Shown here in pieces: positions 1 to 64,000 of a stretch of 64,000 nucleotides of DNA. A program made the position numbers and the translations under genes. Origin of the DNA: Micromonospora sp. NBC_01740 (lineage in GTDB: Bacteria > Actinomycetota > Actinomycetes > Mycobacteriales > Micromonosporaceae); the NCBI RefSeq assembly GCF_035920365.1, contig NZ_CP109150.1, positions 992,001-1,056,000 on the forward strand, read 5' to 3'. The notes below the pieces were generated by a model, which had not been told where the DNA came from, searched no databases, and saw only the letters and a program-made list of their open reading frames with translations. Position 1 is the first letter of the stretch. Each line of letters begins with the position of its first letter.

Positions 1-1047
1 GAGGTCGACGAGGGTCGGATCCGGGCGGTGGCCGAGTACCCGTCGGTCCGCGACGGGCACTGGATCGTGCCGGGCTTCGTCGACATGCACACGCACGGCG
101 GCGGCGGGCACACCTTCACCACGGGCGACGCCGAGCAGGCCCGGCAGGCCGCCGACTTCCACCTGCGGCACGGCACCACCACCCTGCTGGCCAGCCTCGT
201 CAGCTCGCCCTTCGTGCTCATGCGCTCGGCCACCGAGGCGTTCGCCCCGCTGGTCGCCGAGGGGGTGCTGGCCGGGATCCACTTCGAGGGCCCGTACCTC
301 TCCTCGGCCCGCTGCGGCGCGCAGAACCCCGAGTACCTGCGCGACCCGTCCACCGACGAGCTGGCCGAGCTGATCGAGCTGGGCGGCGGGGCGGTCCGGA
401 TGGTCACCCTCGCCCCCGAGCGGGACGGCGCGCTGGAGGCGATCAAGCTGCTCACCGCGCACCGGGTGGTCGCCGCGGTCGGCCACACCGACGCCACGTA
501 CGACGAGACCCGCGCCGCCGTCGCGGCGGGCGCGAGCGTCGGCACCCACCTGTTCAACGGGATGCGGCCGGTGCACCACCGCGAGCCCGGCCCGGTGGTG
601 GCCCTGCTGGACGCCCCGAACGTGGTCTGCGAGCTGGTCGCCGACGGCGTGCACCTGCACGACGGGATGCTGGCCTTCGCCACCTCGACGGCGGGCCCCG
701 AGCGGTCCGCCCTGATCACCGACGCGATGGCCGCCGCCGGCATGGCCGACGGCGAGTACGACCTGGGCGGCCAGACGGTCACGGTGGCGGACGGCGTGGC
801 CCGGTTGGCCCGCGACGGCGCGATCGCGGGCAGCACCCTGACCATGGACGCCGCGCTGCGGCACGCGGTGGGCGCCGGGATCCCGATCGCGGACGCCGTA
901 CGGATGGCGGCCACCACGCCGGCCCGTGCCATCGGCCTCGGCGACCAGCTGGGCGCGCTCCAGGTCGGACTCCGGGCCGACCTGGTGGTGCTCGACGACG
1001 ACCTCAACGTGGTCCGGGTGATGCGCGGCGGCTCCTGGCTGGAGTGA
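1..1047 (+). CDS. nagA: N-acetylglucosamine-6-phosphate deacetylase, 5' end cut by window
   Basis: The enzyme removes acetate from GlcNAc-6-phosphate in the cytoplasm, feeding amino-sugar and peptidoglycan-recycling carbon into glucosamine-6-phosphate. The frame is open from base 1, so the true start lies upstream. The amidohydrolase metal motif GFVDMHTHGGGG is near the visible N-terminus. The acid EGPYL, the metal His in VGHTDA and GTHLFNGM, and the catalytic Asp in LITDAM follow in family order, and the C-terminus has the usual 'LGALQVGLRADLVVLD' ending. About 348 codons are visible of a usual 380 or so. Downstream it converges on the DUF4032 gene across a repeat-bearing hairpin. Identification is secure; only the start is missing. 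Confidence 0.95.
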   Translation, partial: EVDEGRIRAVAEYPSVRDGHWIVPGFVDMHTHGGGGHTFTTGDAEQARQAADFHLRHGTTTLLASLVSSPFVLMRSATEAFAPLVAEGVLAGIHFEGPYLSSARCGAQNPEYLRDPSTDELAELIELGGGAVRMVTLAPERDGALEAIKLLTAHRVVAAVGHTDATYDETRAAVAAGASVGTHLFNGMRPVHHREPGPVVALLDAPNVVCELVADGVHLHDGMLAFATSTAGPERSALITDAMAAAGMADGEYDLGGQTVTVADGVARLARDGAIAGSTLTMDAALRHAVGAGIPIADAVRMAATTPARAIGLGDQLGALQVGLRADLVVLDDDLNVVRVMRGGSWLE

Positions 1048-1091
1048 CGCAGCGAGGCGACAGCCCACCCGGGCGGAGGGGCTCACGTCCG

Positions 1092-1167
1092 CGCTGTCGA
1101 GCTGAATCGTCTACGACATCATGCAGGGCGCACAGGCCGAATCGTCTACGACATCAGCTCGACAGCG
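1092..1167. repeat. 14-bp perfect inverted repeat flanking two 18-bp direct repeats
   Basis: Arms cgctgtcgagctga (1092-1105) and tcagctcgacagcg (1154-1167) are exact reverse complements 48 bp apart. Inside, gaatcgtctacgacatca occurs twice, at 1104-1121 and 1139-1156. The right arm contains the stop codon and last codons of the minus-strand DUF4032 gene, so the structure sits between two convergent genes and could act as a bidirectional terminator. The same 18-bp motif recurs near 27.5 kb, which suggests a dispersed repeat rather than a simple terminator. Confidence 0.85.
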
Positions 1168-2404
1168 GTCGCGGAGAGAGTCCGTCGGAAGGACCATCAC
1201 CGCCCGTCACCACGTCGCCGAGCACCGCCTGCTCGTCGGGGCGGTGCACCAGCACGTCGGAGAGGAACGACTGCACGGCCGGGGCCATCCCGACATCCCG
1301 GCCGGCCCGCTCGGAGAGCAGCCACTTGTGCTCGATGATCTGGGCGAAGAGCTCCTGCGGCTCCAGCTTGCGGCGCAGGTGCGCGGGCACGGCCCGGACC
1401 ACCGGCTCGAAGACCTCGGTCAGCCAGCGGTGCGCGGCCTGCTGCTCGTCCATCAGGTAGCTCTCCGCCCGGTAGGCGTCCAGGTCGTTGAGCAGCCGGC
1501 GGGCCTGGTTCTCCTCGGCGTCGAGGCCGGTCAGGCGGAGCAGCCGCCGGGTGTGGTAGCCGGCGTCGACCACCTTCGGCCGGACCAGGTAGCGCCCGTT
1601 GTCGATCGTGGACATGGCCACCTCGGCGACGTCGAAGCCCAGCTCGTTGAGGCGGCGGATCCGCCCCTCGATGTCGTGCCGGGCCTCCCGCTCGACCTGC
1701 TGCTCGTAGGTGATCTCGTGCCACAGCCGCTCGTAGCGCTGCACGACCTCCTCGCAGACCACCTCCGGGTCGATCGACTCGTGCAGCAGCCCGGCGGCCT
1801 GGAGGTCGAGCGCCTCGCCGAAGATGTTGACGCGGGCGATCTCCAGGTCCTCGCCGCGCTGGCCGTTGGAGAGGGAGTGGTGCAGGGCGCCGGTCTCGGC
1901 GTCCACCAGGTAGGCGGCGAAGGCTCCGGCATCCCGCCGGAAGAGGGTGTTCGACAGCGAGCAGTCGCCCCAGAAGAAGCCGGTCAGGTGCATCCGGACG
2001 ATCAGGGCGGCCAGCGCGTCGAGCAGCCGGCCCATCGTCTCCGGGCGCAGGGTGTGCGAGAAGAGCGCCCGGTAGGGCAGCGAGAACTGCAGGTGCCGGG
2101 TGATCAGCACCGACTCGAGGGGTTCCCCGTCGTCGGTCTGCCGGTCGGCGACGATCGCCACCGCCTCGACCGACGGGAAGTCGATCCGCTCCAGGGCGCG
2201 GAGCAGGTCGTACTCCCGCTCGGCGATCCGCTCGCGGGTCTCCTTGAACGCGTAGACGTACTCACCCAGCCGGACGAAGCGGACGATGTGCCGGGAGATG
2301 CCCTGCGGCAGCGCCACCAGGTGTTGCGCAGGCCACTCCTCCAGCGGGGTCGACCAAGGTAGGTCGAGCAACGCCGGGTCCACGAGGGCCGAGGTGATCC
2401 GCAC
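1154..2404 (-). CDS. DUF4032 domain protein with kinase-like N-terminal fold
   Basis: The 416-residue protein matches the actinobacterial DUF4032 family: an N-terminal part resembling lipopolysaccharide/RIO-type kinases (GFFWGDCSLSNTLFR around the catalytic loop, with LVDAETGA resembling a DFG-like metal site) followed by the DUF4032 C-terminal half. The GTG at 2404 is preferred because the upstream codons (a Pro/Arg-rich stretch) look non-coding and conserved sequence begins with RITSALVDPALL. No substrate is known for the family. It converges with nagA and is divergent from the PAP2 phosphatase. The final codons overlap the 1.1-kb inverted repeat. Confidence 0.8.
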   Translation of the reverse strand: MRITSALVDPALLDLPWSTPLEEWPAQHLVALPQGISRHIVRFVRLGEYVYAFKETRERIAEREYDLLRALERIDFPSVEAVAIVADRQTDDGEPLESVLITRHLQFSLPYRALFSHTLRPETMGRLLDALAALIVRMHLTGFFWGDCSLSNTLFRRDAGAFAAYLVDAETGALHHSLSNGQRGEDLEIARVNIFGEALDLQAAGLLHESIDPEVVCEEVVQRYERLWHEITYEQQVEREARHDIEGRIRRLNELGFDVAEVAMSTIDNGRYLVRPKVVDAGYHTRRLLRLTGLDAEENQARRLLNDLDAYRAESYLMDEQQAAHRWLTEVFEPVVRAVPAHLRRKLEPQELFAQIIEHKWLLSERAGRDVGMAPAVQSFLSDVLVHRPDEQAVLGDVVTGGDGPSDGLSPRPLSS

Positions 2405-2517
2405 GGGGACAAGTCTGACGGGTACCCCCCGCCGAGCGCCTCCCTTCGTGGCTCGGCACACAGGCGGCCCCGGCCCGTCCCCATCCGGCGCCGACCGGGG
2501 CCGGTAGCGTGGTCGGG

Positions 2518-3285
2518 GTGCGGGAGACCACGACGGTACGGGCAAAGGTGCAGCTCCGGCCGGTCCGGCCGGCCGGCTGGTGGTTCGACGCGCTGCTGCT
2601 GACCGCCCTCGTCGGGTTGACCGTGGCCCTCGCCGGTGAGCGGCTCTTCGGGATCGACCGCGCGATCGCCGACTGGTCGCAGGCGCACCGGCCGACGGCC
2701 GCGCACTGGACGGCGGTGGTGCTCAACTACCTGGGCCAGGGCACCCCGTTGACGTTGATCGCCCTGGGGCTCGGGGTGCTGCTCGCGGTGCGGCTGAGGT
2801 CGGTCCGCCCGGTGCTGCCGCCGGTGCTCGCCTTCGCCCTCAGCTACCTGACCATCGGCCCGCTCAAGGTGTGGACCGCCCGGCCCGCGCCCAGCGCGAG
2901 CGTCAAGAAACCCTTCCTCCCCGCCGAGCAGACCCTCCCGCTGTTCCAGGACGAGCTGCCGCTGAAGTTCGCCCAGTCCTACCCCTCCGGCCACGTGGCG
3001 AACGCGATCCTCTGGTACGGCGTCATCGCGCTGCTGCTCGCCCCGCTGCTGCGCACGTACGGCCGGACCGTGCCGCCCCGGCTGGTCACCGTGGTCCGGG
3101 TCGTGCCGCCGGTGGTGGTGCTCTGCACCACCACCTACCTCGGCTGGCACTGGCTGACCGACTCGGTCGCCGGGCTGCTGCTGGGGCTTCTCCTCGACCG
3201 GCTGGTGCACCGGGTGCCGTGGGACGACCTGCCGCTGCCGGGAGCGCTGCGGGACTGGAACCGTCCGTTCATCTCCGCCCCCTAG
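2518..3285 (+). CDS. PAP2-family membrane phosphatase
   Basis: This 255-residue integral membrane phosphatase carries the three PAP2 signature blocks in order: KVWTARPAP (KX6RP-like), YPSGHVANA (PSGH) and GWHWLTDSVAG (the SRX5HX3D region, with catalytic His and Asp). Several hydrophobic helices separate them. The family dephosphorylates lipid phosphates such as phosphatidic acid or undecaprenyl pyrophosphate at the outer membrane face; the substrate here cannot be told from sequence. GTG at 2518 is used; another in-frame GTG at 2509 is possible. The next gene, an APC permease, starts only 9 bases after the stop, so the two probably form a transcription unit. Confidence 0.85.
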   Translation: MRETTTVRAKVQLRPVRPAGWWFDALLLTALVGLTVALAGERLFGIDRAIADWSQAHRPTAAHWTAVVLNYLGQGTPLTLIALGLGVLLAVRLRSVRPVLPPVLAFALSYLTIGPLKVWTARPAPSASVKKPFLPAEQTLPLFQDELPLKFAQSYPSGHVANAILWYGVIALLLAPLLRTYGRTVPPRLVTVVRVVPPVVVLCTTTYLGWHWLTDSVAGLLLGLLLDRLVHRVPWDDLPLPGALRDWNRPFISAP

Positions 3286-3294
3286 GGTCCCGCC

Positions 3295-4530
3295 GTGGAT
3301 CGACTGGCACGCCGGCTGGGCGTACGGGATGCGGTGGTCATCGGCCTGGGGTCGATGCTCGGCGCGGGCGTCTTCGTGGTCTTCGCGCCCGCCGCGGCGG
3401 CGGCCGGCGGGGCCGGTCTGCTGGCCGCGCTGGTGCTGGCCGGCTTCATCGCCTTCTGCAACGCGACCAGCTCGGCCCGGCTCGCGGCCCGCTACCCCGA
3501 GTCCGGCGGCACCTACGTGTACGGGCGGGAGCGGCTCGGCCCGTTCGCCGGGTTCCTGGCCGGCTGGGGCTTCGTGGCCGGCAAGACGGCGAGCTGCGCG
3601 GCGATGGCGTTGACCATCGGGGCGTACCTCTGGCCGGGGCAGGCCCGGCTCGTCGCCGTCGGCGCGGTGGCGGCGGTGACCGCCGTGAACCTGCGCGGCA
3701 TCGGCAGGACCGCGACCGCGACGAAGGTCCTGGTGGGCGTGGTGCTGGCGGTGCTGGCCCTGGTCGCGGTGGCCGGCGCGGCCGGCGGCGACGTCTCGCT
3801 CGACCGGCTCGGCGACCTCGGCGGCGGGCGGGGCGTGCTCACTGCCGCCGGGCTGCTCTTCTTCGCCTTCGCCGGATACGCGCGGATCGCCACCCTCGGC
3901 GAGGAGGTACGCGACCCGGCGCGGACCATCCCCCGGGCGGTCCCGCTGGCCCTCGGCGTGGTGCTGGCGGTCTACCTGGTGCTCGCCGTGGTCACGGTCG
4001 GCGTGCTCGGGGCCGACCGGCTGGCCGGTTCCGCCGCGCCCCTGGCCGACGTGGTGACGGCCGCCGGGCTGCCCGGCCTGGCGTGGCTGGTGCGGGCCGG
4101 GGCGACGGTGGCGGTGACCGGGGTGCTGCTCTCCCTGCTCGCCGGGGTGGGGCGCACCGCGTTGGCGATGGCCCGCCGCCGCGACCTGCCGGGGGCGCTC
4201 GCCGCCGTCCACCCGGTGCACCGGGTGCCGCACCGGGCGGAGCTGGCCGTGGCCGCCGTGGTGGTGGCGATCGTGCTGCTGGGCGACGTACGCGGCGCGA
4301 TCGGCTTCTCCAGCTGCACCGTGCTGGTCTACTACGCGATCACCAACGCCGCCGCGCTGACGCTGGGCCGGGACCCGGGCCGGCGGCTGCCGGTGCGGGC
4401 GCTGGCCGTGCTGGGGCTGGCCGGCTGCCTGCTGCTCGCGGTCAACCTGCCGCCGGCCAGCGTGCTCGCCGGCGTCGCCGTGCTCGCCGTCGGCGCCCTC
4501 TGGTACGCCCTGCGCCCGCGCCGGGCCTGA
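3295..4530 (+). CDS. APC-family amino-acid/polyamine permease
   Basis: A 411-residue polytopic protein with about twelve hydrophobic segments. The N-terminal VIGLGSMLGAGVFVVFAP is the glycine-rich helix 1 of the amino acid-polyamine-organocation superfamily, followed by the second-helix region SSARLAARYPESGGTYVYGRE and the conserved FFAFAGYARIATLGEEVRDPARTIPRAV. It should import amino acids or related cations by secondary transport; specificity is not readable. It begins with GTG just downstream of the PAP2 gene and converges with the channel gene across a 40-bp gap. Confidence 0.85.
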   Translation: MDRLARRLGVRDAVVIGLGSMLGAGVFVVFAPAAAAAGGAGLLAALVLAGFIAFCNATSSARLAARYPESGGTYVYGRERLGPFAGFLAGWGFVAGKTASCAAMALTIGAYLWPGQARLVAVGAVAAVTAVNLRGIGRTATATKVLVGVVLAVLALVAVAGAAGGDVSLDRLGDLGGGRGVLTAAGLLFFAFAGYARIATLGEEVRDPARTIPRAVPLALGVVLAVYLVLAVVTVGVLGADRLAGSAAPLADVVTAAGLPGLAWLVRAGATVAVTGVLLSLLAGVGRTALAMARRRDLPGALAAVHPVHRVPHRAELAVAAVVVAIVLLGDVRGAIGFSSCTVLVYYAITNAAALTLGRDPGRRLPVRALAVLGLAGCLLLAVNLPPASVLAGVAVLAVGALWYALRPRRA

Positions 4531-4570
4531 CGCCGCTCCCGGGACGCGCAGCACGGCGGACCGGGCGCCG

Positions 4571-6355
4571 TCACTCCTCCGGCTGGCGGGGCGCGGGCGT
4601 GACCGGGTCCTCCGGCGGGGGCGCGGCCTCGCGGAGCAGGGCGTTCAGGCCGGCCCGGCGGGCCACCACCGTCAGCCGGTCGCCCGCGACGATCACCAGC
4701 CGGGCATCGGGCGCCCAGTCGAGGCGCTGGCCGGCCCGGGCGTGCGCCAGCAGGCGTACGCTCTCGGCCCGCCCGACGGCGGCGAGCGGCCTGCCGTCCA
4801 GCGACGACCCGGCGGCGACGGAGACCTCGGTGACCAGCAGCGCGTGCCGGCCGACCGGGATGGTGGCGATCACGGCGCGGTCCAGCAGCGCGGCGGAGAA
4901 CGAGAACGCGGCGAGGTACGACACGCTGCGCGAGACGCCGATGCCGAACGCCTGCTGGATACGTTCGGCGAAGTGGCCGTCGAAGAGGCGCAGCACCACC
5001 TGGAGTTCCGGGTTGACGGCCCGGCCGATGAGCGCCGCCTGGAGGTTGGTCTCGTCGTCGGTGGAGACCACCACCAGTGCCTGGCAGCCGCCCACGGAGG
5101 CCGACTGGAGGGTCTCCTCCAGCGCGGCGTCGCCCACGATCAGCGGCACGCCGAGCCGCCGGGCCAGCGCGCCACCGCGCGGCTCGGGCACCTTGTCGAT
5201 CGCCACCACCTCGACGCCGAAGTCGCAGAGCTGGGCCATCACCCGGGTGCCGACGTTGCCCAGCCCGACCACCACCACGTGCCCGGAGCGCTCGGGCTGG
5301 ATGCGGCCGGAGTGCAGAGCCAGCCGGGCGTTGACGATGCCGTCCACCACCACGGCGGTGATCAGCGGGATCAGCGCCAGCCCGGCCAGGTTGAGCACCA
5401 CCTGCATGACCTGCTCGGCGGCCGACTTGTCGGGGTTCGGATCCTGCCCGGTCAGGGTGGTCACCAGCGTCAGGTAGAGCGAGTCGGCCCAGTCCTCGTG
5501 CGCGGCGTAGCCGTTGAGCGAGCCGAGCACCCCGATCACCGCCAGCAGCACGATCACCGCGACGCCGATCTTGCGGGTGGCGAAGCTGCGCACCGCGCGC
5601 AGCAGCACCGTCAGGGGGCGGCGGCGCCGGCGGGCCCGCACCAGCCGGCGGGCGGCCAGTTCCGTCCCCGGCGGCGTCCCGGTCGCCTCGGCGATCACCA
5701 GGTCGGCCGCGCGTTCGTCGGCGGGCAGCAGCCGGACCTGCTGCGGGTCGCGGGTGTCGGCGACCCCGCAGACCACGTCGGGCGGACGTACGTCCTCGCG
5801 GCGGGCCACGTAGAGGGTGCGCCCGCCGTGCCGGAAGTGGGTGGGGGCGACCTCGCCCAACGCGGCGGCCACGAAGGCGGGGGCGGCCATGGAGGCGTCG
5901 GAGAGCACGGCCGAGTCGGGGAAGATCTGCCGCACCCCGTTGGCGAGGCCGGTGTTGAACATCCGCACCACCAGCCGCAGCCGGGGCTCGACCTCCTGCG
6001 CGCAGAGCGCGGCGTGCATGTTGCCGACGTCGTCCTGGTGCAGCAGGGCCAGCCCGTCGGCGCCGGCCAGCCCGGCCCGACGGAAGGTCACCTCGTCCAG
6101 CCGGTCGGCGCGGACGACCTCGACGCCCTGGAGGTCCCGCCCGTCGGGCTCGTCCGAGCGCGGTCGTTCGGGCACGACCAGGGTGATCCGGACGCGGCCG
6201 GCCTGGAGCTCGGTGGCGAGCAGCGCCCGCACCACCCAGTAGGCGAGGGCGTCGCGACCACAGATCACGTAGTGCGCCCGCGCGTCCCCGTTGACCCGGA
6301 GCCGCCGGCCGGCACGCCGCGCACGATCCAGCAGGGGCTCCGCCATGTGCCGCAT
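4571..6355 (-). CDS. NAD-binding (TrkA-N/RCK) ion-channel protein
   Basis: The 594-residue protein has two Rossmann modules around a small membrane domain. The first is near residue 28 (HYVICGRDALAYWVVRALL) and the second near residue 340 (HVVVVGLGNVGTRVMAQL, GxGxxG). Between them lie a hydrophobic helix (ATRKIGVAVIVLLAVIG), a pore-like segment (ADSLYLTLVTTLTGQD) and a second helix. This helix-pore-helix plus RCK layout is that of potassium-channel-like proteins, but the usual GYG selectivity filter is absent, as in CASTOR/POLLUX-type channels. It is probably a plasma-membrane cation channel gated by nucleotide or ligand binding. An alternative ATG lies nine bases inside the start. Confidence 0.75.
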   Translation of the reverse strand: MRHMAEPLLDRARRAGRRLRVNGDARAHYVICGRDALAYWVVRALLATELQAGRVRITLVVPERPRSDEPDGRDLQGVEVVRADRLDEVTFRRAGLAGADGLALLHQDDVGNMHAALCAQEVEPRLRLVVRMFNTGLANGVRQIFPDSAVLSDASMAAPAFVAAALGEVAPTHFRHGGRTLYVARREDVRPPDVVCGVADTRDPQQVRLLPADERAADLVIAEATGTPPGTELAARRLVRARRRRRPLTVLLRAVRSFATRKIGVAVIVLLAVIGVLGSLNGYAAHEDWADSLYLTLVTTLTGQDPNPDKSAAEQVMQVVLNLAGLALIPLITAVVVDGIVNARLALHSGRIQPERSGHVVVVGLGNVGTRVMAQLCDFGVEVVAIDKVPEPRGGALARRLGVPLIVGDAALEETLQSASVGGCQALVVVSTDDETNLQAALIGRAVNPELQVVLRLFDGHFAERIQQAFGIGVSRSVSYLAAFSFSAALLDRAVIATIPVGRHALLVTEVSVAAGSSLDGRPLAAVGRAESVRLLAHARAGQRLDWAPDARLVIVAGDRLTVVARRAGLNALLREAAPPPEDPVTPAPRQPEE

Positions 6356-6446
6356 CGTAGTCAGCCGGTCGCGCCGGACGCAGCCCCGTGATCATGAACG
6401 CTGGTCGCGCCGGCATGTCCCTCCCGGCGACGGGTAGAGCACCGGC

Positions 6447-6938
6447 ATGCAGACGTTCCTGCCGTACCCGGACTTCCTGGCCAGCGCCCGGACGCTGGAC
6501 CAGAAGCGGCTGGGCAAGCAGCGGGTGGAGACCATCCAGGTGCTGCGCGGGCTGACCTGGCCCACGTACGGCTGGCGCAACCACCCGGCGGTGAAGATGT
6601 GGGCCGGGTACGAGGAGGCCCTCACCCGGTACGGGTTGGACGTCTGCGCGGTCTGGTGCGAGCCCGGCCGGGCCGACACGTGCGCGACCACGATGACCGC
6701 CGACCTCGCCGCCGCCTGCGGCCTGACCCGGGTCCGCACCCAGGTCGAGCTGGCCGAGGCCGGGGAGTTGCCGCCCTGGCTGGGCCGCGACGACCTGCAC
6801 CTGAGCCACCGCTCGTCGCTGCTGCGTAAGGACCCCGGCCACTACGGGCCGCTCTTCGGCGACGACGTCCCGCCCGACCTGGAGTACGTCTGGCCCGCCT
6901 CCGACCGGGAACGGCGCTGCCTCCCGCCGCCGGAGTGA
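6447..6938 (+). CDS. MSMEG_6728-family / pyrimidine-dimer glycosylase-like protein
   Basis: This 163-residue cytosolic protein begins MQTFLPYPDFLASARTLDQKRLGKQRVE, the hallmark of the MSMEG_6728 family, which is distantly related to T4 endonuclease V-type pyrimidine dimer DNA glycosylases. The conserved GWRNHPAVKMWAGYEEAL and the C-terminal HRSSLLRKDPGHYGPLFG are present, so the protein is complete. A DNA-repair role is inferred from the family relationship only. It is divergently oriented from the channel gene, with about 90 bases between starts. Confidence 0.75.
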   Translation: MQTFLPYPDFLASARTLDQKRLGKQRVETIQVLRGLTWPTYGWRNHPAVKMWAGYEEALTRYGLDVCAVWCEPGRADTCATTMTADLAAACGLTRVRTQVELAEAGELPPWLGRDDLHLSHRSSLLRKDPGHYGPLFGDDVPPDLEYVWPASDRERRCLPPPE

Positions 6939-7028
6939 TGGCGGGGCACGTCAGGCGCTTCCCGCGGGAAAGGGTTCCCGCGATGGCTGAGCGGGCAGAC
7001 TGGAGACCCACCCGGCGGGAAGGTGCAC

Positions 7029-8561
7029 ATGGCGCTGTCGAAAGTGGTCGGTCGACTCATCGGCGTACGCGAGCACGAGGTGGACCCGGGCGGTGGTGGC
7101 GCCCCCCGCGTGCCGGGCCGGGTCGAGGCGGTGGTGGTCGGCGGCGGGATCGCCGGCATGTCGGCGGCGGTGGTGCTGGCCGAGCGCGGGGTGGCGGTGA
7201 CGGTGCTGGAGGCCGCACCGACGCTCGGCGGCCGGCTCGGGGCCTGGCCGGAGACGCTCGCCGACGGCAGCCGGCAGATGAACGAGCACGGCTTCCACGC
7301 GTTCTTCCGGCAGTACTACAACTGGCGCTCCATCCTGCGCCGCGCGGACCCGGGGCTGGGCTTTCTCAAGCCGGTCCCGGGCTACCCGATCCTGAGCGAG
7401 CAGTGGCCCACCGAGGAGTTCGGCAGGCTGCCGCCCGCGCCGCCGATGAACCTGCTGGCGCTGCTGCTACGCAGCCCCAGCCTGCGCCTGCGCGACCTGC
7501 GGGGCATGGACCGGGACGCCGCGCTGCCGCTGCTCACCTACGACCCGGGGCGCACCTACGCCGAGTTCGACGACACGACCGCCGACGCGCTGCTCGCCTC
7601 GCTGCGGCTGCCCGACCGGGCCCGCGCGATGCTCTTCGAGGTCTTCTCCCACTCGTTCTTCAACCACGAGGCGGAGATGTCGGCGGCGGAGATGATCGCC
7701 CAGTTCCACTTCTACCTGCTCGGTAACCCGGAGGGGCTGGCCTTCGACTGCCCCGACGAGGACTACGCGACGGCGATCTGGGAGCCGCTGGCACGGCACG
7801 TGGAGAAGCACGGCGGCCGGGTGCTGACGGGCGCCGCCGCCACCGCCGTGACCCGCGACGGCGGGGGCTGGCGGGTGGCGACCGCCGACGGCACGTCGTA
7901 CCCGGCCGGGCACGTGGTGCTCGCCGTCGACCCGCCCGCCCTGGCCGCGCTGGTCGCCGCCTCGCCCGGCCTGGCGGACCACGCGCCCCGGCTGGCGGCG
8001 CGGATGCCCGCGTTCGGCCGGCCCGGCCCGCCGTACGCGGTGGCGCGCTTCTGGTGCGACGGGGACGTCGCCGCAGACCGGGCGGTGTTCAGCGGGGTGT
8101 CCCGGCAGCCCACCCTGGACTCGGTGACCCTCTACCACCGGCTGGAGCACGAGTCCCGCCGCTGGGCCGAGCGCACCGGCGGCTCGGTGGTGGAGCTGCA
8201 CGCGTACGCCTGCGACGCGGGCGTGCCCGCCGAGGAGCTGGCCGAACGGATGCGGGTCGAGCTGACCGCGCTCTGGCCGGAGGCGGCCCGGCTGCGGGTC
8301 CGCGAGCTGCGCGCCCGGGTGGAGGCGCAGGCGCCGGCGTTCACGCCCGGCAGCCACGCCTGGCGGCCGGGGGTACGCACCGACGCCGACGGGCTCTACC
8401 TGGCCGGCGACGGCATCCGCACCGATTTCCCCAGTGCCCTGATGGAGCGGTCGGCGGCGACCGGGATCATCGCGGCCAACCATGTCCTGCGGGCCGAGGG
8501 CGGCGCGGCGGAACGGGTCTGCTCGATCCGGCCCCGAGGCCTGCTCGCCGGACGGGGCTGA
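7029..8561 (+). CDS. FAD-dependent carotenoid desaturase-like protein (CrtU / isorenieratene-synthase-like)
   Basis: The protein has a dinucleotide-binding N-terminus (AVVVGGGIAGMSAAVVLAERG), then GGRLGAWPETLADG and GFHAFFRQYYNWRSILRR. Those blocks closely resemble actinobacterial CrtU, the desaturase/methyltransferase that makes aromatic carotenoid end groups. The C-terminal FAD motif (LYLAGDGIRTDFPSALMERSAATG) is intact. Length is 510 residues, normal for CrtU. ATG at 7029 follows a purine-rich ribosome site; a GTG two codons upstream is possible. No crtB/crtI/crtE/crtY gene is nearby, so a carotenoid substrate is inferred from similarity only. The last codons merge into a 32-bp tandem repeat. 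Confidence 0.7.
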   Translation: MALSKVVGRLIGVREHEVDPGGGGAPRVPGRVEAVVVGGGIAGMSAAVVLAERGVAVTVLEAAPTLGGRLGAWPETLADGSRQMNEHGFHAFFRQYYNWRSILRRADPGLGFLKPVPGYPILSEQWPTEEFGRLPPAPPMNLLALLLRSPSLRLRDLRGMDRDAALPLLTYDPGRTYAEFDDTTADALLASLRLPDRARAMLFEVFSHSFFNHEAEMSAAEMIAQFHFYLLGNPEGLAFDCPDEDYATAIWEPLARHVEKHGGRVLTGAAATAVTRDGGGWRVATADGTSYPAGHVVLAVDPPALAALVAASPGLADHAPRLAARMPAFGRPGPPYAVARFWCDGDVAADRAVFSGVSRQPTLDSVTLYHRLEHESRRWAERTGGSVVELHAYACDAGVPAEELAERMRVELTALWPEAARLRVRELRARVEAQAPAFTPGSHAWRPGVRTDADGLYLAGDGIRTDFPSALMERSAATGIIAANHVLRAEGGAAERVCSIRPRGLLAGRG

Positions 8562-8680
8562 CCGGCCCGGGGTCTGCGCGCCGGGCGGGCTGACCGGTCC
8601 GAGGTCTGCGCGCCGGGCGGGCTGACCGGTCCGAGGTCTGCGCGCCGGGCGGGCTGACCGGCCCGGGGCCTGCCCGCCCA
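8557..8680. repeat. 32-bp tandem repeat (about 3.8 copies) starting at a stop codon
   Basis: Units start at 8557, 8589, 8621 and 8653, each beginning gctgaccgg and continuing through a ggtctgcgcgccgggcgg-like tail. Units two and three are identical; the last is incomplete and diverged. The end of the CrtU-like gene (RGLLAGRG plus stop) reads as a degenerate earlier unit, so the array seems to have expanded from the gene's 3' end. No spacers of unique sequence are present. Confidence 0.9.
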
Positions 8681-8739
8681 GCGACGAGGAGCAAACCGGG
8701 CAAATCGGCCGTTCGGTTCACTTAGGCTGATCGTCTGGG

Positions 8740-9945
8740 GTGAGCCGGGAGGTCGGATTGTCGCCGCGCACGGACGACGGCCCGCTCGTCGCCGACGTGC
8801 CGCGGGACGACGCGTACCCGCTGATTCGCGACGAGCGGGCCTGCGTCGTGACCGCCCTGCGGCTCGGCTGGTGGATGGCGGACGCCTACCACCACGCGCG
8901 GACCGCCGAGCTGCGCGACCCCGGAGCCGACCGGCCGGCGGGCGCACCGGCGAAGCTCTCCAACCTGACCGAGATGTCGGGGCGGCGGCGCATGCAGATG
9001 TACCTGGACGGCGTGGAGGTCGCCCTCACCCAGATCGCCGAGCTGACCCGGCGCGTCGGCCCCGTGCCCGCCACCGCCGACGCGCGGGGCCGGGTGGCCG
9101 ACGGGTCCGCCGACGCCCTGCTGCTCGCCCTCGACGACCTGAACGTGGAACTGCTGCGCTGGACGATGTCCACCAACCAGCGGGTGGGGCTGGCGTACCG
9201 GCTGGGACGCTCGCTGGCCGACACCGTCCGGTACGGCGACGCCGTGCGGAACGGCGACGCCGGGCAGGTGGCCCAGCGCTTCGGCGGGCGGCAGTTCGAG
9301 ATCGGCCGTTGGCTGGGCGAGCTGGCCAGCGTGCTGCCCCCGTACTCGGCCGCGGTGGTCCGCCACTCGCTGTCGGCGTGGGCGTCGGCGGTCACCAGGG
9401 CGGGCGTGGGCGACCCGACCGAGGCGGGGCTGCCCGAGCTGGCCCGCGAGCTGCGCAACCAGGGCGAGCTGTGGCAGGGCGTGCTCACCGGCGGGCTGCA
9501 CCCGAGGGACCTGCTGGACGAGGAGGACTACGCCATCGTCGCCCGGAACCTGATCGTGCGGGACCGGAGGCTGGTGGTGCAGGCCGTCCGGGGGATCTTC
9601 TGGCCGGTGCTCGTACCGCTGCTCGCCGTGCTGTTCGCCGTGGTGGGGGTGAGCGCGCTGGCCGCCGCCGGTCCGCCGGTGACCCGGGCGGCCGTGGCCC
9701 TGCTCGGGCTGGGCGCCGGGCTGGCCGCGATCTGGCGCACCGTCTCGGGGCCGGCGCTCGCGGTCGCCGGGGAGGTCAACCGGCCGCTGCTGGAGAGCGA
9801 GCTGACGGCGCGGATGGCCGTACGCATCGACCGGCCGCTGGCCGCCGCGCGGGCCGCCGGCCGGGCCCGCCGGCAGCGTCGCCCCGACGAGCCGGGGCCT
9901 CGATCGAAATCCGTTGCCCCTCTGTCCCCCGCGGACCTACCGTGA
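8740..9945 (+). CDS. Uncharacterised protein with C-terminal membrane hairpin
   Basis: I do not recognise a named family in this 401-residue protein. The first 300 residues are soluble and helical, with an Arg-rich GRRRMQMYLDG stretch and repeated mentions of short helices (ADALLLALDDLNVELLRW). Two strong hydrophobic segments follow at about residues 288-310 and 318-335 (FWPVLVPLLAVLFAVVGVSALA and AVALLGLGAGLAAIW). A basic, Pro-rich tail closes the protein. It is probably anchored in the cytoplasmic membrane with the large domain inside. The start is GTG at 8740; a TTG six codons later is an alternative. A hairpin at 10115 probably ends its transcript. Confidence 0.65.
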   Translation: MSREVGLSPRTDDGPLVADVPRDDAYPLIRDERACVVTALRLGWWMADAYHHARTAELRDPGADRPAGAPAKLSNLTEMSGRRRMQMYLDGVEVALTQIAELTRRVGPVPATADARGRVADGSADALLLALDDLNVELLRWTMSTNQRVGLAYRLGRSLADTVRYGDAVRNGDAGQVAQRFGGRQFEIGRWLGELASVLPPYSAAVVRHSLSAWASAVTRAGVGDPTEAGLPELARELRNQGELWQGVLTGGLHPRDLLDEEDYAIVARNLIVRDRRLVVQAVRGIFWPVLVPLLAVLFAVVGVSALAAAGPPVTRAAVALLGLGAGLAAIWRTVSGPALAVAGEVNRPLLESELTARMAVRIDRPLAAARAAGRARRQRRPDEPGPRSKSVAPLSPADLP

Positions 9946-10114
9946 TCGCGCAAGGTCAACCACCGCCGCGGGAGCTGGTCATGTCGATGTCGCACGTCAC
10001 CGGTGTGCCGTCGTGCCTGCCCACGCGTCCGGCATCGCCGGCCGGCGGCGGTCGTCACCGTGCCGAAGACCCCGGGGGCGGCCGGCCCGACTGACGCGTG
10101 CCCGCACGACGTCG

Positions 10115-10146
10115 AGCCGCCCGTCCGTAACCCGGACCGGGCGGCT
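10115..10146 (+). terminator. GC-rich hairpin before HNH gene
   Basis: agccgcccgtccg and cggaccgggcggct pair as nine base pairs, a two-base bulge and four more, followed by ctttcg. It lies 170 bases after the 401-aa gene and 52 bases before the HNH start, so it ends the former or attenuates the latter. Confidence 0.6.
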
Positions 10147-10197
10147 CTTTCGCGCTCCGGCCCGTCCAGATCGTCACCGCCACGAAGGGAGACACCG

Positions 10198-10641
10198 GTG
10201 GACGCCGTCCTCGTCGTCAACGCCGACCTCGGCCCGCTGCACCGGGTCACCGTCCAGCACGCGATCCGGATGCTCTGCCGGCGGGTCGCCGAGATCCACG
10301 AGGCCGAGCCGGACCGGGTCATCGGGGTGTTCCCGATGCCCCGGGTGGTGCGCCTGGTCCGCTACGTGGTGACCCGGTGGCGGTTCAGCGCCGGCCCGGC
10401 CTGGTCCCGCGCCGGCGTGCTGCGCCGCGACGGGCGCTGCTGCGCGTACTGCGGGGGGCCGGCCGGCACCATCGACCACATCCTGCCCCGCTCGCGCGGC
10501 GGCCGGAACACCTGGCGGAACACGACGGCCGCCTGCTACGGCTGCAACCAGCACAAGGGCGACCGGACGCCGGCCGAGGCGGGCATGCCGCTGCGGCGTG
10601 AGCCGGCCGTGCCGAGCTGGGCGGCGCTGGCGGGGCGGTGA
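10198..10641 (+). CDS. HNH endonuclease family protein
   Basis: A 147-residue protein with the HNH zinc-nuclease fold: CAYCGG (first Cys pair), TIDHILPRSRGGRNTWRN (the H-x-x-P-R-S core with catalytic His) and ACYGCNQHKGDRTPAEA (second Cys pair, Asn and His). This conserved actinobacterial single-domain type also has the N-terminal VLVVNADLGPLHRVTVQHAI block. GTG at 10198 is chosen because it follows a clear gaaggga ribosome site and matches the usual N-terminus. Nicking or repair roles are plausible but unproven. No toxin partner or phage genes are adjacent. Confidence 0.85.
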   Translation: MDAVLVVNADLGPLHRVTVQHAIRMLCRRVAEIHEAEPDRVIGVFPMPRVVRLVRYVVTRWRFSAGPAWSRAGVLRRDGRCCAYCGGPAGTIDHILPRSRGGRNTWRNTTAACYGCNQHKGDRTPAEAGMPLRREPAVPSWAALAGR

Positions 10642-10795
10642 CGGACCGGCCGGCGGGAACGGGGGGCCGCGTCGGGGGTACGCCCTCGGCGCGGCACCCG
10701 TCGGCCCCTCACCTCTCGGCACCTACCCGCCGGGTCCCTGCCTGCCGTGTCCCTACCGGGCGGCACCCGGCCTGGCGGTACGGGAGGTGGAGCGG

Positions 10796-11563
10796 TCAGG
10801 GCCGGGCGGGCGGGGCCCAGCCGAAACGGGCCGGGCGGCGCTCGTGGAAGGCGGCAACGCCCTCGCGGGCCTCGCCGCTGGCCCGGACCTGCCCGTGCCA
10901 CCAGGCGATCCGGTCCTCGTCCGCCCGCCCGTCGACGATCTCCTTGGCGGCGGCGACGCTGAGCTGCGACCGGGCGACCACGGCGGCGGTGAGCTCGTCC
11001 ACCCGGGCGGCGAGCCCGTCGCCCGGCAGCACCTCGTCGACCAGGCCCACCCGCAGCGCCCGCTCGGCGTCGATCAGCTCGGCGGTGAAGAGCAGGTGCT
11101 TGGCCGCGGCCGGGCCGACCAGCCGGGCCAACCGGCGGGTGGTCGGCGCCGGATAGACCAGGCCCAGCCGCGCCGGCGGCACGCCGAACCGCGCGTCGGT
11201 GGTGGCGACCCGCAGGTCGCAGGCGACGGCGAGCTGACAGCCGCCGCCCACGCACGCGCCCCGGACGGCGGCGACGGTGGGCTTGGCGAATGCGGCGAGC
11301 CGCTCCTCGGCGGCCACCGCGATGCTGGCGTCACCGGCGTCCAGCAGCTCGTCCAGGTCGCCCAGGTCCGCGCCGGCGCAGAAGGTGTCCCCCGCGCCGG
11401 TGAGTACCAGCGCCCGGACGGCCGGGTCGGCCTCCAGCCCGTCGAGCAGCTCCGGCAGCCGTCGCCACATGGCGGTGGTCATCGCGTTGCGCCGCGCCGG
11501 ATTACGGATCACCACCGTCGCCACCGGCCCGGCCACCTCGACGAGGAGTTCCGCGTCCGCCAC
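10796..11563 (-). CDS. Enoyl-CoA hydratase/isomerase family protein
   Basis: The protein has the crotonase fold: VIRNPARRNAMTTAMW, the oxyanion-hole segment GDTFCAGADLGDL, and ACVGGGCQLAVACDLRVATTDARFGVPPARLGLVYP. The second glutamate often needed for hydration is replaced here (APTTRRLARLVGPAAA), so the reaction may be isomerisation, hydrolysis or another CoA thioester chemistry rather than beta-oxidation hydration. The GTG at 11563 has a good gaagggg ribosome site; upstream GTGs at 11569 and 11572 are possible. About 255 residues, family length. It lies alone, between the HNH gene and the metalloprotease. Confidence 0.8.
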   Translation of the reverse strand: MADAELLVEVAGPVATVVIRNPARRNAMTTAMWRRLPELLDGLEADPAVRALVLTGAGDTFCAGADLGDLDELLDAGDASIAVAAEERLAAFAKPTVAAVRGACVGGGCQLAVACDLRVATTDARFGVPPARLGLVYPAPTTRRLARLVGPAAAKHLLFTAELIDAERALRVGLVDEVLPGDGLAARVDELTAAVVARSQLSVAAAKEIVDGRADEDRIAWWHGQVRASGEAREGVAAFHERRPARFGWAPPARP

Positions 11564-11631
11564 CGTCACCACCCCTTCGACGTCCCGCCCGGCCGCCGGG
11601 AGCGGCGACGCGTGCGGCGACCATAACGGCG

Positions 11632-11672
11632 CCGGCCCGACGACCACCCTGGCGGGGTGGTCGCCGGGCCGG
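11632..11672 (-). terminator. Hairpin after M4 metalloprotease
   Basis: ccggcccgacgaccacc pairs with ggtggtcgccgggccgg with one internal mismatch and an eight-base loop. It lies 17 bases beyond the protease stop codon on the minus strand. Confidence 0.7.
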
Positions 11673-11688
11673 CGACGGTACGGCTACG

Positions 11689-14082
11689 TCAGGAGACGTT
11701 GAGCGCGGTGTCGTCCACGACGAAGGACGTCTGGAGCGACACGTCCTCGGTGCCGGTGAACCTCAGGGTCACGGTCTGGCCCTTGTACGCGGCCAGCGAG
11801 AACGACTTCTGGCTGTAGCCCGCGGCCTTGTTCAGGTTCGAGTACGTGGCGAGGGTCGCCAGCACCGTCCCGGAGGAGTTGAGCACCTGCACCCGCAGCG
11901 TGTCGTACGCGGTGCTGCTGGTGGTCTCCGCCGAGTCGATGTGCAGCCAGAAGCTGAAGTTGTACGACGTGCACCCGGCCGGCAGGCTCACCGACTGGGA
12001 GAGCGTCTCGGTGCGGGTGGTCCCGTACCCGTTCATCCACGCGCTCCACGTGCCGGTGCGGGCCGGCTGCGCGGTGCCGTGCTGGCCGATCACGCCCGAG
12101 GACTGCGTCCAGGCGGTGACCCCGGACTCGAAGCCCGCGTTGGCGAGCTTCTGACCCGGGCTGGTGCAGCCGCCGCCGGTGCCGTTCACCGTCAGCGTGT
12201 AGGTGGCGCTGCGGGTGACCGAGCCGGCGCCGTTCACGGTGACCGTGTAGGTGCCGGGCGCCGTGGCGGCCGTGGTGGCGACGGTCAGGGTCGACGACCC
12301 GCCCGAGGTCACCGAGGCCGGGCTGAACGAGGCGGTCGCCCCGCTCGGCAGGCCGGAGGCCGACAGCGTCACGGTCTGCGCCGACCCGCTGGTGGTGGCC
12401 GTGGCCACGGTGGTGGAGACCGAGCTGCCCGGGTTCACCGCGCCGGAGGTCGGCGAGAGCGAGACCGAGAAGTCGTTGCCGGTCGAGCACGGCGCGTCGT
12501 TGCCGGCCACGTTCACCGCGGTCCAGGCCGCCTGGACGGTCTTGTACTCGGTGGAGCAGCTGCCGTACAGGTCGGTCGCGGCGCGCAGGCTGTACGCCCG
12601 GGCGGTGTTGGCCGGGTTGCTGGTGTTGACGTACGAGGTGTTGGAGGTGAAGTACGCGTCCAGCGCCCGCCACCAGATCTTCTCGGCCTTGGCGCGGCCG
12701 ATGCCGGTCACCGCCGGGGCGGAGCCGCAAACCGGCGAGGTGCCGTACGAGGTGGCCCCGGTGCCCTCGGCGAGGTTGAAGAAGAAGTGGTTGGCGACAC
12801 CGGACGAGTAGTGCACGTCCTTGCTCCTGGTCGAGGTGGACCAGCAGCTGTCGCTCGAACCGTCCAGGGACGGGTTATACATGTAGCGCAGCGGCGTACC
12901 GTTGCCGTTGATGTTGATCTTTTCACCGACCTGGTAGTCGCCCGGGTCGGCGGAGCTGTTGGCGTAGAACTCGACCATGTTGCCGAAGATGTCGCTGGTG
13001 GCCTCGTTGAGGCCGCCGGACTCGCCGGAGTAGGTCAGGCCGCCGGGGACGACGTTCTCGGTCACGCCGTGGCTCATCTCGTGGGCGGCCACGTCGATGG
13101 AGACGAGCGGCCGGGAGTTGCCGCTGCCGTCGCCGTAGGTCATCCGGGAGCCGTCCCAGAAGGCGTTGACGTAGTTGTTGCCGTAGTGCACCCGGCTCGG
13201 CACGCCCCGGCCGTCGCCGAAGATGCCGTTGCGGCCGTGCACGTTCTTGAAGTAGTCGAAGGTCTTGGCGGCGCCGTGGTGCGCGTCCACGGCGGCGGAC
13301 TGCCGGTTGGAGGCGGCGCCGGTGCCCCAGGTGTTGTCGGCGTCGGTGAACGTGGTGCACGTCGACGTGCCGTTGTTCATGTCGCACGTGGAGCCGTTGC
13401 CGCGCAGCGGGTCGATCATCTGGTACGTGCTGCCGGAGAGCGTGGTGTCCACGGTGACGGTGCCCGAGTAGACGCTGTTGCCCGTGCCGGAGACGGCCTC
13501 GATCTCGTCGTACGAGCCGACGACCTTGCCCGTGGTGGCGTCGGTGACGACGTGGAACCGCGACGGCGTCTGCCCGTCCGGGTGCCAGCCGGTGACGACG
13601 GTCTCCCAGGCGAGCCGGCCCTTGCCGGAGCTGGCGTCGACGAAGAGCTCCGGGTTGCCCACCGCGGTGAGCGTGCCGGAGAACTCGGCGCGGGCGGCCT
13701 TCTTCGCGGCGGCGGAGGAGACCTTCGCCGTGGTCGGGAGGGTCAGCGGGGCGTCCAGACCGACCGAGGAGCCGGCGTAGCCACCGTTCGGGGTCGTGTG
13801 GATGACGAAGTCACCGCCGTACACCCGCAGGCCCTGGTAGGTCCGGGTGTAGCGGGTGTGGGCGGCGCCGTTGGCGTCCACCTTGGTGCTGTGCACCTGG
13901 TAGGACTCGGCGCCGGTGCCCTGGACGGCACCGGGGTTGGCCCGCAGGACGCTCGCCGCCGCGGCGGCGGGGCCGCCCGGGGCGGGGGCGGCAGCAGGTG
14001 CCGCGAGCGTCGGGGTACCGACGCCGGTCAGCAGACCGCCGGCTAGCAGGGCCGCACCGACGGCGGCAAGGGGTCTCTTCAC
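11689..14082 (-). CDS. Secreted thermolysin-like (M4) metalloprotease with Ig-like and C-terminal binding domains
   Basis: A 797-residue exported zinc protease. A signal peptide (MKRPLAAVGAALLAGGLLTG, cleavage after an AxA near residue 30) is followed by FTP and PepSY-type prodomains (about 50-180). The M4 catalytic domain has HEMSH at residues 334-338 and the third zinc ligand in GGLNEATSDIFG. After about residue 540 come an Ig-like domain (FSVSLSPTSGAVNPGSS) and a jelly-roll-like domain typical of extracellular binding modules. GTG at 14082 is preceded by aggagg and begins the signal peptide; the open frame upstream is not protein-like. It should be self-processed outside the cell and digest proteins. 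Confidence 0.92.
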   Translation of the reverse strand: MKRPLAAVGAALLAGGLLTGVGTPTLAAPAAAPAPGGPAAAAASVLRANPGAVQGTGAESYQVHSTKVDANGAAHTRYTRTYQGLRVYGGDFVIHTTPNGGYAGSSVGLDAPLTLPTTAKVSSAAAKKAARAEFSGTLTAVGNPELFVDASSGKGRLAWETVVTGWHPDGQTPSRFHVVTDATTGKVVGSYDEIEAVSGTGNSVYSGTVTVDTTLSGSTYQMIDPLRGNGSTCDMNNGTSTCTTFTDADNTWGTGAASNRQSAAVDAHHGAAKTFDYFKNVHGRNGIFGDGRGVPSRVHYGNNYVNAFWDGSRMTYGDGSGNSRPLVSIDVAAHEMSHGVTENVVPGGLTYSGESGGLNEATSDIFGNMVEFYANSSADPGDYQVGEKININGNGTPLRYMYNPSLDGSSDSCWSTSTRSKDVHYSSGVANHFFFNLAEGTGATSYGTSPVCGSAPAVTGIGRAKAEKIWWRALDAYFTSNTSYVNTSNPANTARAYSLRAATDLYGSCSTEYKTVQAAWTAVNVAGNDAPCSTGNDFSVSLSPTSGAVNPGSSVSTTVATATTSGSAQTVTLSASGLPSGATASFSPASVTSGGSSTLTVATTAATAPGTYTVTVNGAGSVTRSATYTLTVNGTGGGCTSPGQKLANAGFESGVTAWTQSSGVIGQHGTAQPARTGTWSAWMNGYGTTRTETLSQSVSLPAGCTSYNFSFWLHIDSAETTSSTAYDTLRVQVLNSSGTVLATLATYSNLNKAAGYSQKSFSLAAYKGQTVTLRFTGTEDVSLQTSFVVDDTALNVS

Positions 14083-14248
14083 GTGCCCTCCTGGACAGGA
14101 ATGCGTGACGGGGGTAGTCACACATGTAAATACAACGATGCGCCAGCCAAAAAGAGAAGGGTTGATCGGATTTCCGCTTGAGACAATGGCCGTTCGGTGG
14201 AATCGACGCTGGTGGGAACCGGATCGCCACCCCGAGCGTCCGACGAAC

Positions 14249-14779
14249 ATGAGATCAGCTTCGATGGCCGGCGCCGTGATCGCGCTCGCGGCGACCCTCC
14301 TGGCCGGCTGCGCGCCGACCGGACCCGCGGACCCGGCCGTCCCGCCCGGTCCGGCGCGGACGCCGGCCACACCGACGACCGCCGCGCCGTCCCCGCAGCC
14401 GACGACCGCGCCGCGCTCCCCCGGGCCGGCGGCCACGGCGGCCCGGATCATGCTGACCCGGTCGGGCGGGTTCGCCGGACGCGGCGACACCGTGAGGGTG
14501 GAGCACGACGGCCGGTGGACGGTCGTCGACCGCACCGGATCCCCACGCACCGGCCGGCTCTCCAGCGCGGATCTCGACCGGCTGCGCCGGCTCGTCGTCG
14601 ACCCGGCCCTCGCCGCCGAGGCGGGCCGCCCGTCGGCGCCCACCGCCTGCCAGGACGCCTTCAGCTACCGACTGACGATCGGGGAGGTGGAGACCGGCTA
14701 CGTGGACTGCCCGGCCGACGGTGCCGCGCCGGCCGCGACCCGTGCGGTCGTGGAACTCCTGCTCGGGGCCACGGGCTGA
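14249..14779 (+). CDS. Putative lipoprotein of unknown function
   Basis: A 176-residue protein with a lipoprotein signal peptide: basic start MRSASM, hydrophobic core, and lipobox LLAGC with Cys at about residue 22. A Pro/Thr/Ala-rich spacer (about 25-65) tethers a small globular domain with the pattern MLTRSGGFAGRGDTVRVEHDGRWTV. This resembles small actinobacterial secreted domains that include a short Cys-containing C-terminus (ACQDAFSYRLTIGEVETGYVDCPAD). Function unknown. ATG at 14249 is the start at the signal peptide. It is divergent from the metalloprotease, with 166 bases between. Confidence 0.7.
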   Translation: MRSASMAGAVIALAATLLAGCAPTGPADPAVPPGPARTPATPTTAAPSPQPTTAPRSPGPAATAARIMLTRSGGFAGRGDTVRVEHDGRWTVVDRTGSPRTGRLSSADLDRLRRLVVDPALAAEAGRPSAPTACQDAFSYRLTIGEVETGYVDCPADGAAPAATRAVVELLLGATG

Positions 14780-14804
14780 GCGAGCACAGGCCCGTCGGTC
14801 GGGG

Positions 14805-15434
14805 TCAGAACCGGTAGTCCTCCGGCAGGCCGGTGGCGCGCAGCTCCGGCGGCAGATGGGCGACGTCGTTGACCGCGAGCAGCGTCGGCGGACCGCCCGG
14901 GCCGTAGCGGATCACCGTCAGCCCGCAGTGGTGCGCGTTGAAGCCCAGCCAGCGCCGCTCCGGCGCGTCGAGCGCGTGCCGGACGAACCAGGCGATCAGG
15001 AACGTGTGCGTGACGACCAGATCCCGCCGGTCGCCGTCGTCCGGGGCGGTGGCGAACCGCCGCACGGCCGCCGCCGCCAGTCGCGGCCCGTCGGCCCGCT
15101 CCGCCGGGGAGAAACCCGCCAACAGCCGGGCGTACGCGGGCGGCAGGCCGGTCGGATCGGTGTCGTGCGGCAGGTGGTCGCCGACCTCCTCGGCGGCGTA
15201 CACGCCGATCCCGGGCAGCGACGCCGCGACCAGCTCGGCGGTCTCGACGGCACGCCGCAGCGGGCCGTGGTGGACGGCGTCGACGGGCACGCCGCGCAGC
15301 CGCTCGCCGAGCAGGGTCGCCTGCCGGCGGCCCCGGTCGGACAGGCCGGTCTCCGGCGGGTCGAGGCCCGGCGGGGTGCCCGGCGGACGGTCCTGCTCGC
15401 CGTGCCGGGCCAGGTAGAGCAGGCGGGTCCCCAC
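14805..15434 (-). CDS. Histidine phosphatase (phosphoglycerate-mutase-like) family protein
   Basis: A 209-residue cytosolic protein with the RHGE catalytic motif (LYLARHGEQD), the downstream arginine in HHGPLRRAVETAEL, and the second catalytic histidine in DLVVTHTFLIAWFVRH. These define the acid-phosphatase/phosphoglycerate-mutase superfamily. GTG at 15434 with an aggggg ribosome site is preferred over an in-frame ATG at 15491. Substrate is not evident. It converges with the lipoprotein gene and follows the VOC gene on the same strand. Confidence 0.85.
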   Translation of the reverse strand: MGTRLLYLARHGEQDRPPGTPPGLDPPETGLSDRGRRQATLLGERLRGVPVDAVHHGPLRRAVETAELVAASLPGIGVYAAEEVGDHLPHDTDPTGLPPAYARLLAGFSPAERADGPRLAAAAVRRFATAPDDGDRRDLVVTHTFLIAWFVRHALDAPERRWLGFNAHHCGLTVIRYGPGGPPTLLAVNDVAHLPPELRATGLPEDYRF

Positions 15435-15508
15435 GTCGTCCCCCTGGTACGCGATCGGAGGCGTGCCACCGGCGGCACGCCTCCCGATCATGGCTCCCTG
15501 CCGCCAGG

Positions 15509-15928
15509 TCAGCCCCTGGGGAACATCTGGCCGATGCGGATCTTGTTGCCGAACGGGTCGCGGATGCCGAAGTCGATCCCGTACGGGCGCTCCATCGGCT
15601 CGTCGGTGATCTCGACGCCCTTGGCCACGAGGTCCTCGTACGTCTTCTGCGCGTCGTCGGTGGTCATGAAGAGGTACCCGCCCAGCGCCCCCTTGGTGAG
15701 CAGCTCACGGACCTGCTCGGCGGTGGCCGGGTCCAGCGCCGGCGGGCCCGGCTTCTCCAGCAGGATCTCGCGCTCCGGGTCGCCGGGCAGGTTCACCGTC
15801 AACCAGCGCATGAAGCCGAGGTCCTGGTCGGTGTTGACCTCCAGGCCGAGCTTGCCCACATAGAAGTCGAGGGCCTCGTCCTGGTCGAGCACGTAGATCT
15901 GGGAGCGGCTGATCGCGTTCATCGTCAT
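15509..15928 (-). CDS. VOC-family (glyoxalase-like) protein
   Basis: A 139-residue single-module vicinal-oxygen-chelate protein: the beta-alpha-beta-beta-beta pattern with YVLDQDEALDFYVGKLGLEV at the start and GIDFGIRDPFGNKIRIGQ at the end, the common actinobacterial ending. These act as dioxygenases, isomerases or antibiotic-binding proteins. Eleven bases separate it from the AraC gene behind it, indicating an AraC-VOC unit. Confidence 0.85.
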   Translation of the reverse strand: MTMNAISRSQIYVLDQDEALDFYVGKLGLEVNTDQDLGFMRWLTVNLPGDPEREILLEKPGPPALDPATAEQVRELLTKGALGGYLFMTTDDAQKTYEDLVAKGVEITDEPMERPYGIDFGIRDPFGNKIRIGQMFPRG

Positions 15929-15938
15929 GCCCGGAACG

Positions 15939-16397
15939 CTACGGGGCTCCCCTGACCTGCTGCTTATCCAAAACTGACCTCTGCTGCCCGAAGCTGCTGG
16001 GCCGGGTCCAGGCCTTCGTGAAGCACACCGGCACGGCGGCGGTCGGTGCCTTGCGCCGGCGGTACTCCGACGGCGACTCCCCGACGATCTGCCGGAACGT
16101 GCGGCTGAACGTGCCCAGGCTGGCGAAGCCGACCGCGTAGCAGACGTCGGTGACGTCCCGGCCGGTGTGCAGCAGCAGGTACATCGCCCGCTCCACCCGG
16201 CGCCGCTGGAGGTAGCGGTGCGGGGTCTCGCCGAAGGTCGCCCGGAAGGTGCGGATGAAGTGCGCCTCGGAGACGTACGCGATCCGGGCCAGGGCGGGGA
16301 TGTCGAGCGGCTGGTCGTACGCGCGGTCCATCGCGTCCCGGGCGCGCAGCATGGCCCGGTTCGACTCCTCCGTCGCCCTGCTCACACCGCCCAGCAT
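15939..16397 (-). CDS. AraC-family transcriptional regulator (HTH only)
   Basis: A 152-residue regulator consisting mostly of the double helix-turn-helix AraC domain, without a large effector domain: RARDAMDRAYDQPLDIPALARIAYVSEAHFIRTFRATFGETPHRYLQRRRVERAMYLL and the second unit (DVTDVCYAVGFASLGTFSRTFRQIVGESPSEYRRR). Such short AraC proteins often regulate the VOC or glyoxalase gene next to them; here the downstream VOC gene follows by 11 bases. Start is ATG at 16397, with a GTG four codons in as alternative. Confidence 0.85.
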   Translation of the reverse strand: MLGGVSRATEESNRAMLRARDAMDRAYDQPLDIPALARIAYVSEAHFIRTFRATFGETPHRYLQRRRVERAMYLLLHTGRDVTDVCYAVGFASLGTFSRTFRQIVGESPSEYRRRKAPTAAVPVCFTKAWTRPSSFGQQRSVLDKQQVRGAP

Positions 16398-16421
16398 AGG
16401 GTGCCGTCACGCCGGACCCCG

Positions 16422-17141
16422 CTACCTCGGTGCGGTCGCCAGGATCGCGTCGAGGCCCTGGTCGAACAGCTCGTCGTCGCTCCATCGGGCGTCGTCGAGG
16501 TGACCGGAGTCGATGAGGGTCGGATAGGCGGCGGGATTCGCCGTGATGTGCCGCCGGGCCTCGCCGCGCGCGTGCGGATCAGCGGTCCGCCGCCAGGTCG
16601 CCTCGGTGAGCGCGGCGCCGATGACGTAGTTGGCGAGCAGGCGGGTCGCCACCGCCAGTCGACGGCCCGAGAAGCCGCCGCGCACCAGTGCCGACTGGAG
16701 GAACTCGGTGCGCGCGAGCACGTTGGGGCCGAGCATGGGTCGCCCGATCAGGCTCGCCGCCCAGGGGTGCCGGAGGATGGCCGTCCGCCAGTCCCGGACC
16801 AGCGCGCGTACGTCGTCCCGCCAGTCGCCCACCTCGTGCGGGAGCCGGACGTCGCCGAAGATCTGGTCGACGGCCAGGTCGAGCACGTCGTCCTTCGTCT
16901 TCACGTGCCAGTACAGCGCGGTGGACGTGACGTCGAGTTGCTGGGCGAGGCGACGCATCGTCAGGCCGTCCATGCCGTGCCCGTCGAGCAGGGCCACTGC
17001 GGCGTCGACGATGCGTTGCCGGCTCAGCGGCGGCGTACGGCGCGGACGGGCGGACTCCGCACGGAGCCACACCGAGCTGACGGCATCGGGCCGGCCGGCC
17101 GGCTCCTCGCGCGGCGTCCGGCCGGATCGGTTGGTGGTCAC
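16422..17141 (-). CDS. TetR-family regulator with TetR-type C-terminal domain
   Basis: A 239-residue regulator. The HTH (LSRQRIVDAAVALLDGHGMDGLTMRRLAQQLDVTSTALYWHVKTKDDVLDL) is preceded by a 30-residue disordered N-terminus and followed by the TetR_C_1-like ligand domain (VGDWRDDVRALVRDWRTAILRHPW). This subclass usually binds a hydrophobic or drug-like ligand. Its upstream region has a candidate operator at 17170-17186. The divergent small gene at 17232 is the nearest possible target. Confidence 0.88.
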   Translation of the reverse strand: MTTNRSGRTPREEPAGRPDAVSSVWLRAESARPRRTPPLSRQRIVDAAVALLDGHGMDGLTMRRLAQQLDVTSTALYWHVKTKDDVLDLAVDQIFGDVRLPHEVGDWRDDVRALVRDWRTAILRHPWAASLIGRPMLGPNVLARTEFLQSALVRGGFSGRRLAVATRLLANYVIGAALTEATWRRTADPHARGEARRHITANPAAYPTLIDSGHLDDARWSDDELFDQGLDAILATAPR

Positions 17142-17169
17142 CCGACCACTCTATTACGGTGCTCGGGCG

Positions 17170-17186
17170 ACTTAACGGTGGTAAGT
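17170..17186. promoter_or_regulatory. Candidate TetR operator
   Basis: acttaacggtggtaagt is a 17-bp interrupted palindrome (actta...taagt) between the TetR start and the divergent small gene, the usual place for an autoregulatory operator. Repressor binding is inferred. Confidence 0.5.
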
Positions 17187-17231
17187 TGCTCGACACGCGT
17201 TAGGTGACGGCGCCACAGAGGAGGCCTGGGC

Positions 17232-17459
17232 ATGCCCCTGATGCGGATCCATCTAGACACCGACCCGACGACCGCCCGCCGGGTCCTGGCCCTGCACCGG
17301 GCAGGGAAGAACCACCACGAGTCCCGGGACGCCGCCCGCAGCGAGGTCTGGCGGCACGGCCGCACGCCAGCCGCCGAGCCGGTCTTCGTCGGCGTCACCA
17401 ACGGCAAGCCTCTCCGCCTGATCTACGACGTGGAGGTCCACTTCGACACGACGCCCTGA
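17232..17459 (+). CDS. Small hypothetical protein (75 aa)
   Basis: A short protein starting MPLMRIHLDTDPTTARRVLALHRAGKN and ending RLIYDVEVHFDTTP. Its alternating acidic and basic surface and strand-helix-strand look suggest a small alpha/beta fold. I do not recognise the family. It starts at ATG 17232 after gaggcctgg. It is divergent from the TetR gene, so could be its target; toxin/antitoxin identity was considered but no partner is seen. Confidence 0.5.
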   Translation: MPLMRIHLDTDPTTARRVLALHRAGKNHHESRDAARSEVWRHGRTPAAEPVFVGVTNGKPLRLIYDVEVHFDTTP

Positions 17460-17550
17460 TGCGAGATCCGCGCAGACCGACGGCACGCCGACGGCGACGG
17501 TCAACCGGCCGGCTCGCGACGGTGCCCGGCAAGAGATGCCTGATGAAATT

Positions 17551-17627
17551 TGGAGCCCCCGGCCGGGATCGAACCGGCGACATCTCGCTTACAAGGCGAG
17601 TGCTCTGGCCAGCTGAGCTACAGGGGC
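17551..17627 (-). tRNA. tRNA-Thr (anticodon TGT)
   Basis: On the minus strand the gene reads GCCCCTG... and ends CGGGGGC-T-CCA, a 7-bp acceptor stem with CCA encoded. The D-arm (GCTCAGCTGGCCAGAGC), the anticodon stem CTCGC/GCGAG around loop CTTGTAA, and T-loop GTTCGATC are all present. Loop positions 34-36 are TGT, decoding ACA threonine. All arms pair normally, so it should be functional. Confidence 0.93.
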
Positions 17628-17958
17628 GTGTGGTGCCGACGCCAGCATAGCGACTGACGTCCGGATTTCCGCCGCGGCAGGCCCCCCGACCACCGGAAAC
17701 GTCTCCGCCCTCCTGCGGCGGACCGACATTGACGGTCGATTGATGTCCGCCCGTGCCCGAGTGACCGGAATGTCTATGCGGTCCGTCCCATCCCGTGCGC
17801 CCCGCCTTGGCAGGTGGCGGAAAGCCGTTTACCGTGCAGTGACACGGACGACATCTCGATCACCGAGAGGCTGCCCGTGGGCCGGCGCGTCCCGTGCCGG
17901 CCGCTCCTTCACTCGGATCGTCCGGCACGTTCCTGCCGGTGAAAGGAAGCACCCCATC
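17628..17958 (+). other. Non-coding region upstream of msiK
   Basis: 331 bases with no convincing gene. An AT-richer patch near 17730-17745 (ttgacggtcgattgatg) sits between cggac and gtccg inverted repeats and could be a promoter or operator. The msiK ribosome site gaaaggaag lies at 17941-17949. I see no stable terminator or riboswitch. Confidence 0.4.
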
Positions 17959-19050
<1,092 letters not shown>

Positions 19051-19061
19051 CGTACGACGAG

Positions 19062-19095
19062 ATGGGGGTGCCCGCCGATCGGCGGGCGCCCCCAT
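19062..19095 (+). terminator. Terminator after msiK
   Basis: atgggggtgcccgccg pairs with cggcgggcgcccccat (one wobble) around a tiny loop, 11 bases after the msiK stop. Confidence 0.85.
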
Positions 19096-19128
19096 CGTCG
19101 TCTCCGGCTGAAGGCCCCCGGACAGGCG

Positions 19129-19161
19129 AAGGGGCGGCCCGCCATCGGCGGACCGCCCCTT
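19129..19161 (-). terminator. Terminator after rlmB (possibly bidirectional)
   Basis: aaggggcgg pairs with ccgccccctt-like sequence ccgcccctt, extended inward by ccgcc/ggcgg after one mismatch. It lies 16 bases past the rlmB stop on the minus strand. Confidence 0.8.
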
Positions 19162-19176
19162 CTTCGTGTCTGTGGA

Positions 19177-20309
19177 TCAGCCCTCGGCGGCCCGGCGGCG
19201 CGCCACCTCGGCGAGGGTGACGGCCGCGGCGACGCTGGCGTTGAGCGACTCGACGTCGGAGACCATCGGGATGCTGACCGTCAGGTCGCAGGTCTCGCCG
19301 ACCAGCCGGGAGAGCCCCCGACCCTCGGAGCCGACCACCACGACCAGCGGGCCGACGGCGGCCTCCAGGTCGTAGAGGTCGGTCTCGCCGTCGGCGTCCA
19401 GGCCCACCACGAGGAAGCCGGCGTCCTGACAGGCCTTCAGCGACCGGGTCAGGTTGGTCACCTGGGCGACCGGTACCCGCGCCGCCGCACCGGCGCTGGT
19501 CCGCCAGGCGGTCGCGGTGATCCCGGCCGCCCGCCGCTCCGGTACGAAGACACCCTGCGCGCCGAAGGCGGCGGCGGACCGGATCACCGCGCCGAGGTTG
19601 CGCGGGTCGGTCACCCCGTCCAGCGCCACCAGCAGCGGGGCGGTCTGCTCCAGCGCCGCCGCGACGAGGTCCTCGAAGGGCTCGTACGCGAACGCCGGCA
19701 CCTGGAGTCCGATGCCCTGGTGCAGCACGCCGCCGGTCATCCGGTCCAGCTCGGCCCGGCTGACCTCCAGGATCGCGATGCCCCGGTCGGCGGCCGTCCG
19801 GACGATCTCGTTGATCCGGTCGTCGGCGTCGATGCCCTGGGCGGTGTAGAGCGCGGTCGCCGGCACCTGGGCGCGCAGCGACTCCAGCACCGGGTTGCGC
19901 CCGACCAGCAGCTCCGGCGTGTCCTTGGACGGGTTGGACTTGCGGCCCGGCGCGACCCGGGGGCCACCGCGACCGGTGGGCCTGGCGCCCCGGCCGCCCG
20001 TACCGCGCCCGCCGCCGGTCGGCACGCCCCGGCCACCGCCCTTGCCCCAGGTGGTGTCCTTGCTGCCCGGCTGGCCGATCTTGGGGGCGCGCCCCTCCTC
20101 GGCCGCCGCCCGGCGCTCCTTGTCCTGCTTCCAGGCGGTGCGCTGGGGCAGCTTCTCGGTGCCCGAGTAGGCCTTGTGCCAGGGCCGCTCGTCGGCGGGC
20201 AGGGTCTTGCCCCGCCCGGCGAGGGAGTCCTTGTTCTTGCCACCGGAGCCCTTCGGGGCTCCCGCCTTCGGCGTCAGACGCCGGCCACGGCGCTGCGAGT
20301 TGCCGGCCA

Positions 20310-20310
<1 letters not shown>
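19177..20310 (-). CDS. rlmB: 23S rRNA (guanosine-2'-O-)-methyltransferase, RlmB/TrmH family
   Basis: A 377-residue SPOUT enzyme that methylates the 2'-O of a 23S rRNA guanosine using SAM. A long basic Gly-rich tail (1-125) is typical of actinobacterial members. The substrate-binding domain begins [14 protein letters not shown], and the trefoil-knot SAM domain shows [39 protein letters not shown] and [21 protein letters not shown] at 20310 overlaps the cysS stop (TGATG), implying translational coupling behind cysS. The order cysS-rlmB is standard in actinobacteria. Confidence 0.93.
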
Positions 20311-21725
<1,415 letters not shown>

Positions 21726-21788
21726 CGTACAAGGGTAGCCGTCCCCGCATTCCTGAGTTGTCCGGAGCCGGGTCGTACGCTGCTGGGC

Positions 21789-22436
21789 GTGGAGACGACG
21801 GCGCGGGGCGGGGAGACGGCGCAGACCCTGGACCGGGGGCTGCGACTGCTGCACCTGGTCGCCGACGCGCCGGGCGGGCTGACGGTCACCGAGGCGGCGA
21901 ACCGGTTGGGCGTCGGCCGGGCGGCGGTGTACCGGCTGGTCGGCGCGCTCGCCGCGCACGGCATGCTGCGCCGCGACGGCGAGGGCCGCCTGCGCCTCGG
22001 CGCCGGGGTGCTGCACCTGGCCCGGCGGGCCCAGCCGCTGCTCGCCGAGGGGGCGCTGCCCGCGCTGCGCCGCCTCGCGGAGCAGGCCGGCGCGACCGCC
22101 CACCTGACGGTGGTCGAGGGCGGCGAGGGGGTCGCGCTCGTCGTGGTCGAGCCGAGCTGGACGTCGTTCCACGTCGCGTACCGGACGGGGGCGCGGCACC
22201 CGCTGGAGCGCGGGGCGGCCGGGCGGGCCATCCTCGCCGGCCGGGCGGGCGCCGCCGGCCCGGTGAGCACCGCCGGGGAACTGCAATCCGGGGCGTACGG
22301 CGTGGCCGCCCCGGTGCTCGGCGTGCCGGGCCTGGAGGCGAGCGTCGGGGTGGTGGCGCTGGCCCCGCTGGACGCCGAGGTGGTCGGCGCGCAGGTCCTC
22401 ACCGCCGCCACCGCCATCGCCACCGCCCTCTCCTGA
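21789..22436 (+). CDS. IclR-family transcriptional regulator
   Basis: A 215-residue regulator with an N-terminal winged HTH ([51 protein letters not shown]) and an effector domain shorter than the usual 180 residues ([16 protein letters not shown] near its start). Ligand and target are unknown. GTG at 21789. Divergent from cysS; no catabolic operon adjacent. Confidence 0.85.
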
Positions 22437-22551
22437 GCCGTCACTCTGCCCTGAGCCACCGCCCTGTTCGGAGCCCCCGGCCCTTTCCGAGCCACCGCCC
22501 GCCCTCGGGCGCGGACGGGTGCCCTACCACATCCGCGCCCCGCCGTGCCGG

Positions 22552-22595
22552 TTGTCCACAGTCGGCATTCCTCGGGGCGGCCCCGGTTGTCCACA
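22552..22595 (+). promoter_or_regulatory. Two DnaA-box-like sites
   Basis: ttgtccaca occurs at 22552-22560 and 22587-22595, 35 bp apart in direct orientation, within the leader of the AbiEi-like gene. They match the actinobacterial DnaA-box consensus. Two boxes are too few for an origin. Confidence 0.5.
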
Positions 22596-22635
22596 GGGCT
22601 GTCGGGCGGGACCGGACGGCGGGCACGCTGCCCAC

Positions 22636-23838
22636 ATGCCACCTCCACCGCACCGGCCCGGCGTTCTGGCCTGGCAGGTCTTCCGCGGCTCAGACGCGAT
22701 CCGACAGGGACTGGTCACCGAGCACCAGCTGCGCAGCTCGGCCTGGCTGCGCCTGCGCCACGACGTCTACGCCGACGCCCGGCTGGACCGGGACCACGCC
22801 CTGGCCTGCCGGGCCGCCGCCCTGCGGCTGCCGCCCGAGGCGGTCGTCGCCGGCCCTTCGGCGGCCTACCTGCACGGCGTCGAGCACGCCGCCTCCTTCG
22901 CCGACGACGTGCACGTCCTCGTTCCCAGGACGATGCGCCTCGGCCCGCAGCGGGGCCTGCGCGTGCACTCCACGGGCCCGGCCACCTCGCCGTCGTATGC
23001 ATCCGCCCGGTCCCGAAAGGCTGGCGGCGGTCCGGGCCCGGCGGTCGGCCAGCCCGCTGGAAGCCTGGGCACGGCGTTCGGCCGGCCCTCGGACGGCCTG
23101 GGCGTCGCGGTCCGCCAGCCCGCCGTCCACCGGGACGTCCCGGTCCGCCCGGCCGCTGGAAGCCTGAGCACGGCAGCCCGCCCGCCCGACGGCCGCCCGA
23201 GCACGGCGATCCGTCAGCCTGAAGGCGGCCCGGCGGTCCGTCAGCCCTCGGGCAGCCGGCGCACCGCGGTCCGCCCGTCCCCGGGCGGCCTGCGGGTGGC
23301 GGACCTGCGGACCGCCGGCGTGCCGGTCGCCACGGATCCGACCTCGGCGGCGTGGGAGACGGCGGTCTGGTTGGAACCGCTCCGTGCGGTCGGCATCGTC
23401 GACTCGCTGCTCCGGCAGGGGTCGACCAGCCGCGAGGCCCTCGCCGACGTCGCCGACCGCAACGCCGACCGGCCCGGCGGCCGCCGGGCGCGCTGGGTGT
23501 TCGGGTTGGCGGATCCGGGCGCCCGGTCGCCGGCCGAGTCCGAGTTGCGGGTGCGGCTGGTGCTGGCCGGGCTGCCGCGCCCCGCCGCCCGGCACCCCGT
23601 CCGGGTCGCCTCCGGGCTGGTGCTGCACGTCGACCTGGCGTGGCCGGCGTACCGCGTCGCCGTCGCCCAGGACGGGCAGCACGCCGAGGCCGGCGGCGGG
23701 CACCTCGACCGGATCGCCACACTGGTCGGTGCCGGCTGGCTCGTGCTGCCCGTGACCGGCAGGCGACTGCGTCAGGACTTCCCCGGTGTCCTGCGCGAGG
23801 TTCGCGCCGCGCTCGGGGCCCGGGGCTGGCGCCAGTGA
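22636..23838 (+). CDS. AbiEi-like N-terminus / DUF559-like C-terminus protein with expanded repeat insert
   Basis: A 400-residue protein with two conserved ends. The N-terminus (QGLVTEHQLRSSAWLRLRHDVYADARLDRDHALACRAAALRLP) resembles the winged-helix region of AbiEi-type antitoxin proteins. The C-terminus (SPAESELRVRLVLAGLPRPAARHPV ... LHVDLAWPAYRVAVAQDGQHAE) resembles the very-short-patch-repair/DUF559 nuclease-like fold. In between is a low-complexity block of eight 9-11-residue repeats. Function unproven; this architecture is common and orphan in actinobacteria. ATG at 22636 is used because conserved sequence starts shortly after; DnaA-box-like repeats precede it. Confidence 0.65.
   Translation: MPPPPHRPGVLAWQVFRGSDAIRQGLVTEHQLRSSAWLRLRHDVYADARLDRDHALACRAAALRLPPEAVVAGPSAAYLHGVEHAASFADDVHVLVPRTMRLGPQRGLRVHSTGPATSPSYASARSRKAGGGPGPAVGQPAGSLGTAFGRPSDGLGVAVRQPAVHRDVPVRPAAGSLSTAARPPDGRPSTAIRQPEGGPAVRQPSGSRRTAVRPSPGGLRVADLRTAGVPVATDPTSAAWETAVWLEPLRAVGIVDSLLRQGSTSREALADVADRNADRPGGRRARWVFGLADPGARSPAESELRVRLVLAGLPRPAARHPVRVASGLVLHVDLAWPAYRVAVAQDGQHAEAGGGHLDRIATLVGAGWLVLPVTGRRLRQDFPGVLREVRAALGARGWRQ
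23041..23298 (+). repeat. 33-bp in-frame minisatellite (8 units)
   Basis: Units of 33 bp encode A-[VFIA]-[RG]-[QPR]-P plus six variable residues: for instance AVGQPAGSLGT, AFGRPSDGLGV, AVRQPSGSRRT. They start at 23041, 23074, 23107, 23140, 23173, 23206 (shortened to 27 bp), 23233 and 23266. They expand the centre of the AbiEi-like gene. Confidence 0.85.
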
Positions 23839-23892
23839 CCGGGGCGCTCCCGCCACCCTCCGGCGGGTCGGCCGCCCACCGCCGGACATGCG

Positions 23893-23925
23893 AGGGGCCC
23901 GGCCGAACGAGTCGGCCGGGCCCCT
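23893..23925. terminator. Bidirectional hairpin terminator
   Basis: aggggcccggccga and tcggccgggcccct are perfect 14-bp arms with a five-base loop, midway between the convergent AbiEi-like and subtilisin genes. Confidence 0.9.
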
Positions 23926-23936
23926 GCCGTCCTGCC

Positions 23937-25628
23937 CTACGGGCGGGCGTTGGGCTTGAGCGGGGTCTTCACCGCCGCGTACGCGTCGACGATGCCGTAA
24001 CCGTAGAAGCCGTTGAAGTTCAGCCCTCCGGCGCAGTAGGCGTCGAACTCGGCGTCCCGGCCCTCGTTGGCGTACGACTGCAGGCGCGGCTCCGGGCAGG
24101 CGTGCTCGGCCGCCGTCCGGTAGAGGTGCTGCTCCACCAGCTTCGGCGCCATGCCGAAGCCGCCGTGCCGCTCCTTCTTGCCGTGCTTGCTGACGATCAG
24201 CGCGGCGACGCCGGAGGCGTGCGGGGCCGCCATGGAGGTGCCCTGCAGGTAGGTGTAGTACCCGCACTCACCGTTGGCCTTGCACTGCTTGAAGACCGTC
24301 TCCTCGAACCCGGCGACGATGTTGCCGTTCGCGTCGACCGAGCCCTCCTCCTGGAGCACCTTCTTCGGGTACGTCGAGAGGATCATGTTGGCGTCGGTGC
24401 GGAAGGTGTCCGTGCCGAAGCCGTCACGGAACCAGCCGCCGGGTGCCGCCACGGCGGTCTGCTCGGTGCCGTAGTTCGAGAAGTCCGACTTCTTGCCCGA
24501 CGGCCCGACCGCCGACACGCTGATCACGTTGGGGCCCTCGGTGGGCAGGTCCCAGCAGCTGTCGTTGTCGATCTCGCGCGGGTAGGGCGCGGTGTCGCCG
24601 TAGTCCGGGCTCGACACGTCGGTGCGCGGGGCGCCCAGGTCCTCGTGGTTGTTGCCCAGCGCGCCGACCAGCGTGACGCCCCGGTCGTGGGCGAAGTTCA
24701 GCGCCCGCTTCATGGCCTTGATGGTGGCCCGCTGCTCGGCCTGGTCCTCGGGGGAGTCGGCCGGGTTGGCGGTGCAGTTGTAGAGCCAGGGGTCGACGTA
24801 GAAGGACATGTTGACCACGTCCAGGCCGACCTTGCCGGCGTGCAGCAGGCTGTTGACCACCGGCTCCAGGAAGAAGTAGCCGGAGTCCTGGCCGCCCTTG
24901 AGCTCGACCAGGGAGATGTTCGGGGCGACGCCGGAGAGGCCGAAGCCGTTTGCGGCGGCGCCGATCGTGCCGGCCACGTGGGTGCCGTGCCCGCCGTCGT
25001 CGGTGCCGACCGGGTCGAGGCAGCTCGCCACCTCGCACGGGCCGTCGACGTCCACCATGTCCGGGGCGAAGTTGCGGGACAGCGCCCAGTTGAAGTTCGG
25101 CGCGATGTCGGGGTTGCTGGCGTCGACGCCGGTGTCCAGCACGCCGACGGTGACCCGGCGGTCGCCCGGCTCGACCTTGCGGGCCTGGTCCGCCCGGATC
25201 ATCTCCAGGCCCCAGAGCTTGTCGTCCAGCGGATCCATCTTCTTGCCACGCTTGGCGCCCGCGCCCTTGGCCGCAGCGGCGGCCAGCAGGTGCTCCTGCT
25301 CGACCCGGTCCAGCTTGGGCTTGCGGCCGATGGCCCTCTGCTCGGTGGCGCCGATCAGCGCGGTCGCGGCGGTGGCCTTCGTCGCGAAGTCGGCCCGGTC
25401 GCTGGTCACCCGGAACATGCCGACGTCGTCGGAGCGGGAGACCACCGTGCCGCCGGCCGACCGGATGGCGGCGATCGCGGCGTCCGCCGAGACGCCGTCC
25501 TCGGCGACGACGGTGAAGGTACGGGCACTGCTCGGCTCGGCGCTGGCCGGCACGCTCATGCCTGTCACCGCAAGTGCCAGCGCCGTCGCGGACGCGACGG
25601 CACCGGCGGTGAAGCGCTTGCTCACCAC
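23937..25628 (-). CDS. Secreted S8 (subtilisin-like) serine protease
   Basis: A 563-residue exported protease. Signal peptide ends near ASA (about residue 30); an I9-like propeptide follows (ARTFTVVAEDGVSADAAIAAIRSAGGTVV). The catalytic triad is Asp in VGVLDTGVD, His in GGHGTHVAGT and Ser in GTSMAAPHASG. The catalytic core contains inserts with cysteine pairs (SCLDP, YNCT, SCWD, QCKANGECGYY, ACPEP), suggesting an extracellular, disulphide-stabilised enzyme. The gene starts GTG-GTG at 25628 with a gagagga ribosome site. Monocistronic. Confidence 0.93.
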   Translation of the reverse strand: MVSKRFTAGAVASATALALAVTGMSVPASAEPSSARTFTVVAEDGVSADAAIAAIRSAGGTVVSRSDDVGMFRVTSDRADFATKATAATALIGATEQRAIGRKPKLDRVEQEHLLAAAAAKGAGAKRGKKMDPLDDKLWGLEMIRADQARKVEPGDRRVTVGVLDTGVDASNPDIAPNFNWALSRNFAPDMVDVDGPCEVASCLDPVGTDDGGHGTHVAGTIGAAANGFGLSGVAPNISLVELKGGQDSGYFFLEPVVNSLLHAGKVGLDVVNMSFYVDPWLYNCTANPADSPEDQAEQRATIKAMKRALNFAHDRGVTLVGALGNNHEDLGAPRTDVSSPDYGDTAPYPREIDNDSCWDLPTEGPNVISVSAVGPSGKKSDFSNYGTEQTAVAAPGGWFRDGFGTDTFRTDANMILSTYPKKVLQEEGSVDANGNIVAGFEETVFKQCKANGECGYYTYLQGTSMAAPHASGVAALIVSKHGKKERHGGFGMAPKLVEQHLYRTAAEHACPEPRLQSYANEGRDAEFDAYCAGGLNFNGFYGYGIVDAYAAVKTPLKPNARP

Positions 25629-25758
25629 ATCGGATCCTCTCGTTGAGGGACGTGGCAGCCATCAGACAACACCGCGGCACTTTCCGCCATAGCAACGTCG
25701 GCTGTGGCGTGAATCTGTCTTTCATCCGTGGTGGGCGCCGTCGGACGGCCCGTTCGAG

Positions 25759-26721
25759 TCACGGCAGGGCGGGCTCGGCGACCTCCGGCCGCGGGTCGTC
25801 AGCACGGGGAGCGCGCAGCTCGTCGACGCGCACCAGGGCGACACCGGCGACGATCAGAGCGCCGCCGAGCAGTTGCACCACGGTGGGCAGTTCGCCCAGC
25901 ACCAGCCAGGCGATCAGCACGGCGAACATCACCTCGGTCAGCCCGACGAACGACGACAGCCGGGCGCCGAGGATCCGGGTGCCGGCGATCCCGGCGAGGT
26001 ACGCGACCACGGCGGCGACCAGCGACAGCCCGATCACCGGCACCAGCCAACTGGTGCGCTGCCCGGCGAAGGTGACCTCGCCGAGGGACACCCGCAGCGG
26101 CAGCGCGCCGACCGCGCCGAGCAGCAGCAGGATGGCGGCTCCGACGGCCATGCCGCCGCTGGCCATGGCCACCGAGGGCAACTCCTCGTCGACCCGCCCC
26201 GCGAGCACGAAGTAGCCGGCGAGGCCGACCGCCGCCCCGAGCCCCCAGAGCACGCCCACCGGGTCGAGCCCGCCGGCGCCGGTCAGGTCCAGGACGAAGA
26301 ACAGGCCGGCGAGGGCCGCCACCGAGCCGACGACGGTCAGCCGGCGGGGACGCTGCCGGTGGACCAGCCACATCCAGCCCACCACCAGGACGATCCCGAG
26401 GTACTCCAGCAGCAGCGCGACGCCGACCGGCAGGTAGCGGACCGCGTTGAAGAAGCAGACCTGGGCCGTGGCGACCCCGAGCAGCCCGAACACGCCGATC
26501 GCGGCGAGGTTGCGGCGCAGCACACCCCACCTGCCGCGCAGGGACAGCACGGCCGGGACCGCCACGACCAACGCGGCGACGCCGACCCGGGCGGCCACGG
26601 CGGCTTCGGCCGACCAGCCGGCGTCGATGAGGGACCGGGCGAACGTGCCGGACGTGGCGAAGGTGACTGCGGAGAGCAGGGCGAGGCCGAGACCGAGCCC
26701 GGCGGCGGGTGGTTGACGCAT
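25759..26721 (-). CDS. EamA/DMT-family transporter
   Basis: A 320-residue transporter with ten predicted helices in two EamA repeats: first repeat LALLSAVTFATSGTFARSLIDAGWS, second from LWGLGAAVGLAGYFVLAGR. Members export amino acids, metabolites or drugs. It is divergent from a CGNR zinc-finger regulator 75 bases away, a common pairing in Streptomyces and relatives; the regulator likely controls it. Confidence 0.88.
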   Translation of the reverse strand: MRQPPAAGLGLGLALLSAVTFATSGTFARSLIDAGWSAEAAVAARVGVAALVVAVPAVLSLRGRWGVLRRNLAAIGVFGLLGVATAQVCFFNAVRYLPVGVALLLEYLGIVLVVGWMWLVHRQRPRRLTVVGSVAALAGLFFVLDLTGAGGLDPVGVLWGLGAAVGLAGYFVLAGRVDEELPSVAMASGGMAVGAAILLLLGAVGALPLRVSLGEVTFAGQRTSWLVPVIGLSLVAAVVAYLAGIAGTRILGARLSSFVGLTEVMFAVLIAWLVLGELPTVVQLLGGALIVAGVALVRVDELRAPRADDPRPEVAEPALP

Positions 26722-26796
26722 CGATCCACTCCCACTGTCATTGGTAAACTGCCACTATGCTCATGACGCTAGGCGGGCGCCACGACAGGAGTCAAG

Positions 26797-27342
26797 TTGC
26801 TCTTCACCCATGACACGGAATGTTCCCTGACTGCCGTGGCCGCGCTGGTCAACACCGACGGCCGCGCCGGTGAGGGCCTGCCCGACGTCGCCGCCCTGGA
26901 CGCGTTCTTCGTCGCCCACACCTACAGCGGGCGGCACGAGCACAGCGAGGACGAACTGCGGGCGGTACGCGACCTCCGACCCCGGCTGCGCCGCCTCTGG
27001 TACGCCGACACCGAGGGGATCGTCGCCATCGTCAACGGGCTGCTGCGCGAAAACGACGCGCTGCCCCAGCTCATCACGCACGACGACGAGCCGTACCACA
27101 TCCACGCCGTGCCGCGGGACGCGCCGCTGGCGACCCGGATGGCCGTCGAGGCGGCGATGGCGCTGGCGGATCTCGTACGCACCGGCGAGCTGCGCCGGCT
27201 GCGGATCTGCGACCACCCGGACTGCGAGAACGTGCTGGTCGACCTGTCCAAGAACCGGTCCCGACGGTTCTGCGACGCGGGCTGCGGCAACCGCGCCGCC
27301 GTCACCGCCTACCGCGCCCGCAAGGCCGCGGACGGGCGCTGA
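26797..27342 (+). CDS. CGNR zinc-finger regulatory protein with ABATE-like domain
   Basis: A 181-residue protein. The N-terminal ABATE-like stress-sensing domain (VAALVNTDGRAGEGLPDVAALDAFF) is joined to a C-terminal zinc finger: CDHPDCENVLVDLSKNRSRRFCDAGCGNRAAVTAYRAR, with Cys pairs C-x4-C and C-x3-CGNR. It is probably a DNA-binding regulator of the divergent EamA gene. The start is an unusual TTG at 26797, chosen because aggag lies six bases upstream and the next in-frame start would cut the domain. Confidence 0.9.
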   Translation: MLFTHDTECSLTAVAALVNTDGRAGEGLPDVAALDAFFVAHTYSGRHEHSEDELRAVRDLRPRLRRLWYADTEGIVAIVNGLLRENDALPQLITHDDEPYHIHAVPRDAPLATRMAVEAAMALADLVRTGELRRLRICDHPDCENVLVDLSKNRSRRFCDAGCGNRAAVTAYRARKAADGR

Positions 27343-27709
27343 ACCGAAAGCGGGGACTCGTCAGCGACATCGACGACATGGTCGCCGCCGCGCTCAAGTG
27401 GGAGGGCGGCTACGGCACGGCCCGGGACCGGCTGCCCCGACCTGTGGAACTGATGTCGCAGACGACTCACGCTGGATCGACAACAGGCGCCGAGGGCGAG
27501 AGCACACCGGACGGCACCACACGTCGGCGACGCGAGGGCCGTGATGTCGTAGACGATTCAGCTCCAAAGGCTCGCGGCAGCATGCCCCGCTGGGCATCAA
27601 GGTCGCCGCCAGCTCGCCTCGGCCCGGCCCCGCCGGCATCGCCTTCCGCAGCGCCGCCGACGTGCCGAACCCCACCGGGCCGGACCAGCCGGCGGCACCG
27701 GGCGCGCGG
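27343..27709. other. Gene-poor stretch with two copies of the dispersed 18-20-bp repeat
   Basis: 367 bases without a supportable gene. tgatgtcgtagacgattca is at 27542-27560, and a three-mismatch copy tgatgtcgcagacgactca at 27451-27469. These are the reverse complement of the motif at 1104 and 1139. An open frame (DIDDMVAAALKWEGGYGTARDRL) just after the CGNR stop may be a gene remnant; I cannot name it. Confidence 0.55.
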
Positions 27710-29119
27710 TCAGGGGTGGGTCATCCGGAGCAGGTCGAGTGCCTCGTCGAGCTGGGTCTCGCTCAGCCTGCCCGAGTCGACGTGCCCCCGGGAGACGACC
27801 ACCTCGCGGATCGATACCTGCTTCGCCAGTGCCTCCTTGGCGATGGAGGCGGCCTCGTCGTACCCGAGGTAGCGGTTGAGCGGGGTGACGATCGACGGCG
27901 AGCCCTCCGCGTACGCCAGGCAGACCTCGGCGTCCGCGACCAGGCCGACCACCAGTCGGTCGGCGAAGAGCCGGCTCGACGCGGCGAGCAGGCGGACCGA
28001 CTCCAGCAGGTTGCGGCCCATAACGGGGAGCATGACGTTCAGCTCGAAGTCGCCCTGGGAGCCGGCGAAACCGACGGCGGCGTCGTTGCCGATGACCTGG
28101 GCGCAGACCTGCCGCACCGCCTCGGCGACCACCGGGTTGACCTTGCCCGGCATGATCGACGAGCCGGGCTGGAGGTCGGGGATGCGCAGCTCGCGCAGGC
28201 CGGCGCGGGGGCCGGAGCCCATCCAGCGGATGTCGTTGGCGATCTTGTAGAGACCGACGGCGACCGTACGCAGCTGCCCGGAGGTCTCCACCAGCGCGTC
28301 CCGGGCGCCCTGCGCCTCGAAGTGGTTGCGCGCCTCGGTCAGCGGCAGCCCGGTCGAGCCACGCAGCTTCTCGATGACCTTCGCGGCGAAGCCGAGCGGG
28401 GTGTTGATGCCGGTGCCCACCGCCGTGCCGCCCAGCGGCAGCTCGGCCAGCCGGGGCAGTGCCCCCTCCAACCGCTCGATGCCGTAGCGGACCTGGGCGG
28501 CGTACCCGCCGAACTCCTGCCCGAGGGTGACCGGGGTGGCGTCCATCAGGTGCGTACGCCCGGCCTTCACCACGGTCTCGAACTCCGCCGCCTTGCCCTC
28601 CAGCGCCTCCGCCAGGTGGGCCAGCGCGGGCAGCAGGTCCCGCGCGACGGCCTCGGTGGCGGCCAGGTGGATCGAGGACGGGAAGACGTCGTTGCTGGAC
28701 TGCGAGGCGTTCACATCGTCGTTCGGGTGCACGTCCCGGCCCAGCTCCCGGCTGGCCAGCGTGGCGATGACCTCGTTGGTGTTCATGTTCGACGACGTGC
28801 CGGAACCGGTCTGGAACACGTCGATCGGGAACTGGTCGTCGTAGCCGCCGTCGGCCACGTGCGCGGCGGCGGCGGCGATGGCCGCGGCCACGTTCGCGTC
28901 GATCACGCCCAACTCGCCGTTGACCTCGGCCGCCGCCCCCTTGATCTGGGCCAGCGCCCGGATCTGGGCCGGCTCGATGCCCCGGCCGGAGATCGGGAAG
29001 TTCTGCACCGCACGCTGGGTCTGCGCCCGCCACAGCGCCTCGGCGGGCACCTCCACCTCGCCCATCGAGTCGCGTTCGATCCGGTAACCCGTCGCCTCTG
29101 GAGTCGTCACGCGTACCAT
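27710..29119 (-). CDS. fumC: Fumarate hydratase, class II
   Basis: A 469-residue cytosolic TCA-cycle enzyme that interconverts fumarate and malate, oxygen-stable and iron-free. The family blocks are present: [37 protein letters not shown], the catalytic [17 protein letters not shown], and the signature [15 protein letters not shown] at 29119 gives [25 protein letters not shown], the normal N-terminus; GTG at 29110 is alternative. A class I fumarase lies 2.2 kb away, so the cell has two non-homologous fumarases. Confidence 0.95.
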
Positions 29120-29165
29120 CCTGCCGCGCCGCGCGCCGACGTGCAGATGATCGCGGCGAGCCGGG

Positions 29166-29343
29166 TCAGCGCAGCTCGGCCAGCATCCGGGAAACCTCGT
29201 GCCGCTCCGGTGCCTCCATCTGCCGGAACAACGCGAGCGCCCGGGTCCAGTGCGACCGGGCCGCAGCCGGGTCGTCCGCCCGGAGGCAGCGGGCGATCCC
29301 GTCCAACGCCCGGGCCTGCTCGTACCGGGCGCTCGAAAGTGGA
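29166..29343 (-). pseudogene. C-terminal remnant of a TPR (BTAD/AfsR-like) regulator
   Basis: The minus-strand frame ending at the TGA at 29166-29168 reads [17 protein letters not shown]...[25 protein letters not shown], the terminal TPR of large actinobacterial regulators. Upstream a stop codon (near 29366) closes the frame and no start is found, so only about 60 codons remain of a gene usually 600-1000 residues long. It lies between fumC and the secreted protein gene. Confidence 0.7.
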
Positions 29344-29412
29344 GCGCGTTCCGCGTGGTCACACGCCTAGGATCGTGGAATCGACTCCACTCCCATCGGA
29401 GGGCCTTTCACC

Positions 29413-31254
29413 TTGCACGAAGAACGGGGTTCCACCGGCGTGCCCGCCGTACGCCGCAAGCGCGCTCCGCGCCGGCTCCTGGCCACCGGCCTCGCCGCCC
29501 TGCTCACCGCCACCAGCGTCCTGGTCGTGACGGCCGCGCCGGCAACCGCCGGGCCGAGCCGGTTCATCCTGCCGACCAGCGGCAGTTGGACCGACGCCCA
29601 CCAGCCGTCGACCGCCACTGTGGAGACCGACGGCACCGTGCCGGTCGGCACCTGGAAGTCCGGCGACGACAAACACACCTCGCGGGCCTACTTCACCTAC
29701 AACCTTGCTCCGTTCCAGGGCAAGCACATCATCCGTGCCCTCGGTGTCACCGAGGAGACGGCGGTCAACGACTGCTCGAAGCCACGCGAGATCGAGCTGT
29801 GGCGGACCGACGTACCGACCAGCGCACCGACCTGGGAGACGTCACCGACGGTTCGAGAGAAGGTCGCTGACATCGCGCCGAGCGCTCCTTGTCAGGGCCA
29901 GCTGGAAGTGCTGCTCACCGAGGCGGTACGGCAGGCGGTCGAGGCCGGACAGACCTCGATCACCTTCATGACACGGATCGCCGGCCACCACGAGAGCAAG
30001 CTGCCCTACGGCCGCTGGATCAGGGAACTCGGCATCTCCATCGAGGCGAACACGCCGCCGGACGTACCGACCGAGCTGGGAATCAACGGGTACCCGTACG
30101 CCTGCGAGTTACAGATCGGCACGACCACGCCGTACCTGGCGGCGAAGGTCACCGACCCGGACGCGGCACCGTCGAACACCGAGCCGGTGACCGCCACCTT
30201 TGCCTGGTGGCCGGTGGACGACCCCACCATGCGGACCGAGTGGACATCCCCGGCCAAGGCCGCCGGGTCGATCTTCCGGTACGACGTTCCGGCCGGTCAG
30301 ATGACCGACGGGAGGTACGCCTTCGCCGTCCGCGCCACGGACGGGGTCGGCAACACCTCCGCCTGGTCGGCGGAGTGCCGGTTCACCGTCGACACCACCA
30401 GCCCCACCCCGCCGACGGTCAGCTCCACGGACTACCCGGCCGACGACGGCTGGTACGGCGGTCCCGGCATCCCGGGCCAGTTCACCTTCTCGGCCGGCGG
30501 CGACACCGACACGGTGAAGTTCCGCTACAGCCTGTCCGGGCAGCCGACGACCGAGGTGGCGGCCGACGCGCCGGGCGGCTCGGCGGCCGTCACCATCGCC
30601 CCGGACCGGGACGGACCCAGGACGCTCACCGTCGAGGCGATGGACCTCGCGGGCAACCGCTCCCCCGCCACGAGCTACGTGTTCCGGGTGCGCACCACCA
30701 GCCCGACGATCACCGACGCCAACCCGACGGCCGGGTACGGCCAGCCGCGCACCCTGACGTTCGCGCCCCGCATGGAGGACGTCGTCGAGTACACGTACCG
30801 GCTCGACGACGGGCCGGAGCAGACCGTGCCGGCGGCCGTTGACGGCACGGCCACGGTCACGATCACGCCGGCGAAGCCGGGCTACACCACCGTGTACGTG
30901 CGCAGCCGGACGGCCGGTGACCTGCCGTCCGGCGAGGGCAGCTACCGGTTCCACCTGGCGACCAAGCCCACGGTCAGCTCGGTCGAGTACCCGATCAACA
31001 AGTTCCAGGGGGCGGTCGCCGGCACGCCGGGAACGTTCGTCTTCGAGGCCGGCATGCCCGGGGTGACGGAGTTCGTCTACTCCCTCGACGGCCGCCCGGC
31101 CGAGACGGTCGCGGCGGGCGCCGACGGGTCGGCGTCGGTGGCTTACACCCCCATGACCGCCGGAATCCGCCGGGTCACCGTCTACACGCGGACCGGCGAC
31201 GGGACCGTGTCGGAGACCTTCAGCGGCACGTTCTACGTCAGCCGGGCGAGCTGA
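29413..31254 (+). CDS. Large secreted protein with Ig-like repeats
   Basis: A 613-residue exported protein. The basic N-terminus plus signal peptide (RRLLATGLAALLTATSVLVVTAAPATA) ends at about residue 47. A DNRLRE-like beta-rich domain (about 50-210: RAYFTYNLAPFQGKHIIRA) carries the structural-protein look of secreted cell-surface modules. It is followed by three or four Ig-like/FN3-like repeats in the middle and C-terminal part (TDPDAAPSNTEPVTATFAWWPVDD; VRTTSPTITDANPTAGYGQP; SVEYPINKFQGAVAGTPGTFVFEAG). The TTG at 29413 is preceded by ggagggc. No catalytic residues are seen. A strong terminator follows. Confidence 0.75.
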   Translation: MHEERGSTGVPAVRRKRAPRRLLATGLAALLTATSVLVVTAAPATAGPSRFILPTSGSWTDAHQPSTATVETDGTVPVGTWKSGDDKHTSRAYFTYNLAPFQGKHIIRALGVTEETAVNDCSKPREIELWRTDVPTSAPTWETSPTVREKVADIAPSAPCQGQLEVLLTEAVRQAVEAGQTSITFMTRIAGHHESKLPYGRWIRELGISIEANTPPDVPTELGINGYPYACELQIGTTTPYLAAKVTDPDAAPSNTEPVTATFAWWPVDDPTMRTEWTSPAKAAGSIFRYDVPAGQMTDGRYAFAVRATDGVGNTSAWSAECRFTVDTTSPTPPTVSSTDYPADDGWYGGPGIPGQFTFSAGGDTDTVKFRYSLSGQPTTEVAADAPGGSAAVTIAPDRDGPRTLTVEAMDLAGNRSPATSYVFRVRTTSPTITDANPTAGYGQPRTLTFAPRMEDVVEYTYRLDDGPEQTVPAAVDGTATVTITPAKPGYTTVYVRSRTAGDLPSGEGSYRFHLATKPTVSSVEYPINKFQGAVAGTPGTFVFEAGMPGVTEFVYSLDGRPAETVAAGADGSASVAYTPMTAGIRRVTVYTRTGDGTVSETFSGTFYVSRAS

Positions 31255-31269
31255 CGTAGGAAGACGACG

Positions 31270-31299
31270 AGGGGCGCCGGGCAGTGGCCCGGCGCCCCT
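31270..31299. terminator. Bidirectional terminator
   Basis: aggggcgccgggc / gcccggcgcccct form a perfect 13-bp stem with loop agtg, between the convergent secreted-protein and fumarase genes. Confidence 0.9.
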
Positions 31300-31314
31300 T
31301 CGCGTACGCGTGGA

Positions 31315-32982
<1,668 letters not shown>

Positions 32983-33049
32983 GAGCGGAAAGCCTAGGGC
33001 AGAAGGGTCGATCAGTCCCACCCGCCGGGTGGGTCCTGGGACGTCGCTC

Positions 33050-34474
33050 TCACCCGGGGCACAGCTCCCGCTTCGGGCCGCAGCTGTCCTCCGGCCCGGG
33101 TACGCCCGCCGTGCCGCCGGGACCGGGTACGCCGCCGTCGCGCGGCGGGACGGGGGCGCCCCGCGCGCCGCCGAAGCGGACGTAGCCGATCTCCCGCCCC
33201 TCGCCGATGATCATGCCGCTCGGGCCGACCGCGAGGGCGTTCGCGGAGGTGCGCAGGCTCGCCAGTTCCCGCCCGGTACGCGGGTCCAGCGCCATCAGCC
33301 GGGACGGCTTCTCGTCGGCGATCACGGCCGCGTACGGGGTGAGCGCCGCGCCGGCCTTCGGCCCGGTCGGGCGGGTCCACCGGACGCGCCCGGCGCCCAG
33401 CTCCCGGCCGACCACCGCGCGCTTGTCGGCCGGCCGGACCAGGGCGTACCGGTCGTCGACCGCGAGCAGCTTCTCCCCGGCGGAGGTGACCAGCAGCAGC
33501 CGCCCGTCGTAGCCGTCGAGGACCGCCTCGCGGGCGTCCGGGGCCACCCCGATCAGCACGTTGCGCGCGCCGTGCGGGTCCTCCCGCTGCACGCAGCCGG
33601 CGTTGTCGGCGGTTCGCAGGTTGATCCCGGCCCGCTGCCACGTCTCCTGGCCGGTCGCCGCGTCCCGGCCGGAGATGGCGAAGTAGCAGGTGCCGTCCTG
33701 GGAGCGGGCGGTGATCCGCAACAGCCGGCCGCCGACCACGGACAGCCGTTCGTCGCGGCCGGGCTCGACGTCCTGGAGCACCCGCCCGGTGGCGGTGTCG
33801 AGGACGTGCACCCGGCCGTCGATGGGGAAGCCGAGCAGCGGCGGTACGGGCTCCGGGCCGGCCACCTCGTCGTCGATGCGGACGGCGTCGAGCCGGCGGG
33901 TGTCGAGCAGCCCCGGGTTGTCGCCGAGCAGCCCGCTGCGCACCCCGGGCACGAAGGCCGTCCAGAGCGGGGCGGTGCCGCGCGCGTCCCAGGCGCTCAC
34001 CGTGCAGTCGGTGGCCTCGACGCAGCGGGCGTCGAGCAGCATGTTGCGGTACGTCCAGACGGCCACCGCGTCGCCGTTGCGCCGCCGGGTGGCGCCGGTC
34101 GTCGGGTCCAGCACCTCGTAGCCCTTGACCAGCAGCTTGCCCACGACGACGACGGAGTCCCGGTCGCCGCCGGCCACCGCGGCCCAGTCGGCCTTGCGCT
34201 CCCACAACTGGGCGCCGGTGGCCAGGCTGCGCGCCTCCACGCGGGTACGCTGCTCGACCACGACGGTCTCGCCGGCGATGGTCACGCTGCGCGGGGTGCC
34301 GCCGACGCGCTGCTGCCAGACCACGTCCGGCTCGGAGATGGGCTGGCTCCGGTTCACCCAGTCCCACATCCCGGGGAACGGGTTCCACACTCCGGTCGCG
34401 GCGAGCGCGACGACGAGGACGAGCGCGAGCAGCAGCCCGCCACGCCACCCCCCGAGGCCGCCCGCCTTCGCCAC
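33050..34474 (-). CDS. Membrane-anchored PQQ-like beta-propeller protein
   Basis: The 474-residue protein has one N-terminal transmembrane helix ([18 protein letters not shown]) and then an extracytoplasmic beta-propeller with PQQ-like blade motifs ([52 protein letters not shown]). No catalytic residues are seen; such propellers are scaffolds or sensors. GTG at 34474 with the charged MAKAG start suits a type II anchor. A paralogue lies at 39664. Confidence 0.75.
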
Positions 34475-34549
34475 ACGGACACGGTAGCGACGACCGCCGC
34501 GCCGCCGCCGTCCCGCGCCGCCGTGTCGCCGCCCTTTCTCGCGCGCCCC

Positions 34550-34611
34550 GGGTGCAAGGAAGGGCCCCTTCCTATCGCCTTCTGTAGACGAAGGGGCCCT
34601 TCCTTGCACCC
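34550..34611. repeat. 21-bp perfect inverted repeat (AAGGGGCCCTT-type palindromic element)
   Basis: Arm 34550-34570 (gggtgcaaggaagggccc, then ctt) is perfectly complementary to 34591-34611, with 20 bp between. It lies 9 bases past the Lrp stop and thus could terminate that transcript, but the arms' AAGGGGCCCTT signature resembles a short palindrome that I recall as frequent in Micromonospora intergenic DNA. Confidence 0.8.
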
Positions 34612-34619
34612 TCACCTGC

Positions 34620-35108
34620 TCAGCGCTGGGCGGCGGAGCGGACCAGGGGGAGGGTGCGGTAGGTGATCTGCTCGGCCAGGGCGATGATCGTCGAGGCGCG
34701 GCGGATGCCCTCGTACGAGACGATCTGGTCGATCACCCGCTGGAGGTCCGTGTTCGAGCGGGCCACGATCCGGCAGAGCAGGTCGCTGGAGCCGGTGATG
34801 GTGTGCGCCTCCAGCACCTCCGGGATCGCGGCCAGGTGCGCGGCGACCAGGTCGTGCCCGTCCCGCTGGCTGATCTCCAGGGTGACGAAGCTGGTCACCC
34901 CGAACCCGATCGCCGCCGGGGAGATCTCCGGCCCGAAGCCCGAGATGACGCCCCGCTCGACGAGCTTGTCCAGCCGGGCCTGCACGGTGCCCCGGGCGAC
35001 CCCGAGGCGCCGTGAGCACTCCAGCACGCCGATCCGCGGCTCCTCGGCGAGCAGTTCGATCAACCGCGCGTCGAGGGCGTCGAGCTGTACACCCTGACCA
35101 GCACTCAT
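34620..35108 (-). CDS. Lrp/AsnC-family regulator
   Basis: A 162-residue amino-acid-responsive regulator: N-terminal HTH (LDALDARLIELLAEEPRIGVLECSRRLGVARGTVQARLDKLVERGVISGFG) and C-terminal RAM ligand domain (GFGVTSFVTLEISQRDGHDLVAAHLAAIPEVLEAHTITGSSDLLCRIVARSNTDL). Its divergent neighbour is hppD, so a tyrosine/phenylalanine-responsive control of aromatic catabolism is likely. About 157 bases of shared promoter region separate them. Confidence 0.9.
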   Translation of the reverse strand: MSAGQGVQLDALDARLIELLAEEPRIGVLECSRRLGVARGTVQARLDKLVERGVISGFGPEISPAAIGFGVTSFVTLEISQRDGHDLVAAHLAAIPEVLEAHTITGSSDLLCRIVARSNTDLQRVIDQIVSYEGIRRASTIIALAEQITYRTLPLVRSAAQR

Positions 35109-35139
35109 GGCATATCACCCTACTGAATGCGCAACCTGA

Positions 35140-36471
<1,332 letters not shown>

Positions 36472-36482
36472 CACTGACGAGC

Positions 36483-37211
36483 GTGACGCAGCCTCCGACG
36501 TACCCGACGCCGCCGGCCGGTGGGCCTCCGCCCGCCGCCGGCGGCTTCGCGCCGCCTTCCGGTCCCTCCAGTCAGGGGTACGCGGTGCCACCGCAACACG
36601 CCCCGCCGCCCGGTCAGGTCCCGCCCCCGGGCTGGAGGCCGCCGCCCCCGGGCTGGGCTGGGCCGCCCCGTCCGGCCCCGGCGCTCGGGCCGGGCGGCCA
36701 GCCGCTCGCCAGCTTCGGAGACCGGCTGCTCGCCGCGCTGATCGACGTCGCGCTGAGCACGGCGGTGGCGATGGTCCTCTTCCTGCCGCCGTTCCTGATC
36801 CTGATCTGGAACATGATGGACGACCTGACCCGGACCAACCCGGACGGCACCCTCGCCGATCCCGACCCCGCGTCGTTCCTGACCGACTTCATGTTGCCGA
36901 TCCTGCTGCTCGAACTGGGCCTGATGGTGGTCATGCTCGGGCTCTACTGGCTCTACCACGTGGAGTACATGAAGCGCACCGGGCAGACGTACGGCAAGCG
37001 GGTGATGAAGCTGCGGGTCGTGCCGCTCGACCCGGCCGCCACGCTGGACCGGCGGATCGCCGGCAAGCGGTACGCCGTGCAGTACGTCGCCGCCATGTTC
37101 CTGCCCGGCCTCAGCTACCTCGACGGGCTCTGGCAGTTGTGGGACAAGCCCTGGCAGCAGTGCCTCCACGACAAGTTCGCCGGCACCGTCGTCGTTAAGG
37201 TGTCTGCGTGA
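36483..37211 (+). CDS. RDD-family membrane protein (copy 1)
   Basis: A 242-residue protein. A Pro/Gly-rich disordered N-terminus (1-75) precedes the RDD domain: ASFGDRLLAALIDVALSTAVAMVLFLPP starts it with the Arg-Asp pair, and YGKRVMKLRVVPLD with LDGLWQLWDKPWQQCLHDKFAGTVVV ends it (final Asp). Four helices are expected. RDD proteins are membrane proteins of mostly unknown function, some ion exchangers. It follows hppD by 12 bases. Confidence 0.85.
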   Translation: MTQPPTYPTPPAGGPPPAAGGFAPPSGPSSQGYAVPPQHAPPPGQVPPPGWRPPPPGWAGPPRPAPALGPGGQPLASFGDRLLAALIDVALSTAVAMVLFLPPFLILIWNMMDDLTRTNPDGTLADPDPASFLTDFMLPILLLELGLMVVMLGLYWLYHVEYMKRTGQTYGKRVMKLRVVPLDPAATLDRRIAGKRYAVQYVAAMFLPGLSYLDGLWQLWDKPWQQCLHDKFAGTVVVKVSA

Positions 37212-37233
37212 GCGAGCGCAGCGAGGCCAGGCC

Positions 37234-38301
37234 ATGAGTGTCGGACCGGGATGGTACGTCGACCCGGCTGATCCGGAGACCCGACGTTACTGGGACGGCG
37301 AGGGCTGGATCGGCGCACCGATCCCCGTCGACGCCACCCCGCCCGAGGGGCCGCCGCCGGCCGAGCCGCCACCCGCACCCGCCCCGACGTCACCCGCGGC
37401 CCCGGTGCCCGCGTCGGGCGCCCCCGCCGGCGGGCAACCCCTCCCGGGTCAGCCACACCCCGGGCAGCCACACCTCGGGCAGCCGCAGCCTGGGCAGCCT
37501 TACCCCTGGCAGCCGCCGCTGGGGCCGGGCCACCCGCAAGGGCCGGGCCACCCGCAGGGCCCTCCGCCCGGCTGGCCGCCCGGTGGCGGTCCGCCGCCCG
37601 GCTGGCCGCCCGGTGGCTGGCCCGGACGGCCGCCGGAGCCGCGCCCGCACGGGCTCCCGCTGGCCGGGTTCGGCGCCCGGCTGGTCGCCCGGCTGATCGA
37701 CTTCACGGTCGTCTTCGCGCTGAACGCCGTGGTGAACGGCTGGTTCGTCTGGCGGCTGGTCGAGGAGGTCACGCCGTACTGGCGGGAGGTGTTCCGGCGG
37801 GCCATGGCGGGCGACAGCTCCACCGACAACCTGCCGCAGCCCAGCGAGCAGGCCGGCGGCCTCCAGGTCGTCATCCTGCTGATCGCCACCGCCCTCTGGC
37901 TCGCGTACGAGGTGCCGACGACGGCCTCGGGCGGGCAGACCTTCGGCAAGCGGCTGGTGGGCGTCAAGGTGCTGCCGGTGAGCGCGGACGAGCCGCTCGG
38001 CTTCGGCCGGGCGCTGCGCCGGTGGAACACCCTCGGCCTGCCCACCCTGCTCTGGTACTGCTGCGGCCTGGGCCTGCTGCTCCAACTCGTCGACGCGCTC
38101 TCCCCGCTCTTCGACCACCCGCTGCGCCAGGCGCTGCACGACAAGCGGGCGCAGACCGTGGTGGTCCAGCTCCCCCGCGGCAACCGCGGCACCACGGGCG
38201 AGCGCGGCACGCCGGACGACCGCACCAGCACGCACGAGCCCACCACCACGGACGACCGCACCCCCGACGACCGCACCGACCCCTCGGGAGACACCCCATG
38301 A
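37234..38301 (+). CDS. DUF2510-RDD membrane protein (copy 2)
   Basis: A 355-residue paralogue. The N-terminus is the DUF2510 module (GWYVDPADPETRRYWDGEGWIG), then a Pro-rich linker of GQPHPGQPHLG-type and PGWPPGG repeats (about 50-130), then the RDD domain (GFGARLVARLIDFTVVFALNAVV ... GQTFGKRLVGVKVL ... ALHDKRAQTVVV). The acidic, Thr-rich tail ends with the stop overlapping hisC by four bases (ATGA), so the genes are translationally coupled. Confidence 0.85.
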   Translation: MSVGPGWYVDPADPETRRYWDGEGWIGAPIPVDATPPEGPPPAEPPPAPAPTSPAAPVPASGAPAGGQPLPGQPHPGQPHLGQPQPGQPYPWQPPLGPGHPQGPGHPQGPPPGWPPGGGPPPGWPPGGWPGRPPEPRPHGLPLAGFGARLVARLIDFTVVFALNAVVNGWFVWRLVEEVTPYWREVFRRAMAGDSSTDNLPQPSEQAGGLQVVILLIATALWLAYEVPTTASGGQTFGKRLVGVKVLPVSADEPLGFGRALRRWNTLGLPTLLWYCCGLGLLLQLVDALSPLFDHPLRQALHDKRAQTVVVQLPRGNRGTTGERGTPDDRTSTHEPTTTDDRTPDDRTDPSGDTP

Positions 38302-39401
38302 CCGACCCCGGACGTCACCAGCCGGAGCTGCGGCTGACCCGCCCCGACCTGGACGCGCTGCCCAACTACGTGCCCGGCCGCAGCCCGGCCGACCTGGCCC
38401 GCGAGCTCGGCCTCCCCGAGGCGATCAAGCTGGCCAGCAACGAGGTGCCGTACGGGCCGCTGCCCGGCGTGGTGGAGGCCGTCGCCGGTGCCGCCGCCGG
38501 GGTGCACCGCTACCCGGACATGGGCGCGCTCGCGCTGCGCGAGGCGCTGTCCGAGCGGTACGGCGTGCACGTCGACCAGATCGCCACCGGCTGCGGGTCG
38601 GTGGCGCTGGCCGAGCACCTCGTCCGGGCCACCTGCCTGCCCGGCGACGAGTTCCTCTACGCGTGGCGCTCCTTCGAGGCGTACCCCATCATCGCGGCGA
38701 CCAGCGGCGCGACCAGCGTGCGGGTGCCCAACGACGCCGCACACGGGCACGACCTGGCGGCGATGGCGGCGGCGGTGACCGACCGGACCCGGCTGATCGT
38801 GGTCTGCAACCCGAACAACCCCACCGGGACGTCGGTGCGCCGGGCGGAGCTGGACCGGTTCCTGGACACGGTCGGCGAGGACGTGCTGGTCGTGATCGAC
38901 GAGGCGTACCGCGAGTTCGTCACCGACCCGGACGTGCCGGACGGCCTCACCTACCTCGACCGGCCGAACGTGGTCGTGCTGCGCACGCTCTCCAAGGCCT
39001 GGGGCCTGGCCGGCCTGCGGATCGGCTTCCTGGTCGCCCAGCCGGCGGTGGCGGCGGCGATCCGCAAGGTCGTGACGCCGTTCTCCAGCAACATGGCCGC
39101 GCAGGCGGGCGCGCTCGCCGCGCTGGCCCAGGAGGACGAGGTACGGCGGCGGTGCGCCCTCGTGGTGACCGAGCGCGACCGCGTGACGGAGGCGCTGCGC
39201 AAGCTCGTCCCGGACGTGCCGGACAGCCAGGCGAACTTCGTCTGGCTGCCGCTGGGCGACCGGGCGGTGGACTTCGGCAAGGCGTGCGAGGCGCGCGGCG
39301 TGATCGTCCGGCCGTTCGCGGGCGACGGGGTCCGGGTCACCATCGGCACCCCGGCCGAGAACGACGCCTTCCTGGCGGCAGCGGAGACCGCGCTGGCCTG
39401 A
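38298..39401 (+). CDS. hisC: Histidinol-phosphate / aromatic aminotransferase (HisC-type)
   Basis: A 367-residue class I/II PLP aminotransferase. ASNEVPYGPLPGVVEA, CNPNNPTGTSVRRAE, VVIDEAYREFV and the PLP lysine in RTLSKAWGLAGLRIGF are conserved. In this context, behind hppD and two RDD genes, it may transaminate aromatic amino acids (Pat-type) rather than histidinol phosphate; the two are hard to separate by eye. ATG at 38298 overlaps the previous stop. Confidence 0.85.
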   Translation: MTDPGRHQPELRLTRPDLDALPNYVPGRSPADLARELGLPEAIKLASNEVPYGPLPGVVEAVAGAAAGVHRYPDMGALALREALSERYGVHVDQIATGCGSVALAEHLVRATCLPGDEFLYAWRSFEAYPIIAATSGATSVRVPNDAAHGHDLAAMAAAVTDRTRLIVVCNPNNPTGTSVRRAELDRFLDTVGEDVLVVIDEAYREFVTDPDVPDGLTYLDRPNVVVLRTLSKAWGLAGLRIGFLVAQPAVAAAIRKVVTPFSSNMAAQAGALAALAQEDEVRRRCALVVTERDRVTEALRKLVPDVPDSQANFVWLPLGDRAVDFGKACEARGVIVRPFAGDGVRVTIGTPAENDAFLAAAETALA

Positions 39402-39409
39402 GGCGGGTG

Positions 39410-39446
39410 CCGGTCCGGTCCGCCATCCCCTTGCGGACCGGACCGG
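39410..39446 (+). terminator. Terminator after hisC
   Basis: ccggtccggtccgc and gcggaccggaccgg are perfect 14-bp arms nine bases apart, nine bases after the hisC stop. Confidence 0.85.
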
Positions 39447-39484
39447 ACTCTCAGGCGACCGCCACCGGCCCGGAGCCGCACCCG

Positions 39485-39610
39485 TCAGGCGGCGGGACGG
39501 GTGTCGGCATCTTGGTGGACGACGCCGACCGGGCCGGTCGGCGCGGCGTCGGCCGGCGAAGCGGTGACGAGGATGAGGATCGCGCCCAACAGGGCGACCA
39601 AGAAACGCAC
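39485..39610 (-). CDS. 41-aa exported peptide
   Basis: A 41-codon frame, too short for automatic calling, reading MRFLVALLGAILILVTASPADA then a polar tail (APTGPVGVVHQDADTRPAA). The hydrophobic core and A-D-A cleavage site are a textbook signal peptide. GTG at 39610 has a weak agag ribosome site. Its exported product would be about 19 residues. It lies 54 bases before the propeller gene at 39664, which is on the same strand but upstream of it (transcription leftward). Function unknown. Confidence 0.55.
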   Translation of the reverse strand: MRFLVALLGAILILVTASPADAAPTGPVGVVHQDADTRPAA

Positions 39611-39663
39611 AAATGAACTCTAAGTAACTTATGTCCGTTTTGTCGAGCAGCCGAGTCGGCGTT

Positions 39664-40944
39664 TCACGTCGCGGCGAAGACCATCGGCTCCGAGGTCAGG
39701 TAGTAACGCTGGTCGTCCGCCGCCGGGTCGACCGGCTTGCGGAGCCGCTCCACGGCCACGAACCCGCCGGCCGCGTACACCGCGCCGGGCACCCAGCCGA
39801 TCCCGTCCGAGCCCACGTTGAGCGCGAAGAAGGACCGCTGCGCCCCCGTCGCCGGGTCCAGCGTCAGCAGGTCGTTCGTCTCCGTCAGCAGGTGCACCCG
39901 GTCGGGCTGGACGGCGAGCAGCCGCGCCTGCGACAGGCCGGGACGGCGCCACAGCTCCGCGCCCGTACGCGCCGAGCGGCCGACCGCCACCCCGTCCACG
40001 ACCGCCACGGCCGTCCCGCCGACGAGTTCGGCGTCCGGCCGGTCCAGGGCCGGAGCGGCGACCGGTTCCCCGGCGCCGAGCAGCCAGCCCCGGCCCGCGT
40101 CGTCGCCCGGCCTCGCCGTCCGCAACCCGGTGCACCCCGTCCGGCCGGTGCCGCAGCCCACCAGGGTCGCCACCAGCTCGTCGCCGGCATCCGGCGGCCG
40201 CCAGCGCAGGCCCACCGCCCCGGTCGCGGCGTCGCGGAACTCCACCGTCGCCGGCCCCGCGCAGGAGTCGACGGTGATCAGGTGTCCCGACGCGGTCGTG
40301 CCGAGCGCGTCCCGGCACCCGGCGACCGTGTCGCCCGGCGGCAGCGTGACGGTGACGTGCGACCGCCACAGTTCGCGGCCGTCGGCCAGGTCCACGGCAC
40401 GCGCCCACTCCGCCCCGGCCGCCACCACCACCTGCCGCCCGTCGGGCGCGGGGGCCACGAAGATCCCCTGCGGATCCCAGACCGTCGCCGCGCCGGTGCG
40501 CCGGACCGCCTGCTCCCCGACCGGCGCCGGCCCGTCCGCCCGCCAGGCGACCCGGCCCGTCCGCGCGTCCAGCGCCACGAGCCGCCCGTCGGACCAGCGG
40601 GTGACCACCGTCGTCCCGCTCGCCACGACCCCGTCGAGCGCCGCCGGCCAGCGGCGGTACGACCAGTACGGGGTCGTCCGGTGCCGGCCGTCGACCGGGC
40701 GGTCGGCGTAGACCTGACGGTGGGCCGCATAGACCCGCAGCCGGCCGTCGACGACGAGCGGGGCGACGGGGAGCCGGCCGATCACGCCGGCTGAGGGGGA
40801 CGCGGCAGCCGGGTACCCGGCCCGCGCGGGCGTGCTGACCTCGGCGGGGGCGAGCACCCGGTAGACCGTCGCCGCGACGGCGACGGTGCCGAGCAGCGCC
40901 GCGACCGCCACCGCGATCCGCCGCCGGCCGTTCGGGAACCCCAT
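39664..40944 (-). CDS. Membrane-anchored PQQ-like beta-propeller protein (paralogue)
   Basis: A 426-residue paralogue of the 33050 protein: short cytoplasmic N-terminus MGFPNGRRR, membrane helix (IAVAVAALLGTVAVAATVYRVLA), then propeller blades with DARTGRVAWRADG, DLADGRELWRSHV, SARTGAELWRRPG and DPATGAQRSFFALN. Several Cys pairs (GCGTGRTGC) suggest an oxidised extracytoplasmic domain. Function unknown. It flanks the tyrosine-catabolism block on the other side from its paralogue. Confidence 0.75.
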   Translation of the reverse strand: MGFPNGRRRIAVAVAALLGTVAVAATVYRVLAPAEVSTPARAGYPAAASPSAGVIGRLPVAPLVVDGRLRVYAAHRQVYADRPVDGRHRTTPYWSYRRWPAALDGVVASGTTVVTRWSDGRLVALDARTGRVAWRADGPAPVGEQAVRRTGAATVWDPQGIFVAPAPDGRQVVVAAGAEWARAVDLADGRELWRSHVTVTLPPGDTVAGCRDALGTTASGHLITVDSCAGPATVEFRDAATGAVGLRWRPPDAGDELVATLVGCGTGRTGCTGLRTARPGDDAGRGWLLGAGEPVAAPALDRPDAELVGGTAVAVVDGVAVGRSARTGAELWRRPGLSQARLLAVQPDRVHLLTETNDLLTLDPATGAQRSFFALNVGSDGIGWVPGAVYAAGGFVAVERLRKPVDPAADDQRYYLTSEPMVFAAT

Positions 40945-41058
40945 GCCGCACCTCCGCCCGGCACCCTACCCAGCGGAGCCGGTCAGGGCCCTGTCAGGTC
41001 ACCGGCGCCCGGGCGCTCCGGCGGTGACCTGCCGGGGGCATCCACGGACCGCCCAGGG

Positions 41059-41229
41059 CATGCGCCTCGGACCACCCGGCGTGCGCCTCGGGCCGTCCGG
41101 CAGGCGCCTCAGGCCGTCCGGCAGGTGCCTGAGGCCGCCCCGCTTCGCCTCGGGCCAGCCCGGCGTGCGCCTCAGGCCGTCGGGCGTGCGCCTCTCGGAC
41201 CTCCCCGGCGTGCGCCTCAGGCCGCCTCG
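41059..41229. repeat. 21-bp tandem repeat (about eight units) ending in a gene's stop
   Basis: Imperfect units of about 21 bp, consensus gcgtgcgcctcaggccgtcc, run from 41059 to 41229. The last unit includes the final codons and stop of the SRPBCC gene (TCAGGCCGCC on plus). The array has no unique spacers. Some units vary in length (20-25 bp). Confidence 0.85.
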
Positions 41230-41690
41230 GTCGCGTTGGTGGCCGCTGCGGCGGCCAGGTCGGCGAGGTCCTGCCGCAGTGCGCGCTCGACCGCCCGGGC
41301 CGCCAGCCCGCCGAGCAGCAGCGCGACCACCCGGCTGTACGGGGCGGTCGGCACCGCCTCCTGCTCGACCGTGACCGCGGTGCAGCCCCGGCGACGCCGC
41401 TCGACCGGGCGCAGCGCCCAGGTGATCCGGTAGTCCACGCCGGCGCCCCGGGAGCCGAGCACCAACCGTCGGGGCGGCTCGGCCTCGATGACGAGGAACT
41501 CCTCGACCAGCGCGGTGCCGTCGGGCTGGGAACGGGTCTCCCGCCACACGGTGCCGGGGCCGAACGGGCCGGGGGTGAGCACCTCCACCGGCCCGGTGAA
41601 GCGCCGGGTGCGGGTGGTCAGGTCGGTCAGCAGCCGCCAGAGGTCGACGTCGTGCGCCTCCACGAACTCCGTGACCGCCACCGTCGACAT
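41217..41690 (-). CDS. SRPBCC (polyketide-cyclase-like) family protein
   Basis: A 157-residue START-like ligand-binding protein: MSTVAVTEFVEAHDVDLWRLLTDLTTRTRRFTGPVEVLTPGPFGPGTVWRETR followed by beta strands with VLGSRGAGVDYRITWALRPV and a long C-terminal helix. ATG at 41690 has a gggaggtgg ribosome site. Role unknown. Its stop codon sits in the 21-bp tandem array. Confidence 0.8.
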   Translation of the reverse strand: MSTVAVTEFVEAHDVDLWRLLTDLTTRTRRFTGPVEVLTPGPFGPGTVWRETRSQPDGTALVEEFLVIEAEPPRRLVLGSRGAGVDYRITWALRPVERRRRGCTAVTVEQEAVPTAPYSRVVALLLGGLAARAVERALRQDLADLAAAAATNATEAA

Positions 41691-41792
41691 GCCACCTCCC
41701 GTGGCCTCGACGGTACGCCGGGTGAGCGCGGATCGGGGCCCCCGGAGCGGATTTTCCACCGCCGGGAGCCCCGATCCGGAGCGATCGACCCG

Positions 41793-42002
41793 TCAGCGAC
41801 CGAACTGGCCGGCCCGGATCGCGCCGACGAAGGCCGCCCACCCCGGCGGGCTGACCGCCAGCGTGGGGCCCGCCTGGTCCTTCGAGTCGCGTACGCCCAC
41901 CACGCCGAGGGCGTCGACCAGGTTGTCCGCCACCTCCACGCAGAGCCCCTGGTCGTTGGAGCGGCTGCTGGTACGCCAGACCGCGCCCGGGAGATCGTTC
42001 AT
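41793..42002 (-). CDS. DUF397 protein
   Basis: A 69-residue protein: MNDLPGAVWRTSSRSNDQGLCVEVADN, with the WRTSSRSN and VRDSKDQAGPTL family blocks. DUF397 proteins usually pair with an XRE-type regulator to control antibiotic or sporulation genes; no XRE gene is adjacent, so it is an orphan here. ATG at 42002. It lies between the SRPBCC gene and the fahA terminator. Confidence 0.85.
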   Translation of the reverse strand: MNDLPGAVWRTSSRSNDQGLCVEVADNLVDALGVVGVRDSKDQAGPTLAVSPPGWAAFVGAIRAGQFGR

Positions 42003-42122
42003 CGTCGTCACCTTCCTGTCGTCGGTACGCCAACCGGCGGCCGGGCCGGGACCGGAAGGGGGCGTCCGGCCCGGCCCCGGCGCGGCATGGCGACGGAATC
42101 CGCGACGATCAACGCGCAAGCA

Positions 42123-42161
42123 ACGGTCCCCGGTCGCACCAACTGTGCGACCGGGGACCGT
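42123..42161 (-). terminator. Terminator after fahA
   Basis: acggtccccggtcgcac and gtgcgaccggggaccgt form a perfect 17-bp stem with loop caact, 19 bases past the fahA stop. Confidence 0.9.
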
Positions 42162-42179
42162 CGATGATCGGAAGGTGGG

Positions 42180-43379
42180 TCAGCGGGCGGCGAGGACCTT
42201 CCCGGTCACCTCGCCCAGGGCGATGGTGGTGCCGTCCGGACCGGGCGCGGTGGCGGTGATCGTCACCGTGTCGCCGTCCTCCAGGAAGGTGCGGGTCCCG
42301 CCGTCGGCGAACTTCACCGGCTCGCTGCCGCCCCAGGTGAGTTCCAGGAACGAGCCGACCTGTCCCCGTTCCGGCCCGGAGACGGTGCCCGAGGCGTAGA
42401 GGTCGCCGGTGCGCAGCGAGGCGCCGTTGACCGTGAGGTGGGCCAACTGCTGGGCCGGCGTCCAGTACATGGTCGCGAACGGCGGCTCGCTGACCCGCTC
42501 GCCGTTCCACTCCACCGACAGGCGCAGGTCCAGCCCGAGGTGCGGCACGTCGCGCAGGTAGGCGGCGACCGGCGGGTCCTGGTCGGGGGCGGGGACGAAG
42601 GCGTCGCCCAGCGCGTCCAGCGGGGTCACCCAGGCCGCGACCGAGGTGGCGAAGGACTTGCCCAGGAACGGGCCGAGAGGCTGGTACTCCCAGGCCTGGA
42701 TGTCGCGGGCCGACCAGTCGTTGACCAGCACGACACCGAAGACGTGGTCGGCGAAGTCGTCGACGGAGACCCGATCGCCCAGCGGGCTGGGCACGCCGAC
42801 CACGAAGCCGACCTCGGCCTCGATGTCGAGGCGTACGGACGGGCCGGTGACCGGGCCCTGCGGGGTGGCCCGCTGCCCGCTCGGCCGCACCACCGGCGTG
42901 CCGGAGACGACCACCGTGCCGGCCCGACCGTGGTAGCCGATCGGCAGGTGCTTCCAGTTGGGCAGCAGCGGCGGCTGACCGGGGCGGAATATCTGGCCGA
43001 CGTTGGACGCGTGGTGCTCGGAGGAGTAGAAGTCGACGTAGTCGGCGACCTCGAACGGCAGCTGCATCCGCACCTCGGCCAGGGGCACCAGCAGCGGCTC
43101 CACCGCCGGCCGGTGGGCGGCGTCGGTGAGCAGCTCGGTCACCCGCTGCCGGACGGCCGTCCACTGTGGGCGACCGAGGGCCATGAAGTCGTTGAGGGTG
43201 GGCCGACCCAGCGTCCCGGCGGCCAGCACCAGGCCGGCCTCCTCCGCGCCGGCCAGGTCGAGCACGAAGTCGCCGATGCGTACGCCGACGCGCGGCGCGC
43301 CCTCCGCGCGGCGGAACACCCCGTACGGGAGGTTGGCGACCCCGTACGACGAACCGTCGGCACCCGTCACCCAGGTCAT
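42180..43379 (-). CDS. fahA: Fumarylacetoacetase
   Basis: A 399-residue hydrolase that ends tyrosine catabolism by cleaving fumarylacetoacetate to fumarate and acetoacetate. FAH domain blocks: YVDFYSSEHHASNVGQIFRP, LPNWKHLPIGYHGRAGTVVVSG, LDIEAEVGFVVG and FGVVLVNDWSARDIQAWEYQPLGPFLGKSF, with metal-binding acids in EAEVG and NDWSARD. ATG at 43379 overlaps the upstream gene's stop by four bases, so it is translationally coupled to the 290-aa gene. It is transcribed divergently from hmgA. Confidence 0.95.
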   Translation of the reverse strand: MTWVTGADGSSYGVANLPYGVFRRAEGAPRVGVRIGDFVLDLAGAEEAGLVLAAGTLGRPTLNDFMALGRPQWTAVRQRVTELLTDAAHRPAVEPLLVPLAEVRMQLPFEVADYVDFYSSEHHASNVGQIFRPGQPPLLPNWKHLPIGYHGRAGTVVVSGTPVVRPSGQRATPQGPVTGPSVRLDIEAEVGFVVGVPSPLGDRVSVDDFADHVFGVVLVNDWSARDIQAWEYQPLGPFLGKSFATSVAAWVTPLDALGDAFVPAPDQDPPVAAYLRDVPHLGLDLRLSVEWNGERVSEPPFATMYWTPAQQLAHLTVNGASLRTGDLYASGTVSGPERGQVGSFLELTWGGSEPVKFADGGTRTFLEDGDTVTITATAPGPDGTTIALGEVTGKVLAAR

Positions 43380-44248
43380 GCTTGAAAGCCCCCGTTCACC
43401 AGCCCCAGCCGGATCAGATCGGTCAGTGGTTCCAGGATGCTGCACGAGCCGAAGCCGATCCACAGCGGGCGCGGGCCGTCCAGCCCGGCCTCGGCGTACT
43501 GCACCAGCGGGCGCGGGTCGGTCGCGGTGAGCAGCTCGGCGACCGACTCCACGGTGGCGCCCCCGGCGGCCGCCAGCGTCGCCGCCAGCACGTTGACGAA
43601 GCCGTGGTGGGTGAAGCCGGTCTCCGGGTCGAGGTGCCGGACCGCCTGGTGCAGCCCGGCGGTCAGCTTGAACGGCAGGTCCCGGTCCCGGCAGGCGCAG
43701 ATCACGGCGGCCAGCTCCGCCGGGGTGGGGAACAGCTCGGCGGCCAACCCGCCGGTGCGGAACTTCGCGGCGATCGGCAGGCCGTCGGCGCGGGCGGCGG
43801 CGAGCGCGTCCAGCGCCCCCATCAGCCCGAACGTGAGCGGCAGCTCGGCGTAGACGGCGTCGAGGGTGGCTGGACCGGCACCGGCGCGGCAGGCCAGCGC
43901 CACCAGCTCGGTCAGGCCGGGCAGCGGGTCCTCGCCACGCTTGGCGACCGCCGCCTCCACCTGGCGCACGCGGACGCGCGGGTCGGCCGTGGCCCGCACC
44001 TCGTCGAGCCGGTCGAGGGGCACGTCGCCGATCACCCCGACCGCGATCCGCTCGTCGGCGCCGAGCAGGCCCGCCACCTCGGGCAGCCTCGTGGCCGGGA
44101 CCAGGAGCGGGCCGACCAGGTCGGCGTACCAGGAGGTGCGGTGCCGCCGGTGCGCGGCGACGGCGTCGGGCAGCGGCGCGCTGCCGGGCGGGAAGACGGC
44201 GGCGTCGTCGACGAGGCCGTCGACGAGCGCGGGCACCTGCGTTGACAC
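43376..44248 (-). CDS. Unknown 290-aa protein coupled to fahA
   Basis: The protein is 290 residues, no membrane helix, and I do not recognise a named family. It starts MSTQVPALVDGLVDDAAVFPPGSAPLPDAVAAHRRHR; the mid part alternates strands and helices (IAVGVIGDVPLDRLDEVRA; LPLTFGLMGALDALAAARADGLPIAAKFRTGGL; DLPFKLTAGLHQAVRH; GFTHHGFVNVLAATLAAAGG), an alpha/beta-barrel-like look. His and Asp/Glu residues (KLTAGLHQ, FTHHGF) could form an active site. It is first in the leftward operon, with its stop overlapping the fahA start. Given its position it may be an auxiliary enzyme of homogentisate breakdown. Confidence 0.7.
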   Translation of the reverse strand: MSTQVPALVDGLVDDAAVFPPGSAPLPDAVAAHRRHRTSWYADLVGPLLVPATRLPEVAGLLGADERIAVGVIGDVPLDRLDEVRATADPRVRVRQVEAAVAKRGEDPLPGLTELVALACRAGAGPATLDAVYAELPLTFGLMGALDALAAARADGLPIAAKFRTGGLAAELFPTPAELAAVICACRDRDLPFKLTAGLHQAVRHLDPETGFTHHGFVNVLAATLAAAGGATVESVAELLTATDPRPLVQYAEAGLDGPRPLWIGFGSCSILEPLTDLIRLGLVNGGFQA

Positions 44249-44283
44249 GAGACAAGAATGTACGGGACGCTACAAGGAACGGA

Positions 44284-44312
44284 CAACAGCGTCCGATTAT
44301 CGGACGCCGTTG
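44284..44312. promoter_or_regulatory. 29-bp palindromic operator between fahA operon and hmgA
   Basis: caacAgcgtccga-tta-tcggacgcCgttg: 13-bp arms with one mismatch around a 3-bp centre. It lies in the divergent promoter region of the two homogentisate transcripts, 32 bases before hmgA and 36 before the 290-aa gene, so probably binds a dimeric repressor controlling both. The regulator is unidentified. Confidence 0.75.
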
Positions 44313-44343
44313 GATCGGTGAACGGGACGAACCGGGAGGCGAG

Positions 44344-45510
44344 ATGCCGTACTACCGCAGCGTCGGCGAGGTGCCGCGCAAGCGCCACACCCAGTTCCGC
44401 CAGCCCGACGGCAGCCTCTACGCCGAGGAGCTGATGGGCCAGGAGGGCTTCTCCTCCGACTCGTCCCTGCTCTACCACCGGCACGCGCCGACCGCGATCG
44501 TGGCGGCCGAGGAGTTCACCCCGCCGGCGTTCACCCGGGTGCCGAACCTTCCGCTCAAGCCCCGCCACCTGCGCACCCACAAGCTCGACGGCACCGGCGT
44601 CGACCCGGTGCTCGGCCGGCAGTACCTGCTCGCCAACGACGACGTGCGCATCGCGTACGTGCTGGCGGACCGGCCGTCCCCGCTGTTCCGCGACGCCACC
44701 GGCGACCACTGCCTCTACGTGGAGTCGGGCACCCTGCGGGTCGAGTCCACGTTCGGCGTGCTCGACGCGGTGCCCGGCGACTACGTCGTCATCCCCACCT
44801 CGACCATCCACCGGCTGGTGCCCACCGGCGACGCGCCGACCAGGCTGCTCGCCGTCGAGGCGGCGGGGCACATCGGCCCGCCCAAGCGCTACCTCTCCGT
44901 GCGGGGCCAGTTCCTGGAGCACTCGCCCTACTGCGAGCGCGACGTCCGGGGGCCGGACGCGCCGCTGCTGGTCGACGGCGAGGACGTGGAGGTGCTGGTC
45001 CGGCACCGCCGCGGCTGGACCCGCTACGTCTATGCCCACCACCCGTTCGACGTGGTCGGCTGGGACGGGCACATGTACCCGTGGGCGTTCTCCATCCACG
45101 ACTTCGAGCCGATCACCGGCCGGATCCACCAGCCGCCGCCCGTGCACCAGACCTTCCAGGGCCCCAACTTCGTGATCTGCTCGTTCGTGCCCCGCAAGGT
45201 CGACTACCACCCGGACGCGATCCCGGTGCCGTACAACCACCACAACGTCGACTCCGACGAGATGCTCTTCTACACCGGCGGCAACTACGAGGCCCGGCGC
45301 GGCTCCGGCATCGAACAGGGCTCGATCTCGCTGCACCCGTCCGGCTTCACCCACGGCCCGCAGCCGGGCGCCGCCGAGCGTTCCATCGGCGCCGACTTCT
45401 TCGACGAACTTGCCGTCATGGTCGACACCTTCCGGCCGCTGGACCTCTGCGACGCCGCGACCGCGTGCGAGGACGACGGCTACGCCTGGACCTGGGCCCG
45501 CCGCCCCTAG
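44344..45510 (+). CDS. hmgA: Homogentisate 1,2-dioxygenase
   Basis: A 388-residue cupin enzyme opening homogentisate's ring to maleylacetoacetate. The N-terminus (YYRSVGEVPRKRHTQFRQPDGSLYAEELMGQEGFS) and the C-terminal metal region (PFDVVGWDGHMYPWAFSIHDFEPITG; HHNVDSDEMLFYTGGNYEARRGSGIEQGSISLHPSGFTHGPQPG) carry the His, Glu, His iron ligands. Bacterial short type. ATG at 44344 follows gggaggcg. Divergent from the fahA operon across a shared palindrome. Confidence 0.95.
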   Translation: MPYYRSVGEVPRKRHTQFRQPDGSLYAEELMGQEGFSSDSSLLYHRHAPTAIVAAEEFTPPAFTRVPNLPLKPRHLRTHKLDGTGVDPVLGRQYLLANDDVRIAYVLADRPSPLFRDATGDHCLYVESGTLRVESTFGVLDAVPGDYVVIPTSTIHRLVPTGDAPTRLLAVEAAGHIGPPKRYLSVRGQFLEHSPYCERDVRGPDAPLLVDGEDVEVLVRHRRGWTRYVYAHHPFDVVGWDGHMYPWAFSIHDFEPITGRIHQPPPVHQTFQGPNFVICSFVPRKVDYHPDAIPVPYNHHNVDSDEMLFYTGGNYEARRGSGIEQGSISLHPSGFTHGPQPGAAERSIGADFFDELAVMVDTFRPLDLCDAATACEDDGYAWTWARRP

Positions 45511-45530
45511 GCGGACGATTCCGGGTGAGC

Positions 45531-45565
45531 GGTGCCGCGGTCCGGCAGGGGCGGACCGCGGCACC
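45531..45565 (+). terminator. Terminator after hmgA
   Basis: ggtgccgcggtccg and cggaccgcggcacc make a perfect 14-bp stem with a seven-base loop 20 bases past the hmgA stop. The rest of the 311-base gap to the precursor gene holds no gene that I can support. Confidence 0.9.
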
Positions 45566-45749
45566 TTCGTGCGCGCGGGGGCGGGCGGGCGTCGACCGCT
45601 CCGGCAGCCGCGTCCGCAGCGCCTCCGGCCTCCCACACATCAGCCGCGGGAGCGCACTTCCTTCTCATCGTCCGTCCACAGCCGTCGTACGGCCATCGGC
45701 GACTGGACGCTCGGACGAATAGTTCGTGGGCGGAGCTGACTAACATCTT

Positions 45750-45782
45750 GCGCACTGTCCATCTTGTCATCGACAAGTGCGC
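45750..45782 (+). promoter_or_regulatory. Nested inverted repeat upstream of thiopeptide precursor
   Basis: cttgtc-atc-gacaag (45763-45777) is nested within gcgcact (45750-45756) / agtgcgc (45776-45782). It lies 39 bases before the precursor start. It may be an operator or a leader hairpin; no clear -35/-10 pair is readable. Confidence 0.5.
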
Positions 45783-45821
45783 TTGTTCGTCGACGACATC
45801 CCCCTGGAACCGGAGTACACG

Positions 45822-46013
45822 ATGCGCGACATGACGGCCACGCTGGCCGACCTCGAAGACCTCAACCTGGCCGACCTGGAGGTGTCCGACCTGCTGGAGG
45901 TGCACGCCGTGCGCGACGCGGTGGCCCTGCCGGAGACCGGCGCCTCGGCGAGCACCTCCGCCGTCTGGCAGTGGCTGGGCTACTCGTCCTGCGCCGCCCA
46001 GCTTCCCCAGTAG
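45822..46013 (+). CDS. Lactazole-like thiopeptide precursor peptide (LazA-type)
   Basis: A 63-residue RiPP precursor. The leader (1-41) is acidic and Leu-rich (ATLADLEDLNLADLEVSDLL) and ends VRDAVALPETGA. As I recall LazA of lactazole, its leader ends LRDTVALPENGA, and its core ends SSSCAQPQDM. Our core, residues 42-63, starts SASTSAVW and ends YSSCAAQLPQ, keeping the Ser-Ser-Cys that makes oxazole, pyridine and thiazole. It holds two Trp, five Ser, one Thr and only one Cys. ATG at 45822 is preferred because ggag lies six bases upstream; an ATG at 45831 and an upstream GTG at 45777 are possible. All modification genes follow. Confidence 0.88.
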   Translation: MRDMTATLADLEDLNLADLEVSDLLEVHAVRDAVALPETGASASTSAVWQWLGYSSCAAQLPQ

Positions 46014-46049
46014 TCGTACCGGACCGGGGCTGACCGGTGGGGCCGGGGG

Positions 46050-46065
46050 ACGCCGACACCGGCGT
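46050..46065 (+). terminator. Weak hairpin between precursor and first enzyme gene
   Basis: acgccg-acac-cggcgt followed by ttcg; the stem is extendable by G-T pairs. Such attenuators commonly let precursor mRNA exceed enzyme mRNA. Confidence 0.4.
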
Positions 46066-46123
46066 TTCGCGGCCTCACCGGCTCGACCGGGGTCGGTGCC
46101 GACGACCGCGTACGGAGGAGACC

Positions 46124-48913
46124 GTGACAACCACCCGCCAATCCCCTGCCCCGCCGGTGTCGCCGGCACCGGGCGGCCGAGTCGCGCCGGAGGTCCAGGT
46201 CGCCCCGTACGTGCTGATCCGCAGGACGGCGGTCGACCTGCCGGCTGCCGGTCCGGCCGGACGGCACCTGCGTCGCCTCCAGGACCAGCTCGTCGATCGA
46301 CTGGTCGAGTGCCGGGCCCTCGGCCCCGAACTCACCGAGGAGCTGTACCGGCTCGGTGGTCAGGCCCCGACGGCGTACCGCCGGTCGGTCCTGCTACCGC
46401 TGCGGCGGGACGTACACAACGACCGGTCGCCGGCCAGCGACCTGCGCGCCCGGCTCGGCGACCTGCCCGACCGGCTGCCGGCGCTGGGGCGCTGGTTGCG
46501 GGCCCGGGCCGAGATCGACCGGCTCACCGGAGCCGTCGAAGCCGGGTCGGCTGCGGCGCTGGCCGAGGAGCGCGTCGCACTCGCCGCCCTGTGCGGCAGC
46601 GAGCCGTTCGGCCGGGCGGTCGCGTTGACCAGCCCTGAGCTGTTGGCAGCGGTGCAGCGGACGGCGGCGCGCGGCGGCGAGCCGGACGCCAGGGGTCGCA
46701 AGTCCGAACCCACCGTGCTCCGCTACGCGTTGCGCGCCACCACCCGGACCAGCCCGCTCTCCTGGTTCACCATCGTCGGCTGGGCCCCCTGGCCGGATGC
46801 GGAAGCCGTCCCCGCCCCGCTGGCGTCCCCGCCCAGCGAGGCGCCGCCGACCCACCTGGACCTCGCGGCGGGCCTGGACGTGACGACGGCGGGGGAACCG
46901 GTGGCGGTGACCCGTCCTCCCGCCAGCCTGGTCGCCAGCCTCTTCCTGGCCGGGACCAGCCGCCCGGACGAGATGCTGCGCACCCCGCACCGGCTCGCGC
47001 CCGGCACCCGCGTGCAGGACGGGCACGTCGTGTTCTACCGCGAGCACCCGACGACCGGCGCCGACGGCATGCCGGTGATCCGGGAGGAACGGGTCCGGAT
47101 GCCGCTGCGGCCCGCACTGGCCGCGATCATCCGGGTGCTCCGCGCCGCACCCGACGGACACCCGCCGGCGGCGCTCGTGGCGGCCCTCGGCCGAGGCGCC
47201 GCGCGCCCCGCCACGGACGCCGCCGAGGCCGAGCGGCTCGCGCAGCGTCTCGTCACCCAGCTCTGCGACGAACGCCTGCTGATCCCGGTACCGCCGACCA
47301 CCGAGCACGACCCGGCGGCGCTGGCGGCGATCGCCGACTGGCTCAACGACACCGGTGCCCGCGCCCTCGCCGACCAGGTACGGCACCTCGACAGGGACAT
47401 CCGGTCGCTGGCGGACGTCGACGCGGCGCGGCGCGGCCAGCTCGTACGTCGGATCGACGCCGGCTGGCACGAGGCCCTGTCGCAGCTCGGGGCCGCCGCG
47501 CCGGCCCAGGCGCCCGTCACCGAGGATGTCGTGCTACCCGGGCCGGTACGCCTGACCCGCCGGCCCGCGGACACCGCCGACCTGACCGCGCTGACCAGCC
47601 TCGCGCTGCTGTTCGACGAGGACCAGGTGCTGCGCCGGCTCCTGCGACACCGGTTCGTCGAGCGCTACGGTCCCGGGGCCCGCTGTGCCGACCTCGGCCA
47701 GTTCTTCGCCGAGATCGGCGCCGGCTTCGACGACCTGCCGACGGTGACCCCGGAGGGGGCCCTGGCGGGCGGTCCGATCGCCCGGGTGCCCGAGCTGGCC
47801 CAGCTGGCCACGCTGCGGCAGGAGGTGGTCCGGGCGGTACGCGCCGACGGCGGGAACGACGGCGTGGAGACCGTCATCGGTGCCGACCTGGTGGCCGAGG
47901 TGGCCGCGGCACTGCCCCGCTGGCTGCGGGCCCGGCCGGTGTCGTACGCCTTCTTCGGCCAGCACGGCCCGGACGGGTCGCTGCACCTCAACCACGTCTA
48001 CGGCGGCTGGGGCCGGTTCACCAGCCGCTTCCTGGACCTCTTCGGCGACAGCGGCATGCGCGCCGCGGTGGCCGCCCAGCTCCGCCGGGTGCTGCCCGGC
48101 CGGGTGGCCCAGTTCCGGCCGGTGCACGGTTTCAACGCCAACCTGCACCCGCTGCTGCTCGGCGAGGACATCGGCGACGACCAGCGGCTGGGCGGGCTCG
48201 ACCTCGCCTCGGTCGAACTGGTGCACGACCTGGCCGGCGACCAGATCCGGCTGCGCGATCCGGCCACCGGTGACCTGCTCGACGTGCTGTACCTCGGGTT
48301 CCTCTCGCCGCCGGCGCTGCCGGCCCGGGTGGCCGCGCTGCTCGGCGACCTGGGCAGCGGCGAGGTGGGGCTCCGCCACCTGGCCGCGACCCGGACGGTG
48401 GCCGGTCCGGGCGGGCAGGCCGTCGTCTCCGACCGGCTCCGCTGTGGCCGCGTCGTCCTCGCCCGCCGGAGCTGGCGCTTCGACGACGAGGCCGAACGGC
48501 ACCTTCGCGAGCTCGGCTCGCCGTCGGTCGCCGCCGCCGCGGCACTGCGGGCGGGCTGGGACCTGCCCGACCAGGTCTTCCTCAACCAGGGCAGCCGGCG
48601 CGACGGGCAGCCGCCCGCACCGGGCCACGCCGCGCAGCACCCCGGCGCCCCGGCCCGGCAGCCGTCGGAACGTCCGTCCGCCCCGCCGCCTCCCCCGGCG
48701 ATCGCCGGGCTCCGGGAGGCGGTCGCCCGGCCCAAGCCGCAGTTCGTCGACCTGGCCAGCCCGCTGCACCTGCGCTGCGTGCCCCGCTGGCTCGGACGGA
48801 TCACCGGCCGGCTGGTCGTCGAGGAGGCCCTGCCCCGCCCCGCCGGCCACGACCGGCCGCACCGGGTCACCGAACTGGTCGTCGAGACCTACCTCCCGGC
48901 GGCCCCCCGGTGA
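46124..48913 (+). CDS. LanB-type tRNA-dependent glutamylation enzyme (LazB-like)
   Basis: A 929-residue lantibiotic-dehydratase N-terminal domain protein. In thiopeptide routes this class transfers glutamate from Glu-tRNA to Ser/Thr of the core, the first step to dehydroalanine. PYVLIRRTAVDLPA, the RYALRATTRTSPLSWFTIVG block (family signature R-x-T-P-F/S), VSYAFFGQHGPDGSLHLNHVYGGWGRFTSRFLDLFG and HGFNANLHPLL are present. There is no C-terminal elimination domain, which is encoded separately in the last gene. GTG at 46124 follows ggaggag. Cytosolic. A Pro/Ala-rich insert at about 828-862 is odd. Confidence 0.88.
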   Translation: MTTTRQSPAPPVSPAPGGRVAPEVQVAPYVLIRRTAVDLPAAGPAGRHLRRLQDQLVDRLVECRALGPELTEELYRLGGQAPTAYRRSVLLPLRRDVHNDRSPASDLRARLGDLPDRLPALGRWLRARAEIDRLTGAVEAGSAAALAEERVALAALCGSEPFGRAVALTSPELLAAVQRTAARGGEPDARGRKSEPTVLRYALRATTRTSPLSWFTIVGWAPWPDAEAVPAPLASPPSEAPPTHLDLAAGLDVTTAGEPVAVTRPPASLVASLFLAGTSRPDEMLRTPHRLAPGTRVQDGHVVFYREHPTTGADGMPVIREERVRMPLRPALAAIIRVLRAAPDGHPPAALVAALGRGAARPATDAAEAERLAQRLVTQLCDERLLIPVPPTTEHDPAALAAIADWLNDTGARALADQVRHLDRDIRSLADVDAARRGQLVRRIDAGWHEALSQLGAAAPAQAPVTEDVVLPGPVRLTRRPADTADLTALTSLALLFDEDQVLRRLLRHRFVERYGPGARCADLGQFFAEIGAGFDDLPTVTPEGALAGGPIARVPELAQLATLRQEVVRAVRADGGNDGVETVIGADLVAEVAAALPRWLRARPVSYAFFGQHGPDGSLHLNHVYGGWGRFTSRFLDLFGDSGMRAAVAAQLRRVLPGRVAQFRPVHGFNANLHPLLLGEDIGDDQRLGGLDLASVELVHDLAGDQIRLRDPATGDLLDVLYLGFLSPPALPARVAALLGDLGSGEVGLRHLAATRTVAGPGGQAVVSDRLRCGRVVLARRSWRFDDEAERHLRELGSPSVAAAAALRAGWDLPDQVFLNQGSRRDGQPPAPGHAAQHPGAPARQPSERPSAPPPPPAIAGLREAVARPKPQFVDLASPLHLRCVPRWLGRITGRLVVEEALPRPAGHDRPHRVTELVVETYLPAAPR

Positions 48914-48965
48914 CCGGCCGGGCGCCGGCGTGCGACCGCACCACCGAGCCGAGTGGAGTCCAGCC

Positions 48966-50093
48966 ATGACCGAGCCGAGCACGACCGGACTGACTCCGAC
49001 CATCGACGTCGTGTGCCACTACCACGAGGAGGCCAAGGCATCGCTGCTGCGCGACGCCGTCCTGCCCGTCGCGGAGCGGTTGCGCGGTGCCGGGCTGGCC
49101 GTCCACCTGGAACGGCACTGGTTGCACGGCCCGCACGTGCGCCTGCGGCTACGCGGCCCCGAGGCGCAACGGGCCACGGCCGCCGCCGAGGCCGCCGAAC
49201 GGTTGCGTGGTCACCTGGCGGTGGCGCCGTCCCGGGCCGGGCTCGACGAGGAGCTGCTGCTGCGCCGGTCCGAGGCGGCCGGCCGGGCGGAACTCGTACC
49301 GCCCCCGTACGACCCGATCCACCCGGACAACACGGTGCTGGTGACCGACGGCGACCAGAGTGCGCTGGCCGCGCTGCTGGGCACGCCGGGCGCGGTCGAG
49401 TGCCGTGCCGACGTCCTCGCCGCCGGGCTGGCTCCGGTGCGGGTGTCGCTCGACCAGCTCGCCCTCGTCGGGGACGCCCAGGCCGCCCGGGTGGGCGTCG
49501 TGGTCACCGCCATGGCCGCGCACGCCGACACCTGGCCGGGACGGCTGCTGTCCGGCTACCACACCTTCCTGTCGCACCTGGAGGACTTCCTCTTCGGCGA
49601 GCGCGACGACCTCCTGCGCCCACGCTTCGCCGCCTTCGCCGACCGGGCCGGCGGGAGGTACCACGACCTGGTCCGCCAGGCGTCCACGCCGGACACCACC
49701 GAGCCGGTGGCTGCGGCGTGGCGGGCGTGGAGCGCGGCGGCGTGGCGGATCGCCGAGCGGGCGTACGACGCGGGCGCGCTCGACGGGGCGTTCTCCGCCG
49801 AGTTCCGGCGGCGTACCACCTCGTTCGACGACGCCACCGCGATCCGGTGGGACCTGAGCCGTCGCGGGGCGAGCGCCTACCACCAGGCGCTGGAGGCGTC
49901 GGGCTTCCAACGGATCGCCGCGAGCCGCGAGTTCCAGGTCTACCGGTTCTGCACGAACATGCTCTACCAACTGCTGACGCTCTGCGACGTCGCGCCGCTG
50001 GAGCGGTACCTCGGGGCCCACCTGCTCGCCGAGGCCACCCAGGAGATCCACGGCGTGACATGGCAGGACGCCCTCACCGCCCGCACCGGGTGA
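48966..50093 (+). CDS. Thiopeptide-type biosynthesis protein, [4+2] pyridine synthase candidate (LazC-like)
   Basis: A 375-residue SpaB_C-like protein. In thiopeptide clusters this class joins two dehydroalanines in a formal [4+2] cycloaddition that closes the macrocycle and forms the pyridine, releasing the leader. Features are VVCHYHEEAKASLLRDAVLPVAERLRGAGLAVHLERHWLHGPHVRLRLRG at the start and QVYRFCTNMLYQLLTLCDVAPLERYLGAHLLAEATQEIHG at the end. It follows LazB by 52 bases. Position and size match LazC; the reaction is family-based. Confidence 0.82.
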   Translation: MTEPSTTGLTPTIDVVCHYHEEAKASLLRDAVLPVAERLRGAGLAVHLERHWLHGPHVRLRLRGPEAQRATAAAEAAERLRGHLAVAPSRAGLDEELLLRRSEAAGRAELVPPPYDPIHPDNTVLVTDGDQSALAALLGTPGAVECRADVLAAGLAPVRVSLDQLALVGDAQAARVGVVVTAMAAHADTWPGRLLSGYHTFLSHLEDFLFGERDDLLRPRFAAFADRAGGRYHDLVRQASTPDTTEPVAAAWRAWSAAAWRIAERAYDAGALDGAFSAEFRRRTTSFDDATAIRWDLSRRGASAYHQALEASGFQRIAASREFQVYRFCTNMLYQLLTLCDVAPLERYLGAHLLAEATQEIHGVTWQDALTARTG

Positions 50094-50109
50094 CCCGGGT
50101 GGAGGCGAC

Positions 50110-53028
50110 GTGGGTGAGGTGACCCTGCGACCGGGCACCCTGGTCCGGGCGGTCGAGGGCGGGCTCCTCGTGAGCGGCTGGCGGGCCAGCTCGGTGGTGA
50201 CCTGCCCGCCGGTCGCCGGCGAGCTGTGGCAACGGCTGGAGCCCTCCCTCCGCCGGGGGCTCGACCCGGCGACCGCCACCCTGGGACTGCCCGACCGGAC
50301 CGCCAGGGCGGTGGGCTGGCTGCTCGGTCTCCTCGCCGAGCACGACGTCCTGGTCGACGTCCGGGTGCCGCTGGACGGCCATCCGTTGGCGGCCTGGCTG
50401 GCGGGACTCGCGCAGGATCCGGCCGACGCGTTGGACGCGGTGTCGCGGTGCGCGGTGGCGGTCACCGGCGAGGGCGACCTTCCACCGGCCGTACGGGCGG
50501 CACTGACCGCCTCCGGGCTCTCCACCGCGCCTGGAGAGGCTCTCCGTGCCCTGCGGGAGGTGCCCGGGGACGGCGGCGGCGCGGACCTGGTCGTGTGGGT
50601 CCGGACGGAGGACCCCGGCGAGCGTCGGGAGCCGCCCGTTCCCCCGTGGCCGGAGGCGGCACCGCGACAGCCCGGCTCCCTGCGGCCCGCGGTGCTGCCG
50701 GTGACGATCCGGCCGGACGGCGCACTGATCGGCCCGCTGGCCCCGGCCGGTCACCCGGCCGCCGCCGGCCAGGCCGTCGCAGGCCAGACCGCCCCAGGCC
50801 AGACCGCCGCAGCCACGGACGCCGGTCCGGCCGGGTCGGCGACCGACCACCGGCTGCTGCCGTTCCTCGTGGCACACGAGGTGGTACGCGTGCTGGCCGG
50901 GCTCGCCGACGGCACGGCGCTGTCACTGCGCGGCGGGGTCGTCCAGCGCGTCGGCGAGCCGACCGACCCACAGCCCTGGCCGCCGGCCGCTCGGACCGAG
51001 GCGCTTGCCGCGCGGACCGGGGCACCCGCCACGCGGACCGGGGCGCCCGCCGGTGACGCGGCGCTCGCCGGTGACGGGGCGCCGGGCACCGGACCGACGG
51101 CGGGAGCGGTGCCGGCCCGCCCACCGGTCGGCCTCGACACCGCGTCCCTCGGTTCGGGCGCAGCGGAGGACGGCCCGGTGCGGGTCGTCGGGGACGACGA
51201 CCGCCTGGTCCGGGCGATCGCCGTCAGCGCCTCGACCGTACGGCGGACGGATCGGCCCGTGGTGGTGGGCGTCGCGGCGGACTGGCCGGTGGCCCGGCAC
51301 CTGGCCGAGCAGCGGGCCGCCCACGCGGCCGGCAGGGCGTACCTGCCGGTGCGGGCGCGCGGGACGGCGATCGAGGTCGGCCCGTTGAGCAACCCCGGTG
51401 CCGGCGGCTGCCTGCGGTGCGCCGACGCCCGGCGGGAGGCCGTCCTCGGCGCCGGCAGCACCGCCACGCTGCTCGCCGGCGGCCGGTCGCTGCCGCTGCC
51501 GCCGTACTGGCACGGGCTGGTCGGCGAGCTGGTCGCCGGCCAGCTCGCCGACCACGCCGATCCGCGCGTGGCCAGCGTGCTGGCGGTGCGCGACGGCGCG
51601 ATCAGTCGGCACCTGATCAGGGCGGTGCCGGACTGTCCGGACTGCCCCGCCCTGCCACCCGACTCGGCCGGGGCCGCCACGATCGCCCTGCGCCCCCGCC
51701 GGCAGCCCGCACCCGACCGCCTGCGGGTCCGTCCGGGACCGCCGGACCTGGCGGTGCTCCGCGCCGAACTGGTCGATCCCCGCTACGGGCCGGTGACGCA
51801 CGTCCACACCGACCGGCAGGGCCCGCTCGCGCTGGCGGCGGCCGAGATGCCCGTCCCCGGCCGCTCCGGTCGGGTCGGTGGATACGGGCGCGCGGCGGAC
51901 CAACCGACCGCGCAGGTGCTGGCCCTGCTGGAGGCGGTCGAACGGGAGGCCGGCCGCTGCCCGCAGGCCCGCCGGACGACCACGCTGGGCAGTTACCGGG
52001 AACTCGCCGCCGACGCCGTCGCTCCCGCCCGGCTGGGCCTGCCGGAGCCCGAGGCGGTCCGCCACCCCGGGTACCGGCTGGACCCCTTCACCCCGGACAC
52101 GGTGACGTCCTGGGTGTGGGCGTACGACCTGGCGGGTGATCGGCCCGTCCTCGTGCCGGAGCACGCCGCCTACTACGGGGTGGACCGTGCCGGGGCCGCC
52201 CGGTTCCTCTACGAGTCCTCCAGCGGCTGCGCCGTCGGTGGCTGCCTGGAGGAGGCGATCCTGCACGCCTGCCTGGAGACGATCGAGCGGGACGCCTTCC
52301 TGCTCACCTGGTACGCCGGCCGTACGCCGCCGGCTCTGGCGCTGCCGCCCGACGTCGATCCGCTGACCCGGCACCTCGCGGACCGGATCGCGGCGGAGGG
52401 CTACCGGTTGCACCTGCTCGACATCACCAGCGACGTCGGGATACCGGCCGTCTGGGCCCTCGCCGTCACCGACCGACCCGACCGGGGCGCGACCTTCTCC
52501 GCCGCCGGGGCGCATCCCGATCCCCGCCGGGCCGCCGCGGCGGCGGTCCTGGAGGTCGGCGTGAACGTGACCGTCGCGCCGAAGGTGGCCCGCCCGCCGC
52601 GGGACCGACTGCTCGCCATGCTCGCCGATGCCGACCTGGTCGGGGATCTGGGGGACCACGCCGCGCTGCACCTGCTGCCGCAGGCCCTGCCCCGGTTCGA
52701 CTTCGCGCTGCGGGAGGCCGCCGCCGGCCCGGCGCGACCGTTCGACGAGCACTTCGCCGGCTGGCGCGAGCGGTGGCTGCACCCCGACCTGACCGAGGTG
52801 CTGCGCAGGGTCGTCGACGCGATGGCCGCCGCCGGAACGCCGCCGCTGGCGGTGGACCAGACCGGGCCGGGCGAACGACGCCTCGGCCTGGCCGCCGTGA
52901 AGGTCCTCGCGCCCGGGGCCGTGCCGATGACCTTCGGGCACCTCAACCGGCGGGTCGACCTGCCGCGCCTGCGGCAGGCCCGGCTCGCCGCCCCCGACCA
53001 CCTGATCCTGCCCCACCCGTTCCCCTGA
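50110..53028 (+). CDS. Fused leader-binding E1-like plus YcaO cyclodehydratase (LazD-LazE fusion)
   Basis: A 972-residue TOMM cyclodehydratase that forms azolines from Cys/Ser of the core. The N-terminus (1-100) resembles the RRE winged helix; an E1-like domain follows with a Cys4 zinc site: C434/C437 (GGCLRCADARREA) and C509/C512 (DCPDCPA). The YcaO part (about 545-972) has ATP-binding blocks GRAADQPTAQVLALLEAVEREAGR, SSGCAVGGCLEEAILHACLETIERDAF and AAAAAVLEVGVN, and ends PHPFP, the PxPxP motif. Lactazole has these as two genes; here they are one chain. A Gln/Thr/Ala-rich linker (about 210-340) with AGQTAPGQTAAATD-like repeats is atypical. GTG start after ggaggcgac. Confidence 0.9.
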   Translation: MGEVTLRPGTLVRAVEGGLLVSGWRASSVVTCPPVAGELWQRLEPSLRRGLDPATATLGLPDRTARAVGWLLGLLAEHDVLVDVRVPLDGHPLAAWLAGLAQDPADALDAVSRCAVAVTGEGDLPPAVRAALTASGLSTAPGEALRALREVPGDGGGADLVVWVRTEDPGERREPPVPPWPEAAPRQPGSLRPAVLPVTIRPDGALIGPLAPAGHPAAAGQAVAGQTAPGQTAAATDAGPAGSATDHRLLPFLVAHEVVRVLAGLADGTALSLRGGVVQRVGEPTDPQPWPPAARTEALAARTGAPATRTGAPAGDAALAGDGAPGTGPTAGAVPARPPVGLDTASLGSGAAEDGPVRVVGDDDRLVRAIAVSASTVRRTDRPVVVGVAADWPVARHLAEQRAAHAAGRAYLPVRARGTAIEVGPLSNPGAGGCLRCADARREAVLGAGSTATLLAGGRSLPLPPYWHGLVGELVAGQLADHADPRVASVLAVRDGAISRHLIRAVPDCPDCPALPPDSAGAATIALRPRRQPAPDRLRVRPGPPDLAVLRAELVDPRYGPVTHVHTDRQGPLALAAAEMPVPGRSGRVGGYGRAADQPTAQVLALLEAVEREAGRCPQARRTTTLGSYRELAADAVAPARLGLPEPEAVRHPGYRLDPFTPDTVTSWVWAYDLAGDRPVLVPEHAAYYGVDRAGAARFLYESSSGCAVGGCLEEAILHACLETIERDAFLLTWYAGRTPPALALPPDVDPLTRHLADRIAAEGYRLHLLDITSDVGIPAVWALAVTDRPDRGATFSAAGAHPDPRRAAAAAVLEVGVNVTVAPKVARPPRDRLLAMLADADLVGDLGDHAALHLLPQALPRFDFALREAAAGPARPFDEHFAGWRERWLHPDLTEVLRRVVDAMAAAGTPPLAVDQTGPGERRLGLAAVKVLAPGAVPMTFGHLNRRVDLPRLRQARLAAPDHLILPHPFP

Positions 53029-53041
53029 AGGAGAGCCGAGC

Positions 53042-54820
53042 ATGGCTCGCTGGTCCGCCCTGCACGTCCACCTGCACGCCGGCTCCGAGTGCACCGAGAC
53101 GGTGCTGCGGGAGCACATCGTGCCGACCACGACGGACCTGCTCGCCCGGGGCGAGATCTCCTCCTGGTTCTTCGTCCGGTACTGGGAGGGCGGCCCGCAC
53201 CTGCGCTGGCGGGTCGCCGACGCGACGCCGGAGACGGTACGGCGGATGCGCGCCGGGCTGGTCGAAGCGGTGGCCGCGCTGCCGCCACCGGCCCGGGAAC
53301 TGCGCCCGGCGGACTGGTACGCCCAGTTCGGAGTGCACACCTCCGCCCAGTCCGACGACACCGACCAACCCGACGGGACCGACCGGCCCGACCGGCCGGG
53401 CGTGGGGCAAGAGACCGGCGATGGGCCGGAGCTGGGCTGGCAGCCGCACGGCACGGTGGTCGAACAGCCGTACCGGCCGGAGGTCGACCGGTACGGCGGC
53501 CCGGACGCGATCGACGCGGCCGAGGAACTCTTCGCCGCGTCCAGCCGGGTCGCCGCGGCTGTGCTCGGCGCGCCACCCGCCCGCCGCCGGTCGACGGCCG
53601 TGGACCTGCTGTTCGGGTTCCTCACCGCCAGCGGCCTCACCGGGCACGAGGCGGTCCGGTTCCTGCGCGGCTACGCCAACGGGTGGACGCTGGTGCCCGA
53701 GGCGAACGGTCAGGACCTCGGCCTGGCCCTGATCGCGGCGGAACGCGACTTCCACGCCGACGCGTCCGTCTACCCGGCCCGGCAGCGGCTCATCGCCGAC
53801 ATCGTCACGCGCGGCAGGGGCGCCGCCACCTCCGTGAACTACTGGGCGGACGAGGTCGCCGCCTACGTCGAGCGGCTACGGGCGCTCGACGGGCAGGGCC
53901 GGCTGCACGGCACGGTGCCCGGCATCCTCGCGTCGCAGCTGCACATGCTGCACAACCGCCTCGGACTGAGCATCCCGGCCGAGTGCCACCTCGCCTGGCT
54001 GGCGTCGCTGGCGTACGGCGCACCGGCCGCAGCGCCGGACTTCCACGCCGACGGGATCGACGCCCCGGACCGCGCGTACCACCAGGGGTCGAAGTTCGTC
54101 CGTACGCGGTGGCCGAGCCAGCGTCCCCGTACCGTCGAGCCCGCACCGGGTCGCCCCCTCCCGTCCGACGCCGTGACCCTGGCACTGCCCGAGCCGACGC
54201 CGGGCGCGCTCGCCGACACCACGCTCGCCACGGTGTTGCTGGAGCGCCGCACCCGGTACGACTTCGGCCGAGCGGAGACCGGCGTGGCGGACCTGGGCCG
54301 GCTGCTGCGCTATGCGGCGGGTGACACCGCGCCAGCGGCCGACGGTCAGCGACGACTGGCGTACCCGACGCCGGGCGCCCTGGCGACCACCCGGCTGCTG
54401 GTGCTTCCCCGCCGGATCGCCTCGGTGCGGGCGGCACTCTACGAGTACCTGCCGGAGCGGCACGCCCTCCGGCGGGTGGCAGCCGATCCGGGCACCGACC
54501 GGCTGTCCCGGGTCGCCCCGCAGTTCGCGCCCACCGGTCCCGACGTCGTCCCCGGCGCCGACGGGCTCGACGTCGAGACGGTGCCGCTCTGGCTGTTCGT
54601 GGTCGCGGACCTGCGCCGGGCCCGGGCCCGGTACGGGCTGCGCGGCTACCGGTTCTCCGCCATGGAGACCGGCCACCTCGCCCAGAACCTGCTGCTCGCC
54701 GCGACGGCCCTCGGGCTCTCCGCCGCCCCGCTCGGCGGATTCTTCGACGACGAGCTCAACCACCTGCTGCTGCTCGACGGGCTGGACGCCAGCGCCCTCT
54801 ACGCCCTCGCCCTCGGCTGA
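53042..54820 (+). CDS. Fused glutamate-elimination plus SagB-type azoline dehydrogenase (LazF-like)
   Basis: A 592-residue bifunctional protein. The N-terminal half (1-290, SpaB_C-like: WSALHVHLHAGSECTETVLREHIVPTTTDLLARGEISSWFFVRYWEGGPHLRWRV) should eliminate glutamate from glutamylated Ser to give dehydroalanine. The C-terminal half (from about 350) is a nitroreductase/SagB flavin domain (ATVLLERRTRYDFGRAE; MQ-like ETGHLAQNLLLAATALGLSAAPLGGFFDDEL) that oxidises azolines to azoles. This fusion is exactly the LazF type. ATG at 53042 has a gaaggagag site 13 bases after the previous stop. Residues 102-137 are a polar low-complexity insert (DDTDQPDGTDRPDRPG). Confidence 0.9.
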   Translation: MARWSALHVHLHAGSECTETVLREHIVPTTTDLLARGEISSWFFVRYWEGGPHLRWRVADATPETVRRMRAGLVEAVAALPPPARELRPADWYAQFGVHTSAQSDDTDQPDGTDRPDRPGVGQETGDGPELGWQPHGTVVEQPYRPEVDRYGGPDAIDAAEELFAASSRVAAAVLGAPPARRRSTAVDLLFGFLTASGLTGHEAVRFLRGYANGWTLVPEANGQDLGLALIAAERDFHADASVYPARQRLIADIVTRGRGAATSVNYWADEVAAYVERLRALDGQGRLHGTVPGILASQLHMLHNRLGLSIPAECHLAWLASLAYGAPAAAPDFHADGIDAPDRAYHQGSKFVRTRWPSQRPRTVEPAPGRPLPSDAVTLALPEPTPGALADTTLATVLLERRTRYDFGRAETGVADLGRLLRYAAGDTAPAADGQRRLAYPTPGALATTRLLVLPRRIASVRAALYEYLPERHALRRVAADPGTDRLSRVAPQFAPTGPDVVPGADGLDVETVPLWLFVVADLRRARARYGLRGYRFSAMETGHLAQNLLLAATALGLSAAPLGGFFDDELNHLLLLDGLDASALYALALG

Positions 54821-54834
54821 GGGCGGGTCCTGCG

Positions 54835-54949
54835 GGCCAGCCGACGGACCGGGCGGTCCCCGTCAGGCCAGCCGACGGATCAGGTGGTGCCGACGGATCA
54901 GGTGGCCCCGACCGGCCAGCCGACGGATCGGGTGGTGCCGACCGGCCGG
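54835..54949. repeat. About 30-bp tandem repeat between convergent genes
   Basis: ggccagccgacgga recurs at 54835, 54866 and 54914, each followed by ccgggcgg- or tcaggtgg-like and ggtgccgacc sequence; one unit contains an internal 18-bp duplication. It fills the gap between the thiopeptide cluster and the TPR gene. Confidence 0.8.
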
Positions 54950-54956
54950 TGCCGGC

Positions 54957-55982
54957 TCACGCCGTGGTGCGGGACAGCACGGCGAGTTCGGCGGCGACCG
55001 CGGCGAGGATGGCGAGCACCAGCGGCCACGGGGTGCCGACCAGGGCGTAGAGCAGGATCAGGGCCGGGGCGGCGGCCGCCGCGTAGACGGCCAGGGCCAG
55101 CGTGCGGTCGGAGCGGAGCAGGCTCGGCAGGATGGTCCGGGACAGGCCGGGCAGCCGGGCGGCGAAGCGCCAGACCACCAGCGCCCCGCCGAGCGCCGCG
55201 AACGCCGCCGCGACGCGGGACAGCCCGGCGCTGCCCGGCGCCATACAGGCGATCAGCACGGCGGTGATCATCGTCCAGCCCGCGCCGTAGACCACGAGCT
55301 GGCGCAGGCCGAGCGAGATGGTCCGGCCGGAGTCGACCCGCCCGGGGCTCATCGACGCGGCCTCGGCGAGGTGTTCCAGCGCCTCGCTCCAGCGCCGCTG
55401 CTCCAGCCGGAGCACGCCGATGTCGTGGCGGGCCTCGGCGAGCTGCGGGTCCAGCCGCAACGCCTCCCGGTAGGCGCGCTCGGCCAGGTCGAACATCTGC
55501 ATGTTCGCCGCCACCAGCCCGAGCACCAGGTGCGCCTGGGGATTCTCGGGTGCCAGCTCGATCCCGCGCCAGGCCGCGTTCAGCGCCGGCTGCCCGTTGC
55601 GCGAGCCGGCCAGGATCGCGGCGGCGCTGCTCTGCGCGTACGCGTCGTCGGGGCCCAGCGCCAGGATCCGGTCGGCGGTCCGGGCCGCCTCGGCGTACTC
55701 CTCCAGATCGCCGAGGGCGAGGGCGCGGGCGACCAGCGCCGGAACGCTGTCGGGGGCGGCGGCGACCGCGGCGTCGGCGGCGGTGCGCGCCTCCGTCGGC
55801 CGCCCGGCCGCGAGGTGGACCCGGGACAGCATGGTCAGCGCCCCGGCGTCGGCCGGGTCCAGGGCGACGGCGTAAGAGACCTCAGCCGCGGCCTCGTCGT
55901 AGCGACCGAGTTCGGCGAGGAGCTGGGCGCGTTGGAGGTAGCCGTCGGCGGCGGAGCGGTCTGAGGTGGCGTCGCTGGACAT
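54957..55982 (-). CDS. TPR protein with C-terminal membrane helices
   Basis: A 341-residue protein with several tetratricopeptide repeats in the first 210 residues (GYLQRAQLLAELGRYDEAAAEVSYAVALDPADAGAL; ALALGDLEEYAEAARTADRILALGPDD; GLVAANMQMFDLAERAYREALRLDPQLAEARHDIG). Four hydrophobic segments follow (about 230-335: TMITAVLIACMAPG; AAAFAALGGALVVW; LALAVYAAAAAPALILLYALVG; PLVLAILAAVAAELAVLS). It is probably a membrane-anchored scaffold. Unrelated to the thiopeptide cluster, from which it converges. It precedes ispF by 10 bases in the leftward order. Confidence 0.8.
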   Translation of the reverse strand: MSSDATSDRSAADGYLQRAQLLAELGRYDEAAAEVSYAVALDPADAGALTMLSRVHLAAGRPTEARTAADAAVAAAPDSVPALVARALALGDLEEYAEAARTADRILALGPDDAYAQSSAAAILAGSRNGQPALNAAWRGIELAPENPQAHLVLGLVAANMQMFDLAERAYREALRLDPQLAEARHDIGVLRLEQRRWSEALEHLAEAASMSPGRVDSGRTISLGLRQLVVYGAGWTMITAVLIACMAPGSAGLSRVAAAFAALGGALVVWRFAARLPGLSRTILPSLLRSDRTLALAVYAAAAAPALILLYALVGTPWPLVLAILAAVAAELAVLSRTTA

Positions 55983-55992
55983 CGCGGCGAGC

Positions 55993-56475
55993 CTAGGCGG
56001 CCGGAGCCTCGTACACCAGGGCCACCGCGATGCCGGTGAGCCCCTCGCCGCGCCCGGGGAAGCCGAGGCCGTCGGTGGTGGCCGCGGAGACGGTCACCGG
56101 CGCGCCGACCGCCTCGGAGAGCACCCGCTGGGCCTCCTCACGGCGCGGGCCGATCTTGGGCCGGTTGCCGACCACCTGCACGGACACGTTGCCGATCGCG
56201 AAGCCGGCGGCCCGCACCCGGCGGGCGCTCTCGGTGAGCAGGGCGACGCCCGACGCGCCCGCCCACTCGGGCTGGCCCACGCCGAAGTTGGCGCCCAGGT
56301 CCCCGAGGCCGGCCGCCGAGAGCAGCGCGTTGCAGGCGGCGTGCGCGGCCACGTCGGCGTCCGAGTGCCCGGCCAGGCCGTCCTGGTCGGGCCAGTGCAG
56401 GCCGGCCACCCAGCACGGCCGGCCCGCCTCGAAGGCGTGCACGTCGGTGCCGATGGCCACCCGGGGAACGATCAT
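55993..56475 (-). CDS. ispF: 2-C-methyl-D-erythritol 2,4-cyclodiphosphate synthase
   Basis: A 160-residue enzyme of the non-mevalonate isoprenoid pathway. GTDVHAF (metal His/Asp), [25 protein letters not shown] and VGNRPKIGP with [16 protein letters not shown] are conserved. It forms a trimer in the cytosol. ATG at 56475 lies 16 bases from ispD, and carD-ispD-ispF is the standard actinobacterial order. One interesting link is the UbiA prenyltransferase at 62.8 kb, which uses isoprenoid diphosphates. Confidence 0.95.
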
Positions 56476-56491
56476 GAGAAGAGGGTACGCG

Positions 56492-57220
56492 TCAGGCGCC
56501 CGTGGCGAGCAGATGCTCGGCCAGCGCCAGGTCGAACGGGCGGGTGACCTTCAGCGCGTACTCGGAGCCGGGGACGCAGGACACCGGGACGCCCTGCTTC
56601 TCGACCAGGCCGGCGTCGTCGGTGAGCGGGTCACCGGCGGCGGCGTGCGCGGCCGTCAGCACCGCCCGGCGGAAGCCCTGCGGGGTCTGCACCGCGCGCA
56701 GGGCGGAGCGGTCGACGGTGCCGAGGACGACCTCGTCGGCGCCGACCTCCTTGATCGTGTCGACGACGGGCAGCACCGGGATCACCGCGTCGTGTCCGGC
56801 GCGGACGGCCGCCGCGACGGATTCCACCAGGTCGGGCGGGGTCAGCGCCCGGGCGGCGTCGTGCACGAGGACGATCTCCGGGCCGGCGGGCACCGCCGCG
56901 AGGGCGGCGGCCACCGACGCCTGCCGCTCGGCGCCACCGGGCACCACGGTCACCGGGGCGACCGGGGCGAGCAGCTCACGTACCGCCGCCACCTCGGCGG
57001 CCGGGGCGGCCACGACGATGGTGTGCACCGACGGCGCGGCGGCGAGCCGGCGGACCGCGTGCACCAGCAGGGGTTCCCCACCGAGCAGGCGCAACGCCTT
57101 GGGGCGGCCGGGGCCGAGCCGTACGCCAGCACCGGCCGCAGGCACGAGGACCGCGACGTCACCGCACGGATTGAGCTGCGCGGTCACGTCGCGGTCCTCG
57201 GTGGTTTGTTCGCTACGCAT
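56492..57220 (-). CDS. ispD: 2-C-methyl-D-erythritol 4-phosphate cytidylyltransferase
   Basis: A 242-residue nucleotidyltransferase making CDP-ME from MEP and CTP. The CTP loop ([29 protein letters not shown]), the [18 protein letters not shown] metal block and [12 protein letters not shown] are conserved. It follows carD by 23 bases and precedes ispF by 16, an operon. Confidence 0.95.
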
Positions 57221-57243
57221 CGGGTACGACGATGCTGCGGGGA

Positions 57244-57729
57244 CTAGGCCTCGGTCAGGACCTTGTCGAGCAGCGTCTCCGCCTCGTCCTTGGTGCTCTT
57301 CTCGGCCAGCGCGACCTCGCCGACGAGAATGTCACGGGCCTTAGCGAGCATGCGCTTCTCACCCGCGGAGAGACCCCGCTCCCGCTCCCGACGCCACAGG
57401 TCGCGGACGACCTCGGCGACCTTCAGCGGGTTACCGGAGGCCAGCTTCTCCAGATTCGCCTTGTAACGCCGCGACCAGTTGGTCGGCTCCTCGGTGTGCG
57501 GTGCACGGAGCACGTCGAAGACCTTGCCGAGGCCCTCTTCGCCGACCACCTCGCGCACACCCACGATCTCGGCGTTCTCGGCGGGCACCCGGACCGTCAG
57601 GTCACCCTGTGCGACCCTCAGGACGAGGTATTGCTTAGGCTCGCCCTTGATCACCCGAGTCTCGATTGCCTCGATGAGTGCGGCCCCGTGGTGGGGGTAA
57701 ACAACGGTCTCGCCGACACTGAAAACCAT
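57244..57729 (-). CDS. carD: CarD-family RNA polymerase-binding regulator
   Basis: A 161-residue general transcription factor: N-terminal RNAP beta-binding Tudor-like domain ([57 protein letters not shown]) and C-terminal DNA-contacting helices ([45 protein letters not shown]). It stabilises open complexes at rRNA and other promoters. It starts the carD-ispD-ispF group. The long upstream gap has a 15-bp palindrome. Confidence 0.95.
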
Positions 57730-58055
57730 AGGTTCGAAACCCCTTTCGCTGTGTCTAGGGTAACACGCTCAGGCACCGATGTCTCACCGCTGTCCTGACC
57801 GTTGGCGCAGCTCAGGGGCCCTGTGAGAGGTCTTTCTTCAGCTTGACAGACCGCCAAACCAGTGGTTTGACCACGCTCCGTAACGCTCGGATGACGTCCC
57901 GGTACGAGTGACGCGAACGTCGAGATCAAGGGCTATGCGCTCCTCCCATGGTAGCCCGCCGGCCGGGTACGCGCCCAGGTGTAGCGGCAGCCCGCCCCGT
58001 GCGGGACGCTGGAGACCGAGCCGCTGTCCGCTCGCCGAGACGTCCTGGGGGTCCG
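57730..58055. promoter_or_regulatory. carD upstream region with 15-bp perfect palindrome
   Basis: 326 bases between the divergent carD and the 58056 gene. caaacca-g-tggtttg at 57855-57869 is a perfect odd-centred palindrome. Near carD the minus-strand taccct (57755-57760 region) could be a -10 hexamer. The remainder shows nothing recognisable. Confidence 0.45.
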
Positions 58056-58751
58056 ATGGGCAAGCCCGACGCAGACGGCCCTGGACTGCCCGACCTGCCA
58101 CCCGAGTGGGGCCGGGTGGTCGTGCCGGACGACGCCTCCGCGCTCGCCGCCGAGGCCGAACAGCTCCGCCGCGAGCTGGGTGGCACGCCCCGGCACGCCG
58201 TCCCGCCTCCGCCGGCCCGGTCCCCGTTCGCCCTCGCCCTGCTGGTGCTGCTGGTGGCGGTGCTGACCACCCTCGCCGGCCTCGCGGCGGTCACCTGGCC
58301 CCGGCCCGGCCGGTCCACCCCGGAGCCCACCCCCACCCCGTACGCGCCGCCGGCCGGGGCGGCCGGTCGACCGCTGCCCGCGCTGGACCTGGTCGACGCC
58401 GGCCAGTCACCGGTGCCCCTGCGCGGACTGGTGCCAGCGATGATCATCCTCGTGGACGGCTGCCCCTGCCCGGCCGACGTGGCCACCGCCGCCACCCTGG
58501 CACCGGCCGGCGTCACGGTGGTCACCGTCGCCGGCACCCGGCCCGTACGCGCCACGCCACCGCCCGCCGGGGCCACGGTGCGACCGCTCGCCGACCCGGC
58601 CGGCGGGCTGCGCTCGTTCCTGCACCTGCCGGCCCGCCCCGGCGCCGTCACCGCGCTGCTGGTGGACCGGACCGGCGTCCTCGTCAAGGTGGTCCCCGAG
58701 ATCCACTCCGCCGAGGACTACCGCGCCGACCTGAGCCGCCTCGCCGCCTGA
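58056..58751 (+). CDS. Uncharacterised membrane-anchored protein
   Basis: A 231-residue protein with a cytoplasmic N-terminus (1-63, with DDASALAAEAEQLRRELGG), one membrane helix (SPFALALLVLLVAVLTTLAGLAAVTW), a Pro linker and an extracytoplasmic domain that looks thioredoxin-like (DLVDAGQSPVPLRGLVPAMIILVDGCPCPADVATAATLAPAGVTVVTVAG). The CPCP motif is redox-suggestive but not a CxxC. ATG at 58056 is preferred. No family name recognised. Confidence 0.65.
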   Translation: MGKPDADGPGLPDLPPEWGRVVVPDDASALAAEAEQLRRELGGTPRHAVPPPPARSPFALALLVLLVAVLTTLAGLAAVTWPRPGRSTPEPTPTPYAPPAGAAGRPLPALDLVDAGQSPVPLRGLVPAMIILVDGCPCPADVATAATLAPAGVTVVTVAGTRPVRATPPPAGATVRPLADPAGGLRSFLHLPARPGAVTALLVDRTGVLVKVVPEIHSAEDYRADLSRLAA

Positions 58752-58769
58752 ACCGCCCCGCCGGGGTGG

Positions 58770-59561
58770 TCAGGGCAGGGCGACCAGCTGCGCATCGACC
58801 CGCAGCGGCTCCGCGTTGGCGCTCGACAGCGAGACCTGGAACGGCCCGCCCCTGCCGGTGACCTCCGTCGACGTGACCGAGCCGTCGCAGGCGCTGGTGA
58901 TCGGGTCGGCCGCCCAGGCCCCCTCGACCACGATCAGCAGCTCTCCCGGGCCGACGCAGCGGTACTGGAGCAGGTGACGCGCCCCGCCCTCGGCGGAGGC
59001 CCTCTTGACGAGACCCTCCGCCGGACTGAGCACGGCCCGGGCGGTCCAGACCGTGTCGGGGAAGCTGGCCAGCCTGCCCCGACGCCCGTCGCCCGCCTGG
59101 AGCGGGTCGTCCCCGGCGCGGCGCTGCTCCGGGTCCTCGACGTCCACCCGCACCGTCGCGCCGCCGCGCGGGTCCACCCGCACCGTCGTGCCCTCACGCG
59201 TCTCCGTCCGGACCGTCGCGCCGCCACGCGGATCCGTCCGCACCGTCGCGCCGCTGCGCGGGTCGACGAGCCAGAAGCTGGCGGGCCGTCCGGATCCCTC
59301 AGCGGGCACGACGAACCGGACGTGGGCGTCCGGCGGGGCGGCGAACCGGACCCGGTCCGCCGGTGCGACGTTCGACAGGTCCGGCACGGGGCCGGTGCGG
59401 GGCGCCTCGGCCTGCCACCACCAGCCGCCGCCGACCAGCGCGGCCAGCCCCGCCACGGCCAGTACGGCGCCGCGCAGCCGATCGTCGGCCCCGACGCCAG
59501 CCGTGTGCCCACCCGCGTCCGGCCCGGTCTCCGGCCGGTCTGCCGCATCGGCGTCCATCAT
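58770..59561 (-). CDS. Unknown membrane-anchored protein with 10-residue repeats, coupled to type III PKS
   Basis: A 263-residue protein: a short N-terminal segment, one membrane helix (LRGAVLAVAGLAALVGGGWWW), then an extracytoplasmic part with four 10-residue repeats (RxGATVRxDP) near residues 98-137 and a C-terminal beta-rich domain containing CVG and ACDG cysteines. The ATG at 59561 overlaps the T3PKS stop (TGATGATG), so it is translationally coupled. I recognise no family. A role in storing, exporting or scaffolding the lipid product is only a guess. Confidence 0.65.
   Translation of the reverse strand: MMDADAADRPETGPDAGGHTAGVGADDRLRGAVLAVAGLAALVGGGWWWQAEAPRTGPVPDLSNVAPADRVRFAAPPDAHVRFVVPAEGSGRPASFWLVDPRSGATVRTDPRGGATVRTETREGTTVRVDPRGGATVRVDVEDPEQRRAGDDPLQAGDGRRGRLASFPDTVWTARAVLSPAEGLVKRASAEGGARHLLQYRCVGPGELLIVVEGAWAADPITSACDGSVTSTEVTGRGGPFQVSLSSANAEPLRVDAQLVALP
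59149..59268 (-). repeat. 30-bp in-frame tandem repeat (4 units)
   Basis: Units start at 59149, 59179, 59209 and 59239, each about 30 bp with consensus cgcaccgtcgcgccgc then cgcgggtccacc-like sequence. On the minus strand they encode R-x-G-[AT]-T-V-R-[TV]-[DE]-[PTV] four times. Confidence 0.85.
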
Positions 59562-60643
59562 CAGAGGGTAACCGTGCCGGGCGAACCGCTCACTCCTGTC
59601 CGTTCCAGCAACGCGGCGAAGAGGGTCAGGCCGGGGCCGAACGCCAGCATCACCACCCGCCGCGGCGGCGACGCGGCCCGGCGCAGCCGGTCCAGGATCA
59701 GCAGCACCGTCGGCGACGAGCAGTTGCCGTGCTCGTCCAGGGTCGCCCGGGACGCCGCCAGGCCCTCCGGCGGCAGGGCCATCTCCCGCTCGACCACGTT
59801 CAGGATGCGCGGGCCGCCCGGGTGCACCGCCCAGCCGTCCACCTCGGACAGCGTCGTGCCGTGCCGGGCCAGCAGCCCCTCGACCAGGCCCCGGACGTGC
59901 GTGGAGAGCACCTGCGGCACCTTCGGCGACAGCCCCATCCGGAAACCCGTGTCGGTGACGTCCCAGGTCATGTGGTCGGCCGTCGAGGTGTCCGTGACGG
60001 ACGTGACCTCGCGCAGCGCGTACCCCCGGCCGCCGGGAACGACCACGGCGGCGACCGCGGCGTCCGAGAAGAGCGCGTGGGAGACGATCTGCTGGGTGTC
60101 CACCCGGGCGCTGGAGGGCTGGATGTGCAGGCTGGTCAGCTCCGCGCAGAGCAGCAGCGCGGGCCGGCCCCGGGCGGTGACGAAGTCGCTCGCCGCGCCC
60201 AGGCCCGGCAGCGCGGCGTAGCAGCCCATGTGCCCGACGAACAGGCGCTGCGTGTCCGGGGCCATGCCCAGGTCCCGGGCGAGCAGGATGTCCAGCCCCG
60301 GGGTGGCGTACCCGGTGCACGAACAGACGACGAAGAGCCCGACGTCGCCGGCGGAGAGGCCGGCGGCCGTCAGCGCCCGGCCCACCGCCTCCTTGCCCAG
60401 CGGCAGCGCCTCGACCAGGTAGCGGCGCATCCGCCGTTCCGTGGGCCAGTCGGATACGTCCTCCAGCAACGGGTTCACGGCAGCCTGCCGGTGGGTGACC
60501 CCCGAGTGCGCGAAGATCCGCTGCGCCAGCGCCCGCGTGCTGCCGGAGAAGTGCTTCGAGAAGAAGCCCTCCCACAGGTCGTCCTGCGCGGCCGACGGCG
60601 GGTGTGCCGTCCCCAGCCCCGCGATCACCGGTACGGCCACCAT
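59561..60643 (-). CDS. Type III polyketide synthase
   Basis: A 360-residue chalcone/stilbene-synthase fold protein. The catalytic triad is readable: Cys141 in GHMGCYAALPGL, His274 in VHPGGPRILN and Asn307 in GNCSSPTVLLILDRL. Such enzymes condense an acyl-CoA starter with malonyl-CoA extenders to alkylresorcinols, alkylpyrones or alkylquinone precursors. Flanked by methyltransferase, UbiA and acyl-CoA dehydrogenase-like genes, it resembles the Actinoplanes agq cluster for prenylated methoxyhydroquinones. ATG at 60643 has a gagaggtggg site. Its stop overlaps the start of the repeat-bearing gene. Confidence 0.92.
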   Translation of the reverse strand: MVAVPVIAGLGTAHPPSAAQDDLWEGFFSKHFSGSTRALAQRIFAHSGVTHRQAAVNPLLEDVSDWPTERRMRRYLVEALPLGKEAVGRALTAAGLSAGDVGLFVVCSCTGYATPGLDILLARDLGMAPDTQRLFVGHMGCYAALPGLGAASDFVTARGRPALLLCAELTSLHIQPSSARVDTQQIVSHALFSDAAVAAVVVPGGRGYALREVTSVTDTSTADHMTWDVTDTGFRMGLSPKVPQVLSTHVRGLVEGLLARHGTTLSEVDGWAVHPGGPRILNVVEREMALPPEGLAASRATLDEHGNCSSPTVLLILDRLRRAASPPRRVVMLAFGPGLTLFAALLERTGVSGSPGTVTL

Positions 60644-60740
60644 GCCCACCTCTCGTCCGGCCTTGCGCACCGGGCGGTCGAACCGCCCCTGGACGGGCCG
60701 TGCGCCCGCGCGTCCGCCGACCCGGCGGACCCCCCCACGC

Positions 60741-61907
60741 TCACCAACGAGGCACCGTTCCGTCGCGGTCCGGGTCACCGCCCAGCGCGGCGACGCCCAG
60801 CCAGTCCGCGCAGACGTCCGACGTCGCCGGGTGCAGCGAGCCGCAGCGGGCGTCCCGGTAGAGCCGCTCCAGCGGATGTCCCCGCCGGGTCGCGGACGTG
60901 CCGGCCGCCTCCAGCACGGACGCGGCCACGTCGGCGGCGGTGGTGCCGGCGAGCAGCTTCGCCCGCCAGACCCAGCGGTTGGTCTCCGCGTCGCCCGGCG
61001 CCTCGTCCACCCGGCGGGCCGCCTCCGCGACCACCAACTGGGCCGCCGCCACCGCCGCGTCGGCCCGGCCCAGGCGGGACCGGACCGCCGGCAGGCCGGC
61101 GAGGTTGCGGGCGTTCAGGTGCTCGGCCGCCGCGTCGAGGGCCGCCCGGGCCACCCCCACGTAGACGGCGGCGTAGCTGGCCACCAGCCAGTGCGGCATG
61201 AGCTGGGCGACCACCAGGGCCAGCCCCTCCACGCCGCCGAGCAGCCGGTCGGCCGGCACGGTCACGTCCAGGTGCAGGTCGTGCGAGGAGGTCGCGCGCA
61301 TGCCGAGCGAGTCCCACGTGGGCTCGACGGTCAGCCCGTCGCCGGCCGGCACCAGGAACTGGGAGACCACCGACTGGTCGACGGCGCTGCGGGCGGCCAC
61401 CAGGTAACCGTCCGCGTGCCCGGCCCCGGAACAGAACGTCTTGCTGCCCTTGAGGTGCCAACCGCCGTCGGCCGGCTCGTAGACGGTGCTGAGCTGGGAG
61501 AGCCGGGCACCGGCGCCGCGCTCGCTCATCGCCACGGCGTACCAGGAGCCCTGGGCGGCGGCGGTGAGCAGCCGGTCCCGGGCGGCCAGCGCCTCGGCCG
61601 GGACGCCGAGCGCCTCGGCCAGTTCCTCGGTCACCGCGCCGAGCGCGCCGGTGACCGAGGCGTGCATGTTGAAGACCAGGGCCGTCGCGCCGTTGCCCCG
61701 GGCCAGCTCGGTGGCGACCGCCGCGTACTCGGCGAAGGTGGCGCCCATCCCGCCGAGTGCGGTGGGAACCATCAGGCCGAAGAGCCCGGCCTCGCGCAGG
61801 TCACGGAAGTCCTCGACCGGGAACGAGCCGTCCCGGTCGTGCTCGGCCGCCCGGGCGGCCAGCCTCGGTGCCAGGCGGCGAGCCGCCTCCAACGCGTGCT
61901 GCGCCAT
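60741..61907 (-). CDS. Acyl-CoA dehydrogenase-family flavoenzyme
   Basis: A 388-residue acyl-CoA dehydrogenase fold protein. EDFRDLREAGLFGLMVPTALGGMGATFAEYAAVATELARG, the FAD block WYAVAMSERGAGARLSQLSTVYEPADGGWHLKGSKTFCSGAGHADGYLV, and the C-terminal helical domain are present. Such folds include group D flavin monooxygenases that hydroxylate phenols, so it may modify the phenolic ring, or it may desaturate an acyl starter. Same strand as and 97 bases from the T3PKS. The C-terminal DARCGSLHPATSD resembles the hydroxylase branch. Confidence 0.75.
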   Translation of the reverse strand: MAQHALEAARRLAPRLAARAAEHDRDGSFPVEDFRDLREAGLFGLMVPTALGGMGATFAEYAAVATELARGNGATALVFNMHASVTGALGAVTEELAEALGVPAEALAARDRLLTAAAQGSWYAVAMSERGAGARLSQLSTVYEPADGGWHLKGSKTFCSGAGHADGYLVAARSAVDQSVVSQFLVPAGDGLTVEPTWDSLGMRATSSHDLHLDVTVPADRLLGGVEGLALVVAQLMPHWLVASYAAVYVGVARAALDAAAEHLNARNLAGLPAVRSRLGRADAAVAAAQLVVAEAARRVDEAPGDAETNRWVWRAKLLAGTTAADVAASVLEAAGTSATRRGHPLERLYRDARCGSLHPATSDVCADWLGVAALGGDPDRDGTVPRW

Positions 61908-61951
61908 ACAGCCCCCTTCTCGGCCCTCTCCCTACCCAGGGACGGGCACCG

Positions 61952-62725
61952 CTATCCGCTCCGCGTACCACGCCCCTGGTAGAGCACGGCCGTCGACCAG
62001 GTCGGCACGATCCGCGGCGGCGGGCCGGCGACCGTCGCGTGCGGACGGTCGGCCGGGACCGCGTACGGGCGGCCGGTGGCGCGCATCCGGCGGACCAGCC
62101 AGCCGAGCAGGCCGGGCATCCCCGGCCGGATGCCCCGCAGGCGCAGGTCGACCCCGTGCCGGGCGCACTCCGCCACCAGCGCCCGGGAGTCCACGAACAA
62201 CCGTGGATCGTGGATGCCCTTCGGCACCGTGGGCAGCCGCTCGGCGATCCGCACGGCCAGCAGGCGGCTCAGCGCCGTGTCGTTCAGCGTGTCCAGGACG
62301 AGCAGGCCGCCGGGCCGCAGCAGGCGGCACGCCTCGGCCACCGCGCGCCGCCAGTCCGGCACGTGCTCCAGCAACTCGCCCGCCGCGACCACGTCGGCGC
62401 AGTCATCGGCCAGCGGTACGGCGGTCACGTCGCCGTTGACCACGGTCACCCCGTGCGCGGCGGCCTGCGCCAGGGCCGACCGGGTGAGGTCGACGCCCAC
62501 GTGCCGGTAGCCCTTGCCGGCCAGGTGCGGGGCGAGCAACCCGGCGCCGCAGCCGAGGTCGACGAGGAGGGCGCCGGGGCGGGACGCCGGCGGCACGAGC
62601 GCCGCGCGGGCCTCGGCCAGCCAGTGCAGCATCGCGAACGCGCCGTCCGGCCGCCACCACTCGCCGGCCAGGTCGTCGTACTGGCGCGGATCGTTGCGTG
62701 GCAGGGTGCGGCCCGCGTCTGGCAT
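61952..62725 (-). CDS. Class I SAM methyltransferase (UbiG/Coq3-like)
   Basis: A 257-residue methyltransferase. The SAM motif LLVDLGCGAGLLAPHLAGKGYRHVGVDLTRSAL, then VVNGDVTAVPLADDCADVVAAGELLEHVPDWRRAV and LLRPGGLLVLDTLNDTA match UbiG-type O-methyltransferases of quinone pathways. It fits a methoxy step on a phenolic lipid made by the T3PKS. The ATG at 62725 is 44 bases from the divergent UbiA gene. Confidence 0.88.
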   Translation of the reverse strand: MPDAGRTLPRNDPRQYDDLAGEWWRPDGAFAMLHWLAEARAALVPPASRPGALLVDLGCGAGLLAPHLAGKGYRHVGVDLTRSALAQAAAHGVTVVNGDVTAVPLADDCADVVAAGELLEHVPDWRRAVAEACRLLRPGGLLVLDTLNDTALSRLLAVRIAERLPTVPKGIHDPRLFVDSRALVAECARHGVDLRLRGIRPGMPGLLGWLVRRMRATGRPYAVPADRPHATVAGPPPRIVPTWSTAVLYQGRGTRSG

Positions 62726-62770
62726 GGACCGAGCGTGGCACGACTGCCCGGTAACGACCAGACTTTCCTC

Positions 62771-63610
62771 ATGTCGCCAACGGTGCTAGGGCTGGTCAGG
62801 GCGAGTCACCCGGAGCCGGCCGCCGCGGTCACCACGGTGGCCGGGCTGCTCGCGTGGGGCGTCGGGCACCGGCCGGGCGGGATCCTCGCCGTGGTGCTCA
62901 CCGTGGCGGCCAGCCAGCTCGCCGTCGGCTGGGCCAACGACGCGCTCGACGCCGACCGGGACGCCACGGTGGGGCGTACCGACAAGCCGGTCGCCGCCGG
63001 CGCGGTCGGTCGGCGCGCCACGGCCATGGCCGCGGCGGTGGCCGCGCTCGCCACCCCGGCGCTGGCGCTGGCCACCGGCCCGGCCGCCGCGCTCTGCGCC
63101 ACCCTCGGGCTGGTCTCCGCGCTGCTCTACGACTGGCCGCTGAAGTCGACCCCGGTCTCGGTGCTGCCCTACGCGGTCTCCTTCGGCTCGCTGCCCGCCT
63201 TCGTCGTGCTGGCGCTGCCCGGAGCGGTGGTGCCGCCGGTCTGGCTGGTCGCCGCCGCGGCCTGCCTGGGCGCCGGGGCGCACTTCGCCAACGTCCTGCC
63301 CGACCTGGCCGACGACGCCCGGACGGGGGTGCGTGGGCTGCCGCACCGGCTCGGTCCGGCCGGCAGCCGGGCCGCCGCCGCGCTGCTGCTGCTCGCGGCG
63401 ACCGCCACGCTGGTCCTCGGGCCGCCCGGGCCGCCGTCGGGGGTCGGCCTCGCCGCGGTCGTGGCCGCCGTCGTGGTGCCGCCGCTGAGCTGGTACGCGG
63501 GACGCGCCACCACCCGGGCCGGCGGCCGGCAGGTGGCCGCCTTCCGGGCCGTGATGCTGGTCGCCCTCATCGACGTCGTCCTGCTCGTCACGAGCGGCCG
63601 ACTGGTGTGA
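62771..63610 (+). CDS. UbiA-family prenyltransferase
   Basis: A 279-residue polytopic aromatic prenyltransferase. The two Asp-rich diphosphate/Mg sites are WANDALDADRDATVGRTDKP and NVLPDLADDARTGVRGLPHR; about eight helices. It attaches an isoprenyl chain to an aromatic acceptor in the membrane. With the divergent methyltransferase and T3PKS it probably prenylates the polyketide ring; an independent quinone role is also possible. ATG at 62771 is the natural start. Confidence 0.88.
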   Translation: MSPTVLGLVRASHPEPAAAVTTVAGLLAWGVGHRPGGILAVVLTVAASQLAVGWANDALDADRDATVGRTDKPVAAGAVGRRATAMAAAVAALATPALALATGPAAALCATLGLVSALLYDWPLKSTPVSVLPYAVSFGSLPAFVVLALPGAVVPPVWLVAAAACLGAGAHFANVLPDLADDARTGVRGLPHRLGPAGSRAAAALLLLAATATLVLGPPGPPSGVGLAAVVAAVVVPPLSWYAGRATTRAGGRQVAAFRAVMLVALIDVVLLVTSGRLV

Positions 63611-63749
63611 CGCGCGTCCCCCCGGGTGCCATCTCCGGGTCGGCGTGCGGGCGTGGATCAGGCCCAACTACCCTGGAGCGCGGTCTGCGCGGGCATGGCC
63701 ACCATGCCCGGCGTGAGCACCGGGTGGGATCGTGACGAGGAGGACCGAC

Positions 63750-64000
63750 GTGACGCGCTCGATCAGGGGTTCCCGGCGGGCGGCCCTGCTGCTGTCCGGG
63801 ATGGCCGCGGCGACCGGGCTGCTGCTGTCCGGCTGCGGCGCCGGCCAGGTCTCCGAGACCGCCAACAAGGCGCCGTCGGTCCAGGGCGTCAACCTGTCGG
63901 CCGGCAACGGCGCCTACGCGGTCCGCGGCCTGCTGGTCGAGTTCCCCGGCACCGAGGGCTACAAGGCGGGTGCCAACGCCGTCCTGAGCGCCGTGATCTA
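63750..64000 (+). CDS. LpqE-like lipoprotein, 3' end cut by window
   Basis: A lipoprotein of which 83 codons are visible. GTG at 63750 begins RSIRGSRRAALLLSGMAAATGLLLSGCGAGQVSETANKAPSVQGVN, with lipobox LLSGC. The continuing domain (AVRGLLVEFPGTEGYKAGANAVLSAVI) resembles the LpqE/DUF461 family. In Mycobacterium tuberculosis lpqE lies next to carD-ispD-ispF; here the T3PKS group separates them. The gene continues beyond the window. Confidence 0.75.
   Translation, partial: MTRSIRGSRRAALLLSGMAAATGLLLSGCGAGQVSETANKAPSVQGVNLSAGNGAYAVRGLLVEFPGTEGYKAGANAVLSAVI

Follow-up and report, generated by a model that had tools for sequence, protein, structure and literature searches.

A thiopeptide-type gene cluster on the lactazole plan with a fused cyclodehydratase in Micromonospora

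Gene content of the cluster and its insertion site

In the window, a stretch of 64,000 nucleotides from Micromonospora sp. NBC_01740, five intact plus-strand genes at 45822-54820 are arranged as A-B-C-DE-F, which is the lactazole gene order. An earlier note on this DNA had proposed a complete thiopeptide-type cluster in an actinomycete other than Streptomyces, and the matches of these genes in Pfam, NCBIfam and PDB confirm that the cluster is real. The gene set of the thiopeptide class is present, with a YcaO protein and its RRE partner, a LanB-type dehydratase, a pyridine synthase, and a precursor. The lazA-like precursor gene (45822..46013, +) encodes a peptide of 63 aa with a Pfam Thiopep_pre match of 50.9 bits. 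Its leader (residues 1-41) ends in LPETGA and is followed by the core (residues 42-63), SASTSAVWQWLGYSSCAAQLPQ. The 22-residue core of the earlier note stands, and the absence of LazA similarity, which the note had named as grounds for rejection, is not seen; the leader end LPETGA|S is of the LazA type.

The second gene (46124..48913, +) encodes a lazB-like, LanB-type Ser/Thr glutamylation enzyme with the Pfam domain Lant_dehydr_N; its putative start codon was placed from the ribosome-binding site, and a phmmer search of PDB at 1e-3 returned no match for it. The lazC-like pyridine synthase (48966..50093, +) matches NF045556 and, in PDB, PbtD and TbtD. Its Tyr334, found in 27 of the 30 aligned relatives, aligns with the PbtD tyrosine in whose place 8EJZ and 8EJY have Phe or Ala. 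The last gene (53042..54820, +) encodes a bifunctional F protein (Pfam Lant_dehydr_C and Nitroreductase) composed of a glutamate-elimination domain (residues 4-324) and a SagB-type dehydrogenase domain (residues 401-592); by sequence alone, the nearest PDB entry is a putative nitroreductase.

The fused cyclodehydratase D-E (50110..53028, +) begins with an RRE (residues 1 to ~85), followed by a variable linker, an E1-like domain (410-562), and a YcaO domain (593-972) with the C-terminus PHPFP. Because Pfam and NCBIfam gave no match within residues 1-400, the N-terminal part was subjected to profile and fold tests. The nearest solved structure to the RRE is that of PbtF, and the AlphaFold model of the RRE part alone has a pLDDT of 83.6; for the whole D-E protein, modeled from an alignment of only three rows, the value is 35.5. 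By PDB sequence alone, the nearest relatives of the YcaO domain are LynD, MusD, and TruD. Separate LazD and LazE proteins are characteristic of lactazole-like clusters, whether or not usage makes them a defining feature; here D and E form a single ORF in all five Micromonospora clusters examined, and the fusion occurs in none of the 22 other loci. A frameshift artefact is ruled out, as five genomes have the fusion without a stop.

The whole insert (45511..54961, no strand assigned) is absent from a close relative, G103. In blastn, the corresponding locus of that genome (L065) aligns with window positions 44063-45510 at 97.9% and 54962-57482 at 96.9%, with nothing between, and in this empty site ~50 bp separate the hmgA stop from the 3' end of a TPR gene. 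The insert of ~9.45 kb contains only the five cluster genes, and no transporter, regulator, protease, or resistance gene was seen among its ORFs; laz has a size of 9.8 kb (PMC7210931). The empty site also rules out the neighbors hmgA, TPR, and ispF as cluster members.

The window genome, G031, and G077 have the cluster at a common site, between hmgA and the TPR gene; the examined stretches around the clusters of Micromonospora sp. MW-13 and M. sonchi revealed none of these flanking genes. The TPR gene was found in 155 of 160 Micromonospora genomes, and the site was inspected in the best 30 of these 155 loci. Among these 30, three contain the cluster, 25 have hmgA at most 1.5 kb away from the TPR gene, and two (L072 and L074) have no hmgA in the stretch examined. 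Most of the 30 loci (L064-L093) share the hmgA-TPR-ispF-ispD-carD neighborhood, which corresponds to window positions 54957-57729. The gap between hmgA and the TPR gene varies from ~50 bp in L065 and ~400 bp in L066 to more than 1 kb in L071, L082, and L083, and is possibly an insertion-prone spot.

Conservation and occurrence

The order A-B-C-DE-F, with F also encoded by one ORF, is retained in all five Micromonospora genomes. The lactazole gene order with fused D and E, as described in the earlier note, is supported. In all ten pairwise comparisons dN/dS is below 1 throughout, with ranges of 0.12-0.38 for the precursor, 0.35-0.49 for LanB, 0.12-0.29 for the pyridine synthase, 0.41-0.56 for D-E, and 0.34-0.46 for F. 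When the window D-E protein is compared with its four relatives, constraint is strongest on the YcaO domain (0.16-0.30); the linker, at 0.54-0.75, is the least constrained region in three of the four comparisons. Such constraint on the YcaO domain suggests that azole formation has been kept despite a core with a single Cys. The precursor has 63 aa in all five genomes, and the cores are near-identical: at core positions 1-16 the amino acid changes only at position 6 (A/V) and position 9 (Q/R), while five further columns vary synonymously only.

A contig scan using the pyridine synthase as the query gave three loci; the identities of this protein are 83% in Micromonospora sp. MW-13, 74% in M. 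sonchi, and 46% in a Pseudonocardiales MAG. Matches at E 1e-30 or better occur in five of the 160 Micromonospora genomes, the window genome included. In the family sample, 16 of 300 genomes spread over 8 of 44 genera match (two of the 16 are among the five Micromonospora), and in the class 11 of 394 do so, again including the window genome; all these counts refer to the genomes and loci examined (160 of the genus, 300 of the family, 394 of the class). Among the seven other genera with a match in the family sample, lactazole-type clusters that include a fused F occur in four (g10, g16, g34, g39). In two more (g21, g29), LanB and the pyridine synthase are of the lactazole type and the parts of F are separate, and one (g11) lies outside the lactazole-type clade. 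The lactazole kind is already known, common, and abundant, with 251 of 508 predicted thiopeptide clusters being lactazole-like (PMC7210931). Together with the clusters in the four other genera, this makes a host outside Streptomyces unremarkable. Among the genomes examined, the nearest relatives of the enzymes lie in thiopeptide-type clusters, and not among the non-thiopeptide TOMMs that the note had allowed for as a refutation.

Conflicting gene trees

Phylogenetic trees were built for 25 loci containing all genes: five from Micromonospora, 15 of the lactazole type (including L057), and five others. Incomplete loci (L005, L040, L056), a locus with two clusters (L052), the distant L061, and L038 and L039, which repeat L003 and L004, were left out. 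The p-values given below are optimistic, as the groups to be tested were defined after inspection of the first trees. In the LanB tree, the Micromonospora proteins group with the lactazole-type ones (support 100/100), and their grouping with L058, a thiopeptide cluster from the same family (G218), is rejected (p 5.5e-5). The pyridine synthase tree gives the same lactazole-type grouping (97/97), and here neither Micromonospora with L058 (p 0.064) nor Micromonospora with both L058 and the lactazole type (p 0.377) is rejected. In the YcaO tree the Micromonospora domain is sister to L058 (100/99), the group with both L058 and the lactazole type has support of 54/21, and a group with the lactazole type is rejected (p-AU 1.8e-5). 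Thus, the link to lactazole drawn in the earlier note holds for LanB and the pyridine synthase and fails for YcaO. Both parts of F are placed weakly with L058, the elimination domain with support of 59/53 (lactazole type, p 0.027; both, p 0.124) and the dehydrogenase domain with 55/15 (lactazole type, p 0.094; both, p 0.408).

The conflict between the LanB and YcaO trees is firm, and that involving F is suggestive. Because LanB and the pyridine synthase group with those of lactazole and YcaO groups with L058, one of the two clusters appears chimeric: either the Micromonospora cluster or L058 seems to be a mosaic of a LanB and pyridine synthase from the lactazole lineage and a YcaO, perhaps also F, from another thiopeptide lineage. 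A simpler history would make the Micromonospora clusters a plain sister group of lactazole that has merely diverged, all genes sharing one past and the YcaO tree being misled by rate differences. The gene order, matching both lactazole and L058, fits such a history, as do the non-rejected pyridine synthase grouping with L058 and the fact that L058 is a single long branch. We nevertheless consider it unlikely, given that the same data reject both the LanB grouping with L058 and the YcaO grouping with the lactazole type. Based on the gene content, domains, conservation, insertion, and tree conflict, we therefore prefer, with a probability of roughly 0.8, a compact lactazole-type thiopeptide pathway in which this cluster or L058 is a mosaic, its chemistry, ring size, and order of steps being predictions.

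With the laz cluster of Streptomyces lactacystinaeus (MIBiG BGC0000606, via PMC7210931) the Micromonospora clusters share the A-B-C-D-E-F order, the bifunctional F, and the lack of tailoring genes, as well as the leader end LPExGA|S, the SSCA motif at the ring closure, and LanB and pyridine synthase proteins of one clade. They differ from it in the fusion of D and E, a YcaO of another lineage, one core Cys instead of three, a predicted 41-membered ring instead of a 32-membered one, and Ala2 and Tyr13 in place of Trp2 and Ser10. Identities to L057, whose core starts with SWGSCSCQASSSCAQP as that of lactazole does, are 39% for LanB, 42% for the pyridine synthase, 44% for YcaO, and 35-41% for the F pieces. 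L058 has the same gene order and a 52% identical YcaO, but its D and E are separate, its core contains 8 Cys, and its LanB and pyridine synthase are just 32-33% identical. Among solved structures, those of thiomuracin and GE2270 enzymes (Tbt, Pbt), namely PbtD/TbtD for the pyridine synthase and the PbtF RRE for the RRE, come closest; they are distant, the pyridine synthase scoring 37-50 bits to TbtD/PbtD. Tailoring genes are present in the thiomuracin and GE2270 clusters. Overall, the thiopeptide-type cluster at this locus is real and follows the lactazole plan without being a strict member of the group, because its cyclodehydratase is fused, its YcaO comes from another lineage, and its core is azole-poor.

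Predicted core processing and product

Searching the loci with a sequence pattern yielded at least 43 candidate precursors; this search missed at least two others and found none in L056, L059, and L060. Each of the five Micromonospora cores has a single Cys; of the 38 other candidate cores, one (L051) has one Cys and 37 have two to eight. Alignment on the SSCA motif equates Ser14-Ser15-Cys16-Ala17 with lactazole Ser11-Ser12-Cys13-Ala14. In lactazole, residue 11 is converted to an oxazole and residue 13 to a thiazole, and Ser12 is built into the pyridine (PMC7210931). The Laz enzymes require seven core residues (PMC10683472); five are present here, Trp2 being replaced by Ala2 and Ser10 by Tyr13, and the S10A change in lactazole abolished thiopeptide formation (PMC7210931). 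Since two of the seven are absent, the LazC rules may not carry over.

In the predicted pathway, the RRE of D-E would bind the leader, and the YcaO domain would convert Cys16 and probably Ser14 into azolines; their oxidation by the dehydrogenase half of F would yield a thiazole and an oxazole. LanB would glutamylate Ser1, Ser15, and perhaps Ser3, Thr4, and Ser5, with Glu-tRNA as the donor, and the elimination half of F would then yield dehydroamino acids. Finally, the pyridine synthase would join Dha1 and Dha15, expel the leader as an amide, and close a ring of 41 atoms. This size follows from the rule 3n-4, derived here from the ring sizes in PMC7210931, which gives 41 atoms for the Micromonospora core (Ser1/Ser15, n = 15) and 32 for lactazole (n = 12); a 41-membered ring would thus be expected if closure follows lactazole. 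As of 2020, known thiopeptide rings had 26-35 atoms (PMC7210931). Applied to the lactazole core ending at Pro16, our mass formula returns 1401.40, which is the value for lactazole A. For the window core with two azoles and 0, 1, 2, or 3 additional dehydrations, the predicted [M+H]+ values are 2229.98, 2211.97, 2193.96, and 2175.95; the cores of MW-13 and M. sonchi have other masses, and any trimming of the tail would reduce all of these values.

Closure at Ser3, Thr4, or Ser5 would instead produce an ordinary 29- to 35-membered thiopeptide and a longer expelled leader. These residues are invariant in the five cores, and such sizes fall inside the known range (PMC7210931); Ser1, however, is likewise invariant and directly follows the LPETGA boundary, placed as in the lactazole-type precursor L057, so we regard closure elsewhere as rather improbable. 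A pyritide-like product, with a pyridine and no azole and with the azole genes as relics, seems very unlikely. The core with only one Cys would suit it, and enzymes of Micromonospora rosaria make pyritides without azole genes (PMC9247985). The mro system shares with the present cluster a LanB-type enzyme, an elimination protein, a pyridine synthase, and an azole-poor ring, but differs in having precursors without Cys and no azole genes. Here, Cys16 is invariant in the five cores, and the YcaO and dehydrogenase are intact in all five genomes, the YcaO under the constraint described above.

Very probably, the cluster makes a macrocyclic modified peptide belonging to the lactazole type of thiopeptides; its ring may be unusually large and its heterocycles few, and a new thiopeptide scaffold is plausible. 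More tentatively, at somewhat less than even odds, the family could represent a natural 'minimal' thiopeptide. Its dehydratase and macrocyclase would then be of the lactazole type, its azole module would stem from another lineage and be reduced to a single RRE-YcaO protein, and the product would have a 41-membered ring with eight consecutive unmodified residues and two azoles only. What seems unusual here is the lineage conflict, the D-E fusion, and the single-Cys core, with its 41-membered ring if lactazole closure holds. In open-licence literature, screened by titles and abstract openings, no paper named this cluster or a 41-membered thiopeptide.

According to laboratory work on lactazole, few core residues are required, and the rings obtained in vitro range from 14 to 62 atoms (PMC7210931). 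The Micromonospora clusters may be a natural family that uses such freedom, with a large ring, one Cys, and a long unmodified stretch. Such a family, together with its single-chain RRE-YcaO enzyme, would add a further pathway that is compact and open to engineering, after that of lactazole. The tree conflict, in turn, suggests that nature can exchange the azole and macrocycle halves. The occurrence of the cluster in five species makes the core prediction testable by mass.

Other thiopeptide-type loci were observed as well. The window genome has a second, distant cluster (G000:C1:4258001-4278000, locus L061, ~4857-19993) in which Pfam identifies a BTAD-type regulator, two Lant_dehydr_C proteins, a dehydrogenase, and a YcaO; its D-like and LanB-like proteins match those of the window weakly and have no Pfam hit. 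The L061 precursor has the core SGHLSPVVSGCSCGSACYFHY and a leader with LPVDVF, resembling LPMDVF of a PbtA leader fragment. In L052 (G674, 3287-19629) two thiopeptide clusters with four precursor genes lie back to back on opposite strands. The lactazole-type clusters L040, L041, and L043-L049 from other genera of the family each have two different precursors, one with a short core ending in ASCSCCYVT and one with a Cys-rich core beginning with SGSSS, and perhaps form two products with one enzyme set.
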